Assembly: GCF_019443325.1 (NCBI RefSeq)
Contig: NZ_CP080383.1
Location: forward strand, 806,001-870,000
DNA: 64,000 bases
Direction of reading: 5' to 3'
Source of the DNA: Cryobacterium sp. PAMC25264
GTDB taxonomy: Bacteria; Actinomycetota; Actinomycetes; Actinomycetales; Microbacteriaceae
Shown here: positions 1-64,000 of the stretch, piece after piece
How positions within the stretch are numbered: the stretch's first letter is position 1
How the letters are laid out: every line of letters starts with the position of its first letter
The notes under the pieces: model-generated
What the model saw: the letters and a program-made list of their open reading frames with translations, nothing else
Database searches by the model: none
Told to the model about the DNA's origin: nothing
Made by a program: the position numbers and the translations under genes

Positions 1-2
1 GC

Positions 3-803
3 ATGCTAGATAACCCCCGATCTCCTCGCGTGCGTGCCGTCGCGAAACTTGCGAACCGAGCCGCCCGCTCCGAGACGGGACTGTTCCTCCTCGAAGGCCC
101 GCAGGCCGTCTCCGAAGCCCTCACCTTCCGCCCCGAACTCGTCGTGGAGCTCTACGCCACCCCGACCGCACTCGAGCGGTACACCGAGATCGGCGAGGCC
201 GCAGTAGCCGCCGGCGTGGATGTGGAGTTCGTCACCGAGCAGGTGCTCGAGACCATGGCCGACACGGTCACCCCGCAGGGCTTCATCGCCGTCTGCCACC
301 AATTCCCCACCTCGATCAAGAAGATCTTCGCCAACGAGCCCAAGCTCATCGCGATCCTCGAAGAGGTGCGCGACCCGGGTAACGCCGGCACGATCATCCG
401 GGCAGCGGATGCCGCGGGCGCCGACGCCGTGATCTTCACCGGCCGCAGCGTGGACCTGTACAACCCCAAGGTGGTGCGCTCGTCCACCGGCTCGATCTTC
501 CACCTGCCCGTCGCCGTGGGCGTCACCCTGGCCGACGTGCGCGAGCGTGCGAAGTTCGCCGGTATGCAGATTCTCGCCGCAGACATCAAGGGCGACGACC
601 TCCTCGAGGCCCGCAACAGCGGCTTGCTCGCGGGTCCCACCGCCTGGCTGTTCGGTAACGAAGCCCGTGGTCTCACCGAGGAAGACTTGGCGATGGCGGA
701 CCGCGCGATTAGCGTTCCCATCTACGGAAACGCCGAATCGATGAACCTTGCGACCGCCGCATCCGTCTGCCTGTACGAGAGCGCTTTCTCGCAGCGCGCC
801 TAG
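3..803 (+). CDS. SpoU/TrmH-family rRNA 2'-O-methyltransferase
   Basis: This 266-residue protein has the layout of SpoU (SPOUT-fold) RNA ribose methyltransferases. An N-terminal substrate-binding part (about 1-100) contains LFLLEGPQAV. The C-terminal knotted SAM-binding domain carries the three family motifs: EEVRDPGNAGTIIRAADAAG, WLFGNEARGL and ISVPIYGNAESMNLATA. Family members methylate a ribose in 23S rRNA using S-adenosylmethionine; the exact target cannot be read here. The ATG is at base 3, so an upstream start outside the window is possible, although the protein looks complete. In other actinobacteria a tsnR-like gene also lies just upstream of pheST. Confidence 0.9.
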   Translation: MLDNPRSPRVRAVAKLANRAARSETGLFLLEGPQAVSEALTFRPELVVELYATPTALERYTEIGEAAVAAGVDVEFVTEQVLETMADTVTPQGFIAVCHQFPTSIKKIFANEPKLIAILEEVRDPGNAGTIIRAADAAGADAVIFTGRSVDLYNPKVVRSSTGSIFHLPVAVGVTLADVRERAKFAGMQILAADIKGDDLLEARNSGLLAGPTAWLFGNEARGLTEEDLAMADRAISVPIYGNAESMNLATAASVCLYESAFSQRA

Positions 804-810
804 CATCTTT

Positions 811-849
811 CCCGGTCGGGCGTCTATTACGTTTGGGTTACCGACCGGG
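811..849. other. Inverted repeat between methyltransferase gene and gluA
   Basis: CCCGGTCGG (811-819) is the exact reverse complement of CCGACCGGG (841-849), with a 21-base spacer. No T-run follows. It could be a weak terminator for the upstream gene or an operator for gluABCD. The sequence does not decide between them. Confidence 0.4.
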
Positions 850-904
850 TTAATGCCGGGGCAAAGGTGGTCTGTCTGGCACACCCGGGCCTAAGTTGGT
901 GGGT

Positions 905-1693
905 ATGGAGCCAACAGACGCATCACCGGCGACGTCCAACATCACTGTCCGCCGGGGGGAACCCCTGGTCGTCATCACGGACGTCAACAAGAACTACGGG
1001 GACCTGCACGTTCTGAAGAACATCAACGCCACGGTCAACCGTGGCGAGGTCGTGGTGGTCATCGGCCCGAGCGGATCGGGCAAGTCCACCCTCTGTAGGG
1101 CGATAAACCGCCTCGAGACCATCGACAACGGCACGATCACCATCGACGGCAAGGAACTGCCCAGCGAGGGCAAGGCCCTCGCGCAGCTGCGGGCCGATGT
1201 CGGCATGGTCTTCCAGGCGTTCAACCTGTTCGCGCACAAGACCGTGCTCGAGAACGTGACGCTCGGCCCCATCAAGGTGCGCGGCATGAGCAAAGCGGAT
1301 GCCGAGACGAAGGCCATGGCGCTGCTCGAACGCGTCGGCGTGGCCAATCAGGCCAAGAAGATGCCCTCCCAGCTCTCCGGCGGTCAGCAGCAGCGTGTGG
1401 CCATCGCCCGCGCCCTGGCGATGGACCCCAAGCTGATCCTCCTCGACGAGCCCACGAGCGCGCTCGACCCCGAGATGATCAACGAGGTGCTCGAGGTCAT
1501 GGTGGACCTCGCGAACGAGGGCATGACGATGATCGTCGTGACCCACGAGATGGGCTTTGCCCGCCGCGCCGCTGACAGGGTCATCTTCATGGCCGAGGGC
1601 GACATCGTGGAGGAGACCACCCCCGAGAAGTTCTTCACCAACCCCCAGAGCTCGAGAGCGAAAGACTTCCTCTCTAAAATACTTGCCCACTAA
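905..1693 (+). CDS. gluA: Glutamate-type ABC transporter, ATP-binding protein GluA
   Basis: This is the ATPase subunit of a polar amino acid importer. It has Walker A GPSGSGKS (about residues 54-61), the Q-loop ([13 protein letters not shown]), the signature LSGGQQQR (157-164), Walker B LILLDEP and the switch histidine in VVTHEMGFA. The motifs match the PAAT/GluA subfamily, which energises glutamate or glutamine uptake. I chose ATG 905; in-frame TTG 896 and GTG 899 are alternatives. It heads a four-gene set with binding protein and two permeases in the gluABCD order known from Corynebacterium. The glutamate specificity comes from that gene order, not from binding-site residues. Confidence 0.9.
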
Positions 1694-1738
1694 TCGGTCG
1701 GCGAGACACACAGCACCCACAGCACCTAGGAGGAAACC

Positions 1739-2611
1739 ATGAGACGCAACAAGGGTCTAATGATCTCAGCCATTGCCCTGGTCGGCGCTTTCGCGTTGAC
1801 CGGATGCACCGATTCCGGCGCCAGCACGCCGTCGGCCGCACCCGTTGAGGAAGATGTCACGTTCGAGGCAGGCACCACGATGGCCGCCCTGAACGAAGCC
1901 GGCGAAATCACCATCGGCACCAAGTTCGACCAGCCCCTCTTCGGTCTCAAGGGCCCGGATGGAACCCCCGTCGGTTTCGACGTCGAAATCGGCAAGCTCA
2001 TTGCAGCGAAGCTCGGCATCGAGCCGTCGAACATCAAGTGGACAGAGACCGTCTCCGCCAACCGGGAGCCGTTCATCCAGAACGGCCAGGTGGACATCGT
2101 GGTGGCCACCTACACGATCAACGACGCACGCAAGGAAGTTGTCTCCTTCGCGGGCCCCTACTATGAGGCCGGTCAGGACCTGCTCGTTCTTGCGGGCAAC
2201 GAGGCCAAGATCACCGGACCCGAAGACCTCGCTGACAAGAAGGTCTGCACGGTCAGTGGCTCCACCTCGGAGAAGAACATCGCGGCCTACACGGCCAACA
2301 TCATCGCCACCGACACGTACTCCAACTGCCTCGGCCCGCTGCGCAGCGGCGAAGTCGACGCCGTCACCACCGACAACGTGATCCTGGCCGGCCTCGCCGA
2401 CCAGAACGCCGGTGAGTTTGAGGTCGTCGGCAACCCGTTCACCGCCGAGCCCTACGGCATCGGCCTGGCCAAGGACGACACCGAGTTCCGCAACTTCATC
2501 AACGACGTGCTCGAGGAGTCCTACGACGACGGAACCTGGGCAGCGGCCTGGGAGGCCACCGCGGGTTCAGTGCTCGAGACGCCGGAACCCCCGGCGGTCG
2601 ACCGCTACTAG
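1739..2611 (+). CDS. gluB: Glutamate-binding lipoprotein GluB
   Basis: This 290-residue protein is an extracellular solute-binding protein of family 3 (SBP_bac_3). It starts with a lipoprotein signal: basic MRRNKG, a hydrophobic stretch, then a lipobox ending LTGC with the acylated Cys at residue 23. The body contains typical family features: ITIGTKFDQPLFGLKGPDG near the start, FDVEIGKLIAAKLG, and the domain-crossover region around VVATYTINDARK. It should deliver glutamate or a related amino acid to GluCD. A strong ribosome site TAGGAGG (1727-1733) lies 5 bases before the ATG. Confidence 0.92.
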   Translation: MRRNKGLMISAIALVGAFALTGCTDSGASTPSAAPVEEDVTFEAGTTMAALNEAGEITIGTKFDQPLFGLKGPDGTPVGFDVEIGKLIAAKLGIEPSNIKWTETVSANREPFIQNGQVDIVVATYTINDARKEVVSFAGPYYEAGQDLLVLAGNEAKITGPEDLADKKVCTVSGSTSEKNIAAYTANIIATDTYSNCLGPLRSGEVDAVTTDNVILAGLADQNAGEFEVVGNPFTAEPYGIGLAKDDTEFRNFINDVLEESYDDGTWAAAWEATAGSVLETPEPPAVDRY

Positions 2612-2625
2612 CAGCATCGCTCGAT

Positions 2626-2660
2626 CCGATCGGGGTGGCCGCACCGGCCGCCCCGATCGG
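2626..2660 (+). promoter_or_regulatory. Intercistronic hairpin between gluB and gluC
   Basis: Bases 2626-2640 and 2646-2660 form a 15-bp stem with one G.U pair and a 5-base loop. There is no following T-run, so it is more likely an mRNA-stabilising or partial-termination element than a full terminator. Such hairpins after binding-protein genes commonly set a high binding-protein to permease ratio. Confidence 0.6.
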
Positions 2661-2737
2661 CAGTTCTCCCCGTACAACGACCAGCACGCTCTGGTCCCGA
2701 ATCCGGTCTCGTACCGACATCAAAGAGGAGGTGAGTC

Positions 2738-3385
2738 TTGGACGCAGTCATCGAAAACCTGCCGCTCTTTCTGGAAGGCTTCAAGAACACGCTCGGGTTG
2801 CTGATTCTGTCCGGACTCGGAGCGTTGGTGCTGGGAGTATTCGTGGCCGCCCTGCGTATTTCGCCCGTGGCATCCTTCCGGGGTTTTGCCACCGTCTACA
2901 CCGAGATCGTGCGAAACACTCCGCTCACCCTCGTGCTGTTCTTCTGTGCTTTCCTGCTGCCCTACCTCCAGTTCTCGCCCGGCTACTTCCCGCTGGCGCT
3001 GATCGGTCTCACGGTCTACACCTCGCCATTCGTGGCCGAGGCGCTCCGGTCCGGCATCAACGGCGTCCCTGTCGGCCAGGCCGAGGCGGCGCGCAGTGTG
3101 GGCCTCACCTTCGGTCAGTCGCTCAGTTACGTGATCATGCCCCAGGCCGTCCGGATGGTGATCCCGCCGCTGATCAACGTCTTCATCGCCCTGACGAAGA
3201 ACACTTCGGTCGCCGGTGCATTCTTCGTGTTCGAACTCTTCGGCGCCGGCCGCCAGGTGACGAACGACCGCGGTGATGAGGTCATCGCGATCCTGCTCGC
3301 GGTCGCGTTCTTCTACCTGATCATCACGGTCACGCTCGGCCAGATCGCCGGTCGAGTGGAAAAGAAAGTGGCGGTGCTGCGATGA
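2738..3385 (+). CDS. gluC: Glutamate ABC transporter permease GluC
   Basis: This 215-residue polytopic membrane protein belongs to the HisM/GlnP permease family. It has an N-terminal hydrophobic segment (LGLLILSGLGALVLGVFVAA), the family entry FRGFATVYTEIVRNTPLTL, and the EAA loop with EALRSGINGVPVGQAEAARSVG that contacts the ATPase. Translation begins at TTG 2738, supported by a strong GAGGAGG ribosome site (2725-2731). It overlaps gluD by 4 bases, so the two permeases are translationally coupled and probably form a heterodimer. Confidence 0.92.
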   Translation: MDAVIENLPLFLEGFKNTLGLLILSGLGALVLGVFVAALRISPVASFRGFATVYTEIVRNTPLTLVLFFCAFLLPYLQFSPGYFPLALIGLTVYTSPFVAEALRSGINGVPVGQAEAARSVGLTFGQSLSYVIMPQAVRMVIPPLINVFIALTKNTSVAGAFFVFELFGAGRQVTNDRGDEVIAILLAVAFFYLIITVTLGQIAGRVEKKVAVLR

Positions 3386-4305
3386 GTTCGGTTCTCTACG
3401 ACGCCCCAGGGCCCAAGGCACGACGTCGATCCCGCGTGATCTCGGTGGTCGGGATACTCCTCGTTCTGGGGATCCTAGCCTGGCTTGTCCTGGCACTGGG
3501 CGCTCCTAAGCCGAGCGCCAACGGAGCCGTTCAGCCTGGACTGTGGGACGCCACCCGCTGGGATGTCTTCACCGACGTGCAGGTCTGGCGTCAGCTCGGA
3601 CTCGGTGTGTTGGCGACCCTCCGCATGGCCGGGGTAGCCGCCGTTCTGGCCATTGTTCTCGGGATTCTGTTCTCTTTCGGCCGGTCAGCGGATCACAAGG
3701 CCATCAGGATCCCCACCACGGTCATCCTCGAATTCGTTCGTGGGCTCCCGGTGCTGCTGATGATGCTTTTCATCCTGCTGGTCTTCGCCACCGGTGCCTA
3801 CTGGGCCGGTGTGCTGGGCCTCGGAATCTACAACGGGGCAATCATCGGAGAGGCGCTCCGGGCCGGCATCCAGTCTCTGCCCCGCGGGCAGCGCGAGGCC
3901 GGTCTGGCCATCGGCCTGACGCCCCTGTCCACCCGATTCCGTATCGAGTTCCCACAGGCCTTCCGTCAGATGCTGCCGATCATCATCGCTCAGCTCGTCG
4001 TGTTGCTCAAGGACACCTCCCTGGCCTTCATCGTCGGCTACAGCGAGTTGTTGCGCACGGGGGTCTACAACCTGCCCAATTTCTTCGGCAATCGCTATGC
4101 CTTCTCGTTCTTCTTGGTGGTGTTGGCGATCTATCTGGCCATGAACCTGTCGCTGTCCTGGTTCGCACGATTCATCGCCCGGCGTTCGGGACCCAAGGCC
4201 GGCAAGCTCGTCGATCCCGAGCCCACCTTGACCCCGCGGGATACCCTCTCGTCAGTGCGAGGCAGCTATTCCACAGGCGAAAGCGGGGGAGCGGGCGCAG
4301 CCTGA
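3382..4305 (+). CDS. gluD: Glutamate ABC transporter permease GluD
   Basis: This second HisM-type permease has 307 residues. It is longer than GluC because of an N-terminal membrane segment (VISVVGILLVLGILAWLVLA), a periplasm-facing linker and a polar C-terminal tail rich in Ser and Gly. The EAA loop reads GEALRAGIQSLPRGQREAG. It starts at ATG 3382, overlapping the gluC stop. With GluA, GluB and GluC it completes a PAAT importer. Confidence 0.92.
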   Translation: MSSVLYDAPGPKARRRSRVISVVGILLVLGILAWLVLALGAPKPSANGAVQPGLWDATRWDVFTDVQVWRQLGLGVLATLRMAGVAAVLAIVLGILFSFGRSADHKAIRIPTTVILEFVRGLPVLLMMLFILLVFATGAYWAGVLGLGIYNGAIIGEALRAGIQSLPRGQREAGLAIGLTPLSTRFRIEFPQAFRQMLPIIIAQLVVLLKDTSLAFIVGYSELLRTGVYNLPNFFGNRYAFSFFLVVLAIYLAMNLSLSWFARFIARRSGPKAGKLVDPEPTLTPRDTLSSVRGSYSTGESGGAGAA

Positions 4306-4353
4306 TCCGGCAGGAACTGTCGGGAGTGGGGCGCGGCACTAAACTTGGGTCTC

Positions 4354-5394
4354 GTGTCTGCCCCCACTGAAATAACCGAACCCGTCGTCACCGCGGCCGT
4401 CGACGCCGCCCTCGCGGCGATCGAGTCCGCGACTGACTCCGCCGCCCTCAAGGCCGTGCGCTCGGCGCACGTCGGCGAGGCCTCGCCGCTGGCCGCCCTG
4501 AACGCCCTGATGCGCAGCGTGCCCGGCGACCAGAAGGCCGCCGCCGGCAAGCTCGTCGGCCAGGCTCGGGCCCGGGTCACCCAGGCGCTGAACGCCCGCG
4601 AAGCCCAGATCGTCGAAGCCGAGGCCACCGCCCAGCTCGCCGCCGAGACCGTGGACGTCACCGCCGCCGCCTCCACCTGGCGGGCCGGCGCCCGGCACCC
4701 GCTCACCCTGCTGCAGGAACGTGTCTCCGACGTGTTCGTGGGCATGGGCTGGGAGGTCGCCGAAGGCCCAGAGCTCGAGAGCGAATGGTTCAACTTCGAC
4801 GCGCTCAACTTCGACGAGGACCACCCGGCCCGCGCGATGCAGGACACCTTCTTCATCGACCCGCCCGAGGCGCACCTGGTACTGCGCACCCACACCTCGC
4901 CGGTGCAGATGCGCGCGCTGCTCGGCAACGAACCCCCCGTCTACCGCATCTCTCCAGGCCGGGTCTACCGCACCGACGAGCTCGACGCCACGCACACCCC
5001 GGTCTTCCACCAGATCGAGGGCATCGCCGTGGACAAGGGCCTCACCATGGCGCACCTGCGCGGCACCCTCGATCACTTCGTCAAGGCCCTCTTCGGCGAG
5101 GAAGCCAAGGTGCGCCTGCGCCCCAACTACTTCCCGTTCACCGAGCCGAGCGCCGAGCTCGACCTCTGGCACCCCACCTTCAAGGACGGTGCCCGCTGGA
5201 TCGAGTGGGGCGGCTGCGGCATGGTCAACGCCAATGTGCTGCGCTCGGCCGGGATCGACCCCGAGGTCTACTCCGGATTCGCGTTCGGCGTGGGCGTCGA
5301 ACGAGCACTGATGTTCCGCAACGATGTGAAGGATATGCACGACATGGTCGAAGGCGACGTTCGGTTCAGCCAGCAGTACGGGATGACCGTCTGA
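4354..5394 (+). CDS. pheS: Phenylalanyl-tRNA synthetase alpha subunit
   Basis: PheS (346 residues from GTG 4354) is the catalytic class II subunit that charges tRNA-Phe. The N-terminal coiled coil spans about 1-95. The catalytic domain contains RHPLTLLQERVSDVFVGMGW, the motif 2 region VLRTHTSPVQMRAL, PGRVYRTDELDATHTPVFHQ and a C-terminal motif 3 with FAFGVGVERALMFR. TTG 4345 is an alternative start. It overlaps pheT by one base. Confidence 0.95.
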   Translation: MSAPTEITEPVVTAAVDAALAAIESATDSAALKAVRSAHVGEASPLAALNALMRSVPGDQKAAAGKLVGQARARVTQALNAREAQIVEAEATAQLAAETVDVTAAASTWRAGARHPLTLLQERVSDVFVGMGWEVAEGPELESEWFNFDALNFDEDHPARAMQDTFFIDPPEAHLVLRTHTSPVQMRALLGNEPPVYRISPGRVYRTDELDATHTPVFHQIEGIAVDKGLTMAHLRGTLDHFVKALFGEEAKVRLRPNYFPFTEPSAELDLWHPTFKDGARWIEWGGCGMVNANVLRSAGIDPEVYSGFAFGVGVERALMFRNDVKDMHDMVEGDVRFSQQYGMTV

Positions 5395-7926
5395 TGCGCG
5401 TTCCCCTGAGCTGGCTCGGCGAATTCGTCGACCTCACTCCTGGCACCACCCCCGAAGACGTCCACGCGGCGCTCGTGAGCGTGGGCCTGGAGGAAGAAGA
5501 GATCCACCGCTTCGAGCTGACCGGACCCATCGTGGTCGGCCAGGTTCTCGAGTTCGTCGGTGAAGAGCAGACCAACGGCAAGACCATCAACTGGTGCCAG
5601 GTGCGCGTGGCAGCGGATGGCGAACTCGCCGCCGACGGCGGCCCGGCCATCCACGGCATCGTCTGCGGTGCGCACAACTTCGTCGTCGGCGACAAGGTCG
5701 TCGTGACCCTGCCCGGCGCGGTGCTGCCCGGCCCGTTCCGATCGCCCCCCGCAAGACCTACGGCCACGTGTCGGACGGCATGATCGCGTCGGCCCGGGAG
5801 CTCGGCCTCGGCGACGAGCACGCCGGCATCCTGGTGCTCGGCGACCTCGGTCTCGACCCTGAAATCGGCACGGATGCGATCAGCCTGCTGGGCCTGGACG
5901 ACTCCGCCGTGGAGATCAACGTCACCCCCGACCGCGGCTACGCGTTCTCCATCCGCGGCGTGGCCCGCGAATACTCGCACGCCACCGGCGCGACCTTCCG
6001 CGACCCCGCCCTCGCCGTCACGGCGACCGCCTCCACCGAGGTCTTCCCGGTCTCGATCGACGATGCCGCACCCATCCGCAATCGTGTCGGCGCGAGCGTC
6101 TTCGTCACCCGCGTGGTGCGCGGCGTCGACCCCGCCAAGCCGGCACCGGCCTGGCTGATCGCCCGGCTCAAGCTGGCCGGCATCCGTTCGATCTCGCTGA
6201 TCGTGGACATCACCAACTACGTGATGATCGAACTCGGCCAGCCGATCCACGGTTACGACCTCGACAAGCTCACGGGCGGACTCGTCGTGCGCCGCGCGCA
6301 GCCGGGCGAGAAACTCGTCACCCTCGACGACGTCACCCGCACCCTCAACGCCGAAGACCTGCTGATCACCGACGGATCGGGCCCCATCGGCCTGGCCGGC
6401 GTGATGGGCGGGGCGACGACCGAGATCGGCTCCGGAACCACCAATGTGCTGATCGAAGCCGCGAACTTCGACCCGGTGTCGATCGCGCGCACCGCCCGCC
6501 GGCACAAGCTGCCCAGCGAGGCCTCGCGTCGCTTCGAACGCGGCGTCGACCCCGCCGTCGCCGCCGTCGCAGCCGCCCGCGTGGTGCAGCTGCTCGTGGA
6601 GCTTGCCGGGGGAGTGGCCGACGGACTCGGATCGCTGCACGACGCGACTCCGGAGCGCGCCGCCATCGACCTGCCCACCGGTTTCGTCTCCGGCCTCATC
6701 GGCCTGGAGTACACCCGCGAGGAGGTGCGCACCTCGCTGGCCGAGATCGGCGCCTCGATGTCGGAAACCCCGATGGCCTCGCCGTGACCGCACCAAGCTG
6801 GCGCCCGGACCTCACCGACAAGTGGACCCTCGCCGAGGAGGTCGCCCGCATCGTCGGTTACGACCGCATCCCCTCGGTGCTACCCGTCGCCCCGCCCGGC
6901 CGCGGCCTCACCCGCACCCAGCAGCTCAAGCGGTCGGTCGCCACGGTGCTCGCCGCCACCGGCCACACCGAGGTGCTGGCCTACCCGTTCGTCGCCGAGA
7001 AAGCCAACAACCTCTTCGGTGACCCGGTCGACACGACAGTGCCGCAGGTGAAGGTCGCCAATCCGCTCGACGGCGAGGCGCCCTTCATGCGCACCTCGAT
7101 GCTGCCGGGCCTGCTGCAGATCGCCCACCGCAACCTGTCCCGCGGCCTCACCGACCTGGCCATCTTCGAGCTCGGCTCGGTCTTCCGCCCCGTCGCGGGC
7201 GTCGGCTACGGCAGCGCCGTGGTGCCACCGGCCGCCGTGCGCCCCAGCGCCGAGGTCGAGGCCCAGCTGAACGCCGGCCTCCCGCCGCAGCCGTTCACCG
7301 CCGGCATCGTGCTGCTCGGCAACACCGTGCGCCACCAGCCCGGCCAGGCGCCCATCACCGCATCCTGGCAAGACGCCCTCACGGCCGTGAAGCAGATCGG
7401 CCTGGCCGTCGGCCTGCCGATCCAGGTTCGTCAGGGCACCCACAAGGCCATGCACCCCGGCCGCACCGCCGAGCTCTTCGTGGCGACGGATGCGGGCGAG
7501 CGCTCGGTCGGCTACGCGGGTGAACTGCTGCCCGCGGTGGCCAAGGACGCCGATCTGCCCGCCGTGGTCGCGGTCGTCGAACTCGACCTGTCCGCCGTGT
7601 TCGCCCAGGTGACCGGTGAGCTGCAGGCCACCGTGATCGGCACCAAGCCGGCCGCCACCCAGGACCTCTCGCTCGTCGTCGACGCCCACGTCGCCGCCGG
7701 CGCCGTGCTGGACGCCGTGCGCCAGGGCAGCGGAGACCTGTTGGAGAGCATCGAACTGGTCGACGACTATCGCGGAACCGGCATCGAGCCGGGCCAGAAG
7801 TCGCTCACTTTCGCCCTGCGCTTCCGCGCGCCCGACCGCACCCTCACCGCGGCCGAGGCCAGCGACGCCAAGCTGGCCGGCGTGCAGCTGGCCGCCGCCC
7901 GCCACGGAGCGCACCTGCGCGAGTAG
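5394..7926 (+). CDS. pheT: Phenylalanyl-tRNA synthetase beta subunit (two apparent frameshifts)
   Basis: PheT is the editing and tRNA-binding subunit of the PheRS heterotetramer. It starts MRVPLSWLGEFVDLTPG at ATG 5394 and ends at 7926 with a B8/anticodon-binding-like domain (SLTFALRFRAPDRTLTAAEA). The reading frame breaks twice. At the CC of 5738-5739, one extra C restores GPFPIAPRKTYGHVSDGM. At the CCCC of 6768-6771, one extra C restores the link from ASMSETP into APSWRPDLTDKWTLAEEVAR. With both restored the protein is 844 residues, normal for the family. PheT is essential, so these are best read as sequencing errors. Confidence 0.93.
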
Positions 7927-7941
7927 CGGCAGCAGCGCTTG

Positions 7942-8003
7942 AACGGCCCCGTTCCGGCCCGTCGTCCCGCCTGGCGGGCCGGCTCGCCGGGTGCGGGGCC
8001 GTT
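7942..8003. other. Nested inverted repeats upstream of argC
   Basis: AACGGCCCCG (7942-7951) pairs exactly with 7994-8003. Inside it GGCCCG (7956-7961) pairs with CGGGCC (7975-7980). This can form a long branched hairpin right after pheT, possibly its terminator. There is no clear T-run, and it lies about 40 bases before argC, so an attenuator-like role is also possible. Confidence 0.45.
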
Positions 8004-8046
8004 GTCGCGATTCTGGCGGGCGCGAGCAGCCGGGTAAGTTTGATCC

Positions 8047-9090
8047 ATGGTCTTTTCGGTAGCGGTAGCCGGCGCAAGCGGGTATGCGGGCGGTGAGCTG
8101 CTGCGTCTGCTGGCCGCTCACCCCGATTTCGAGGTGCGCACGGTCACCGCGCACAGTAACTCCGGCCAGCGCCTGGTCGACGTGCAACCGCACCTGCGCT
8201 CCCTCTCCCACCTCGTGCTGGGCGACACCGATGCCACGACCCTGTCCGGTCACGACGTCGTCTTCCTCGCCCTGCCGCACGGTGCCTCCGGCGCCCTGAC
8301 CGCCGAGCTACCCGCCGACACCCTCGTGGTGGACTGCGGCGCGGACCACCGGCTGGAGAGCGAGGCCGACTGGGCCGCGTTCTACGGCGGCGACTACTTC
8401 GGCGCCTGGGCCTACGGGGTGCCCGAGCTTCCCGTGGACGGTGGCCGCCAGCGCGACCGCCTGGCGGGCGCCCGGCGGATCGCCGCGCCCGGCTGCAATG
8501 CCAGCACCGTGGCCCTCGCCCTCGCGCCGGGCATCCTGGCCGGCGTGATCGAGGCCACCGATATCGTGGCCGTGCTCGCCGTGGGACCCTCCGGGGCCGG
8601 CAAGAGCCTCAAGCTGCCCAACCTGGCCGCCGAGATCCTCGGTTCCGCCAATCCCTACGCCGTCGGCGGCACCCACCGGCACATCCCCGAGATCCAGCAG
8701 AGCCTGCGCTGGGCCGGTGCCGTCGCCCCCACGGTGTCGTTCACACCCGTGATCGTGCCGATGTCGCGCGGCATCCTGGCCACCTCGACCGCCCGGCTCG
8801 TGCCGGGAACCAGTGCTGCCGCCGTGCGCGCGGCCTGGGAGTCGGCCTACGCCGACGAGCCGTTCGTGCACCTGCTGCCGAGCGGCCAGTTCCCGCGCAC
8901 CGCAGACGTGCTCGGCGCCAACACCGCCCTGATCGGCCTCGCGATCGACGAGGCCGCCGGCCGGGTGATCACGGTCACCGCCGTCGACAACCTGGTCAAG
9001 GGCACCGCCGGCGCCGCCATCCAATCCGCCAACATTGCCCTGGGGCTGCCGGAAACCCGCGGCCTCAGCACGAATGGAGTTGCCCCGTGA
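8047..9090 (+). CDS. argC: N-acetyl-gamma-glutamyl-phosphate reductase
   Basis: ArgC (347 residues) performs the third step of arginine synthesis, NADPH-dependent reduction of N-acetylglutamyl phosphate. Visible are the nucleotide-binding [18 protein letters not shown] at the N-terminus and the catalytic cysteine in APGCNAST. Also visible are [11 protein letters not shown] and [17 protein letters not shown], typical of the dimerisation domain. It begins at ATG 8047 and its stop overlaps the argJ GTG, so the arg genes are tightly coupled. Confidence 0.95.
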
Positions 9091-10270
9091 GCGTCACAGC
9101 CCCCGCCGGATTCGCCGCCGCCGGCGTCACCGCCGGCCTCAAGAAGTCCGGTGGCCTTGACCTGGCCATCGTGTCGAACCTCGGCCCGCTTGCCAACGCC
9201 GCCACGGTGTTCACCAGCAACCGCTGCAAGGCCAACCCGATCATCTGGAGCCAGCAAGTCATGCGCGACGGCCGGGTCAGCGCGATCGTGCTGAACTCCG
9301 GCGGCGCCAACTGCTACACCGGCACCATCGGATTCCAGACCACTCACGCCACCGCCGAGGCCGTGGCCGACCAGCTGCAGGTCTCCGCCGGTGACGTGCT
9401 CGTCTGCTCCACCGGCCTGATCGGCGAACAGCTCGACTTGGGCAAGCTCACCGCCGGGGTGTTCGACGCCGGTCTCGCGCTTCGCGACACCTCCGCCGCG
9501 TCCTCCGCCGACGCCGGCCTCGCCGCCGCCCAGGCGATCATGACCACCGACACCCGGCCCAAGCAGGCCACCCGCCTCTCCCCGGCCGGCTGGACCATCG
9601 GCGGCATGGCCAAGGGCGCGGGCATGCTCGCCCCCGGCCTGGCCACCATGCTCGTCGTGATCACCACCGACGCCGTTCTCACCTCGGCACAGCTGGATGC
9701 GGCGCTCCGCGAAGCCACCCGGGTCACTTTCGACCGGCTCGACTCCGACGGCTGCATGTCCACCAACGACACGGTGAGCCTGCTCGCCTCCGGCGCCAGC
9801 GGCGTCGACGCCGACCCGGCCGAGTTCGCCGCGGCGCTCACCGAACTCTGCCGCGACCTCACCCTGCAACTGCAGGGTGACGCCGAGGTGCTTCGCACGA
9901 CGTGGCCATCACGGTGCGCAACTCGGCGTCCGAGACCGAGGCCGTCACGGTGGCCCGCGCGGTCTCCCGAAGCAACCTGTTCAAGGCCGCGATCTACGGC
10001 AACGACCCCAACTGGGGTCGGGTGCTCGCCGCGGTGGGCACCATCCCCGAAGCGGATGCGGCGTTCGACCCCTACGGCATCGACGTGGCCATCAACGGCA
10101 TCCAGGTGTGCACGGCGGGCGAGCCCGACCAGCCGCGCGAACTCGTGGACCTCGCCCCCCGGGCCGTCTCCGTGGTCATTGACCTGCACGCGGGCACCGC
10201 CGGCGCCACCATCTGGACCAACGACCTCACCCACGACTACGTCGAAGAGAACAGCGCGTACTCGAGCTGA
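9087..10270 (+). CDS. argJ: Bifunctional ornithine acetyltransferase / N-acetylglutamate synthase (apparent frameshift)
   Basis: ArgJ recycles the acetyl group from N-acetylornithine to glutamate. The autoproteolysis site is clear: [20 protein letters not shown], cut before the Thr of ATM. GTG 9087 overlaps the argC stop. The frame is lost at the GG of 9887-9888. One extra G there gives [20 protein letters not shown] and continues to the proper end, [14 protein letters not shown], making 394 residues. The break lies in a short homopolymer like the others in this window and is probably a consensus error. Confidence 0.92.
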
Positions 10271-11220
10271 TGAGCCCCGACCTGCCCACCCCCTCCGCCG
10301 CACCGGTCCCGCCGGTGCCCACCCTCGACGACGTCGACAACACCCCGGCCGAGGCCAAGGTCAAGGCCGCCACGCTCATCGAGGCGCTGCCCTGGCTCAA
10401 GAAGTTCCACGACCAGATCATCGTGGTCAAGTTCGGCGGTAACGCCATGGTCAGCGAGGAACTGCAGCGCGCGTTCGCCGAGGACATGGTCTACCTGCGC
10501 TACGCGGGCATCCGCCCCGTCGTCGTGCACGGCGGCGGCCCTCAGATCTCGGCGATGCTCGCCCGGCTCGGCATCGAAAGCGAGTTCCGCGGCGGCTACC
10601 GGGTGACCACCCCCGAGGCCATGGACGTGGTGCGCATGGTGCTCACCGGCCAGATCAACCGCGATCTGGTCAGCCACATCAACGCGCACGGCCCGTTGGC
10701 CGCCGGCCTCAGCGGCGAAGACGCCGGCCTGTTCCGCGGGCGCCGCCGCGGTGTTGTCATCGACGGCGAAGAGGTCGACCTCGGCCTGGTCGGCGATGTC
10801 ATCGGCGTGGACCCCGAGGCCGTGCACGCGCAGTTGAACGCCGACCGCATCCCGGTCGTCTCCTCCATCGCGCCCGACACCGACCAGCCCGGCCAGTCCC
10901 TCAACGTGAACGCGGATGCCGCGGCCGCCGCCCTCGCCGTGTCGCTGAACGCGGCCAAGCTCGTGATCCTCACCGATGTGGCCGGGCTCTACAGCGACTG
11001 GCCCAACCGTGACTCCCTCGTGTCGGTCATCGACGTCGATGCCCTCCGCGCCCTGCTTCCCGATCTCGAATCGGGCATGATCCCCAAGATGACAGCCTGC
11101 CTGGACGCCGTCGAGGGTGGCGTCGCGAAAGCGGCGATCATCGACGGACGAGTGCCGCACTCGATCCTCGTCGAGATCTTCACCGGCAGCGGTATCGGTA
11201 CAGAGGTGGTTCCCGCATGA
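10270..11220 (+). CDS. argB: Acetylglutamate kinase
   Basis: ArgB (316 residues) phosphorylates N-acetylglutamate and is usually the arginine-feedback-controlled step. It has the amino acid kinase fold motifs: [27 protein letters not shown] and [20 protein letters not shown]. Near the end are [12 protein letters not shown] and the [15 protein letters not shown] substrate region. An N-terminal extension rich in Pro and Val precedes the kinase core. It starts at ATG 10270, sharing one base with the argJ stop, and overlaps argD by 4 bases. Confidence 0.95.
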
Positions 11221-12422
11221 CCTGGCACGAACGTTACGACTCGGCGATGATGAAGACCCTGGCGCCCCCGCTGGCCGTGCTGGTGCGCGGCGAGGGCTGC
11301 TACGTCTGGGACGAGCACGGCACGAAATACCTCGACTTCCTGGCCGGAATCGCGGTCAACTCGCTCGGTCACGCGCATCCGGAGATGGTCGCCGCCGCGC
11401 AGAGCCAGATCGGCACGCTCGCGCACATCTCCAACTACTTCGCGTCACCGTCTCAGATCGAACTGGCTGAGCGCCTCAAACGCCTCACCGGTGCGGGCGA
11501 CGCGGGCCGGGTGTACTTCTGCAACTCGGGTGCCGAGGCCAACGAGGCGGCATTCAAACTCGCCCGGCTGAACACCGCCGGCGGACATCGCAGCCGCATC
11601 CTCGCGCTACACGACTCCTTCCACGGCCGCACCATGGGCGCCCTCGCGCTCACCGGCAAGCCGCTGATGCGCGCGCCGTTTCAGCCCGTCCCCGGCGGGG
11701 TGGAACACATCGACACCACCATCGAGGCCCTCGAGCGCGAACTCGACGACACCGTGGCCGCTCTGTTCCTCGAACCCGTCAAGGGCGAGGCCGGCGTCAT
11801 CGACCTGCCCGACGGCTACCTGGCCCGGGCCCGCGAACTGTGCACCGAGCACGGCGTGCTGCTGATCATCGACGAGGTGCAGACCGGGGCCGGCCGCACG
11901 GGCAAGTGGTTCGCCTACGAGCACGCCAATGTGCTGCCGGATGCCGTGACGCTCGCCAAGGGCATCGGCGGGGGAGTGCCCATCGGGGCGCTGGTCACCT
12001 TCGGCGACACCAGCGACCTGTTCCTCCGGGGCCAGCACGGCTCCACCTTCGGCGGCAACCCGTTCGTGACCGCCACGGCCAACGCCGTGCTGGGCGTCAT
12101 CGAACGCGACGACCTCGTCGGCAACGCCCGCCGCCGCGGTGAGCAGATCCGGCAGATCATTGCTCGCATCGACTCGCCCTTGATTACCGAGGTGCGCGGC
12201 CGCGGGCTCCTGCTGGGCATTGGCCTGGCCGAACCGGTAGCGCTCACGCTGGCCGCCGCAGCCCTCGCCGAGGGCCTCATCGTGAACGCCGCAAACGAAT
12301 CCAGCATCCGGATGGCGCCCCCACTGATCGTGGGCGATGCCGAGCTGGCCGATTTCGAGGACCGGTTCCGCGCCGCCCTGGCCGTTGTGACCAGTTCAGG
12401 CCTCGTCTCCACCAGCAGATAA
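11217..12422 (+). CDS. argD: Acetylornithine aminotransferase
   Basis: ArgD (401 residues) is a PLP enzyme of the class III aminotransferases. It converts N-acetylglutamate semialdehyde to N-acetylornithine. It shows [17 protein letters not shown] (cofactor phosphate binding), [36 protein letters not shown] and the PLP lysine in [14 protein letters not shown]. It overlaps argB by 4 bases (ATGA). The next gene, argF, follows after about 48 bases. Confidence 0.95.
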
Positions 12423-12470
12423 GGTGGAGGAATCCCGCACGACACCGAAGAATCCAGCGAAAGTGACCCC

Positions 12471-13400
12471 GTGACCCGCCATTTCCTGCGCGACGACGAC
12501 ATCTCACCGGCCGAACAGGCCGAGATCCTCGATCTTGCCCTGGAACTGAAGCGAGACCGATTCGCGGTCCAGCCTCTGGCCGGACCGAAAACCGTCGCCG
12601 TGATCTTCGACAAATCCTCCACGCGCACCCGCGTCTCGTTCGCGGTCGGTATCGCCGACCTCGGCGGCAGCCCGCTGATCATCAGCACCGCGAGCAGCCA
12701 GCTGGGCGGCAAGGAGACCGCCGCCGACACGGCGCGGGTGCTCGAACGCCAGGTCGCGGCCATCGTCTGGCGCACCTACGGCCAGGCTGGACTCGAGGAA
12801 ATGGCACTGGGCACCACGGTTCCCGTCGTCAACGCGCTCTCCGACGACTTCCACCCCTGCCAGTTGCTCGCCGACCTGCTCACCATCCGTGAGCACCGCG
12901 GCGACCTCGCCGGCCAGACCCTCACCTTTCTCGGCGACGGAGCCTGCAACATGGCGCAGTCCTACCTGCTCGCCGGCGCGACGGCGGGCATGCACGTGCG
13001 CATCGCCTCGCCCGCCGGGTACACGCCCGCCGCGCAGGTTGTCGCCGACGCCGAAGCCATCGCCGCTCAGACCGGTGGCTCCGTGACCCTGTACACCGAC
13101 CCAGCCGAGGCCGTGACCGGCGTCGACGTGGTCATCACCGACACCTGGGTGTCGATGGGCAAAGAAGAAGAGAAGGCCACCCGGCTCGGCTCGCTCGGTG
13201 GTTACCGTGTCGACGCCGACCTGATGGGCCTGGCCAAGGCCGACGCCCATTTCATGCACTGCCTCCCAGCCGACCGTGGCTACGAAGTGACCGCGGATGT
13301 CATCGACGGCCCGCAGAGCATCATCTGGGATGAGGCGGAAAACCGCCTGCACGCCCAGAAGGCACTGCTGGTCTGGCTACTCGCGCGCAACGCGCGATAA
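12471..13400 (+). CDS. argF: Ornithine carbamoyltransferase
   Basis: ArgF (309 residues) condenses ornithine with carbamoyl phosphate to make citrulline. Carbamoyl phosphate binding is visible as [13 protein letters not shown] and [13 protein letters not shown]; ornithine binding as [11 protein letters not shown] and [12 protein letters not shown]. The start is GTG 12471. No argR follows, although many actinobacteria carry argR between argF and argG; the next gene here is argG. Confidence 0.95.
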
Positions 13401-13461
13401 CCGCAGCACCCACACGCACCACCAATAAACTTGAATCACGAACACTTTATGAAGGAGAACC

Positions 13462-16106
<2,645 letters not shown>

Positions 16107-16134
16107 GCAGCGCGCCCTCACCCGAAGTCAGCGG

Positions 16135-16755
16135 ATGACCGTCGACCGTGACCTGTTCACCCAGGACGCGGTCGGCGTAGCCCCGCTTCTGCTCGGCGGG
16201 CTACTGCGCCACGGCAGCACGGTGCTGCGGATCACCGAGGTCGAGGCCTACCTCGCCGACAGCGACCCCGGCTCGCACGCCTTCCGGCGCCGCACCGCCC
16301 GCAACGCCACCATGTTCGGGCCACCCGGGCACCTCTACGCGTATTTCAGTTACGGCATGCACGTCTGCGCGAACATCGTCTGTTCACCCGACGGTATGGC
16401 ATCCGCCGTGCTGCTGCGGGCCGGGGAGATCGTGGCGGGTCGGGCCGACGCCCGTACCCGGCGCGGCCCCACGGTGACCGACCGGGACCTGGCCCGCGGG
16501 CCGGCGCGACTGACCCGGGCCCTTGGTATCCGTCTCGACCAGGACGGCGACGACCTCCTCGCCGAGCCGTTCGAGCTCACCCTGCCCGACTCGCCGGTCG
16601 TGGCGCTCACGGGGCCTCGTACAGGCGTGGCCGGGGCCGGCGGCGGAACCGACTTCTCCTGGCGGTTCTGGATCCCGGACGAGGCGACCGTCTCGGCCTA
16701 CCGCCGACACCCCCGCCTGAGCCCGGACGTCGCCACTCATGAACCCACTAATTAA
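16135..16755 (+). CDS. DNA-3-methyladenine glycosylase (AAG/MPG family)
   Basis: This 206-residue protein is a base-excision repair enzyme that removes alkylated purines such as 3-methyladenine. It has the Mpg fold: LLGGLLRHG, the catalytic glutamate in ITEVEAYL, then SHAFRRRTARNATMFGPPGH and YFSYGMHVCANIV. The gene follows argH by 28 bases. In actinobacteria an mpg gene also lies just before tyrS. Confidence 0.92.
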   Translation: MTVDRDLFTQDAVGVAPLLLGGLLRHGSTVLRITEVEAYLADSDPGSHAFRRRTARNATMFGPPGHLYAYFSYGMHVCANIVCSPDGMASAVLLRAGEIVAGRADARTRRGPTVTDRDLARGPARLTRALGIRLDQDGDDLLAEPFELTLPDSPVVALTGPRTGVAGAGGGTDFSWRFWIPDEATVSAYRRHPRLSPDVATHEPTN

Positions 16756-16756
16756 G

Positions 16757-16779
16757 TTGCACACAACATAATCGTGCAA
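16757..16779. promoter_or_regulatory. Candidate OhrR operator
   Basis: TTGCAC (16757-16762) and GTGCAA (16774-16779) are exact inverted repeats around an 11-base AT-rich centre that contains a CATAAT box (16767-16772) resembling a -10 hexamer. It lies 21 bases before the MarR-type gene and is AT-rich against the local GC. It is a likely autoregulatory operator overlapping the promoter. Confidence 0.6.
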
Positions 16780-16799
16780 AACTCTGGTACGGTGGGGAT

Positions 16800-17240
16800 A
16801 TGGCCACCCCCCAGATCCTTCCCCCTGAGCAGCAGATCTGCTTCGCGCTGTACTCGGCGTCGCGGTCGCTCACAGGCCGCTACCGCACGCTGCTCGCACC
16901 GCTGGGCATCACCTACCCGCAGTACCTCGTCATGCTGGTGCTTTGGGAATCCGGCACCGGTACGGTCAGCCGACTGGGGGAGCGCCTGCAACTGGACTCC
17001 GGCACACTGTCCCCGCTGCTCAAGCGGCTCGAGGCCCTCGGCCTGGTCGTGCGCGGGCGATCCGAGCGCGACGAGCGGGTCGTCGAGGTGGCCCTGACCC
17101 CGGCCGGTGATGCGATGCGCAGCCAGGCGCCGCACATCACCGAGCAGATCTGCGAGGCCACCGGACTCCCTCCGGCCGAACTCATGGAGTTGCAGGGCCA
17201 GATCGCGGCCCTCGCCCAGCGCGTCCGCGCGCTCACCTGA
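16800..17240 (+). CDS. ohrR: MarR-family organic-peroxide sensor, OhrR type
   Basis: This 146-residue winged-helix protein of the MarR family has the OhrR hallmark. A single reactive cysteine sits near the N-terminus (Cys14 in QQICFALYSASR). The recognition region reads LGERLQLDSGTLSPLLKRLEALGLVVR, and the wing has SERDERVVEVALTPAG. OhrR proteins repress a peroxidase gene until the Cys is oxidised by organic hydroperoxides. The adjacent osmC gene and the upstream inverted repeat support this role. Confidence 0.88.
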   Translation: MATPQILPPEQQICFALYSASRSLTGRYRTLLAPLGITYPQYLVMLVLWESGTGTVSRLGERLQLDSGTLSPLLKRLEALGLVVRGRSERDERVVEVALTPAGDAMRSQAPHITEQICEATGLPPAELMELQGQIAALAQRVRALT

Positions 17241-17299
17241 ACCTTCCCGCCCCGGCCAGCACGTCTGGCCAGTCCCACCACAACAGAACGGAATTACCT

Positions 17300-17743
17300 A
17301 TGCCCACTCGCACCGCGCGCACCGGCTGGACCGGAACCCTCGAAGACGGTCAGGGCCAGGTCGAGCTGACCAGCTCAGGCCTCGGCACCTACGACGTCTC
17401 CTTCCCCAAGCGCAGCGCCGACAGCGCGAACGGCTTCACCAGCCCCGAAGAGCTGCTCGCCGCCGCTCACTCCGCCTGCTACTCGATGCAGCTCTCCGCC
17501 GAGCTGGCGTCAGCCGGCGACGTCACGATCGAGGCCCTCGACGTGGCAGCCGACGTCACCCTGGGCGCCGACCCGGCGGGCGGCTTCCGCCTCACCGGCA
17601 TTCACCTCACCGTTCGCGGCGAGGTCACCGGTATGGACAGCGAGACCTTCCTGGCTGCCGCGAACGCCGCCAAGTTGAACTGCCCGGTCAGCAAGGCCCT
17701 CACCGGCGTCGACATCACGCTGGATGCGGCGCTCGAAGTGTAA
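17300..17743 (+). CDS. OsmC/Ohr-family peroxidase
   Basis: This 147-residue protein of the OsmC/Ohr superfamily has two redox cysteines, Cys60 in AAHSACYSMQLS and Cys128 in KLNCPVSKAL. It also has the conserved NGFTSPEELLAAAHSA segment. The motif wording is closer to the OsmC branch than to classical Ohr. Such enzymes reduce organic hydroperoxides with dithiols. It lies 59 bases downstream of the OhrR-type gene, so it is the probable target of that regulator. Confidence 0.85.
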   Translation: MPTRTARTGWTGTLEDGQGQVELTSSGLGTYDVSFPKRSADSANGFTSPEELLAAAHSACYSMQLSAELASAGDVTIEALDVAADVTLGADPAGGFRLTGIHLTVRGEVTGMDSETFLAAANAAKLNCPVSKALTGVDITLDAALEV

Positions 17744-17756
17744 GCAGTCGCACCAC

Positions 17757-17799
17757 ACACGGCCCGGCCGGCAGGAGCATCCTGCCGGCCGGGCCGTGT
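17757..17799. terminator. Bidirectional terminator between converging genes
   Basis: A perfect 20-bp stem (17757-17776 with 17780-17799) closes on a 3-base loop. It lies 13 bases after the osmC stop and 34 bases from the end of the converging membrane gene. It can terminate both transcripts. Confidence 0.85.
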
Positions 17800-17833
17800 C
17801 GTGCGTGGGCGCCGGTCGCCGACCGGCAGTGGA

Positions 17834-18463
17834 TCAGACCTGGGCGAGGCTGACCAGAATGGCGCAGGCGCAGGCCCAGATGAGGCTCGCAAAGGTGCCG
17901 ATGATGAACCGTTCCCGGGCCTCGGACGAGGCGAGCTCGGTGAACCGGCCGACACCCTTGATGGCCACGACCACGGCGAGGGCCTCGGGGAAGCCGGCCA
18001 GGATGGCGCCGGCCACGGCGAGCCGCTCGAGGACACCGATCGTGAGGCCGCCGCGCAGCACCTCGTGCACCGGGGCCGGGGGAGTCGCCGCAGCGGAGGC
18101 CGCGGCGTCGGCGGAGGCCGGGGCGGGCGCATCCGTGCCCACCATGATGCCGCCGTGGCTGCCAGGGGCTACCGAGTTCTTCGTGGCCAACTGCAGGGCG
18201 AGCACCGCGGCCGGGCCGCCGCCGATGACGGCGAGGAGCAGCCCGGCGAGGCCGATGACCACGCCGAACGCTACCGGCGCGGCGCCCACGGGAACGGCGG
18301 CCAGCAGAAGCGCGGCAGCCAGGGCTGCCGCGGAGGCGATGGCAAACGGCTGCTTGCCGAGTCGGAAGGCGAGAACCGCCAGGATCAGCGAGGCCATGGT
18401 CACCAGGAGCAGGAGCACCCAGTAGAGGTAGAGCACGACGGAGAAGGAGTCCAGGATGTTCAT
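17834..18463 (-). CDS. Integral membrane protein of unknown function
   Basis: This 209-residue protein has about five membrane segments. The N-terminal SVVLYLYWVLLLLVTMASLI is followed by AAALAAALLLAAVPVG and GVVIGLAGLLLAVIGGG. After a cytoplasmic-looking Ala/Pro-rich linker (about residues 105-135) comes a C-terminal pair of segments around LAVAGAILAGFPEALAVVV and TFASLIWACACAILVSL. It starts 11 bases after the SatD-like gene and is surely co-transcribed. The pairing suggests that the membrane protein is controlled by its partner, but no function can be assigned. Confidence 0.75.
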   Translation of the reverse strand: MNILDSFSVVLYLYWVLLLLVTMASLILAVLAFRLGKQPFAIASAAALAAALLLAAVPVGAAPVAFGVVIGLAGLLLAVIGGGPAAVLALQLATKNSVAPGSHGGIMVGTDAPAPASADAAASAAATPPAPVHEVLRGGLTIGVLERLAVAGAILAGFPEALAVVVAIKGVGRFTELASSEARERFIIGTFASLIWACACAILVSLAQV

Positions 18464-18474
18464 GCGGTCGATTC

Positions 18475-19140
18475 CTATTCGCTGGTGTCGCGGTCGAGGT
18501 TCTGTAGCAGCCTAACGAGTGCCGGATGAGCGGCGCGCTCGACCTTCCACTGTGCGCTCTTGACGCGCTGGCTGACCGCGGCAGTGGAGATGCCGAGCTC
18601 GCGGGCAATGGCGGTCTGGGCCAGACCTCGTTCGAGCAGGTCCACGGCCTCCCATCCCTCGGTGGTGCGGCGCTGGCGCAGAAGGAGCAGCATCGACACG
18701 AGCGCCTCCACCTCTGCGGTGGTGGACGTGTCGGGGGAGTCCGCGTCGGCCTGGGCAGTCGGGTCGGAGGGAGTGGCGTCGCCTGGTGCGACCGCCGGGG
18801 TCTCCAGTGCGAACCGTGCCTCGGACCGCTTGGCCCGGGTCACCGCGGCCCGCGCCGCGATGAACGCGTCGCCCGTCGCCTGCCGGGTGGTGGCCGGGAG
18901 CGGGGTGCGGATTCGGCCGATACCCACGCCGACGCTCCAGAACCCGGTGCGGTGCAGGTCGAGCAGCACGCTGAAGGCGTCCGCGGCGACGGGAACGAGC
19001 AACTGGATCTCATCGCCGGAGGTCTGGTCGGGCGGCAGTGCGAAGGCCGCCGCGTGCCGGCCGACGAGTTTGGCGATCATCTCGGTGGCGCGGTCCCGGT
19101 CGTGGCGGCTGTCGATTTGATCTGCGGTAATCACAAACAT
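18475..19140 (-). CDS. SatD-like regulator with C-terminal helix-turn-helix
   Basis: This 221-residue protein begins MFVITADQIDSRHDRDRA and continues with SGDEIQLLVP and GVGIGRIRTPLP, a pattern I associate with the SatD family. A variable Ala/Thr/Asp-rich linker (about 115-140) leads to a C-terminal HTH, ERGLAQTAIARELGISTAAV. That HTH looks like a sigma/LuxR-type DNA-binding helix pair. Palindromes upstream of its start suggest autoregulation. The family's biochemical role is unclear to me. Confidence 0.7.
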   Translation of the reverse strand: MFVITADQIDSRHDRDRATEMIAKLVGRHAAAFALPPDQTSGDEIQLLVPVAADAFSVLLDLHRTGFWSVGVGIGRIRTPLPATTRQATGDAFIAARAAVTRAKRSEARFALETPAVAPGDATPSDPTAQADADSPDTSTTAEVEALVSMLLLLRQRRTTEGWEAVDLLERGLAQTAIARELGISTAAVSQRVKSAQWKVERAAHPALVRLLQNLDRDTSE

Positions 19141-19164
19141 GGGTTAAGTCTCCGTCCTAAATGG

Positions 19165-19215
19165 AGCCTAATCAAGGTTCAGGGATTAATCCAGTTCAAT
19201 TAAGCCTCAAGGCTT
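19165..19215. promoter_or_regulatory. Palindromic operator-like sites upstream of the SatD-like gene
   Basis: AAGCCT-ca-AGGCTT (19202-19215) is a perfect palindrome. A related AGCCT-aatc-AAGG element lies at 19166-19178, and GGATTAATCC (19183-19192) is a perfect 10-base palindrome between them. All lie in the 141-base divergent gap between the minus-strand regulator gene and tyrS and are AT-rich for this genome. They are a likely binding array for the adjacent HTH protein. Confidence 0.5.
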
Positions 19216-19281
19216 GATTCCGCCCGGATGTTCCTGGCGTCGCCACGCGGGAGAGCGCAGCCGCGCTGGTAATCTGGCTTC

Positions 19282-20583
19282 GTGTCAGACCCCAGCATCC
19301 TTGCCCAGCAAGCCAACGATCCCACCTTCGACGACGTCTGGGAGGAAATCGCCTGGCGCGGCCTCGTGCAGGTCTCCACCGACCCGGAGGCCCTGCGCAC
19401 TCTGCTCACCGGGGCACCGATCACCTACTACTGCGGATTCGACCCCACCGCGGCGAGTCTGCACCTGGGCAACCTCGTGCAGCTGCTGCTCATGCGTCGG
19501 CTGCAGCTCGCCGGGCACCACCCTCTCGGCCTCGTCGGCGGATCCACCGGACTCATCGGCGACCCGCGGCCCACTGCCGAGCGCACGCTGAACACCCCCG
19601 AGGTCGTCAACGAGTGGGTCGGATACCTGCAGGCGCAGGTCACCCGGTTCCTCAGCGCTGAGGGCGACAATGCCGTGACCCTCGTGAACAACCTGGACTG
19701 GACGGCGCCGCTGTCCGCCATCGACTTCCTGCGCGACATCGGCAAGTACTACCGGGTGGGCACCATGCTCAAGAAGGATGCCGTGAGCGCCCGGCTCAAC
19801 TCCGACGCGGGCATCAGCTACACCGAGTTCAGCTACCAAGTGCTGCAGGGGATGGACTTCCTCCAGCTGTACCGCAGCTACGGCTGCGTGTTGCAAACCG
19901 GGGGAAGTGACCAGTGGGGCAACCTCACCAGCGGCACCGACCTCATCCACCGTGCCGAGGGCACGAGCGTGCACGCCATCGGCACCCCGCTGATCACCAA
20001 CACCGACGGCACCAAGTTCGGCAAGAGCGAGGGCAACGCGGTCTGGCTCGACCCGGCTCTCACAAGCCCCTACGCCATGTACCAGTTCTGGCTCAACACC
20101 GACGACGCCGACGTCATCGACCGGCTCAAGGTCTTCACGTTCCTCAGCCGCGCCCAGATCGAGGCTCTCGCGGAAGCGGTGGCCACCGAGCCGTTCAAGC
20201 GCGAGGCGCAGCGCACCCTGGCCTTCGAGGTCACGAGTCTTGTGCACGGGGTGACCGCAACGGATGCCGCCATCCAGGCCACCCAGGCCCTCTTCGGTCA
20301 GGGTGAGCTCGCCGATCTCGATCCGGCGACCCTTGAAGCGGCGCTGCGGGCGCTGCCCAACACCACGACCTCGCCGAACGCGCAGGTGATGCAGCTGCTC
20401 GTGGACACCGGACTCACCAAGAGCCTCGGCGAGGCTCGCCGCGCGATCGGCCAAGGCGGGGTCTACCTCAACAATGTCAAGGTGACGGATGAGGCGGCCA
20501 CGGTCGAGGGGTCTGTTCTTGCCGGGGGAATGGCCGTGCTCCGACGCGGCAAGAAGACCCTCGCCGGCGTTTTTGTCGAGTAG
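19282..20583 (+). CDS. tyrS: Tyrosyl-tRNA synthetase
   Basis: TyrS (433 residues) is the class I synthetase that charges tRNA-Tyr. The HIGH-type motif appears as PTAASLHLGNLVQ, the tyrosine pocket as YRSYGCVLQTGGSDQWGN, and the KMSKS-type loop as KFGKSEGNAVWLDP. The C-terminal S4-like RNA-binding domain contains LGEARRAIGQGGVYLNNVKV. The start is GTG 19282. Confidence 0.95.
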   Translation: MSDPSILAQQANDPTFDDVWEEIAWRGLVQVSTDPEALRTLLTGAPITYYCGFDPTAASLHLGNLVQLLLMRRLQLAGHHPLGLVGGSTGLIGDPRPTAERTLNTPEVVNEWVGYLQAQVTRFLSAEGDNAVTLVNNLDWTAPLSAIDFLRDIGKYYRVGTMLKKDAVSARLNSDAGISYTEFSYQVLQGMDFLQLYRSYGCVLQTGGSDQWGNLTSGTDLIHRAEGTSVHAIGTPLITNTDGTKFGKSEGNAVWLDPALTSPYAMYQFWLNTDDADVIDRLKVFTFLSRAQIEALAEAVATEPFKREAQRTLAFEVTSLVHGVTATDAAIQATQALFGQGELADLDPATLEAALRALPNTTTSPNAQVMQLLVDTGLTKSLGEARRAIGQGGVYLNNVKVTDEAATVEGSVLAGGMAVLRRGKKTLAGVFVE

Positions 20584-21143
20584 TCCCCGGGCCCCGGCCG
20601 CTATGTGACCGGGAGGTTACGCGGGCATTGCGGGTGGATGTCGATTTGCGACACGCCCGGGATGCTCCCGGGATTGCGGGCCCCTGGGATCCCGCGTAAT
20701 GTCATCTCTTGTCACCCCACAGGTGCGGAAAGCCGAAGAGCTTCCCGGCCTCAAGCGGGACCACTTCCAAGTAACGGTATCGAATTCATTCGGACTACGG
20801 TGCTTGATGGCGTTTGATCCACTCCAATTCTGGAGTAGATCGTAACGACACGAAAACAGAATTACATCGAAGTGCCTCAGTGCAAAGGTCAATATGGCCG
20901 GCGGCTGGGTGCGTCCGATCCTTGAGAACTCAACAGCGTGCACAATGTCAAATGCCAAAAACCTCGGTCGTAGGGCTCCTTTCTAGGGAGTACCGCGGAA
21001 GAGATTCCTTTGGAAAACATTTAAACAACAAAGCAAGTCAGTAATGATTTGTTCTGTCAGTTTCAAACTTGCATCGTTGTCGCCTATTCCGGCGGCTCGG
21101 TGCACTAGATGTGACGCCAGCTTGCTGGTTAGTCAGCTAAACA
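20584..21143 (+). promoter_or_regulatory. rRNA operon promoter and leader region
   Basis: This 560-base stretch has no credible gene. A short hairpin (20656-20662 with 20666-20672, CCCGGGA/TCCCGGG) may end tyrS transcription. The sequence becomes AT-richer toward the rRNA. The 5' arm of the pre-16S processing stem lies at 20921-20941. I could not fix -35/-10 boxes with confidence. Confidence 0.6.
20921..20941 (+). other. 5' arm of pre-16S processing stem
   Basis: The stretch 20921-20941 pairs with 22846-22866 in the 16S-23S spacer. Eleven pairs around CAACAGCGTGC are perfect, with a few mismatches or wobbles at the outer end. The two arms flank the 16S gene, as expected for an RNase III cleavage stem. 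Confidence 0.7.
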
Positions 21144-26262
<5,119 letters not shown>

Positions 26263-26389
26263 ACACTCAGTTTGAATAAGCTGCTATGCGTCCACTATGT
26301 GGTTCTCGATGTACGGTCGAGAACAACGCCCACGCCACAGCGTGTGGGCTCTATAACTAAAAATATAGGTTCGATTCATCGAAAGATGT

Positions 26390-26506
26390 TTCGGCGGCTA
26401 TAGCAAGAGGGAAACGCCCGGTCACATTCCGAACCCGGAAGCTAAGACTCTTTGCGCCGATGGTACTGCAGGGGGGACCCTGTGGGAGAGTAGGACACCG
26501 CCGGAC
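26390..26506 (+). rRNA. rrf: 5S ribosomal RNA, copy 1
   Basis: About 117 bases, from TTCGGCGGCTATAGC to GACACCGCCGGAC. The terminal helix is formed by CGGCGG and CCGCCG. It holds the conserved loops GGGAAACGCCCGGTC and CCGAACCCGGAAGCTAAG. It differs from copy 2 only at the T/C of GGCTATAGC versus GGCCATAGC. It follows the 23S by about 130 bases. Confidence 0.93.
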
Positions 26507-26522
26507 TTAACTTAGAAACACC

Positions 26523-26554
26523 AGAAAAGCCACCCCGACCGGGGTGGCTTTTCT
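26523..26554 (+). terminator. Rho-independent terminator after 5S copy 1
   Basis: A perfect 14-bp stem (26523-26536 with 26541-26554) has a GACC loop, and the 3' arm ends in TTTTCT. It would end the rRNA operon before the second 5S copy. Confidence 0.85.
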
Positions 26555-26580
26555 GCGTTTAACCCCCACGCCGCTGCCCT

Positions 26581-26863
26581 CCGCGACCACGTCCCGGATG
26601 CCGCACCCCACCCCGGTCGAACCCGTCCAGACCCCGCAGGCCGACCTCCAAACCCCACCACAACGACCCGTCACCAGATCTCGACCAGCTCGACCAGCGA
26701 GGCGGGCGCGTCCCGCAAACATCCGCGACTGCGTCCTGGATGCCGCACCCCACGTTGGTCGAGCCCGTCGAGACCCGTAGGCCGGCCTCCGAGCCGCACC
26801 ACAAGGGCCCGTCACCGGGTCTCGACGAGCTCGACCAGCGAGGCGGGTGCGTTTCGCAGACAT
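26581..26863. repeat. Tandem 142-base repeat between the two 5S copies, with dispersed TCGAG motifs
   Basis: Two adjacent units, 26581-26722 and 26723-26863, align along their whole length and both start CCGCGAC. Each contains copies of the palindrome-like word related to GGTCGAGCTCGTCGAGACC that also occurs at 41.1 and 51.6 kb. I see no gene here, only short open frames created by the repeat. The rest of the gap (26864-27060) has nothing recognisable. Confidence 0.75.
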
Positions 26864-27060
26864 CAGCGATCTTGTCGGACGGGGCCGGCAACATCCGCGA
26901 CCTGTGAGCAAAGCACCGGAGCGGGCGCGTTTTTGGGGCCTCGCTGACCGATCGCGGGGGAGGCGGTGAGGGCCGTTGTCCTGTAGACTCGAGGGATCGA
27001 AGCTTGATGGTTCGAAACGACTTGATGGCCGGCACCTGGTGCCGGGGCATCGCACCTTGT

Positions 27061-27177
27061 TTCGGCGGCCATAGCAAGAGGGAAACGCCCGGTCACATTC
27101 CGAACCCGGAAGCTAAGACTCTTTGCGCCGATGGTACTGCAGGGGGGACCCTGTGGGAGAGTAGGACACCGCCGGAC
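27061..27177 (+). rRNA. rrf: 5S ribosomal RNA, copy 2
   Basis: This copy is nearly identical to the 5S at 26390, one base apart in helix I-II. It lies about 555 bases further on, beyond the first copy's terminator. The flanking 3' bases TTAACTTAG are also shared, so the duplication includes a little downstream DNA. It has its own terminator. No 16S or 23S precedes it directly. Whether it is transcribed depends on read-through or on a promoter in 26870-27060. Confidence 0.92.
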
Positions 27178-27187
27178 TTAACTTAGT

Positions 27188-27219
27188 CAAAATGGCCACC
27201 CATTCGGGTGGCCATTTTG
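27188..27219 (+). terminator. Rho-independent terminator after 5S copy 2
   Basis: A 14-bp stem is formed by 27188-27201 and 27206-27219, with an ATTC loop. The stem begins CAAAATGG and ends CCATTTTG. Its sequence differs from the first terminator, so the two 5S units are not simple whole copies. Confidence 0.85.
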
Positions 27220-27278
27220 CGTTAACGTACGCTGGAGATGCAGTCCGGTACGTAAGCCACACCTACAGGAGATAAACA

Positions 27279-29482
27279 GTGACCCCCACGGAACGCAACG
27301 GGAACGACGCACGCGATAACGGAAACGGCGATCGTCGAACCGGCGGTTACCAGGGAGGTCGCGGAGGCTCCGACCGGCCTCGCCAGGACGGCGCGCGACC
27401 GCCGTACAAGGGCAACGCCGGCGCCGGCAATGACCGTCCGCAGCGCGACGGAGAACGTCCTCCGTACCGCGGCAACTCTGACCGCCCGGCGCGCGACGGC
27501 GAGCGTCCTCCGTACCGTGGCAACTCCGACCGCTCGCAGGGCGGGGAGCGCGCACCGTACCGGGGGAACTCCGACCGCCCGCAGGGCGGGGAGCGGGCGC
27601 CGTACCGGGGGAACTCCGACCGTCCGGCGTACAACAGTGACCGTCCGGCACGCGATGGCGATCGTCCTCCGTACCGCGGCAACTCCGACCGTCCGCAGGG
27701 CGGGGAGCGTGCGCCGTACCGCGGCAACTCCGACCGTCCGGCGTACAACTCGGACCGCCCCGCATACAAGGGAAACTCTGACCGCCCGCAGCGCGACGGC
27801 GACCGTCCTCCGTACCGTGGCAACTCTGACCGTCCGGCGTACAACAGTGACCGTCCGGCGCGCGATGGCGATCGTCCTCCGTACCGCGGCAACTCCGACC
27901 GTCCGCAGGGCGGGGAGCGTGCGCCGTACCGCGGCAACTCCGACCGTCCGGCGTACAACTCGGACCGCCCCGCATACAAGGGAAACTCTGACCGCCCGCA
28001 GCGCGATGGAGAGCGTCCTCCCTACCGAGGTAACACGGATCGTCCGGCGTACAACTCGGACCGTCCCGCATACAAGGGAAACTCTGACCGCCCGCAGCGC
28101 GACGGTGACCGTCCCCCTACCGCGGCAACACGGATCGTCCGGCGTACAAGGGCAACTCCGACCGCCCGCAGCGTGATGGCGACCGTCCGGCGTACAACTC
28201 CGATCGTCCTGCCTACAAGGGCAACTCCGACCGTCCCCAGCGTGACGGCGACCGTCCCGCGTACAAGGGCAACAGCGACCGACCGGCGTACAAAGGGAAC
28301 TCCGACCGCCCGCAGCGTGACGGCGACCGTCCGGCATACAAGGGCAACAGCGACCGTCCGGCATACAAGGGCAACTCCGACCGCCCGCAGCGCGACACCG
28401 AGAACAAGCCGTGGCTGAAGGACAGCGCCCGGGGCGGTTCACCGACCCGCGCCGGCGCGCCCCGAGACGCCGGTAAGAAGCTGTGGACCCGCGACGGCGC
28501 TCCCGCCCGCAATGACCGCGATGCCCGCGTCGTGGAAGAGGAGATGACCGAAGAGCAGCGCATGCAGCGCGAGCTCCGTTCGGTGCGTCCTCGTCACGAC
28601 GACCCGGAGCTGCCCGACGACATCACGGCCGACGACCTCGATCGCATCGCGCGCAACGAGCTGAAGACCCTCACCAAGGACAACGCCGAAGCTGTGGGTC
28701 GCCACCTGGCGATGGCCGCCCGCGTGATCGACGAAGACCCCGAGCTGGCCCACCGCCACGTGATGAGTGCCGCCCGTCGCGCCGGCCGCATCGCCGTCGT
28801 GCGCGAGAGCCTCGCCATCACCGCCTATGCCACCGGCGACTTCGCCCTGGCCCTGCGGGAGCTCCGCACCTACCGCCGTATCTCGGGCTCCAACGCCCAG
28901 CTGCCCCTGATGGTGGACAGCGAACGCGGCGTCGGACGCCCCGACCGGGCCCTCGAGCTCGGCCGGTCCGTCGACCGCAGCACGCTACCGGCCGGCGTGC
29001 AGGTGGCCCTGGCCATCGCGATGTCGGGCGCCCGCCTCGACCTGGGTGAAACGGAGGCCGCGCTGAGCGAGCTCGAGATCGCCCAGCTCGACCCCAAGAC
29101 GGCGTTCTCCTACAGCTCAGAACTCTTCGCCGCCTACGCCGAGGTGCTCGAAGAACTCGGCCGCACCGACGAAGCCGACCTCTGGAACGAACGCGCCTCC
29201 CGCGCCGACGCCGCCCTGAACGGTGACGTCGACGAGACCATCGAGATCGTGGAGCTCGACGACGAAGAGTTCGACGAGGACGAGGACGACACCCACGAGG
29301 AGTCCGACGAGGACGAGGCCGACAACGCCGATACTCCCGACGAGCTCGAGACCGCCGATCTGACCATCACCGACACCGAGGACATTGCTTCACCCGATGA
29401 CGAATCAACCGACGAGTCCGAGTCAGCGACCGACCACGCCGAGGGCGTGGACGAAGATCCTGAAACGACGCCCGTTGACTGA
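27279..29482 (+). CDS. TPR-type protein with long RGNSDRP-repeat disordered N-terminus (apparent frameshift)
   Basis: The N-terminal half (to about residue 375) is low-complexity, built from GNSDRPAY, RDGDRPPYR and similar words. It is rich in Arg, Asp, Gly, Asn, Pro and Tyr and includes a near-perfect 210-base (70-residue) tandem repeat. The C-terminal half is helical and TPR-like (RHLAMAARVIDEDPELAHRH, ALAIAMSGARLDLGETEAAL), ending in a very acidic tail. The frame breaks at CCCCC 28113-28117. One extra C restores GDRPPYRGNTDRP and joins the parts into 734 residues. The GTG start has an AGGAG site. A TPR gene occupies this place in other actinobacteria (Rv1691-like); its role is unknown. Confidence 0.82.
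27631..28030 (+). repeat. 210-base coding tandem repeat
   Basis: The stretch from 27631 recurs from 27841 with a period of exactly 210 bases and very few changes, so the repeat is in frame (70 residues). Shorter 24-36-base words of the same kind fill 27440-28400. Such arrays change copy number easily and are prone to misassembly. Confidence 0.8.
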
Positions 29483-30500
29483 GCCGGCCACGCCCCTGGC
29501 CGGCATCGACGTGGTGCTGGCCGACCTGGACGGCGTGGTCTACGCCGGACCCCACGCCATCCCGTTCGCCGTCGACAGCCTCAACCAGGCCGCGACAAGC
29601 ATCCGGGTGGGCTACATCACCAACAACGCCTCACGCACGGATGCCTCCGTCGCCGGCCACCTCACCGACCTCGGTCTCACGGTGGCCCCGTCCGACGTCG
29701 TCACCTCGCCCCAGGCAGCCATGCGGCTGCTCGTGGAGCAGGTGCCGGCCGGTTCCCGCATCCTGGTCGTGGGCGGCGACGGGCTCGTCGACGAACTGCA
29801 GAAGCACGGCTTCGAGGTGACCCGGTCCGCCGAGGATTCCCCGGCCGCCGTCGTGCAGGGATTCGCGCCCGACGTGGGCTGGACCCAGCTTGCCGAGGCC
29901 TGCTTCGCGCTGAACGCCGGCGTCACCCTCGACGGTGACTACCCGGGCATCCCGTGGATCGCCACCAACACCGACTGGACCATTCCGCAGGCCCGCGGCA
30001 TCGCTCCGGGCAACGGCACGCTGGTGTCCGCGGTGCACACCGCCGTCGGACGCCTGCCCCTCGTGGCAGGCAAGCCAGAAACCCCGATCTTCTTCGAGGC
30101 CATCAAGCGCTTCGAGGCCACCACGCCGCTGTTCATCGGCGACCGGCTCGACACCGACATCCTCGGCGCCAACCGGGCCGGCATCCCGGCCGTGCTGGTG
30201 CTCACGGGCATCGACAAGGCCAAGCAGGCCCTGGCCGCCGGCCCGGAGGAACGCCCCACGTTCATCCTCGAGGACCTGCGCCAGCTGCACGAGCCCTACC
30301 CGGTGACCGTGTTCTCCAAGGACAAGTCGCAGGCCACCGTCGACGGCGCATCCGTGCGCATCCACGGTGCCGACGTGGAGATCATGGCCGTCGGCGACGA
30401 CGGAATCAACCTGCTGCGCGCGGCGTGCGCCGTGATCTGGGCGTCCGGCCGACCGATCTACGGGCTCAACGTTCCGGAGAGTCTCTATCTCGGACGGTAG
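29475..30500 (+). CDS. HAD-superfamily hydrolase, NagD-like (class IIA)
   Basis: Its 341 residues from TTG 29475 overlap the previous stop by 8 bases; an in-frame ATG at 29397 is a less likely start. HAD motif I is VVLADLDGVVYAG, motif II includes YITNNASRTD, and motif III/IV is PLFIGDRLDTDILGANRAG. The family dephosphorylates small phosphorylated metabolites; the substrate is not clear from sequence. The same gene lies between a TPR gene and tlyA in mycobacteria (Rv1692). Confidence 0.88.
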   Translation: MTEPATPLAGIDVVLADLDGVVYAGPHAIPFAVDSLNQAATSIRVGYITNNASRTDASVAGHLTDLGLTVAPSDVVTSPQAAMRLLVEQVPAGSRILVVGGDGLVDELQKHGFEVTRSAEDSPAAVVQGFAPDVGWTQLAEACFALNAGVTLDGDYPGIPWIATNTDWTIPQARGIAPGNGTLVSAVHTAVGRLPLVAGKPETPIFFEAIKRFEATTPLFIGDRLDTDILGANRAGIPAVLVLTGIDKAKQALAAGPEERPTFILEDLRQLHEPYPVTVFSKDKSQATVDGASVRIHGADVEIMAVGDDGINLLRAACAVIWASGRPIYGLNVPESLYLGR

Positions 30501-30510
30501 CCTAGGAGGC

Positions 30511-30777
30511 GTGAGTGCAGACGGAGTAGACCAGGCACGACCGCCGGCCGGACCGATTCCTGGCCGCCCGGGGCCGCGCCCCGCGCGGTCTGCTCCGGCC
30601 CCCGGACCCACCGGCGACGTTCCGGCCCCGCCCGTTCTGAACGGTGAACTCGACGCCCGCCTCGCGGCCGTCGAGGCGCTGCCGCTCGCGGAGCGGGCCG
30701 CGGCATATTCCGAGCTGCACGACAGTCTGCGCGACCACCTCGAAGGTGGAGACGTGCCCCGATCGAAGGCCGAATGA
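30511..30777 (+). CDS. Small conserved protein of the tlyA locus
   Basis: This 88-residue protein has a Pro/Ala/Gly-rich first half (about 1-45). The helical second half reads NGELDARLAAVEALPLAERA followed by SELHDSLRDHLEG. The place between the HAD gene and tlyA matches the small Rv1693-type genes. GTG 30511 follows AGGAGG with only one base of spacing, so the true start may be elsewhere. It overlaps tlyA by 4 bases (ATGA). Function unknown. Confidence 0.7.
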   Translation: MSADGVDQARPPAGPIPGRPGPRPARSAPAPGPTGDVPAPPVLNGELDARLAAVEALPLAERAAAYSELHDSLRDHLEGGDVPRSKAE

Positions 30778-31715
30778 CTACGCACAACCCGACCGCGTCA
30801 GACCCCGACCTGGGGACCGACTCCGAGCAGACTCCGGCACCACAGCGGCCGGCCCCCCAGCCGACCAGCGTGCCCGTGCACACCCCGGCGCCCGTCACTG
30901 AACCGGTGGCGTCCACGGGGGAGCAGCGCCTGGATTCGGCCCTGTTCGACCGCGGCCTGGTGCGCTCGCGCACCGTCGCCGCCCGGCTCATCGCCGAGGG
31001 ACTGGTGACCGTGGACGGCAGCCCCGTCGTCAAGGCGTCCGCCAAGGTGCGCGACAGCCAGGTGATCGCCGTCGCCCCCACCGACCACTACGTCAGCCGC
31101 GGGGCGCACAAACTCGTTGCCGCCCTCGACGCCTTCGAACTGCCCGTCGCCGGCCGCACCGCGATGGATGCCGGTGCCTCCACCGGCGGGTTCAGCCAGG
31201 TGCTGCTCGAACGCGGCGTCGGCCGGGTCATCGCCGTGGACGTGGGCCACGGCCAGCTCTCGCCCACCATCAAGGCCGACCCCCGGGTCACCCTCGTTGA
31301 GGGCTTCAACCTGCGCTATGCGACCGCGGAGACCATCGCGGGCGCGTCCGGCATCACCGACCGTCCCGACCTCGTTGTGGGCGACTTGTCGTTCATCTCG
31401 CTCACCACGGTGCTGCCGGCTCTTGTCGCTACCGCGGCCGAGGGCGCCGATTTTGTGCTGCTGATCAAACCGCAATTCGAGGTCGGGCGCGGCGGCATCC
31501 GTGAGGGTGTCGTGCACAACCCGGGCCTGCGCGCCGACGCCGTCTCCGGCGTGCTCTGGGCCGGCTGGGATCTCGGCCTGGGCATCAACGGCCTGATCGC
31601 GTCGCCGATCGCCGGCGGGGCGGGCAACCACGAGTATCTCGTGTGGATGCGAACCGGAACCGGCACCAATCCGACAGAATGGATCGATCGGATAACCGTC
31701 CTGGTGGGAGCGTGA
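30774..31715 (+). CDS. tlyA: TlyA-family rRNA 2'-O-methyltransferase
   Basis: This 313-residue protein has an S4 RNA-binding domain (LDSALFDRGLVRSRTVAARL, about residues 50-105) and an FtsJ-like methyltransferase domain. Its SAM motif is MDAGASTGGFSQVLLERG, followed by VGDLSFISLTTVLPAL and LIKPQFEVGRGGI. TlyA enzymes methylate 16S and/or 23S rRNA and determine capreomycin sensitivity in mycobacteria. The first 45 residues are a Thr/Pro-rich extension. It starts at ATG 30774. Confidence 0.93.
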   Translation: MTTHNPTASDPDLGTDSEQTPAPQRPAPQPTSVPVHTPAPVTEPVASTGEQRLDSALFDRGLVRSRTVAARLIAEGLVTVDGSPVVKASAKVRDSQVIAVAPTDHYVSRGAHKLVAALDAFELPVAGRTAMDAGASTGGFSQVLLERGVGRVIAVDVGHGQLSPTIKADPRVTLVEGFNLRYATAETIAGASGITDRPDLVVGDLSFISLTTVLPALVATAAEGADFVLLIKPQFEVGRGGIREGVVHNPGLRADAVSGVLWAGWDLGLGINGLIASPIAGGAGNHEYLVWMRTGTGTNPTEWIDRITVLVGA

Positions 31716-31720
31716 CGAGC

Positions 31721-32641
31721 ATGACCGCAACGCCCAGGCACATCCTCGTCGTGGCCCACACCGGCCGGCAGGATTCGTTGGAAGCCGCCGCGACGGTATG
31801 CGAGCAGCTCATCGCCGCCGGCGCTGTGCCCGTGCTGGCCGCCGAGGAGCGCAACGACCTGCTCGCCTCCTGCCCGCAGCTGAACGGCAGCACCGCGGTG
31901 CTCGGCGAGGCCGTGCAGGCCACCGACCTGGAGCTCGTCATCGTGCTTGGCGGCGACGGCACCATCCTGCGCGCCGCCGAGATCGTGCGCGGCTGCTCCG
32001 CCCCCCTGCTGGGCATCAACCTGGGCCACGTGGGGTTCCTCGCCGAAAGCGAACGCGACGACCTCGGCGAGGCCGTGCGCCGCGCCCTGCTGCGTGACTA
32101 CCTCGTCGAAGAGCGGATGACCCTGTCGGTGCGGGTGAAGGTGGACCACGAGGTGGTCTACGAAACCTGGGCGCTCAACGAAGCCACCGTGGAGAAGGCC
32201 AGCCGGCAGCGGATGATCGAGGTCATCATCGAGGTCGATGGCCGCCCGCTGTCCGCCTTCGGCTGCGACGGCGTGGTGCTGTCCACCCCCACCGGGTCCA
32301 CCGCCTACTCGTTCTCCGCCGGCGGCCCCATCGTGTGGCCGAGCCTGGACGCCCTGCTGCTCGTGCCGCTCAGCGCACACGCCCTGTTCGCCCGCCCGCT
32401 GGTCGTGGGGCCGGACTCCTCGCTGGCCGTGGAGGTGCTCGCTCGCGGCGACAGCTCGGCCGTGCTCTGCGCTGACGGCCGGAGGGTCACCGACCTGCCG
32501 CCGGGCGCCCGCGTGATCGTGCGACGCTCCCCGGTGCCGGTGCGCCTGGCCCGGCTGCACAGCGGCCCGTTCACCGACCGGCTCGTGAACAAGTTCGATC
32601 TGCCGATCACGGGCTGGCGCGGCCCGGTCGGGCGGGAGTGA
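31721..32641 (+). CDS. nadK: NAD kinase
   Basis: This 306-residue enzyme phosphorylates NAD to NADP. It has the diagnostic LGGDGTILRAAEIVRGC loop, LGINLGHVGFLAE, the catalytic-region ALNEATVEK, and CDGVVLSTPTGSTAYSFSAG. It starts at ATG 31721, 5 bases after the tlyA stop; GTG 31712 is an alternative. The tlyA-nadK-recN order is conserved in actinobacteria. Confidence 0.95.
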   Translation: MTATPRHILVVAHTGRQDSLEAAATVCEQLIAAGAVPVLAAEERNDLLASCPQLNGSTAVLGEAVQATDLELVIVLGGDGTILRAAEIVRGCSAPLLGINLGHVGFLAESERDDLGEAVRRALLRDYLVEERMTLSVRVKVDHEVVYETWALNEATVEKASRQRMIEVIIEVDGRPLSAFGCDGVVLSTPTGSTAYSFSAGGPIVWPSLDALLLVPLSAHALFARPLVVGPDSSLAVEVLARGDSSAVLCADGRRVTDLPPGARVIVRRSPVPVRLARLHSGPFTDRLVNKFDLPITGWRGPVGRE

Positions 32642-32650
32642 GGCCCGGCC

Positions 32651-34371
32651 ATGATCGAAGAACTCGTCATCCGCGACCTCGGCGTGATCAAAGAAGCCAC
32701 CCTGCCGCTCGGCCCCGGCTTCACGGCCATCACGGGCGAGACCGGCGCGGGTAAGACCATGGTCGTGACCGCGCTCGGCCTGCTGCTCGGCGAACGCGCC
32801 GACCCGGGCACCGTGCGCGCCGGCCAGTCGCAGAGCTGGGTTGAGGGCCGCTGGCTGGTCGACCCGGCCGGCCCTGTGGCCCAGCGGGTGCACGACGCCG
32901 GGGGAGACCTCGACGGACCCGAACTGCTGCTCAGTCGCTCCGTGTCGGCGGAAGGACGCAGCCGCGCCGTCGTGGGCGGCCGCAGCGCCCCGGCCGGCGT
33001 GCTCGGCGACCTCGGCAGCGACCTCGTTGTGGTGCACGGCCAGTCCGACCAGGTGCGCCTGCGCTCCACCTCCGCCCAACGCGGCGCTCTCGACCGGTTC
33101 GCCGGCGCCGAACTCGCGGATGCCCTCACCGCCTTCCAGCACGCCTACCACCGCTGGCACGCCAACCAGGCCGAACTCGACCTGCTCATCGCCGAACAGG
33201 ACCGCCGTGCCCGCGAAGCCGAGGACCTGCGGCTGGCCATCGCCGAGATCGAACTGGCCGCCCCGCAACGCGGCGAGGACGACGAGCTCAGCGCCCGGGC
33301 CGAACGGCTCGGCAACCTCGAGGAACTGCGCCTCGCCGCCGCTTCGTCTCGCGAACTGCTCTCGGCCGAGGACTCCAGCGACGACACCCCGACGTGGTCG
33401 CCCTGCTCGACTCCGCCCGCCGGCAGCTCGAACGCGCCGCCGAACACGACCCCACCCTGCCGCCGCTGGCCGAGGCCCTCGCCAACGCCGGGTTCGCCGT
33501 GGCCGACATCGCCGGGCAGCTCTCCAGCTACCTCGCCGGCCTTGACGCCGACGGCGCCCGGGAGCTCGAGGTGGTGCAAGAACGCCGTGCCGAGCTGAGC
33601 GCCCTGTCGCGCAAGTTCGCCGGCGGCCTCGACGAGGCCATCGACTTCCTCGACACCGGCAGTAGCCGCCTACTCGAACTCGACAGCGACTCCGACCGCA
33701 TCGAGACCCTCCAGACGGACACCACTGCCGACCGCGACCTTGTGCAGCGCCTGGCCGAGACCCTCACGGGCATCCGCACCACCGCGGCCGCCGCGCTCGG
33801 CGCCGCCGTGACCCGCGAATTGGCCGCCCTGGCCATGCCCGACGCGCGCCTGGTGGTGGAGATCGACCCGCTCGACGAGGTGTCGGTGACGGGCCTGGAC
33901 CTCGTGCGGATCATGCTGCAGCCGCACGCCGGGGCCGAGCCGCGGGCGTTGGCGCGCGGCGCATCCGGCGGTGAACTGTCCCGGGTGATGCTGGCGATCG
34001 AAGTCGTCATCAACGCCACCGACCCCGTGCCCACCTTCGTCTTCGACGAGGTGGACGCCGGCGTGGGCGGTGCGGCCGCCATCGAGATCGGCCGGCGACT
34101 CGCCCGGCTCGCCGAAACCGCGCAGGTGATCGTGGTCACCCACCTCGCCCAGGTCGCCGCGTTCGCCGGCAACCACCTCAGCGTCGTCAAAGACAGCAAC
34201 GGCTCGGTCACCGCGAGCAGTGTGCGCCAGCTCACCGGCGACGACCGGGCCGCCGAGATGGCCCGTCTGCTCTCCGGACTGCCCGACTCCGCCAGCGGCC
34301 TCGAGCACGCCCGCGAGCTCATCGAACTTGCCCATACAACCAGCTCCAACGGAGAGGCCCGCACTAGGTGA
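32651..34371 (+). CDS. recN: DNA repair ATPase RecN (apparent frameshift)
   Basis: RecN is an SMC-like ATPase for double-strand break repair. The N-terminal half has Walker A ([20 protein letters not shown]) and the start of the coiled coil. The C-terminal half has the signature [17 protein letters not shown] and Walker [15 protein letters not shown]. The two halves lie in different frames. One extra C in the CCCC of 33387-33390 gives [19 protein letters not shown] and a normal 573-residue protein. This is probably a sequencing error, since nothing else is damaged. Confidence 0.9.
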
Positions 34372-34385
34372 TAGGATCGAAGCCC

Positions 34386-36077
34386 GTGGTGAACAATATA
34401 AACGCGGACAAATCAAACGACATTACGAAGCACATTTTTGTGACCGGTGGTGTCGTTTCTTCATTGGGTAAAGGCCTGACGGCGGCAAGCCTCGGCAACC
34501 TGCTCACCGCTCGCGGACTGCGCGTTGTGATGCAGAAACTCGACCCCTACCTCAACGTCGATCCTGGAACGATGAACCCGTTCCAGCACGGCGAAGTCTT
34601 CGTCACCGACGACGGCTCCGAGACCGACCTCGACATCGGCCACTACGAGCGCTTCCTCGACATCAACCTCACCCAGGCGGCGAACGTCACCACCGGTCAG
34701 GTCTACTCGCAGGTCATCGCCCGCGAACGCCGCGGCGAATACCTCGGCGACACCGTGCAGGTCATCCCGCACATCACCGACGAGATCAAGCGACGGATGC
34801 GGCTGCAGGCCAGCGACGAGCCCCGCCCCGACGTGATCATCACCGAGGTCGGTGGCACCGTCGGCGACATCGAGTCGCAGCCGTTCATCGAGGCCGCACG
34901 TCAGGTGCGGCACGAGCTGGGCCGCAAAAACGTCTTCTTCGTGCACGTCTCCCTGGTGCCGTTCATGGCCGCCTCCGGCGAGCAGAAGACCAAGCCCACC
35001 CAGCACTCCGTTGCCGCGCTGCGTTCTCTGGGCATCCAGCCGGACGCGCTCGTGCTCCGCAGCGACCGGCCCGTGTCCGAGTCGAACAAGCGCAAGATCG
35101 CGCTCATGTGCGACGTGGACGAAGACGCCGTCGTGAACTGCAAAGACGTGCCCAGCATCTACGAGATCCCCGCCGTGCTGCACGAGCAGGGCCTGGACAA
35201 GTACATCACCGACGCGCTCGGCCTGCCGGTGAAGGACGTGGACTGGACCGCCTGGCAGCGCGTGCTCGACGCCGTGCGCGAGCCCAAGCACGAGGTCACC
35301 ATCGGCCTGGTCGGCAAGTACATCGACCTGCCCGATGCGTACCTCTCGGTGACCGAGGCGCTGCGTGCCGGCGGTTTCGCCCAGCAGACCAAGGTGAAGA
35401 TCGAGTGGATCGCCTCCGACACCTGCGAGACCCCCGAGGGCGCCGCCGCGATGCTCAGCGAGCTCGACGGCATCTGCGTCCCCGGCGGCTTCGGCGTGCG
35501 CGGCATCGAGGGCAAGCTCGGCGCCCTCAAGTTCGCCCGTGAGAACGCCATCCCCGTGCTCGGCCTCTGCCTCGGCCTGCAGTGCATGGTCATCGAGTAC
35601 GCCCGCAACAAGGCCGGCCTTGAGGGCGCCTCGTCCAGCGAGTTCGACCCGGAGACCGAGTTCCCGGTGATCGCGACCATGGAAGAGCAGGTCGAGATCA
35701 TCGCCGGCGGCGACCTGGGCGGCACCATGCGCCTGGGCCTGTACCCGGCCACCCTGGCCGAGGGCTCGCTCGTCGCCGAACTGTACGGAGCTTCCGAGGC
35801 ATCCGAACGTCACCGTCACCGCTACGAGGTGAACAACAACTACCGCGCCCAGATCGCCGAGGCCGGCCTGTGGTTCTCGGGCACCTCGCCCGACGGCCAC
35901 CTCGTCGAGTACGTGGAGCTGCCCCGCGCTGAGCACCCGTTCTACGTGGGCACCCAGGCGCACCCCGAGCTGCGCTCACGCCCGAGCGACGCGCACCCGC
36001 TGTTCCGCGGCTTGATCGGCGCGGCCCTTGACCGCCAGCAGGCCAGCCGCCTGTTCGAGGTGAAGGAAGATGCCTGA
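34386..36077 (+). CDS. pyrG: CTP synthase
   Basis: PyrG (563 residues) makes CTP from UTP, ATP and glutamine. The synthetase domain opens [20 protein letters not shown], with [20 protein letters not shown] further on. The C-terminal class I glutaminase has the nucleophile cysteine in [16 protein letters not shown] and the HPE motif in [15 protein letters not shown]. Starts at GTG 34386 or 34389 fit best, because the upstream frame overlaps recN. Confidence 0.95.
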
Positions 36078-36744
36078 GAGCCTCTCCGCCCGCGCCGAGG
36101 CCGACGCGCAGCTGCCCCGCATCGAGGATGAACCGGCGCCCACCGCGCTGACCTCGAGCGCGGTGCGGTTCGACGGTCACGTGTGGAACATCCGCCAGGA
36201 CGCGTTCGACTACAACGGCGCCGAGATCGTGCGCGAGTACGTCGACCACCCCGGCGCCGTGGCGATCCTCGCCCTCGACGACCAGGACCGGGTGCTGCTG
36301 ATTCAGCAGTACCGGCACCCGGTGCGGATGCGGGAGTGGGAACTACCCGCCGGGCTGCTCGACATCGACGGCGAACACGCCCTCATCGGCGCGCAGCGTG
36401 AGCTGGCCGAGGAGACCGACGTCGTCGCATCCGAGTGGAACGTGCTGACCGAGTTCTACACGTCTCCGGGCGGCAGCAACGAGGTCATCCGCATCTACCT
36501 GGCCCGCGGCCTGTCGCCGGCCACCGACGTCTTCGATCGCACCGACGAGGAAGCCGACATGGTCACCCGCTGGGTGTCCCTGGACGACGCCGTCGACGCC
36601 GCGCTCGCCCGCCGGGTGCAGAACCCGTCGCTCGTGGTCGGCGTGCTGGCCGCCGCTGCGTCCCGTGCGCGCGGATGGTCGTCACTGGCGCCGGCGGATC
36701 TGCCGTGGCCGCGGCATCCGTCGAACTGGGACCACACGGTGTGA
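36070..36744 (+). CDS. Nudix hydrolase, ADP-ribose pyrophosphatase type
   Basis: This 224-residue protein has a complete Nudix box running from [15 protein letters not shown] to [11 protein letters not shown], with the metal-binding REXXEE glutamates. An N-terminal segment [19 protein letters not shown] is typical of ADP-ribose pyrophosphatases (NudF-like). It overlaps the pyrG end by 8 bases. The pyrG-nudix-xerD order matches Rv1699-Rv1701. Confidence 0.9.
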
Positions 36745-37658
36745 CCGGCCCCGTGTTCGTCGAGGAGGCCGTGCACTCGTATCTGCGGCATGTCTCGATT
36801 GAACGCGGGCTCAGCATCAACACGGTCGCCGCGTATCGCCGCGACCTGGTCATCTACGCCGGCTGGTTGACGGATGCCGGTGTCACCGACCTCGGCGCCG
36901 TCACCGCCGCGCAGGTGAGCGCGTTCGTTCAGTTCCTGGGCGGACGCGCCGAATCGCCGTTGACGGCATCGTCGGTGGCGCGGATCCTCTCCACCGTGCG
37001 CGGGTTCCACCGGTTCCTGCTCGAGGAATCCCTGGTGGACGTGGACGTGGCGCACGAGACCAAACCGCCCAAGCTGGGCCTCAGACTGCCCAAGGCCATC
37101 TCGATCGAACAGGTGAACCAGCTGCTGGCCGCCACCGACGGTGACGAGCTACCGCAGCTGCGCGACAAGGCGCTCCTTGAGCTGCTCTACGCCACCGGAG
37201 CGCGGGTGTCGGAGGTGGTGAACCTCAACGTCGACGACGTGCTCGAGGAGGACGTGGTGCGGCTCACCGGTAAGGGCAACAAGCAGCGCATCGTGCCCGT
37301 GGGCAGCTTCGCCCGCGCCGCGATCGACGCCTACCTCGTGCGGGCCCGGCCGGTGCTGTCGGTGCGCGGCAAGGCCACCCCAGCGCTGTTCCTCGGGGTG
37401 CGCGGGCACCGGGTGAGCCGGCAGAACGCCTGGTTGATCATCAAGGCGGCGGCCGAACGCGCCGAGCTGGGCATTGAGGTGTCGCCGCACACACTGCGGC
37501 ACTCCTTCGCCACCCACCTGCTCTCCGGCGGCGCCGACGTGCGCGTGGTGCAGGAGCTGCTCGGCCACTCCTCGGTGGCCACCACCCAGATCTACACCCT
37601 CGTCACGATCGACACCCTCCGTGACATGTACACCACCGCCCACCCCCGCGCCCGCTGA
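36741..37658 (+). CDS. xerD: Tyrosine recombinase XerD
   Basis: This 305-residue recombinase helps resolve chromosome dimers at dif with a XerC partner. The N-terminal core-binding domain includes [20 protein letters not shown]. The catalytic residues are all present: Arg in [13 protein letters not shown], HxxR in [16 protein letters not shown], His in [14 protein letters not shown], and that Tyr as nucleophile. It starts at GTG 36741, overlapping the Nudix stop. It is a useful intact comparison for the degenerate integrase-like proteins at 54-56 kb. Confidence 0.93.
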
Positions 37659-37675
37659 CCCGCGCGCTCCCGCGC

Positions 37676-37745
37676 CCGCAACCGGTCCCGAAGCGGACAA
37701 GAGGTCCCGGCACACCGGGTGCAGACGTCCGTACGGGCAACAGTT
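37676..37745. repeat. 70-base direct repeat, copy upstream of ltrA
   Basis: It aligns without gaps to 39066-39135, with 59 of 70 bases identical by hand count. It starts CCGCAAC, contains CCGAAGCGGACAA and ends CAGTT. The pair brackets ltrA. Confidence 0.7.
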
Positions 37746-37823
37746 GCGGATGTGGCGGGCCGAGTTGGCGCTTCGACCGACGTGGGGGTGCGGTGCACGG
37801 GCCGGCTCGGCGACAATGGGGGA

Positions 37824-39059
37824 GTGACCCGTACCTCCCCGCCCCCGCCGGCAGCGACGCCGGCCGGCCGCTTCGGCATCCGTCGCAACCTGCTGCGCCC
37901 CGACGACTCGGAGGCCGCCGATCGCGTCACCTACGTGGAGCTGTTCTTCGACCTGATCTTCGTCTTCGCGCTCACCCAGCTCTCCCGCTACCTGTATGAG
38001 AACCAGTCCTGGGAGGGCGCCCTGGAGTCGGCGATGCTCGTGCTCGCCCTGTGGTGGCTCTGGGTGTACACGACCTGGGTGACCAACTGGCTCGACCCGG
38101 CCAAGCTGCCCGTGCGCGGCGTGGTGCTGGGCCTGTCGCTCGTGGGTTTCGTGGTGAGCGTCTCGATCTACGAGTCGTTCGGTGACCGCGGCATCGTCTT
38201 CGCGCTCGCGTACACCGTGCTGCAACTGGGCCGAACCGCCTTCATGCTGCTCGCCGTGGCCCGGCACGACCCGGAGCTGCGCCGCACCTTCGTGCGGATC
38301 CTGGCCTGGCTGGCCCTATCCAGCGTGTTCTGGATCGTCGGCGCGCTGCTGCCGCTGCCGTACCGGTTGCCGCTCTGGCTGCTCGCCCTGGCCATCGAGT
38401 ACCTCTCCGCCGGGGTGGGTTTCCGGGTGCCGGGGCTCGGCGCCTCCGGCGTCGACCAGTGGGACCTCTCCGGCCCGCACATCGCCGAGCGCAGCGCCCT
38501 GTTCGTGATCATCGCCCTGGGCGAATCGCTGCTGGTGACCGGGTTCGCGTTCGTCGACAAGGAATCGTCGGCGGAGAGCATCTTGGGCATGCTGCTCGCG
38601 TTCGGCGCGAGCGTGGCCATGTGGTGGCTGTACTTCGACCACAGCGAACGCGCCGGCGCCAAGGCCATCGCCGCCGCGGCCGAGCCGGGCCGCATCGCCC
38701 GGCTGGCGTACACCTATGTGCACGCGGTGATCATCGCCGGCATCGTGCTCACCTCGGTGGCCGACAAGGAGGTGCTCTCGCATCCGCACGCCGACATGAC
38801 CCTGTCGACCGCCGTGGTGCTGGTGGGCGGTCCGCTGCTCTATGTGGCGGGGATGCTGCTGTTCCGCCTGGTCGTGGCACGGGAGCTGCTCGTGTCGTAC
38901 CTGGTGGGCATCGGGGCGCTGCTGCTGGCGTTCGCGGCGGCTTTCGCGCTCACCCCGCTGCAGCTGGGCGCGGTGACCACCGGGGTGCTCGTGATCGTGG
39001 CCGGCTGGGAGACCGTGGTGCGGGTACGCGCCGGCACCGACGACAAGAAGGCCGGCTGA
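37824..39059 (+). CDS. LtrA-family (low temperature requirement A) membrane protein
   Basis: This 411-residue polytopic protein has about ten membrane segments. The family entry motif is YVELFFDLIFVFALTQLSRY near residue 35. IALGESLLVTGFAFVDKES and WWLYFDHSERAGAKAIAAAA are also typical. LtrA was named in Listeria for growth at low temperature; its biochemical function is unknown. GTG 37824 has a GGGGGAG ribosome site. The gene interrupts the xerD-parA neighbourhood and is bracketed by two 70-base direct repeats. Confidence 0.85.
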   Translation: MTRTSPPPPAATPAGRFGIRRNLLRPDDSEAADRVTYVELFFDLIFVFALTQLSRYLYENQSWEGALESAMLVLALWWLWVYTTWVTNWLDPAKLPVRGVVLGLSLVGFVVSVSIYESFGDRGIVFALAYTVLQLGRTAFMLLAVARHDPELRRTFVRILAWLALSSVFWIVGALLPLPYRLPLWLLALAIEYLSAGVGFRVPGLGASGVDQWDLSGPHIAERSALFVIIALGESLLVTGFAFVDKESSAESILGMLLAFGASVAMWWLYFDHSERAGAKAIAAAAEPGRIARLAYTYVHAVIIAGIVLTSVADKEVLSHPHADMTLSTAVVLVGGPLLYVAGMLLFRLVVARELLVSYLVGIGALLLAFAAAFALTPLQLGAVTTGVLVIVAGWETVVRVRAGTDDKKAG

Positions 39060-39065
39060 CCGCCG

Positions 39066-39135
39066 CCGCAACTGGTGCCGAAGCGGACAACTGGTCCCGG
39101 CGCACCGGGCGCACTCGTCCGCACGGGGACCAGTT
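39066..39135. repeat. 70-base direct repeat, copy downstream of ltrA
   Basis: Partner of 37676-37745. Within this copy AACTGGTCC near 39090 and GGACCAGTT (39127-39135) form an inverted repeat, so the unit is also internally palindromic. It ends about 140 bases before parA. Confidence 0.7.
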
Positions 39136-39274
39136 AGCGTGTGAGGGGGTGGATGCCGCGGACGGGCTGCTTCCGGGGCCGAAGGGACGGCACACCGGGG
39201 ATCTTGGCGGGGGCGGGCGTGGCGGCTCGGTACAATCGACCAAGTGAATCGCATGACGGATCGAGGACAGCCCA

Positions 39275-40162
39275 GTGGCGCGTAAGACGGATAGCCGGAC
39301 GCAGCTTCCCGGACTCGAGGAACTCCCCACCGGCGCAACCGGACGACCGGTGCAGGTGTTCGACGAGCCTGCCCCGCTGAAGAGCCACGGGCCGGCACGC
39401 ATCGTGTCGTTGTGCAACCAGAAGGGCGGCGTCGGCAAGACGACGACCACCATCAACCTGGGCGCAGCGCTGGCCGGCTACGGCCGCCGGGTTCTCGCCA
39501 TCGACTTCGACCCGCAGGGCGCCCTGTCGGCCGGTCTCGGCGTGCCCACGCACGATGTCACCACCATCTACGACCTGCTCCTGAGCGGCTCCAAGGACCC
39601 GCACGAGGCCATCCAACAGACCTCGGTAGAGGGCCTGGACATCATCCCGGCCAACATCGACCTCTCCGCCGCGGAGGTGCACCTCGTCAACGAGGTGGCT
39701 CGCGAGCAAATTCTCGCGCGGGTGCTGCGCAAGGTCTCCAACGACTACGACGTGATCCTGATCGACTGCCAGCCGTCGCTGGGCATCCTCACCGTCAACG
39801 CCCTCACCGCCAGCCACGGGGTGCTCATCCCGCTCGAGTGCGAGTTCTTCGCCCTGCGCGGCGTGGCCCTGCTCATCGAGACCATCGACAAGGTGCGCGA
39901 CCGGCTCAACCCGGCCATCGAACTCGACGGCATCCTGGCCACCATGTACGACTCCCGCACCCTGCACTCGCGTGAGGTTCTCGAGCGAGTCGTCGACGCG
40001 TTCGGTGACCGGGTGCTCGACACCGTCATCGGGCGCACCGTCAAGTTTCCGGATGCCAGTGTCGCGGGGGTGCCGATCACCGAGTTCGCTCCGGAGCACG
40101 CCGCCGCCAAGGCCTACAAGCAGGCGGCGCGGGAACTGATCCAGCGTGGCGCGGTCGCCTAA
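39275..40162 (+). CDS. ParA/Soj-like ATPase
   Basis: This 295-residue protein has the deviant Walker A of ParA ATPases (CNQKGGVGKTTTTINLGAAL), the IDFDPQGALSAGLGV loop and IDCQPSLGILTVNALTA. The N-terminal extension of about 45 residues is Thr/Pro-rich. Its place next to scpAB rather than parB/oriC marks it as the second Soj-like protein of actinobacteria (Rv1708 type). That group is linked to chromosome organisation, but its exact role is not settled. It starts at GTG 39275 and overlaps scpA. Confidence 0.88.
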   Translation: MARKTDSRTQLPGLEELPTGATGRPVQVFDEPAPLKSHGPARIVSLCNQKGGVGKTTTTINLGAALAGYGRRVLAIDFDPQGALSAGLGVPTHDVTTIYDLLLSGSKDPHEAIQQTSVEGLDIIPANIDLSAAEVHLVNEVAREQILARVLRKVSNDYDVILIDCQPSLGILTVNALTASHGVLIPLECEFFALRGVALLIETIDKVRDRLNPAIELDGILATMYDSRTLHSREVLERVVDAFGDRVLDTVIGRTVKFPDASVAGVPITEFAPEHAAAKAYKQAARELIQRGAVA

Positions 40163-41039
40163 GCGGCTTTCGGCCGTTCCGGCCACCGCCGCGGCGACAA
40201 CCCCGGCCGCTTCCGGCACGGCCGGCCCGCTGGTTGACGCCGGCGGCGGGATACCGGCGCCCGGCTTCTCCGTGGCGCTGCAGAACTTCGAGGGACCGTT
40301 CGACCTGCTGCTGTCGCTGATCGGCAAGCACGAGCTCGACATCACCGAGATCTCGCTGAGCCGGGTCACCGACGAGTTCATCGCCTACCTGCGCGGCCTG
40401 GATGCCGCCGAGGAACTGGACCAGGCCACCGAGTTCCTCGTGGTGGCCGCCACCCTGCTCGACCTCAAGCTGGTGGGCCTGTTGCCCCAGGGCGAGCTGG
40501 TGGATGCCGAGGACGTGGCGTTGCTGGAGGCCCGCGACCTGCTCTTCGCCCGGCTGCTGCAGTACCGGGCATTCAAGACCGCGTCGGCATGGTTCCTCGA
40601 GAACCTCGAACACGAGGCCACCCGGCACGTGCGGTCGGTGCGGCTCGAGGAGAAGTACCGCACGACGACCCCGGAGCTGGTCTGGACGCTCTCGCTGGCC
40701 GACTTTGGCGCCCTGGCCGCGCTGGCCCTCACGCCGCGCGAGCTGCCGACTGTGGGGCTGGAACATTTGCACGCGCCGCTGGTGAGCATCCGGGAGCAGG
40801 CGGCGATCGTCGTGGCGATGCTGCGGGCCAACCAGAGCCTCACGTTTCGGGAGCTGATCGTGGACTGCGCCCAGAAGGGGCAGGTCATCGCCCGGTTCCT
40901 CGCTGTGCTCGAGCTGTACCGACACGGCGCCCTCACCTTCGACCAGCTGGAACCGCTCGGGGAGCTCAGTCTGCACTGGGACGCCGACGGCTGGTCGGAC
41001 GACAACCTCGCGAATCTCGGAGCCGACTATGACGCCTGA
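40146..41039 (+). CDS. scpA: Segregation and condensation protein A
   Basis: ScpA (297 residues) is the kleisin that bridges the SMC heads. The N-terminal Smc-binding part carries FEGPFDLLLSLIGKHELDIT and TDEFIAYLRGLDAAEEL, with EFLVVAATLLDLK. The C-terminal winged helix has LTFRELIVDCAQKGQVIARF and LAVLELYRHGALTFDQ. A poorly conserved Ala/Thr-rich segment precedes the core. It overlaps parA by 17 bases and scpB by 11. Confidence 0.93.
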   Translation: MARSPKRLSAVPATAAATTPAASGTAGPLVDAGGGIPAPGFSVALQNFEGPFDLLLSLIGKHELDITEISLSRVTDEFIAYLRGLDAAEELDQATEFLVVAATLLDLKLVGLLPQGELVDAEDVALLEARDLLFARLLQYRAFKTASAWFLENLEHEATRHVRSVRLEEKYRTTTPELVWTLSLADFGALAALALTPRELPTVGLEHLHAPLVSIREQAAIVVAMLRANQSLTFRELIVDCAQKGQVIARFLAVLELYRHGALTFDQLEPLGELSLHWDADGWSDDNLANLGADYDA

Positions 41040-41874
41040 TGCCGGTATGACGGATGCTGACCTTGAGAACTCGACCCAACGCCGGTCGAGCGTGTCGAGA
41101 CCTGGCGACTCGGTCTTGACGGGCTCGACCAGCGGGACGGGTGCGTCTGATGGGTCGGCTCGCGGGGTCTTGACGGGCGCGACCAGCGGGATGGGTGCGT
41201 CTGAGGGGTCGGCTCACGGGGTCTCGACGGGCTCGACCGGCAGGATGGGCGCGACCGAACGTGGGTCGAGCTTGTCGAGACCTGGTGCCCCGGTCTCGAC
41301 CGGCGACGAAGGCGCGGGCGAGGCGCCGCCGATCGAGCGGCGGCTCGAGGCGATTCTGATGGTGGCGGATGAGCCGCAGAGCCTGGTGCACCTGGCCAGC
41401 GCGGTCGGACATCCGCTGGTCGAGGTGCGCGAGGCCATTCTGCGGCTCGTCGCCGACTTCGACGGCGTCGACGGCACCGTACGGCGCGGCTTCGAACTGC
41501 GCGAGGTGGCCGGCGGCTGGCGGATCTACGTGCGCGCCGAACACGACCCCGTCGTGGCCGACTTCGTGCTCACCCAGAACCCCAGCAGGCTCTCCCAGGC
41601 CGCCTTGGAGACCCTCGCCGTGATCGCCTACAAGCAACCGATCAGCCGCGGCGCGGTAGCCTCGATCAGGGCCGTTAACGTCGACTCGGTGGTGCGCACC
41701 CTCCTGGGGCGCGGATTGATCACCGAAGCCTTCACCGATAGCGAGACCGGCGCGATCAATTACGCCACCACCGACCTGCTGCTCGTGCAGCTGGGAATCA
41801 ACTCGCTCGACGAGTTGCCACTAATTTCGCCGTTGCTCGCCGACGGTGCGAACGGATTCGAGGATCTACCATGA
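41029..41874 (+). CDS. scpB: Segregation and condensation protein B with repeat-derived N-terminal extension
   Basis: ScpB (281 residues as drawn) binds ScpA in the condensin complex. The conserved double winged-helix core begins near residue 100 (IERRLEAILMVADEPQSLVH) and contains LSQAALETLAVIAYKQPISR and RGAVASIRAVNVDSVVRTLL. The first 95 or so residues are Ser/Thr/Gly-rich and are encoded by dispersed TCGAG-type repeat DNA (41084-41300). No good alternative start lies between the repeats and the core, so the extension may really be translated. Confidence 0.9.
   Translation: MTPDAGMTDADLENSTQRRSSVSRPGDSVLTGSTSGTGASDGSARGVLTGATSGMGASEGSAHGVSTGSTGRMGATERGSSLSRPGAPVSTGDEGAGEAPPIERRLEAILMVADEPQSLVHLASAVGHPLVEVREAILRLVADFDGVDGTVRRGFELREVAGGWRIYVRAEHDPVVADFVLTQNPSRLSQAALETLAVIAYKQPISRGAVASIRAVNVDSVVRTLLGRGLITEAFTDSETGAINYATTDLLLVQLGINSLDELPLISPLLADGANGFEDLP
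41084..41295. repeat. Dispersed TCGAG-type repeats inside the scpB 5' end
   Basis: At least four words related to GGTCTCGACGGGCTCGACC occur in both orientations, with intervening GGATGGGTGCGTCTGA-like spacers repeated at about 60-base intervals. The same words occur at 26.6 and 51.6 kb outside genes. They run in frame through scpB. Confidence 0.75.
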
Positions 41875-42689
41875 CCGACCACAACGACGGCTACACCGAC
41901 ACCAGTAGCACCAACCCGGACTTTGCGACGAACCCCGAGGCCGCTGCCGACGGCATCCGCCTGCAGAAGGTGCTCTCCGCCGCGGGCGTGGCCTCGAGAA
42001 GAGTCAGCGAAGAGATGATCAGCTCCGGCCGCGTGCGGGTCAACGGCAAGGTCGTCACCGAACTCGGCCGCCGCGTGCACCCCGAGACCGACAAGATCGC
42101 CGTGGACAACGTGGCCGTGCAGCTGGACACCAGCCGCCGCTACGTGATGCTCAACAAGCCCGTCGGCGTGGTCTCCTCCATGCAGGACGAAAGCGGCCGG
42201 CCCGACCTCCGCCAGTTCACCGAGGGCTACGAGGAACGCCTCTTCAATGTGGGCCGCCTCGACGCCGCCACCAGCGGCCTGCTCATCCTCACCAACGACG
42301 GTGACCTCGCCCACGTGCTCGCGCACCCCTCCTTCGGCGTCGCCAAGACCTACATCGCCAAGGTGGAGGGCCGCGTCTCGGCGCAGACCATCGGCAAGTT
42401 GCAGAGTGGCATCGAGCTCGACGACGGCCCCATCGCCGCCGACAAGGCCCGCATCCTCACCAGCCCTCCCGGCGACGGCTTCACCCTCGTCGAGCTCACC
42501 CTGCACTCCGGCCGCAACCGCATCGTGCGACGGATGATGGACGCCGTCGGCCACCCCGTCGTCGACCTGGTTCGCCGCCAGTTCGGCCCGCTGCAGCTGG
42601 GCACCCTCCGGGCCGGCGCCGTGCGCGACCTCACTAAGGTGGAACTCGGTCAGCTGCTCACGGTGTCTCGCGCCGAAGTGCAGAAGTAG
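41871..42689 (+). CDS. rluB: 23S rRNA pseudouridine synthase RluB-like
   Basis: This 272-residue protein of the RsuA/RluB family has an N-terminal S4 domain (RLQKVLSAAGVASRRVSEEM, about 25-85). The catalytic domain carries the active aspartate in NVGRLDAATSGLLILTNDG, then LAHPSFGVAKTYIAKVEG and LHSGRNRIVRRMMDAVGHPV. It overlaps the scpB stop (ATGA). The acidic, Thr/Asn-rich N-terminal 25 residues are variable. Confidence 0.92.
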   Translation: MTDHNDGYTDTSSTNPDFATNPEAAADGIRLQKVLSAAGVASRRVSEEMISSGRVRVNGKVVTELGRRVHPETDKIAVDNVAVQLDTSRRYVMLNKPVGVVSSMQDESGRPDLRQFTEGYEERLFNVGRLDAATSGLLILTNDGDLAHVLAHPSFGVAKTYIAKVEGRVSAQTIGKLQSGIELDDGPIAADKARILTSPPGDGFTLVELTLHSGRNRIVRRMMDAVGHPVVDLVRRQFGPLQLGTLRAGAVRDLTKVELGQLLTVSRAEVQK

Positions 42690-42755
42690 AGCGCAGAAGT
42701 AGCCCCAGCAGCATCCGTTTCACCCCCTGTTAGCCGCGCAAGTTTGGAGCCGAAC

Positions 42756-43838
42756 GTGGTCGAGTCTCGCCTGATCGGGCCGGTGCGTGTCGTCGGCGCC
42801 GGGCTCCTGGGAACCAGCATCGGCCTGGGCCTCACCGCCCGCGGCCTCGACGTGATCCTCGCCGACGCCTCGCCGACCAACCTGTCGCTGGCCATCGACT
42901 ACGGCGCCGGCCGCGCCGCCACCCCCGGCGACACCCCGCAGCTCATCGTCGTGTGTGTGCCGCCGGACGTGACCGCCGACATCGTCGCCCGCGAGCTCGA
43001 GGCGTTCCCCGACGCGATCGTGACGGATGTGGCCAGCGTCAAGCTGGCCCCGCTCACGGAGCTCCGCGACCGCGGCGCCGACGTCTCCCGGTACATCGGG
43101 TCGCACCCGCTGGCCGGCCGCGAACGTGGCGGACCCCTCGCCGGCCGCGCTGACCTGTTCATCGGCCGGCCCTGGGTGGTCGCCGCGCACGACGCGATCA
43201 GCTACCAACGCGCCACCGCGATCGACGACCTCATCCTCGACCTCGGCGCCACCCTGGTGGAGATGAGCCCGGAGGACCACGACAACGCCGTCGCCCTGGT
43301 CTCGCATGTGCCCCAGGTGGTGTCCACCCTGATGGCCCGCCGGCTCACCGACGCCCCCGGCTCCGCGCTCAACCTCGCCGGCGGGGGAGTGCGCGACGTC
43401 ACCCGGGTCGCCGCGAGCGACCCCGAACTGTGGGTGCAGATCCTCGGCGCCAACCCCGCCCCGGTGCGGCAGATTCTGCTGGCCCTCCGCGATGACCTTG
43501 ACCGGTTCATCGACGCCCTCGCCGACCCCTCCGCCCCCGGCGCCCGCCGGCAGGTGGCCGAGGAGATCGCCGGCGGCAACACCGGCGTCGCTCGGCTGCC
43601 CGGCAAGCACGGTCAGGACCGCCGCTACTCCGTCATCACCGTGATGGTCGACGACACCCCCGGCCAGCTCGCCCGCCTCTTCAAGGAGATCGGCGAGGTG
43701 GGCGTCAACCTCGAGGACCTGCGCCTCGAGCACTCCCCGGGAGCCCAGATCGGGCTCGCCGAGATCAGCATCCTCCCCGAGGCGGTCAGCCGCCTCACCT
43801 CTGAGCTGGCCGCCCGCGGCTGGCGGATTGTCGGTTAG
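42756..43838 (+). CDS. tyrA: Prephenate dehydrogenase
   Basis: This 360-residue enzyme of tyrosine biosynthesis oxidatively decarboxylates prephenate. The N-terminal Rossmann motif is [36 protein letters not shown] lies in the substrate region. A C-terminal ACT domain ([20 protein letters not shown], about 285-360) suggests amino acid feedback. I chose GTG 42756 because TGGAG lies 6 bases upstream; TTG 42744 is an alternative. It sits between rluB and cmk, unlike in mycobacteria. Confidence 0.9.
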
Positions 43839-43842
43839 ACGT

Positions 43843-44526
43843 TTGAGCAAGCACTCCTACCCCCTGTTCGTCGCGATTGACGGGCCTGCCGGCAGCGGCA
43901 AGTCCAGCGTGAGCCGTGCCGTGGCCCGCAAGCTCGGCTACGGCTACCTCGACACCGGCGCCGCCTACCGGGCCCTCGCCTGGCACGTGCTGGCGCAGCA
44001 GATCGACGCGCAGGACGCGGATGCCGTCGCCGGCGCCCTGAACACCTTCGACTACACGATCGGCACCGAACCGGATGCCTACTTCGTGCGGGTGGGGCAG
44101 ACCGACATCACCGACGCCATCCGGGAACCGCAGATCTCGGCCGTGGTCAGCGCCATCGCCCGCGTCCCCGCGGTGCGCACGCACCTGACCGAGCTGTTCC
44201 GCGCCATCGCCCGGGCCGTTCCGCAGCCCGGCGTGGTGGTGGAGGGCCGTGACATCACCACCGTCGTGGCACCGGAGGCCGAGGTGCGCATTCTACTCAC
44301 AGCGACCGAAGAGGCTAGAATGGCTAGGCGCTCTGCGGAAATATCAACCCAATCAGCCCACACCGTTGCGGAACAGTTGCGATCGAGGGATCGCGCTGAC
44401 TCCCAGGTAGTGGAATTCATGAGCGCCGCAGACGGTGTGACCACCGTCGACTCCACCCATCTCGACTTCGACCAGACCATTGACGCGGTTGTAGAGGTCA
44501 TCAATACCGCGAGGAACTCGCAATGA
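43843..44526 (+). CDS. cmk: Cytidylate kinase
   Basis: Cmk (227 residues from TTG 43843; TTG 43828 is also in frame) phosphorylates CMP and dCMP. It has the P-loop [35 protein letters not shown], and the [20 protein letters not shown] and [15 protein letters not shown] segments. It overlaps der by 4 bases. Neither TTG has a good ribosome site, which suggests coupling to the upstream gene. Confidence 0.93.
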
Positions 44527-46043
44527 CTAATCAATTCGACGACACGACGATCCCCGAACTCGACCCGGAAATCGCATCGCGCCTGACCGATCTCGACGAG
44601 GACGACGCGCTCATCTCGCAGCGCGCCACCGCTCTGCGTACCGGCCTGAACGAGTACGACCTCGACGACGAGGACTTCGACGTTCTCGACCACGTCTCCG
44701 ATGACCCCGACGCCATCACGTACCTGCCGGCCCTGCCGGTCATCGCGATCGTCGGCCGCCCCAACGTGGGCAAGTCCGCGCTCGTGAACCGGATCCTCGG
44801 CCGCCGCGAGGCCGTCGTGGAGGACACCCCCGGTGTGACCCGTGACCGGGTCACCTACAAGGGCGAGTGGCACGAACGCCGCTTCAGCCTCGTCGACACC
44901 GGCGGCTGGGAACCCGACGCCAAGGGCATCGACGCGTCCGTGGCCATGCAGGCCGAACTGGCCATCGAGCTGTGCGACGTCGTCATGTTCGTCGTGGACG
45001 CCAACGTGGGACCCACCTCCACCGACGAGGCCGTGGTCAAGTTGCTGCGTCGCAGCGGCAAGCCCGTCTTCCTCATCGCCAACAAGGTCGACGACATCCG
45101 TCAGGAGCCTGAAGCGGCCAGCCTGTGGGCGCTGGGCCTCGGCCAGCCCTGGCCGGTCTCCGCGCTGCACGGTCGCGGCGTCGCCGACCTGCTCGATGCG
45201 ATCCTCGAAGAGCTCCCCGAGATCTCCAACGTCGCCAAGCAGGAAGTCGGCGGCCCCCGCCGCGTCGCCATCCTCGGCCGCCCGAACGTGGGCAAGTCCA
45301 GCCTGCTGAACAAGGTCGTCGGCGAAGAGCGCGTGGTTGTCAACGCCCTCGCCGGCACCACCCGCGACCCGGTCGACGAGCAGGTTGAGCTCGGCGGGAA
45401 GGTCTGGCGTTTCGTCGACACCGCCGGCATCCGCCGTCGTGTGCACCTGTCCCAGGGCGCCGACTTCTACGCGTCGCTCCGCACGAGCGCCGCGCTGGAG
45501 AAGGCCGAAGTGGCCGTCGTGCTCATCGACGTCACCGAGGTCATCAGCGAGCAGGACGTGCGCGTCATCGACCTGGTACTCGAATCCGGCCGCGCCCTGG
45601 TTCTCGCCTTCAACAAGTGGGACCAGATCGACGACGACCGTCGCCGCTACCTCGAGCGTGAGATCGAGCAGGACCTGGCCCACGTGGCCTGGGCCCCGCG
45701 CGTGAACATCTCCGCCAAGACCGGCCGTCACATGGAGAAGCTGGTTCCGGCCCTCGAGCTCGCGCTCGAATCGTGGGACACCCGCGTCGCCACCGGCAAG
45801 TTCAACGCCTTCCTGGCCGAGCTGGCCGCGGAGCACCCGCACCCCGTGCGCAGCGGCAAGCAGCCGCGCATCCTGTTCGGCACCCAGGCGTCCAGCCGCC
45901 CGCCGACCTTCGTGATCTTCACCACCGGGTTCCTCGACCCGGGCTACCGCCGGTTCATCCAGCGTCGCCTGCGCGAGGTCTACGGCTTCGCCGGCAGCCC
46001 GATCAACATCAGCATGCGCGTGCGCGAGAAGCGCAAGCGCTAG
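44523..46043 (+). CDS. der: Ribosome assembly GTPase Der (EngA)
   Basis: Der (506 residues) has two tandem GTPase domains: G1 [18 protein letters not shown] and [17 protein letters not shown], with matching DTGGWE and DTAGIRRR switch motifs. A C-terminal KH-like domain ([20 protein letters not shown]) follows. It acts in 50S subunit maturation. An acidic N-terminal extension of about 65 residues precedes the first G domain, as in other actinobacteria. A terminator follows, closing this operon. Confidence 0.95.
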
Positions 46044-46060
46044 GTCCTCAGGCCGCTGAC

Positions 46061-46105
46061 AACCGCACGCCGCCACCTTCGGGTGACGGCGTGCGGTTCT
46101 TTTTT
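46061..46105 (+). terminator. Rho-independent terminator after der
   Basis: AACCGCACGCCG (46061-46072) pairs perfectly with 46087-46098 and is followed directly by CTTTTTTT. It is a classical terminator for the rluB-der operon. Confidence 0.92.
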
Positions 46106-46203
46106 TGCTCGGATGCGCCGCCCGGCACCCCCGGACCCTCCGTTCTAGGCGCACAGCCCTAGTGGACGCCCCGTCGCCGGCCCACCAAAACTGGTGGTTT
46201 CGG

Positions 46204-46253
46204 CGCAAGGTTTGCGCAAGATTGCCGCAAGACGCCCGCAAGCCCGCCGCAAG
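46204..46253. promoter_or_regulatory. Five CGCAAG repeats at exact 11-base spacing
   Basis: CGCAAG starts at 46204, 46215, 46226, 46237 and 46248. The intervening 5 bases vary but are GC-rich. The period is close to one helical turn, so all copies lie on one DNA face. The array lies in the 690-base gap after the der terminator, about 540 bases before the glycosyltransferase start. It looks like a cooperative binding site for a response-regulator-like protein. Confidence 0.55.
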
Positions 46254-46535
46254 AACCACGGCTGTCCGACCGCGGATCCCAGTGCTGACGGGGATCTCGG
46301 ACCCGACCGGGCCCGCACCTCGTTCGGGGTACCCCCGGGGGAGGGGGCTTCTGTCGCCGCCGAGATTGATCTAGGTTTTGTACGTCGACAGAGTCCACCC
46401 GGCTCCACCGAACACCGCACGCCAACGGGCCCAACCCGGCCCGTGATCCACACCGAAGTGCACCATCCGACGTGCTCCACTCCTTTCGGGCTCCGGCCCG
46501 GTTCGACCCGCACCACCCAGCATCCACAGCACCAC

Positions 46536-46613
46536 CCGGGCCCCGAAGCCCGGTCACCCACCGGGCCCCGAAGCCCGGGCGTCAGATCGCCGTCGCACCA
46601 CCCGAAGGGTGCG
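46536..46613 (+). promoter_or_regulatory. Three consecutive CCGAA-loop hairpins in the glycosyltransferase leader
   Basis: Stems are 46536-46541/46548-46553, 46561-46566/46573-46578 (both CCGGGC/GCCCGG with loop CCCGAA) and 46594-46599/46608-46613 (CGCACC/GGTGCG). The last is followed by CTTTCT. They could attenuate transcription or shape the leader mRNA. The rest of the gap (46254-46535, 46614-46795) has no recognisable feature. Confidence 0.45.
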
Positions 46614-46795
46614 CTTTCTCCCTCCCGCAGTTCCCTAGTCGTCCGCTTCCTAGAGCGGCACTGGGTGCACCACGAAGCCTTCCGACATTTCCGCGTCCCC
46701 CTGCATTTCGTTGATACCTGGTCTTTACGAGAACCCGAAACTCTCGACCGTTGATCCAGCGAGATCCCTGGCCCTACCCCAAGGATGTAATTACT

Positions 46796-49126
46796 GTGCC
46801 TACGAAGTCCCTAGCTTCGCCTGCCCGCAAACGTCAGCTTGGTGCCGAACGCAGCACCCAGCCGCTCCCCACCGTGCACGACATCCCCAGCGATTCCAAG
46901 ATCACCTGGGGTCGGCTGGCCATCATCGCCACGGTCGTGGCCTGGTTCGCCTATGTGATCTACACGATCCTGCGCCAGTTCCTCAACAACGGCACCGAGA
47001 GCTTCCGGTTCACCACCGAAGCCGTCTCGTACTGGGTCGTGGTGAGCTTCCTCACCTTCTCCGCGCTGATGTATCTCATCGCCCGGCAGGGCGCGCTGCA
47101 ACGCTTCCGCGACCACGTGCGGGTGCCCCGCGCCGAACTGGACAGTCACTTCGCCACCCATCAGGGTTCGCTCACGGTGCTGGTGCCCTCCTACAGCGAG
47201 GAGCCCGGTGTGGTGCGCGGCACCCTGTGGTCGGCGGCGCTGCAGGAGTACCCCGACCTGCGCATCGTGCTGCTGCTGGATGACCCGCCCCACCCCACCG
47301 ATCCGGCCGTGGCCGCGCAGCTGCAGGTGTCGCGCAGCATCGCCCGCGACATCGAACGCGCCCTGGCCGAACCCAAGGCGCGGTTCACCGAAGAGTTGCT
47401 GATCTGCGAGCTGGAACTGGCCACCGACGAGCACCCCACCGAACGCGCCGTGCAGCGCCTGGCCGACAACTACCAGTGGGCCGCCCGCTGGCTGCAGGCG
47501 ATGGCCTCTGCCGAGACCATCGACGACCACGTCGACACCTTCTTCGTCGAGCAGGTGCTCGGCGGCCTCGCCGCCGAACTCTCCCTCACCGGCGCCGCCC
47601 TGGCCGCCGCCGCGAAGGAGGGCACCGCCCCCTCCGCCACCCGGATGCTGGAACTGCACCGCCGGCTGCTCTGGACGTTCTCCGCCGAGCTGGACACCTT
47701 CGAACGCAAACTGTTCTCCTCGCTCTCGCACGAGGCCAACAAGGCTATGAACCTCAACGCCTACATCGGCCTGATGGGTCGCCGGTTCCAGCGCGAAGAC
47801 GGACCGGACGGCACCATCCTCCGCCCGGTCGAGGATGACGCGCCCGCCGACTACGTGGTGCGCGACTCCGAGTACCTGCTCACCCTTGACGCCGACTCGC
47901 TGCTGCTGCGCGACTACTGCCTGCGCCTGGTCTACTTCCTCGAGCAGCCCGACAACGCCCGGGTCGCCGTGACCCAGACCCCCTACTCCTCGTTCCGCGG
48001 CGCCCCCACCCGCATCGAACGCCTCGCCGGCGCCACCACCGACATCCAGCACATCCTGCACCAGGGCATGTCGTACTACGGCGCCACCTTCTGGGTGGGC
48101 GCCAACGCGGTGATCCGCAAGGTGGCCCTCGAAGACATCGTCGAGGTCGAGACCGTGGGCGGCTTCGAGGTGCGCCGGTACGTGCAGGACCGCACCGTGA
48201 TCGAGGACACCGAATCCAGCATCGACCTGGGCACGCACGGCTGGTCGCTGGTGAACTACCCCGAACGGCTCTCCTACAGCGCCACCCCGCCCGACTTCGG
48301 TTCGCTCATCGTGCAACGCCGCCGCTGGGCCAACGGTGGTCTGCTCATCCTGCCCAAGCTGTGGCGCCAGATGCGCGAACGCCGCCGTCAGGGTCACCCG
48401 ATCAGCCTGATCGAACTGGCACTGCGGGTGAACTACATGACCAGCATCGCCTGGGCCAGCTTCGGCCTGATCTTCCTGCTCGCGTACCCGTACGACAGCC
48501 GGCTGCTCAGCCCGGTCGTGGTGCTCGCCGCCCTGCCATACTTCCTCGCCATGGGCAGCGACCTGCGCTACTGCGGGTACAAGTTCAGCGACATCTTCCG
48601 CATCTACGGGTTCAACCTGATCCTGCTGCCGGTGAACCTCGCCGGGGTGCTCAAGTCGCTGCAGCAGGCCGTGACCAGCAAGAAGATCCCGTTCGCCCGC
48701 ACCCCCAAGGTGCGCAACCGCACGGCCGCCCCGCTGCTGTTCGTGGTGGTGCCGTTCCTCATCGTCGCGTTCTCCGCCCTCACCCTGTGGCGGGATGTCT
48801 CCAACGAGAACTGGGGCAACGCCGCCTTCGCCGGGTTCAACGCCCTGCTGGCCAGCACCGCGATCCTCACCTACATCGGCATCTGGAACTCGATCGTGGA
48901 CGTCTGGCTGGGCCTGACTCAGTGGATGTTCATCGAACGTGCCCCGCGCCGCAAGGGCGCCCAGGTGGCGCTGCCGCAGCCGGCCGAGCCCACCCTGGAC
49001 TGGCGGGCCGTGATCTACCACGGACACGTCGTGGGCGAGCTGCCCAGCGATGTGGAACTGGTGACCGGACCGTTCGTCAAGCCCGTCGTCTCCAAGCGCG
49101 CCGCCAAGCAGGGCGTGCTCCGGTGA
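46796..49126 (+). CDS. Processive family 2 glycosyltransferase, cellulose/chitin-synthase-like
   Basis: This 776-residue membrane enzyme has two N-terminal membrane segments (LAIIATVVAWFAYVIYTIL, VVVSFLTFSALMYLIA). The cytosolic GT2 domain opens GSLTVLVPSYSEEPGVVRGT. It has LLTLDADSLLL (DXD-type), the acceptor-site VIEDTESSIDL, and RRRWANGG, the QXXRW motif of processive synthases. About five C-terminal membrane segments follow. It should polymerise a polysaccharide and export it. GTG 46796 has AAGGAT upstream. It overlaps the GH18-like gene by 4 bases. The sugar is unknown; the partner's chitinase-like domains hint at GlcNAc. Confidence 0.85.
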   Translation: MPTKSLASPARKRQLGAERSTQPLPTVHDIPSDSKITWGRLAIIATVVAWFAYVIYTILRQFLNNGTESFRFTTEAVSYWVVVSFLTFSALMYLIARQGALQRFRDHVRVPRAELDSHFATHQGSLTVLVPSYSEEPGVVRGTLWSAALQEYPDLRIVLLLDDPPHPTDPAVAAQLQVSRSIARDIERALAEPKARFTEELLICELELATDEHPTERAVQRLADNYQWAARWLQAMASAETIDDHVDTFFVEQVLGGLAAELSLTGAALAAAAKEGTAPSATRMLELHRRLLWTFSAELDTFERKLFSSLSHEANKAMNLNAYIGLMGRRFQREDGPDGTILRPVEDDAPADYVVRDSEYLLTLDADSLLLRDYCLRLVYFLEQPDNARVAVTQTPYSSFRGAPTRIERLAGATTDIQHILHQGMSYYGATFWVGANAVIRKVALEDIVEVETVGGFEVRRYVQDRTVIEDTESSIDLGTHGWSLVNYPERLSYSATPPDFGSLIVQRRRWANGGLLILPKLWRQMRERRRQGHPISLIELALRVNYMTSIAWASFGLIFLLAYPYDSRLLSPVVVLAALPYFLAMGSDLRYCGYKFSDIFRIYGFNLILLPVNLAGVLKSLQQAVTSKKIPFARTPKVRNRTAAPLLFVVVPFLIVAFSALTLWRDVSNENWGNAAFAGFNALLASTAILTYIGIWNSIVDVWLGLTQWMFIERAPRRKGAQVALPQPAEPTLDWRAVIYHGHVVGELPSDVELVTGPFVKPVVSKRAAKQGVLR

Positions 49127-50739
49127 GCGCCGCAGACCCGGGCGCTGCGGCGCCCGTCACGCCGACCGCGCCTGTCGTCAAGGCCGACCGGCCGCGCCGC
49201 CGCCTCTCGGTGGTGCGGGTGTTCCTGGGCATCGTGCTCGTCGTGGCGCTCTCCGCCGGCGGCTACCTCGGCTGGCAGTGGTGGGGGTCGGCGCAGGCCG
49301 CCGAAGCCTACGACCCCTGGTTCGCCGGGTACGTCGACGTGACGGCCACGCCCACCTACGACTTCGAGGCCACGGCCGACCTGGCCGGCAACGACGTGGT
49401 GCTCTCCTTCATCGTCGCCGCCGCCGACGACGCCTGCGCGCCGAGCTGGGGCACCCACTACAGCCTCGACGAGGCATCCGACGAGCTTGACCTCGATCGC
49501 CGTCTGGCCCGGGTGAAGCAGCTCGGCGGGCAGATCGTCGTGTCGTTCGGCGGACTGCTCAACACCGAACTCGGCACCGGCTGCACCGACAAGGATGCGC
49601 TCATCGCCGCGTACGCCGCCGTGCTCGACCGGTATGACGTGACCACCATCGACCTCGACCTCGAGGGTGCCAACCTCACCGACCCGGCCGCGGCGGAGCG
49701 CCGCGCCACCGCGATCGCCGAGCTGCAGGCCGACCGGCGTGCGGCGGGCAAGGACCTAGCGGTGTGGCTGACCCTACCCGTGGCCACCGGCGGGCTCACC
49801 GAGGACGGCACCAACGCCGTCAGCGCGATGCTCGACGCCCAGGTGGACCTGGCCGGGGTGAACCTGATGACCATGGACTTCGGCAGTAGCAAGGACGCCG
49901 ACGAGACCATGGCCGACGCATCCATTCGCGGGGTCACCGCCGCGCACCGGCAGATCGGCACCCTCTACAGCCGGGCCGGCACCGAGCTGACGGATGCCAC
50001 AGTGTGGCAGAAGATCGGCATCACGCCGATGGTGGGCCAGAACGACGTGGCGGGGGAGATCTTCGACCTCGACGACGCGAAGGCGCTGAACACCTTCGCC
50101 CAGGAGCAGAAGGTGGGCCGGATGTCGCTCTGGTCGCTGAACAGGGACACCACCTGTGGGTCGAATTACGCCGACGTCAAACGGGTGTCGGACTCCTGCA
50201 GCGGCATTGACCAGGGCGACGAGAAGTTCGTGTCTCTTCTGGGCGATGGGTTCACCGGCCGCCCGGTCACCGCCGCGGCCGCGGTCACCACCGACGAGGC
50301 CGAGGAGATCGGCTCGATCGTCGACGACCCGGCCACCAGCCCGTACGCGATCTGGGCGGCAGAGTCCTCGTACCTGGAGGGCACCAAGGTGGTCTGGCAC
50401 AAGAACGTCTACCAGACCAAGTGGTGGACCCGCGGCGACCTGCCCGACAACCCCGTGCTCAACGAGTGGGAGACGCCGTGGGTGCTGATCGGCCCGGTGA
50501 TGCCGGGGGAGACCCCGATCCCCAGGCCCACCCTGCCCGTGGGCACCTACCCCGACTGGCAAGGCACCGCGGTGTACGAGAAGAACGCCATGATCCTCTT
50601 CGACGGCGTGCCCTACGAGAGCAAGTGGTGGAACCAGGGCGAGAGCCCGGATGCCGCCGCCGCGAACCCCGACGGCTCCCCGTGGGCGCCGCTCTCCGAC
50701 GCCGAGGTCAAGACGCTTCTCGACGCCCTTCCGAAGTAG
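49123..50739 (+). CDS. Membrane-anchored GH18-type glycosidase with two chitin-binding-like modules
   Basis: This 538-residue protein has a short cytosolic Pro-rich start, one membrane anchor (VFLGIVLVVALSAGGYLGW, about residues 28-48) and an outward catalytic domain. The GH18 DXXDXDXE-type motif reads TTIDLDLEGAN, with VVSFGG and LMTMDFGSS as further family landmarks. Two C-terminal modules with paired Trp (YQTKWWTRGDLPD, YESKWWNQGESPD) resemble CBM5/12 chitin-binding domains. It is translationally coupled to the synthase, so it probably trims or releases the polymer. GTG 49123. Confidence 0.83.
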   Translation: MSAADPGAAAPVTPTAPVVKADRPRRRLSVVRVFLGIVLVVALSAGGYLGWQWWGSAQAAEAYDPWFAGYVDVTATPTYDFEATADLAGNDVVLSFIVAAADDACAPSWGTHYSLDEASDELDLDRRLARVKQLGGQIVVSFGGLLNTELGTGCTDKDALIAAYAAVLDRYDVTTIDLDLEGANLTDPAAAERRATAIAELQADRRAAGKDLAVWLTLPVATGGLTEDGTNAVSAMLDAQVDLAGVNLMTMDFGSSKDADETMADASIRGVTAAHRQIGTLYSRAGTELTDATVWQKIGITPMVGQNDVAGEIFDLDDAKALNTFAQEQKVGRMSLWSLNRDTTCGSNYADVKRVSDSCSGIDQGDEKFVSLLGDGFTGRPVTAAAAVTTDEAEEIGSIVDDPATSPYAIWAAESSYLEGTKVVWHKNVYQTKWWTRGDLPDNPVLNEWETPWVLIGPVMPGETPIPRPTLPVGTYPDWQGTAVYEKNAMILFDGVPYESKWWNQGESPDAAAANPDGSPWAPLSDAEVKTLLDALPK

Positions 50740-50773
50740 CCAGGTTTTTGGGCGGCGAGGCCCAAACATAGAT

Positions 50774-50810
50774 ATGCCCGGGGTGGTGGTTAGGGCACCA
50801 TCCCGGGCAT
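50774..50810 (+). terminator. Terminator after the GH18-type gene
   Basis: A 15-bp stem with one G.U pair (50774-50788 with 50796-50810) and a 7-base loop lies between two converging genes. It can serve both. Confidence 0.75.
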
Positions 50811-50883
50811 TCCCCATCCGCGCCGAAGCGCGTGGTGAGGGTGAGCTTAGCGTCTAGCGCCGCGAGTGCGCAGCGCCCAATCC

Positions 50884-51450
50884 CTAGCGCGTGGGGGTGG
50901 GCTCGTCGCCCGGCGTCTCGGTGGCCGCGTCGGTCGTCTTCACGCTCGTCGTGGCGGGGGTGTCGGTGGCGGGCACGGAGGCTGTTTCGTCGGCCGGAGC
51001 GGACGGAGTCACGGTGAGGTCGGCCGGAGCGTCAGTGGCGCTGGCAGTGCCGGTGCCGGTCTCGGCGGCGCGGGCGCGCACCGGGGCGGTTTCCTCGGCA
51101 ACGAACTCGGTGTCTTCGTCGAAGTCGAAGTCGGGCTCGTCGTGCGTGGCGCCGACCGGCGCCGCGTGGGCGGCGTTCTTGGCGATCGCGCGCGTCACCA
51201 CGAGGGCGGCGAGGGTGATGATGAAGCCGATGATGCCGGCGGCGAGCAGGTTGGCACCCAGGTTGCTGCCCGACTGGGCGGTGAAGTACGCCACGTAGTC
51301 GGAGGACTGCGACGTGTAGAACTCGGCCTGGGTGGCGTTGGAGGAAGTGAGGATCAGATACCCCGCCACAGTGACAACCAGGTCGACCAGCCACAGTACT
51401 GCCAGGACGAGATTGAACTTGGACAGGGGACGTGAGCTGTTCTGGGACAT
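50884..51450 (-). CDS. Small membrane protein with Thr/Ala/Pro-rich tail
   Basis: This 188-residue protein has two membrane segments (FNLVLAVLWLVDLVVTVAGY and NLLAAGIIGFIITLAALVVT). Its C-terminal tail of about 90 residues is rich in Ala, Thr, Pro, Asp and Glu and contains DEPDFDFDEDTEF. The start has an AAGGA-type site. It is probably a two-TM envelope protein; no function can be named. Confidence 0.72.
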   Translation of the reverse strand: MSQNSSRPLSKFNLVLAVLWLVDLVVTVAGYLILTSSNATQAEFYTSQSSDYVAYFTAQSGSNLGANLLAAGIIGFIITLAALVVTRAIAKNAAHAAPVGATHDEPDFDFDEDTEFVAEETAPVRARAAETGTGTASATDAPADLTVTPSAPADETASVPATDTPATTSVKTTDAATETPGDEPTPTR

Positions 51451-51573
51451 ATCTTCCTTCGATTGATGAGCGGTCGGTGACGACCTCGCGTCACGCTACG
51501 CACCGTTCCTATGGACAACCTATGTACCACCAGGGAATCTCCACACCCCCGCCTGTGTTGCCGTGGGTGCGTC

Positions 51574-51722
51574 GGTCGAGCTTGTCGAGACCCGGTGACC
51601 TTTCGACACCCAACGCACCCCCACGCTGGTCGAGCCCATCCACGCTGGTCGAGCCTGTCGAGATCCCGCACCCCTTCGACACCCAACGCGCCCCCACCCG
51701 CTGATCGAGCCCGTCGAGATCC
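51574..51722. repeat. Dispersed TCGAG-type repeats upstream of tRNA-Pro
   Basis: GGTCGAGCTTGTCGAGACCC (51574-51593), GGTCGAGCC words near 51633 and 51651 and TGATCGAGCCCGTCGAGATC near 51703 share one core. TTCGACACCCAACGC recurs twice between them. The block sits in the 420-base gap between the membrane gene and tRNA-Pro. Nothing else is recognisable in that gap. Confidence 0.75.
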
Positions 51723-51872
51723 GGAACCCCGTCTCCGTTAGACACTAAAACGGTCTCGTCCGTTGTCAACCTCCCCTCAACCCCCAAAAGTGAACGCAAC
51801 CCCTCTCCCGACGCGGTAAGCTAGTCCAGTTGTCTCCGGTAGATCCCCTCACGGGAATCCACCAGAACACGG

Positions 51873-51949
51873 CGGGCTGTAGCGCAGCTTGGTAGCGCAC
51901 CTGACTGGGGGTCAGGGGGTCGCAGGTTCAAATCCTGTCAGCCCGACCA
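51873..51949 (+). tRNA. tRNA-Pro (anticodon GGG)
   Basis: The acceptor stem is CGGGCTG/CAGCCCG. The anticodon arm CCTGA-CTGGGGG-TCAGG places GGG as anticodon. The T arm has GGTTCAAATCC, and CCA is encoded (51947-51949). It marks the boundary between the conserved chromosome and the recombinase-rich region. I found no second copy of its 3' end in the window that could be an attR. Confidence 0.95.
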
Positions 51950-51997
51950 AAGGGCCGTTCGCGAAACTCTTCACGAAACGGTCCGGTCGAAACAAAA

Positions 51998-52033
51998 AGA
52001 AATCGCTCCTGAGGATTCTCAGGAGCGATTTCT
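51998..52033. terminator. Tail hairpin of the first DDE-like unit
   Basis: A perfect 16-bp stem (51998-52013 with 52018-52033) with a GATT loop is preceded by a GGTCG...AAACAAAA stretch. It lies 150 bases beyond the DDE-like stop and can terminate that operon. A related hairpin follows the second DDE-like gene (57838-57867). Confidence 0.75.
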
Positions 52034-52183
52034 GGTTTAAGCGGTTCTCGCTGCGTCTTGCGGTCGCGATTCTTGAGTTGTGGTTGTGATCCTCGGTGGT
52101 AAATGCGTTTTCGTGCGCGCCGGATTGTCGCGAAAGCTGGGAGTTTCGCCCTCTCGGGCAGTATGCGGTTCGTGGAGGAACGG

Positions 52184-54109
52184 TTAGGTCTGTAGCGGTG
52201 GCCCACCGGTCTCGTCGGACACTGTCCGTTTTGCCTTGTCTGGCCGCGTGACGCCGGCCGGGAAGGTGTCTGTGTAGGGGTTGTGCCATTCGCGGTCTCG
52301 GCGGCGAATCGGGCCGACAACGGGTTCTCCGTTGATCCGCAACTTGGCATCGGCTTTGATCTTGTCGCTGATGAACGCCGCGATCTTCCGTAGGTTGAAG
52401 TTCGTGAGAAGCATGGTGACGATGACTTGAGCTGCTCCGAATCCGCGGACGCGGCGTCGGCTGGCAGATTCGACGTCCTCTGTTCCGCCGCTCTTGATCT
52501 GGTTATTCAGCGACTCGATGGAGTTTCTTGCATGGGTGTGGAATTCGTCCCATTCCTTGGTGCCGAATTCGAATGCTTGGGCGCTGCGCCGGTTCTTGGC
52601 GGTGTCAAATGAAACGGAGTGCTTGATGCAAATATCGTCTAGGAAGTCAGGAACGCTTTCTTCGTCAACGGCCGGTCGCACCTTCTTCGTGGCCGTCTTG
52701 AGAAGTTCTCGGAGCGGGCAGGTAACTGTCGGGCTTGGGCCAAGTGCTGGGCATCGCAGCACAGCGCGACCCTTCGCGTCGGGCTTCTCCTTCTGGTAAA
52801 GCTTGAACGCTGTGCGGCTCTTGATTCGCTCGCGGTAGGTTGCGGTGTCGATGACCTTGCCGAGCAGCTCTTTCGTCGCGTCCTGAAGCGGTTTGGGAGT
52901 TGCCGGACAATACGTGCCGCCTTCGATATACAGGGCTCCGTGGTCCCCGCCCTGATGGCCCAGTCGATCAACTCGATAGTCGGTGGAAGGCGTGAAGCCT
53001 TCCTTTAGTGCGTCGTCGTGGAGCCGTTCCGGAGTGGAATTGGCCCAGTACTGTTTGTCCGCATCTCCAACCCCTGGTTCCAAGCCAAGCATCTTGGTGG
53101 CGCGCATAAGTGAGACTGCCTCTTCAGCGACCAGGACATTGGGCAGACTCATCGTCGCGGCGACAGCAAGCGCAGGGAATCTCCGGGCTCCGGGTGCCTC
53201 AGAATCGACCCTCACGGCGATGTTGATTTCCCAGCCCCACTTATAGGTCAAGGAGCCGGCATTCTTGCCTGGCTCCGTGAGGTCGACCTCGCCCCGGCCG
53301 GCGTCTGTTCGTGGGCCGGTGGTCACGTGCCAGCCGGCAAATGCATCCACCGGGCCTGGCTTGAGGGTTCGTTTTTCCTCGACCTTTGCTTCTTCGGCGA
53401 CTCGTTTCGAGAGATTCTTTCTTGAGTATCCCTTCGTGGTGGGTGTTCCGACGTAGGTCTGGTCGAACGATATGTCGACCTTCTTTGACGCTCGACGAAC
53501 AGCGCGCGACTGTTCGTTGAAAGTCATGACGAGAAAGCGCTGGGTGAACTCATCGAGTCTGGCCTTCCGTTTCTCGGCCAGTTGGGTGTCGTGTGATCGG
53601 AGTATTGCTTGGATCTCGGTGTAGGTCTTGGAGTAGCGGCGTTCCTGAGGGAACGGGTCCATCAGGGCGTTCATGCGCTGGAAGGCACGATTTGTGTTGG
53701 CATACCAGCGGTTCTTCTCTCCGGTGTGGCCCACGAATGCTATCTGTGATGATTCAAGATCCAGGAGGTCTCGGGAAGTATCGCTGAGGCGAAACATGAA
53801 GAGGTCGCGCACATTCGTCAGGAACATCGAGGTGCCTTCCTTGGCGAGCAGAAGCATGCCGGTGAGGATGGCACGCTCCGAGATCAGGGACGGGCGGCCG
53901 CCAAGGCTGAAGGCCGCCGCATCTTCCTCGGACCACTCCCGTAGCTTTTCTAGGACGCCGGTCTTGCGGACACGGCCTTCCATCAGCGCTACAGTTTCGT
54001 CGTCTATGAGCTGATGGATACGGCCGCGGCCGATGACCTCTGCCTGGGTCATTCCACCGAGGTCGGGGTTATGGCCGGTGAAGCCGTAGTCGATGTCGCC
54101 GGCGCTCAT
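52184..54109 (-). CDS. DDE-transposase-like protein, long form
   Basis: This 641-residue protein has an N-terminal helical part with TGVLEKLREWSEEDAAAF and GMLLLAKEGTSMFLTNVRD. The core looks like an RNase-H/DDE domain. Candidate acidic residues are the Asp of ISFDQTYVGTP, the Asp of GVGDADKQYWANS and the Glu of HARNSIESLNNQIK. The strand-like WGWEINIAVRVDSEAPGARR lies between the first two. RRRVRGFGAAQVIVTMLLTN and FNLRKIAAF at the end resemble actinobacterial DDE transposases. A Cys-containing insert (TYCPATPKP, RCPALGPSPTVTCPLRE) is absent from the short paralog. It overlaps the integrase-like gene by 4 bases. No exact IS family is claimed. Confidence 0.65.
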   Translation of the reverse strand: MSAGDIDYGFTGHNPDLGGMTQAEVIGRGRIHQLIDDETVALMEGRVRKTGVLEKLREWSEEDAAAFSLGGRPSLISERAILTGMLLLAKEGTSMFLTNVRDLFMFRLSDTSRDLLDLESSQIAFVGHTGEKNRWYANTNRAFQRMNALMDPFPQERRYSKTYTEIQAILRSHDTQLAEKRKARLDEFTQRFLVMTFNEQSRAVRRASKKVDISFDQTYVGTPTTKGYSRKNLSKRVAEEAKVEEKRTLKPGPVDAFAGWHVTTGPRTDAGRGEVDLTEPGKNAGSLTYKWGWEINIAVRVDSEAPGARRFPALAVAATMSLPNVLVAEEAVSLMRATKMLGLEPGVGDADKQYWANSTPERLHDDALKEGFTPSTDYRVDRLGHQGGDHGALYIEGGTYCPATPKPLQDATKELLGKVIDTATYRERIKSRTAFKLYQKEKPDAKGRAVLRCPALGPSPTVTCPLRELLKTATKKVRPAVDEESVPDFLDDICIKHSVSFDTAKNRRSAQAFEFGTKEWDEFHTHARNSIESLNNQIKSGGTEDVESASRRRVRGFGAAQVIVTMLLTNFNLRKIAAFISDKIKADAKLRINGEPVVGPIRRRDREWHNPYTDTFPAGVTRPDKAKRTVSDETGGPPLQT

Positions 54110-55107
54110 CGGGAAATTTCCTCGCCGATGATGAGACCGGTGTAGAGGCCCAGGTCGAGTGGTTGTGCGTGTACGAGGTGCTTGTCGAGGCTTGCCGTTG
54201 CGGTGAAACCGGCGATCTTCATGAGAACCGGCAGCGGTAGCCCGTTGTCGATTTGAGTGATTACCCAGGAAGCACGGAGCCTTGAGACGGTAGCTCGAAT
54301 CCGACTTGGGTGCTCGGTCAGAAAGGTTTGGATGGCCCGCGGTCGATATTCATCGAGGCGCCAGCCCCTGAACACGAACTCGTCGGTTTCGGTGCGCCCA
54401 TCGAGGCTGCGCAGAAGGGTACGGTTCCACGGTGTCCGGACTGGCACAGTCCGCGCTCGGATGCCGGGAACGTGAACGAAGACTCGTCCCTCGATGATTT
54501 CAATGTCGCGGATACGCGTCTCGATGACCTCATCGGAGCGTAGGCCAGCGCCGCCGGCGAGGCCGAGAATTGCCAGTGCATTCTGCCGTTTGAAGTTGGT
54601 TGTGAGGCTAGCCGCCCAGCTGTGCAAAGCCGCGACCTCGGCGAGTGTGAAGGGGCGCCGTCGGGGATTGCGCTTCGGCGACGGTAAGCGTTTGATACTT
54701 GCGGTGCCGAGTGCATCCGTGATGGCGCCCAGCTGACGAACGACACCCCACCGGTGTATCTCTGAGTGCTTCGCCAGACGCTCCTGCAGAAAGAGATAGA
54801 CGTTGTTGTGGGTGTAGACGCGCTCGATTGTCAGTTCGGTGCCGGTGGCCGCCCACACCCACACATTGAAGCGGGCCGACATGGTCATGAGGCGCCGGAC
54901 AGTCTCGAAGGTGCGTGGCTGCATCCGTACAGCGGTAATGATCGTGAACTCGCGCACGGCGTTCCACTGCAGAGTGGAGAGCAATGGTCGATACCTGACG
55001 ATGACTTCCCAGACGTGATCGGGAAGGCCCGGGTCTAAGACCCGAAGGTGGGCGTACGTCGCGGAGTCGGCGAGGAAAGTGTCGTTGAGTCGGTCTTTTG
55101 AGGGCAT
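54106..55107 (-). CDS. Integrase-fold protein A, catalytic His and Tyr missing
   Basis: This 333-residue protein is similar to tyrosine recombinases: FTLAEVAALHSWA, GAGLRSDEVIETRIRDIEI (Arg I region) and VSRLRASWVITQIDNGLPLP (Arg II region). The HXXR histidine is Ser, the LGH histidine is replaced (AGFTATASLDKHL) and no Tyr lies at the nucleophile position; a Tyr follows 12 residues later (GLYTG). Strand transfer is therefore doubtful. I chose ATG 55107 (MPSKDRLNDTF) because its upstream 15-base word is shared with the second DDE-like gene. An in-frame ATG at 55167 would add 20 residues. Confidence 0.65.
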   Translation of the reverse strand: MPSKDRLNDTFLADSATYAHLRVLDPGLPDHVWEVIVRYRPLLSTLQWNAVREFTIITAVRMQPRTFETVRRLMTMSARFNVWVWAATGTELTIERVYTHNNVYLFLQERLAKHSEIHRWGVVRQLGAITDALGTASIKRLPSPKRNPRRRPFTLAEVAALHSWAASLTTNFKRQNALAILGLAGGAGLRSDEVIETRIRDIEIIEGRVFVHVPGIRARTVPVRTPWNRTLLRSLDGRTETDEFVFRGWRLDEYRPRAIQTFLTEHPSRIRATVSRLRASWVITQIDNGLPLPVLMKIAGFTATASLDKHLVHAQPLDLGLYTGLIIGEEISR

Positions 55108-55111
55108 GGAG

Positions 55112-55126
55112 AGTACGTGTGCGGCG
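55112..55126 (-). promoter_or_regulatory. Shared 15-base leader word, copy 1
   Basis: CGCCGCACACGTACT (minus strand) ends 4 bases before the integrase-A start codon. The identical word with identical spacing precedes the second DDE-like gene. GATCA words follow at about 65 and 88 bases upstream of the ATG. Confidence 0.6.
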
Positions 55127-55198
55127 GAATTGAGAGGCCAGTGGAGAAACTCACCCAGTCTGAACATCTCAGATCACGCACCAATACCAAATCCCTGA

Positions 55199-56101
55199 TC
55201 AAAGGAATTTATTTGAATCGATGGGGAAGTTCTTGACCCCCGATCTGGGGGCGAAAGTTCTTAACTTATCTAGCGCCGCCAAGTTCCGGAGCCCGGAGAT
55301 TCGCAACAATTCCTGGGGTGGTGTGCCACCGACAAGGTGCTCCAGGAGCCAAGTGGCGCGCATCCGGGCGGGTCGAACATCCAGCTCTGTTCGAGCGCGC
55401 AACAGGAAATCCGTGACTTGCCCGGATGTGGCGCTGTGACGGCCGGGGCGAAACATCCAGTCATCCCATTGAAGCTCACCGAGGATCCGTCGGAGAGGTC
55501 GTTCCCACGCTGGACTAAGCGGAACGACCCGGGACCGTCCCTCCCACACGATCACATGAATTGCTCCAGTGCGGTCTATGTCAGAGACGCGAACGCCGAG
55601 GATCTCTCTCGCAGCCAGGCCGGCCCCGAGCCCGAGCGTCAACAATGCAATGGCGTCTCGCCGCCGGTGCTCGGTTCCTTGCGAGGTCGCCCAGCTGTGC
55701 AGCGCTGCGACCTCGTGAGCGGAGTACGGTGCTGTCGGTGCTGAACGCGGGATCGGTCGCTGACGGTCGGTAAGGCCGATTGGGTTGAGCACTCCGGTGA
55801 TAAGCGTGAGGGTCGCCCGGTGAGCGGCCTTGCTGCCTGTGGTGTAGGCCTTCATGCCGAGATTGACGTACTCCTCGATGGTGGTGCGACGGAAGATACG
55901 CTCGCGGTCCAAAGGGGTTCCGCGGCTCTGCCAGCACCAGAGCACGAATGCGGCAGTGGCGGGTGAAAGGGATCGGGCGTCGCGGCCAGATCCCGTGGTG
56001 GCGTCGGCCACAGCTTCGGTGACGAACGGTCCGATCACGTCCCAGTAAGGAAGGGCATTGATGGGGCGGTAGTCGTACTCCGTCAGGTCAAGGTCGGTCA
56101 T
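55199..56101 (-). CDS. Integrase-fold protein B, degenerate active site
   Basis: This 300-residue protein is paralogous to protein A: EVAALHSWATSQGTEHRRRD, GLGAGLAAREILGVRVSDID and PARMRATWLLEHLVGGTPPQ. The Arg I position is displaced (GLAARE instead of GLRXXE). The second arginine remains. The His residues and the nucleophile Tyr are absent (ISGLRNLAALDKLRTFAPRS). It starts at ATG 56101, overlapping the upstream small gene by 4 bases; an in-frame ATG at 56224 is less likely. It may bind DNA without cutting it. Confidence 0.62.
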   Translation of the reverse strand: MTDLDLTEYDYRPINALPYWDVIGPFVTEAVADATTGSGRDARSLSPATAAFVLWCWQSRGTPLDRERIFRRTTIEEYVNLGMKAYTTGSKAAHRATLTLITGVLNPIGLTDRQRPIPRSAPTAPYSAHEVAALHSWATSQGTEHRRRDAIALLTLGLGAGLAAREILGVRVSDIDRTGAIHVIVWEGRSRVVPLSPAWERPLRRILGELQWDDWMFRPGRHSATSGQVTDFLLRARTELDVRPARMRATWLLEHLVGGTPPQELLRISGLRNLAALDKLRTFAPRSGVKNFPIDSNKFL

Positions 56102-56400
56102 GGCCGCACCATCACTCGTGGAACGGCATCGATGCGGCTCACCGGTGTCGTCTCGCGAGTTGTGAGCCAGACGCCCGGCACGTTCAGGTTGATCATCAAG
56201 ACCATGGGCTGACCAACGTGACATCGGACGATCTCCAGGAGGTCGATGTCCGCACCGTCCTGTCGCAGGCGGAGACTTGACTGTGCGACCGAGCTGGTCA
56301 CGCGGCGAAGCAATCTCCGCTCGAGGTCAATCCAGTACCGAGTCCCGGACACCGTCGTAACGACGTAGCAGCCGGAGGCGTCATCGGCTAACGAATCCAT
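56098..56400 (-). CDS. Small paralogous protein S1
   Basis: This 100-residue protein has the pattern GCYVVTTVSGTRYWIDLERR, then DLLEIVRCHVGQPMVLMINL and PGVWLTTRETTPVSRIDAVP. Proteins S2 and S3 next door share this W/Y-T-T, IDL, EIV-x-C-x-VG and SIDA pattern, so the three arose by tandem duplication. It starts at ATG 56400 and its stop overlaps integrase-like B. I do not recognise the family. Confidence 0.6.
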   Translation of the reverse strand: MDSLADDASGCYVVTTVSGTRYWIDLERRLLRRVTSSVAQSSLRLRQDGADIDLLEIVRCHVGQPMVLMINLNVPGVWLTTRETTPVSRIDAVPRVMVRP

Positions 56401-56439
56401 CGTGCACTCCTTTGCGGGTGGTGAGGCCCACGTCACCGG

Positions 56440-56727
56440 TCAATCGGAAGGCGCTGGGTCGATGCTTTGGATGGTGCTGGAGAGGTGCCAGTAATGTTCG
56501 AGGTAATCCACCTCGTCGGGGTCAGGACTCATTAGCCAATACCCGCGAGCACCGACTGTGCAGTGCACGATCTCGAGGAGGGGTCGCGGGCGATCGTTGA
56601 CGGTTGGGCTGGAGCTTTCACCGGGAATGCGGGTGACAGTCATAGCGTCCAGATCAAACCGGTGTGTTGACCCACGCGTGGCCACATTCCACAGCCCGCC
56701 TTCCTGGCCCGTCAGCGTCACTGCCAT
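56440..56727 (-). CDS. Small paralogous protein S2
   Basis: This 95-residue protein begins MAVTLTGQEGGLWNVATRGS, followed by THRFDLDAMTVTRIPG, RPLLEIVHCTVGARGYWLMS, and a C-terminus LEHYWHLSSTIQSIDPAP. It is clearly closer to S3 than to S1. Its first 74 bases overlap the S3 3' end in another frame, which could be natural or reflect another base error. Function unknown. Confidence 0.6.
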   Translation of the reverse strand: MAVTLTGQEGGLWNVATRGSTHRFDLDAMTVTRIPGESSSPTVNDRPRPLLEIVHCTVGARGYWLMSPDPDEVDYLEHYWHLSSTIQSIDPAPSD

Positions 56728-57076
56728 CAGTTCGATCCTCCCGGGTGGGCACCGCTTGGATGCTGACGACGCGGCTGGAGCGTTGCCAGAAGTGCTCGAC
56801 GGTCTCAATATCGCTGCCTTCGGGACTGAGGAGCCAATACCCGCGCCGTCCGACCCGGCACTCCACGATCTCCTTGAGTGGGCGGCTGGCACCGTTTCCC
56901 AGCGCAAAGTCGGGGGAATCGGGGAACCGAGACCGGTCAACTGTCGAGGCGTCCAAATCGATCCGATATGTCGAGTCCTCCGTGGTGATCAGCCAGCAGC
57001 CGCCTTCGATGCCCCAGATGAAATCTCGCCCTTGTACGGGTTCCTCACGCTCTGAGTCAGGAGTTCTAGAAACCAT
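56654..57076 (-). CDS. Small paralogous protein S3
   Basis: This 140-residue protein has an acidic N-terminus, then WGIEGGCWLITTEDSTYRID, RPLKEIVECRVGRRGYWLLS, VEHFWQRSSRVVSIQAVP and a 28-residue tail over the S2 start. It is the first gene of a minus-strand operon running S3-S2-S1-integrase B-integrase A-DDE-like. I chose ATG 57076 (MVSRTPDSE); longer in-frame starts exist up to 57310 but would cross the divergent promoter region. Confidence 0.58.
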   Translation of the reverse strand: MVSRTPDSEREEPVQGRDFIWGIEGGCWLITTEDSTYRIDLDASTVDRSRFPDSPDFALGNGASRPLKEIVECRVGRRGYWLLSPEGSDIETVEHFWQRSSRVVSIQAVPTREDRTDGSDADGPGRRAVECGHAWVNTPV

Positions 57077-57267
57077 TTCGCGCCCCGTGTCTTCCAGTTC
57101 TGGTGGATTCCGGTCGAGGGTCCGGCCCGGTGGAGCTCTACCGTACGAAAATCCTGGGCCGCAATCCGCCGACTCAGAGACAACTCCATCCCCGAGTCCG
57201 GACCGGCGGCCCAACGTCGAAACGTGACTTGAGTTCACGCCTATGCTGCCAGCGGAACGGATATCTG

Positions 57268-57756
57268 ATGGAGGTGGAAATGGTCGCGACAGAGGGGCGG
57301 ACGGATTCACGAAATCCGCTGAGGCCTCAATCAGGAGCGAGCATTCTCAAGCGGGCCATGGCCGCGAACCCACAGACGGTTTCGCCCCAACTTGCGCGCA
57401 GCCTGCAGGCAACCGAGAACGTGTGGCGGAACATAGCTGAGGAGAATGGTTTGTTGACCAGTGGCCAGGTTGCTGCGCTCTTAGGCTCAAATCCATCGAA
57501 CCGGAAGCTTGCGTCGAGGATCCGGGCCGCGCGGCAGTTGGCGGGAGTGGTCCGAGGCAACGCCGTCCTGTATCCGGGCTTCCAGTTCGATCAGGCTCGC
57601 CGGATGGTCCTTCCTGTGATGGGGGATCTCATCCGGTTAGCAGATGCGAATGGGTGGCGTGAGGAAGACCTGCTGCTTTGGTTGTGTGCGCCGACCACGA
57701 GCTTCGGCTCTGACGACCGGCCCGTCGACCACCTCCACCAGCCGGAGGCCGTCTAG
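57268..57756 (+). CDS. MbcA/ParS-type (DUF2384-like) antitoxin-like protein without toxin partner
   Basis: This protein has 162 residues from ATG 57268; ATG 57280 is also possible. It contains ENGLLTSGQVAALLGSNPSN, SRIRAARQLAGVVRGNAVLY, PGFQFD, and LLLWLCAPTTSFGSDDRPVD with HLHQPEAV at the end. This C-terminal pattern resembles actinobacterial antitoxin-like proteins that partner RES-domain toxins. No RES gene lies nearby. It is transcribed divergently from the S3 operon across 191 bases, so it could be that operon's regulator. The assignment rests on pattern memory only. Confidence 0.55.
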   Translation: MEVEMVATEGRTDSRNPLRPQSGASILKRAMAANPQTVSPQLARSLQATENVWRNIAEENGLLTSGQVAALLGSNPSNRKLASRIRAARQLAGVVRGNAVLYPGFQFDQARRMVLPVMGDLIRLADANGWREEDLLLWLCAPTTSFGSDDRPVDHLHQPEAV

Positions 57757-57837
57757 GCGGCTGCGAAGGATCAGTTTGAGGCTCAATGGTGACGCCCTGG
57801 GCTCGCCCCGACGCAACGATTGGTCGCGAAAACAAAA

Positions 57838-57867
57838 CATCGCTCCTGCGAACTCTCAGGAGCGATG
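57838..57867. terminator. Tail hairpin of the second DDE-like unit
   Basis: An 11-bp stem (57838-57848 with 57857-57867) shares CATCGCTCCTG-type sequence and the preceding AAACAAAA stretch with the first unit's hairpin. It lies 65 bases past the second DDE-like stop and 82 past the antitoxin-like gene, so it may serve both. Confidence 0.7.
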
Positions 57868-57931
57868 CCTTGATGCGACTATGCAGTAGTTGAAATGCGG
57901 GCCCCGGGCCCGCTGAAGGTTCCGGCAGCTA

Positions 57932-59449
57932 TCACCGCAACAGTTGGGCTGGCTGACCGGCGGTCGCGGGGACATCCGGCGCTGGCGCCTGTGTCATGTC
58001 ATCGTAATTTCCTACGCTCTCGAAGGAGGCGATCTCCCGCAGGTTGTAGTTGGTGAGCAGGACTGTCACGAAGACCTGTGCGGCGGCAAAACCGCGCACT
58101 GCACGGTGGGACGATTTGCCCAGATTCTCTCGATGGCGGTTGGTGATTCCAGCAGTGAAGTTCTCTGCGGAGCTGCGTGCGTGGCTATGGAAGGCGTCCC
58201 ATTCGGCCGTTCCATACACGATGCCCTCGTATGAGCGAGTGCCGTCGTGCTCCTGGAAGGACATCGGTTTCCGGGAATCGATCAAGGACCACCCGTCCGT
58301 TTTGACAGGGATGTTTCTCTGGTCTGCTCCTCGGTCAACCGAGGGGGTGAGTTTTGGGGGAAACGCGGATTTGCCGAAACCGTCGCTCGGTGATTTCGCC
58401 CAGTATTGTGAATCCGCATAGGCGACAGCAGGGCTGAGGCCCGTTCCTAGAGCCGCGCGCAGCAGCGATGCGGCCTCTTCGGGGGCTCCGATGTTGGGCA
58501 TGCTCAGCGTCGCACTGATTGCCAGCTCGGGGAATCGGGCTTCCCCGGGGCGTCTCGAGTCGACACGCACCGCGACGTTTGCGGCCCAGCCCCACCCGAA
58601 GTCGTGCCGGCCGTTATCCTTTCGGTCAATCCACGAACCCGCGAAGATCTCAACGGGACCGGGACGCAATGTGAGTGGATCGGCGTCACGTTCGGTGGCT
58701 ACCTTCTGCGCGAGGGTTTTCTTGAGGTATCCGCGGCGAGTGGGTGAGGCCACGAAGGAGTCCTCGATGGCGAGGTCGATGTGGCTGGAGGATTGGCGCA
58801 GTAGAGGCTGCTGCTGCATGAAGGTCATGTGCAAGAAGCCTTCTGTGAACTCGTTGAGCCGTGTCCGCATCCGCTTTTCCCGGTCGGTGTCGTGCGCGTC
58901 CAAGGCAGCCTGAACCTCGGTGTGGGTGGCAGCAGTTCTGCGGCCCTGCGGGAACGGATCCATCGGGGCCAGCAAGCGGTGCACGGCGCGGGACGTGCGG
59001 CTGCGCCACTGTCCTCTCTCACCGAGGAAGTTTCCGACAACGTTGGACGGTTCGGGGAGGTCCAGAAGCGCGCGGGATTCCGCGGAGAGCTGGTATTGGA
59101 ACACATCAGCCAGAGACCTAATCCAGAGGGGGCTGTGGTGCCCGGCAAGCAACAGAAAACCGACCAGGACGGCACGGTCTGAGATGGACGCTGAGCTTGT
59201 CCAGGCGCTGGTGGACCTCGCATCTTGCTGCCTCCACGCTGCGAGTTTGTCGAGGACACCGGTCTGGACGACCCTGGACTCGGCCAGCGCAACTTCCTCC
59301 GCGCTGAAGCAGTGGTGCACACCGGCGGGGGCCGTCGGGTGTGTCTTTATGGCTGGCACGAATTCGCTGTCAGCGGTCATGATCGCGAACGCGTTGACGT
59401 CGAGGCTGGTGTCGGACTTGAGAATGTCGGTGAATCGGTTGTTTGTCAT
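57932..59449 (-). CDS. DDE-transposase-like protein, short form with integrase-A-like start
   Basis: This 505-residue paralog of the long form has TGVLDKLAAWRQQDARSTSA, the candidate Asp of IDLAIEDSFVASP, WGWAANVAVRVDSRRPGEAR, Asp of VAYADSQYWAKS, and Glu of HARSSAENFTAG. It ends with VRGFAAAQVFVTVLLTNYNL. The Cys insert of the long form is missing. The first 23 residues (MTNNRFTDILKSDTSLDVNA...) look like the integrase-A start (MPSKDRLNDTFLADSAT). The next Met (MTADSEF, 59380) matches the long form's start. This suggests an in-frame fusion left by deletion. Confidence 0.63.
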   Translation of the reverse strand: MTNNRFTDILKSDTSLDVNAFAIMTADSEFVPAIKTHPTAPAGVHHCFSAEEVALAESRVVQTGVLDKLAAWRQQDARSTSAWTSSASISDRAVLVGFLLLAGHHSPLWIRSLADVFQYQLSAESRALLDLPEPSNVVGNFLGERGQWRSRTSRAVHRLLAPMDPFPQGRRTAATHTEVQAALDAHDTDREKRMRTRLNEFTEGFLHMTFMQQQPLLRQSSSHIDLAIEDSFVASPTRRGYLKKTLAQKVATERDADPLTLRPGPVEIFAGSWIDRKDNGRHDFGWGWAANVAVRVDSRRPGEARFPELAISATLSMPNIGAPEEAASLLRAALGTGLSPAVAYADSQYWAKSPSDGFGKSAFPPKLTPSVDRGADQRNIPVKTDGWSLIDSRKPMSFQEHDGTRSYEGIVYGTAEWDAFHSHARSSAENFTAGITNRHRENLGKSSHRAVRGFAAAQVFVTVLLTNYNLREIASFESVGNYDDMTQAPAPDVPATAGQPAQLLR

Positions 59450-59453
59450 GAAT

Positions 59454-59468
59454 AGTACGTGTGCGGCG
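59454..59468 (-). promoter_or_regulatory. Shared 15-base leader word, copy 2
   Basis: It is identical to 55112-55126 and again exactly 4 bases before a start codon. GATCA words lie about 67 and 87 bases upstream of the ATG. Beyond them is an A/T-rich patch (59550-59580). The rest of the 285-base gap to 59734 holds nothing I recognise. Confidence 0.6.
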
Positions 59469-59734
59469 CTTTTCGCTACTCACGGGCTATCGGCTCATTT
59501 TCGTCAGCTCGCGCTGATCATTCATCGCTTAAATGCTGATCAAGCCGCAAGAAAAAATTTTCAAGAATTTTTGATTTCCTGGTCATCAGTCAGGAACTGG
59601 AGCCACTGAGTTGTTGATCGGGCGTATTTTCGGAGGTGCGGAGCGCAGCTTGGGGTGGCAGTGAACCTGATTAGTTAGCCCGGTCCTGAGACTGTGGCCG
59701 GGCGTACCTGGCGTGAATTGAGGTCTTTGCACAT

Positions 59735-60556
59735 CTACTCGTCTTCACCGGGCGGATCGGTGAATCGCACCGACAGTCGGGATGCGTAAAACGCTTCCCA
59801 ATCCACGCCGACGGGGAAAAGCTCATCAGCAGACGCTCGCAGGGGGTCGCCGGTGATGGTGAAATCTCCCTCTTCGGCCAGGACGACCAGGGCTTCGCGG
59901 ATGGACTGTGGATCTGCCAGCAGACTTTGGGCTAGCTCATTGATAGTTGTCGACAATGAGTTGACGTAGTCGGGTTGTTGTGGCTTAAATAGCGCGAGGA
60001 TCTGCTGTGACATTTCTTGGTGTAGGTGGCCCCAGCGAAGCTGAGCCTCCGTCTCGCGGCGCGATTCGCTCAAGGGAAGGACTTCCTCCGGCAACGGAGC
60101 GAGCGGATTAATGGAGTACTGACTATTGGCCAGCACAATAACCCGGGCAGCTGCCATGAAGTCCAGTAGATCGGCAAGGGTATGAGGAGTTGCCAGGCCT
60201 AGGTGCGAGCTGAAGTCCGCGAACTCGGCAATCTGTCGTGTCCACGTCGCTCGCGCCTGAGCGTTGACGACCTCAGCGCTAAGGACTGAGCTTTCTCCCT
60301 GGAGGGGTGTGCCCTCGGAGTGTTCATCGAGCTGGCGGAGTTCTTCCTGCGTGTATTCCAACGGAGGTTCCCATACCTCTGAGGTGAGACCGTCAGCCGT
60401 GTAAGGACTGTCTCTGAGTTCTTCGTCAATTTCTGCAGACGTAGCCGTCCCCTTCGCCGCCAGAAAGGACAATATCGCGATGGCTGAACTCGGTAAAAAC
60501 CGTTGCCAGCCGCTCTGGACGTAGACGAGGTTGAAGAGTGCCCAGGTTGCCTTCAT
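59735..60556 (-). CDS. Unknown 273-residue protein
   Basis: It begins MKATWALFNLVYVQSGWQRF and then LPSSAIAILSFLAAKGTATS, which could be a small winged-helix start. The middle is helical with many Glu and Leu. The C-terminus has FTITGDPLRASADELFPVGV and WEAFYASRLSVRF. There is no signal peptide or membrane segment. I do not recognise it. It stands alone between the recombinase region and the nuclease gene. Confidence 0.6.
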   Translation of the reverse strand: MKATWALFNLVYVQSGWQRFLPSSAIAILSFLAAKGTATSAEIDEELRDSPYTADGLTSEVWEPPLEYTQEELRQLDEHSEGTPLQGESSVLSAEVVNAQARATWTRQIAEFADFSSHLGLATPHTLADLLDFMAAARVIVLANSQYSINPLAPLPEEVLPLSESRRETEAQLRWGHLHQEMSQQILALFKPQQPDYVNSLSTTINELAQSLLADPQSIREALVVLAEEGDFTITGDPLRASADELFPVGVDWEAFYASRLSVRFTDPPGEDE

Positions 60557-60652
60557 GCCGACAGAGTAACCCCCAGTTCCAGTCCGGGAACCTTCTCACC
60601 CTCTTCTCCGTTTGATCACGTGGGAAGGGCCGAGCGTGTGCGGGCCATGACG

Positions 60653-61528
60653 TCAAATTCCCTGAAGGTGAACCCCTGACATGTCCGACAGCTCGGCCCA
60701 GAGTTCACGGTTACCAGTGTCTTTCCGCACATCGGAGACCGGCACCAACACGTCGGCGTCGGACAGGGCCACCAGGTCAAGGTCGGTCAGGCCGGCGATA
60801 TCCCTAATGGGCACTTGAAACGTGCGGTACGGGCCCAACGGGGGAGGAGTGCCCGTGATGAAGGCTTGCGCGCGGAGTGTGTCGAGGTCGAGATCGGACA
60901 GTTGCGGCCTTTGATCCAAGACGAACCCGGCCGCTTGAAGGACCGTGGCACCGTCGATTGTTGTCGTCCACGCCGCGATCTTCCAGAACGACTGGGGGAT
61001 CCCGACACCGCGATACACCGGATCGTCGGTTGAAAGCACGGGTGCGGTGAAGACGCTGATGCGGTTTCTGTTCCTGCGTGCGTAGGTGAGGATATGGTCC
61101 TCAAGGCCGAGCCAGAGTATTTTCGATTGGTTGAATGCGCCGGCTTGCGGGGCGGCATTTGTGTAAGCGAAAGTGTCAACGTTGGCCTGCTGGGCGGTCG
61201 AGGCGTCGCCCCACACCGGGTCCCGACGTCGGACGAGATGGCCGCGGTCCAGGTCATTGTTCGCGTATACAGCCTCCCCGGTCTGCTCGTTGATGGGGAT
61301 GCGGGAGTCGAGGTGCCACTCATCACCACGGCTAACGTCGACAAGCTGGTCGCCGTCGATGTTCACGCCAGTCACGAGTGCGAGGCGACGGACGGGCTCT
61401 AGAAGGACGGTGAAGTGTGTGTAGGGCAGGTCCCGAATGACGGTTCCTTCGGCCGGCATGGGCATCGGCACCTGCAAATCGAGGAAATCGGCGTGGTAGC
61501 CACCGGGGAGAGGGGTCGCAGCATTCAT
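60653..61528 (-). CDS. DNA/RNA non-specific endonuclease (DRGH type)
   Basis: This 291-residue protein is of the NUC1/Serratia-nuclease family. The catalytic motif is NNDLDRGHLVRRRDP, in which His acts as base. The metal-ligand region FAYTNAAPQAGAFNQSKILW with LGLEDHILTYARRN matches the family's TN..PQ...N...W..LE. No signal peptide is visible, which is unusual for secreted members. Its C-terminal 90 residues (DLDLDTLRAQAFITG onward) go beyond the usual core. I chose ATG 61528; an in-frame start at 61612 is possible. Confidence 0.82.
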   Translation of the reverse strand: MNAATPLPGGYHADFLDLQVPMPMPAEGTVIRDLPYTHFTVLLEPVRRLALVTGVNIDGDQLVDVSRGDEWHLDSRIPINEQTGEAVYANNDLDRGHLVRRRDPVWGDASTAQQANVDTFAYTNAAPQAGAFNQSKILWLGLEDHILTYARRNRNRISVFTAPVLSTDDPVYRGVGIPQSFWKIAAWTTTIDGATVLQAAGFVLDQRPQLSDLDLDTLRAQAFITGTPPPLGPYRTFQVPIRDIAGLTDLDLVALSDADVLVPVSDVRKDTGNRELWAELSDMSGVHLQGI

Positions 61529-61617
61529 GCCGAGAGCTAAGCAGCCGCAACTGACATTTGCGCCTCTGAAAGGTGTCGCACAACTAACCGTGAGCACTGA
61601 ACTTCCGGTCACAGGTT

Positions 61618-61720
61618 ATGCGACGTAGTTACGAGAACCGGCCTGCCTCGAGATTCAGGGATTTTCAGGGGAAATCCAGGTCAGTGCGATGCGACGTCTT
61701 GTATCCGTAGGGTTACGAGA
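61618..61720. repeat. Imperfect direct repeat in the nuclease-permease gap
   Basis: ATGCGACGT and GTTACGAGA occur one base apart at 61618-61636 and again at 61689-61697 and 61712-61720, separated by 14 bases. The gap 61529-61923 shows no gene. Its role is unknown; it may be a regulatory or recombination site. Confidence 0.4.
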
Positions 61721-61923
61721 CGCGTGACTACAAGCTCTGTGCCACCGGGTCGATGTGCCACAGAGCGATCACAGAGCACCGCCACGGACCGATCAACTCC
61801 ACACCGGTGGAGGCCGGCAGGTCCACCTCATGAGGGCAGCGGGCGAAGGCCCGTTGTCGTGTAAACGTGCCAGCGCTGCCACGGATGGACTTTCCTACCC
61901 CGAAGATCTGCTCTACTGGGAAC

Positions 61924-63075
61924 ATGGGGTCGTCGGGACGGCGGCAAAGCCGTCGAGCTGTTGTTGTTGCGACGGTCACGCCCCTCGCGTCGATCCTCGG
62001 ATCTGGGCTGCTGATCATCGTTCCTGTGTTGGAACGCACCCTTGGTGCACTGGCCGTTTTCGGAGCGGTCGCGATCTGCGCGGTCGCCTGGCTGATCGGG
62101 ACAGTCATCCGCCACAATGTGCTCGTCGTTGAACCTCTAAAGGGGGCCGGCAGCCTCGACCGGGCGACGCTACTGCTGGGGCGCATCGCTGACGCCACCA
62201 TCGTCGTCGCGTATATCATCTCGGTCGCGCTGTATCTGCGGATCATGGCTCAATACCTTGTGAGGTTTTTTGCATCGAGCGCACCGGACTTCCTCGAACC
62301 GTTGATCGCGTGCGTAGCGGTGGCGCTGATTGTCGCGCTCGGGATACTCCGTGGTTTCAGGGGACTAGAGAGACTAGATCGCGTCTCTGTCGTCGCCGTC
62401 CTCCTTCTCACCTTTGTTCTCGGTGCGGTGCTACTGTTCCACGACGGCTCGAGCCTGGTTGGTGGCGACCTGACAATGCCACCGGTGCCACGCATGAATC
62501 CGCTAGAAATCCTCCTGGTGCTCGGCGGGATCGTGATCACTGTCCAGGGCTTTGAGACCGTCCGCTACCTGGGCGACCAGTATGACGCCGTCGCGAGAGT
62601 GCGCGCATCACGGGTTGCGCAGATTATCTCGGCGTTCATCTACATCGGCTTCGTCGCCGTCGCGACCCCCGTCATGGGACTCGGCACCCCCGCAGGTGCC
62701 GACAGCACACTGTTGGACATCACCACCCGCATCGCACCATGGCTCGCACTCCCGCTGGTACTGTCCGCGGTTCTCAGCCAGTTCAGCGCGGCGATCGCGG
62801 ATACTGCCGCTGCCGACGGAAACCTTCGAGGCCTGAGCCGATGGTTCCATGGTCCACGGCCATACCTGATCAGTGGAGCAGCCGCTATCGCGATCGCCGC
62901 AACGGTGCCAACTTTTACGATCGTCGCCGTCGCCTCCCGCGCATTCGCTGCGTATTACGCAATTGAGGCCGTGATCGCGATGCGCACCTCGAACGGCTTC
63001 GCGCGCAAGAGTTTTTACGCTGTACTCGCGCTCCTCTTGGTCGCGATCGCACTGTTCGCCTTGCCTGCGTCATAG
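61924..63075 (+). CDS. APC-superfamily-like membrane transporter
   Basis: This 383-residue protein has about ten membrane segments. The first contains LASILGSGLLIIVPVLERTL, recalling the GSG helix break of amino acid permeases. Others include ADATIVVAYIISVALYLRIM, LIACVAVALIVALGILRGF, LVLGGIVITVQGFETVRYLG and ISAFIYIGFVAVATPVMGLG. It is shorter than typical APC members. The substrate is unknown. I chose ATG 61924. Confidence 0.65.
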   Translation: MGSSGRRQSRRAVVVATVTPLASILGSGLLIIVPVLERTLGALAVFGAVAICAVAWLIGTVIRHNVLVVEPLKGAGSLDRATLLLGRIADATIVVAYIISVALYLRIMAQYLVRFFASSAPDFLEPLIACVAVALIVALGILRGFRGLERLDRVSVVAVLLLTFVLGAVLLFHDGSSLVGGDLTMPPVPRMNPLEILLVLGGIVITVQGFETVRYLGDQYDAVARVRASRVAQIISAFIYIGFVAVATPVMGLGTPAGADSTLLDITTRIAPWLALPLVLSAVLSQFSAAIADTAAADGNLRGLSRWFHGPRPYLISGAAAIAIAATVPTFTIVAVASRAFAAYYAIEAVIAMRTSNGFARKSFYAVLALLLVAIALFALPAS

Positions 63076-63415
63076 GCCTTGATCTCGCAGTTCGCGCCCA
63101 GCGCAGACATGCGTGACGCGAGTGCGGATCATCCTCACGCTGCAGGCAATCAGTGACGCACTCAGCTCGGCAGTTAGCACGACATCATTTCATCTCGGAA
63201 TTCTGGCGCCTCCGATGCGGCCGGAGTGCGAAATTCGGCTGGGCCACGCGAGCCGTCGTTATGGCCGTACCGCCGAGAAGCATCGATTCCTTGATGGCCG
63301 CCCGTAGGCAGTTTTCAGTGTCCGCCGGCGCTCCTTCATCTGGACGCCATCTGGGTGTGCCGTTTCGATTGGTAAGACGTCTCGCCCGGTGCTCGTCGTG
63401 TCGTCAGGAATGACC
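63076..63415. other. 340-base gap with no recognised feature
   Basis: It lies between the permease and the converging GAF-ANTAR gene. Short open frames exist but have no coding character. I see no tRNA, strong hairpin or repeat. Confidence 0.6.
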
Positions 63416-64000
63416 TCAGCGATGTATGCCGGCGGCGATTTTCTGGACTGTCAGGTGCCGGTTGCTGATCTGGTCAGCGACTGTCCTGATCGTCATGTTT
63501 CGGTCACGGGCATACTTTCGGAGAAGAAGGAACGCCTCATCCATATTCATCGATAGCTCGTTGGCGACCACTCCCTTGGCTTGTTCGATCAGAATGCGGC
63601 TGTCTAGTGCTCGGTGAAGTTGTTCCTCGATAAGATGGCCTTCACGGATTACTCGCTCTTGAAGTATCCCGATTGTCGCGACGTCGGCCAGAGCTTGGGC
63701 GACTGCAGCGTCTCGTTCGCTCACCTCGCCCGCTGCGGTCCCGAAAAGGTTCATGGTTCCTATGACTTTGGCGTGAAGCTTCAACGGAGTCGCCAGAACA
63801 GATCTGAAACCAGCCGCCGATGCGGCCTTCTGAAAAAGGGGCCATTTCTCAGACATCGATATTTCTTCGACGGAGACCGCTTTGCCGGAACGGAAACAAT
63901 CGATGCATGGTCCGTCGCTGGCGTCCAATTGCATCATTTCAACGAATTCCGCTGCTTCACTCGTCGAGGTCATGAGTTGTAAGTCCCCATTCCCATCGAC
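63416..64000 (-). CDS. GAF-ANTAR regulator (N-terminus cut by window edge)
   Basis: The visible part (194 residues) has a GAF domain, with VEMMQLDASDGPCIDCFRSG and ATPLKLHAKVIGTMNLFG. It ends in an ANTAR RNA-binding domain (SRILIEQAKGVVANELSMNM and EAFLLLRKYARDRNMTIRTV). The frame stays open to base 64000 through VDGNGDLQL before the first Met, and related proteins have more GAF sequence there, so the start is missing. ANTAR proteins act as antiterminators by binding paired hairpins. The GAF ligand is unknown. Confidence 0.85.
   Translation of the reverse strand, partial: VDGNGDLQLMTSTSEAAEFVEMMQLDASDGPCIDCFRSGKAVSVEEISMSEKWPLFQKAASAAGFRSVLATPLKLHAKVIGTMNLFGTAAGEVSERDAAVAQALADVATIGILQERVIREGHLIEEQLHRALDSRILIEQAKGVVANELSMNMDEAFLLLRKYARDRNMTIRTVADQISNRHLTVQKIAAGIHR

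What the first reader, a model, noticed from the sequence alone, without database searches (positions are those of the whole stretch)
51985..59560. Candidate undescribed mobile module: two DDE-like paralogs with two integrase-fold partners
Directly after tRNA-Pro, a minus-strand operon runs S3-S2-S1-integrase B-integrase A-DDE-like (641 aa), with overlaps of 4 bases at S1/integrase B and integrase A/DDE-like. A second DDE-like paralog (505 aa) lies upstream. A DDE-type catalytic core encoded with two active-site-depleted integrase-fold proteins is a combination I cannot match to a named transposon family. Inference: the integrase-like proteins may give DNA binding or target choice while the DDE-like protein does the chemistry.
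Basis: partly seen in the sequence, partly recalled or inferred. Interest (0 to 1): 0.85.

Follow-up and report, generated by a model that had tools for sequence, protein, structure and literature searches.

The report
Transposon that homes to tRNA genes
A large bacterial jumping element sits exactly at the end of a tRNA gene; it carries one cut-and-join enzyme and two disabled recombinases that may find the target, a combination not found described in the papers searched here.

Summary
The 641-aa protein is a Tn5-like DDE transposase: its model matches Tn5 best, and D216, D351, E532 are conserved. IntA has a tyrosine-recombinase fold; neither IntA nor IntB keeps the catalytic set. These genes are the tRNA-side end of a 50,917-bp element (window 51952 to 102868, beyond the window). 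It has GGGC(C/T)GTT inverted-repeat ends and a 6-bp target duplication, ACCAAA, starting at the tRNA-Pro discriminator base; four same-genus genomes have the site without it. Fifteen of 19 tested left ends have a right end with their own 5-7-bp duplication, in tRNA-Pro, Met, Thr and Leu genes. In 16 delimited elements a DDE-type gene occurs in 16 and IntA/IntB-type genes in 15. Of 14 checked, 13 hold no other tyrosine recombinase (G023b holds two). So this is a tRNA-homing DDE transposon with two dead recombinase-fold partners. Target choice by IntA/IntB, perhaps by reading the T-arm, is inferred. Nearest precedent: Tn6022, whose inactivated recombinase TnsF selects comM; that is a Tn7-type system with TnsC and TniQ, and no TniQ lies in the 14 elements checked. 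Eight searches of open papers found no description of this family.

The parts
51873..51949 (+). tRNA-Pro(ggg), the target gene; its sequence is left whole by the insertion
   Evidence: ARAGORN
51946..51951 (+). left copy of the 6-bp target-site duplication ACCAAA, starting at the discriminator base A73; right copy at G000 908869-908874, outside the window
51952..51981 (+). left end of the element: terminal inverted repeat GGGCCGTTCGCGAAAC plus a second copy of the motif (TTCACGAAAC); the inverted right end CTTTCGTGAACAGCCC ends at G000 908868
51998..52033 (.). perfect 16-bp-stem hairpin just inside the left end, terminator-like; a 13-25-bp-stem hairpin lies within the first 95 bp of all 16 delimited elements
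52184..54109 (-). DDE transposase, 641 aa, Tn5/IS4-like; D216, D351, E532, R528(3)E(6)K539; Cys4 insert C401/C453/C464/C494
54106..55167 (-). IntA, tyrosine-recombinase fold without the catalytic set; probable start at 55107 (333 aa)
55199..56101 (-). IntB, second tyrosine-recombinase-like protein without the catalytic set (longest ORF reaches 56224)
56098..56436 (-). S1, small protein in 12 of 16 delimited elements; probable start at 56400; weak DUF5818-like match below cut-off
56440..56727 (-). S2, paralog of S3 (47% over about 90 aa); S2/S3-type genes in 8 of 16 delimited elements
56654..57076 (-). S3, paralog of S2 (start uncertain)
57244..57756 (+). divergent small ORF, weak Rv2175c_C-like match below cut-off; relatives in 8 of 16 delimited elements
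57932..59449 (-). 505-aa DDE paralog without the Cys4 insert and with Glu at position 216; probably impaired; on its 3' side a left-end-like hairpin at 57839-57866
59735..60556 (-). cargo: DUF6042 protein
60653..61612 (-). cargo: DNA/RNA non-specific endonuclease family protein
51952..64000 (.). the part of the 50,917-bp element that lies in the window (ends at G000 908868 = window coordinate 102868)

Best explanation
This is the tRNA-side end of a cut-and-paste DDE transposon family that homes to the 3' ends of tRNA genes. Supported by comparison: the element has terminal inverted repeats and is flanked by a 5-7-bp target duplication that starts at the discriminator base; its transposase end faces the tRNA, whose sequence stays whole; it carries a terminator-like hairpin just inside that end; and several elements can stack at one site. 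Inferred: the Tn5-like DDE protein cuts and joins the ends. IntA and IntB, tyrosine-recombinase-like proteins without the catalytic set, bind the target as a pair, perhaps at the T-arm about 12 bp before the cut, and bring the transposase there. S1 and a divergent gene outside this window (helicase-associated-domain-like by eye) are accessory.
Against: No experiment. Nothing shows that IntA or IntB binds DNA. A 5-7-bp repeat between inverted repeats could also be a tyrosine-recombinase overlap region, and 23 of 39 IntA relatives keep a Tyr there. One delimited element, G023b, holds two further tyrosine-recombinase genes at 572343-572861 and 574232-574783. Duplication length varies (5, 6, 7). 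Four of the 19 tested left ends had no right end in the DNA held (G016, G015, G026, G063), nor did distant ones outside the 19 (G038, G006, G037). In the control with other loci's duplications, 11 hits turned up in the 19 searches, at least one of them a real second element (G008). The G057 right end is weak (3 mismatches). Foldseek alone gave no match at E 0.001 or better (Tn5 prob 0.94, E 0.006). The T-arm argument is post hoc and rests on three cases.
Confidence: 0.75

Rival explanations
1. The same transposon, but IntA and IntB are not target selectors: they bind the element's own ends or promoters, as accessory synapsis factors or as repressors like the phage recombinase-fold regulators SroF, MrpR and YopR, and the DDE protein itself reads the tRNA end.
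Against: Two distinct copies travel with the DDE gene across the near family, and a recombinase-like ORF lies beside it in 12 of 16 distant Actinomycetes loci. Tn6022 shows that an inactive recombinase can be a selector.
Confidence: 0.25
2. The element is really a tyrosine-recombinase island: the 5-7-bp repeat is the crossover region, the inverted ends are core sites, and IntA, or an active enzyme acting in trans, does the strand exchange.
For: Inverted repeats around a 6-bp spacer resemble recombinase core sites; tRNA 3' ends are classic sites for such islands, and ordinary islands with longer tRNA repeats use this same tRNA-Pro in relatives; 23 of 39 IntA relatives keep Tyr; G023b holds two more tyrosine-recombinase genes.
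Against: Box II His is absent in 39 of 39 IntA; IntB lacks box I Arg and box II His in 13 of 13; the window lineage has His at the Tyr position yet shows elements with intact ends and duplications. The spacer differs in sequence and length between related elements but is repeated on both sides, as in transposition. 13 of 14 checked elements hold no other PF00589 match. The DDE triad is conserved instead.
Confidence: 0.1
3. A chance pile-up in an integration hot spot: a decaying island beside tRNA-Pro that happens to contain a transposase and integrase remnants, moved by resident IS21 or IS256 copies or by an ordinary island.
For: The G000 element contains IS21-like and IS256-like genes, and a broken ordinary integrase lies just outside the right end. 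Many relatives hold only fragments.
Against: Precise ends with duplication, sites without the element, the same ends and operon in several genera and at several tRNA types; the IS genes are not among the 14 most widely shared gene families printed.
Confidence: 0.03

Closest known systems
Tn6022 (Tn7-like) with TnsF, and Tsy (Faure et al. 2023, PMC10293859; passages read)
   Same: A DDE transposon in which an inactivated tyrosine-recombinase protein selects one conserved gene; target duplications are made.
   Different: [quoted passage not shown] here no TniQ lies in the 14 elements checked, the transposase is Tn5-like, there are two recombinase-like partners, and the target is the tRNA 3' end.
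Tn5/IS50 and the IS4-type transposases
   Same: Best fold match; the E532 region has the R(3)E(6)K spacing (signature recalled; compared).
   Different: Tn5 is a small composite element with low target specificity, 19-bp ends, 9-bp duplication and no recombinase-fold partners (recalled).
Dada DNA transposons of eukaryotes (PMC3706591; passages read)
   Same: DDE transposase, 6-7-bp duplications, insertion in tRNA genes, tandem copies at one target.
   Different: Eukaryotic, distantly similar to MuDR, hAT, P, Kolobok and IS256, 4.7-11 kb, sub-terminal rather than terminal inverted repeats, inserts inside the RNA gene; no recombinase-fold partner in the passages read.
SE elements of Vibrio (PMC9345347; passages and discussion read)
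   Same: Several-gene mobility operon with two recombinase-type proteins, inverted ends, 6 bp at the junction.
   Different: SE IntA and IntB keep the catalytic R-H-R-Y motif; the extra 6 bp comes from the donor and is not a target duplication; the four core genes named there are intA, CDS2, intB and CDS4, with no Pfam hit for CDS2 and CDS4.
Casposons (PMC4046053; search listing only)
   Same: Terminal inverted repeats, target duplications and tRNA 3'-end targets (recalled).
   Different: Their integrase is Cas1 and they encode a DNA polymerase (recalled).

Membership tests
DDE (RNase-H fold) transposases, Tn5/IS4-like | D, D, E triad in order, E on a helix in an R(3)E(6)K setting | tested here: met
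   D216, D351, E532, R528, K539: 46-48 of 48 near and 21-22 of 22 far members at each; E532 on a helix in the model
DDE (RNase-H fold) transposases, Tn5/IS4-like | RNase-H-like core | tested here: met
   [not shown]
Named IS4 or other Pfam/NCBIfam transposase family | Curated-model match above cut-off | tested here: not met
   No transposase family for the 641-aa or 505-aa protein in Pfam, NCBIfam or PHROGs at E up to 1; of ten distant relatives one passes PF01609 (23.6 vs 23 bits). ISfinder was not available
Cut-and-paste transposon | Terminal inverted repeats, fixed-place target duplication, and relatives without the element | tested here: met
   actual movement not testable here
Tyrosine recombinases (active) | R..K..HxxR..H/W..Y catalytic set | tested here: not met
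   IntA box II His 0 of 39, box I Arg 25 of 39, box II Arg 33 of 39, Tyr 23 of 39; IntB without box I Arg and box II His in 13 of 13
Tyrosine recombinases (fold) | Core-binding plus catalytic-domain fold | tested here: met
   [not shown]
Tn7-like transposons | TniQ/TnsD in the element | tested here: not met
   PF06527 absent from 10 of 12 genomes and outside the elements in the other two
Tn7-like transposons | TnsC-type AAA+ regulator as a core gene | tested here: inconclusive
   The 14 most widely shared gene families printed are, by their coordinates, DDE, Int, S1, S2/S3, the two divergent genes, and ORFs overlapping these; rarer families were not annotated
SE elements | Active IntA/IntB, junction 6 bp from the donor | tested here: not met
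   Inactive sets; the repeats are the same on both sides and in G000 equal the sequence of relatives without the element
Tyrosine-integrase genomic islands at tRNA genes | Long direct repeat of the tRNA 3' end at both ends | tested here: not met
   Only 5-7 bp repeated at this family's ends; the longer tRNA repeats seen near some lie at the ends of neighbouring islands, by my reading

The most novel reading that the evidence does not exclude
A separate class of site-specific DNA transposons: a single Tn5-type DDE transposase aimed by a pair of catalytically dead tyrosine recombinases that read the tRNA T-arm as a near-palindromic binding site, without AAA+ ATPase, TniQ or guide RNA. It is present across Actinomycetes, its lineages are tied to different tRNA isoacceptors, and it can carry tens of kilobases safely to a tRNA 3' end.
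Probability: 0.5. Interest if true: 0.88.

Novelty: new variant of a known kind. Interest (0 to 1): 0.8.

Why it matters
It would be a second case of inactivated tyrosine recombinases turned into aiming parts for a DDE transposase, in a simpler machine than Tn7: one transposase, two recombinase-like proteins and a few small ones. Because the target is the conserved tRNA 3' end and the tRNA survives, such a system could deliver long DNA to safe, predictable sites. It would also explain a set of large actinobacterial islands at tRNA genes whose mover is mostly named 'hypothetical protein' beside an 'integrase' (names seen).

Tried and rejected
Considered and dropped: (1) tRNA-Pro island with a long att repeat: longer repeats exist nearby in relatives but lie at other islands' ends. 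(2) G000 925344 as right end: inverted-repeat-like but without the duplication; replaced by 908868. (3) G044 1464286-1466203 as a small element: flanks differ. (4) A PDB sequence hit for the DDE profile: none at E <= 1. (5) Known families: no Pfam, NCBIfam or PHROGs transposase match for the DDE proteins; PADLOC was not run. (6) Phage carriage: no match in the phage records; six weak matches in Streptomyces plasmids, identity 23-25%. (7) Prior description: eight full-text searches of open-access PMC papers found none; subscription papers and preprints are mostly not held. (8) A wish to say that no element holds another recombinase: not borne out for G023b, perhaps a nested element; odds left as they were, since 13 of 14 hold none.

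Rows left out of counts: G061 (left end mis-parsed), G038, G006, G037 (no right end found in the DNA held), G054, G000-Leu and G044 (no GGG start), G041 and G065 (no whole tRNA in the stretch) were but not among the 19. G028 (84 kb, perhaps composite) was left out of the 16 elements. G021 and G057 were not. Some genomes appear both as named contigs and as unnamed handles; removes exact duplicates only and counts pieces of broken genes apart.
Full report
What is there. tRNA-Pro(ggg) ends at 51949. Downstream and convergent lie the DDE gene (52184-54109), IntA, IntB, S1, S2 and S3, then a divergent small ORF and a second DDE-like ORF of 505 aa (57932-59449). IntA/DDE overlap by 4 bases, and so do S1/IntB if IntB starts at 56101. 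The window is G000 806001-870000 of a 4.06-Mb single-contig chromosome, almost certainly Cryobacterium: G019, of the same genus, has a contig of the same length and match as one titled C. levicorallinum.

Ends and duplication. Beside the tRNA the element begins GGGCCGTTCGCGAAACTCTTCACGAAAC. An inverted copy, CTTTCGTGAACAGCCC, ends at G000 908868, and both ends are flanked by ACCAAA. The element is 50,917 bp long, so most of it lies beyond the window. The right ACCAAA is followed by TGTCCCGGAAACTC, which is what follows tRNA-Pro in G005, G032, G039 and G044. With the flanks joined, the G000 site aligns across the junction to all four; G032 and G044 also match further downstream (84-85% over 834-840 bp). 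These sites are free of this element; some of them carry ordinary islands with a longer tRNA repeat a few to 25 kb downstream.

Generality. Of 19 left ends tested, 15 have a right end with their own duplication in the DNA held; shuffled end motifs gave 0.005-0.26 hits per search, and the other loci's duplications gave 11 hits in the 19 searches, at least one of them a real second element in G008. Duplications are ACCAAA, ACATTT, ACAAAA, ACCGCA, ACAGAA, ACCGGA, ACCAGA, ACAGTG (6 bp), ACAGAAT and ACCGAAC (7), ACAGC and ACACA (5); each starts at the discriminator base. Targets are tRNA-Pro ggg and cgg, Met, Thr and Leu. G057 is weak (3 mismatches at the right end), and G028 (84 kb) may be composite. 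Elements stack: in G023 two follow each other with ACCGCA between and after them; in G008 a second element is followed by a third left end. All 16 delimited elements carry a 13-25-bp-stem hairpin within the first 95 bp. In at least six (G000, G019, G021, G025, G059, G060, by eye) a terminator-like hairpin follows the right duplication; in G000 it is the one that follows the tRNA in relatives. The element thus goes between the tRNA and that hairpin and brings one of its own.

Core genes. In 16 delimited elements DDE-type genes occur in 16 (in G021 only a fragment, in G008a in two frames), IntA/IntB-type in 15 (not in the 7-kb G021 remnant), S1 in 12, and a divergent gene, outside this window, in 12; by eye the last looks like a helicase-associated-domain protein, which I did not test with a profile. 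The rest of the 14 most shared families are, by coordinates, S2/S3, the small divergent ORF and ORFs overlapping these genes. I checked recombinases in 14 of the 16 elements (12 genomes): 13 hold no PF00589 match other than IntA/IntB; G023b holds two more, at 572343-572861 and 574232-574783, perhaps a nested element. Neither PF07508 nor TniQ falls inside any of the 14. DDE, IntA and IntB distances over 14 loci co-vary (r 0.96, 0.87, 0.89; no permutation of 2000 reached the value; related genomes, so not independent).

Spread. In the genus sample 30 of 57 genomes, the window's own included, have a match, many of them fragments. In a class sample 17 of 394 have one, the window's own included. 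For the other 16, a tRNA lies within the fetched flank in 14 and a recombinase-like ORF in 12. Over all loci scanned, 46 of 65 DDE 3' pieces with 700 bp of downstream DNA have a convergent tRNA within 700 bp, 45 of them at 186-333 bp; L047, L030 and L032 are counted twice there, so 45 of 62 genes. Of the 17 others 12 are fragments, one is the 505-aa copy, two are tandem copies (L039, L012), and two, L029 and L048, lie beside displaced 3' halves of tRNA-Pro and tRNA-Ser (read by eye), so the 3' half may be enough as target.

How it probably works. The DDE protein pairs the inverted ends, cuts the element out and joins it to staggered cuts 5-7 bp apart, one at the discriminator base (inferred from anatomy and fold). 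What fixes that place is the open step. Acceptor stems of the targets differ, but the T-arm at -20 to -11 is nearly constant, as in tRNAs generally. More telling, in the tRNA-Pro lineage the three other isoacceptors with delimited elements (Pro-cgg, Met, Thr) all have GCAGGTTCAARTCCTGT, which by my reading only 4-6 of the 45-54 tRNAs of those genomes have (tRNA totals). If targets were random among tRNAs the product is about 0.0008, but the motif was chosen after seeing the targets. The T-arm is a near-palindrome of the size a recombinase-fold pair can hold, so I propose that IntA/IntB read it and recruit the transposase (confidence about 0.6 for selector, lower for T-arm). Rivals: they bind the element's ends or promoters, as recombinase-fold regulators do (SroF, MrpR, YopR among the fold matches), or the DDE protein reads the target itself.

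Comparison and novelty. Tn6022 uses TnsF, an inactivated tyrosine recombinase, to select comM (PMC10293859, passages), so the principle has a precedent; but Tn6022 is Tn7-type with TnsC and TniQ, and its target and transposase differ. Dada elements of eukaryotes also hit tRNA genes with 6-7-bp duplications (PMC3706591, passages) but belong to another DDE group. SE elements have active recombinases (PMC9345347, passages and discussion). Eight searches of open papers found no description of this family; that is not proof of absence. I therefore call it a new variant of a known kind, with a fair chance of being a class of its own.

Noticed in passing
L006 (G000 C1:1508000-1526000), 8181-11689: A third, distant DDE relative (about 25% identity) with a recombinase-like ORF beside tRNA-Leu(gag) in the same genome; its ends were not found.
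   Followed up: partly
window 55112-55126 and 59454-59468: The same 15-base motif (plus strand AGTACGTGTGCGGCG) lies 5 bases upstream of the probable start of IntA (55107) and of the 505-aa DDE gene (59449); perhaps a promoter or binding site (seen by eye).
   Followed up: no
window 59735-61612 and G000 869416-908868: Cargo: DUF6042 protein, non-specific nuclease family protein, GAF-ANTAR proteins, Asp-Al_Ex permease, aminotransferase, DUF347 proteins, histidine kinase, OLD-like protein, and IS21- and IS256-type passengers (about 20 larger ORFs scanned, not all).
   Followed up: partly
tRNA-Pro(ggg) locus of G005, G032, G039, G044, G026: The same tRNA appears also to be a site of ordinary islands, with repeats of part of the tRNA 3' half downstream; one such island seems to separate DDE elements in G008.
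   Followed up: partly
G023 C1:572343-574783, inside element G023b: Two ordinary-looking tyrosine-recombinase genes inside one delimited element, perhaps a nested element.
   Followed up: no
L135 (G021 C8), right flank of the element at 33674: The flank reads ACCAAA followed by CCAAATGTCCC, an extra copy of CCAAA: perhaps a footprint of an earlier insertion.
   Followed up: no
L227 (Streptomyces plasmid NZ_CP108257.1): A distant DDE relative overlapped by a 359-aa upstream ORF, both 'hypothetical', a few kb from cas1e/cas2e on a linear plasmid.
   Followed up: no
window 20001-27000: A stretch of low G+C (0.52-0.59 against about 0.69 around it), probably another acquired region.
   Followed up: no
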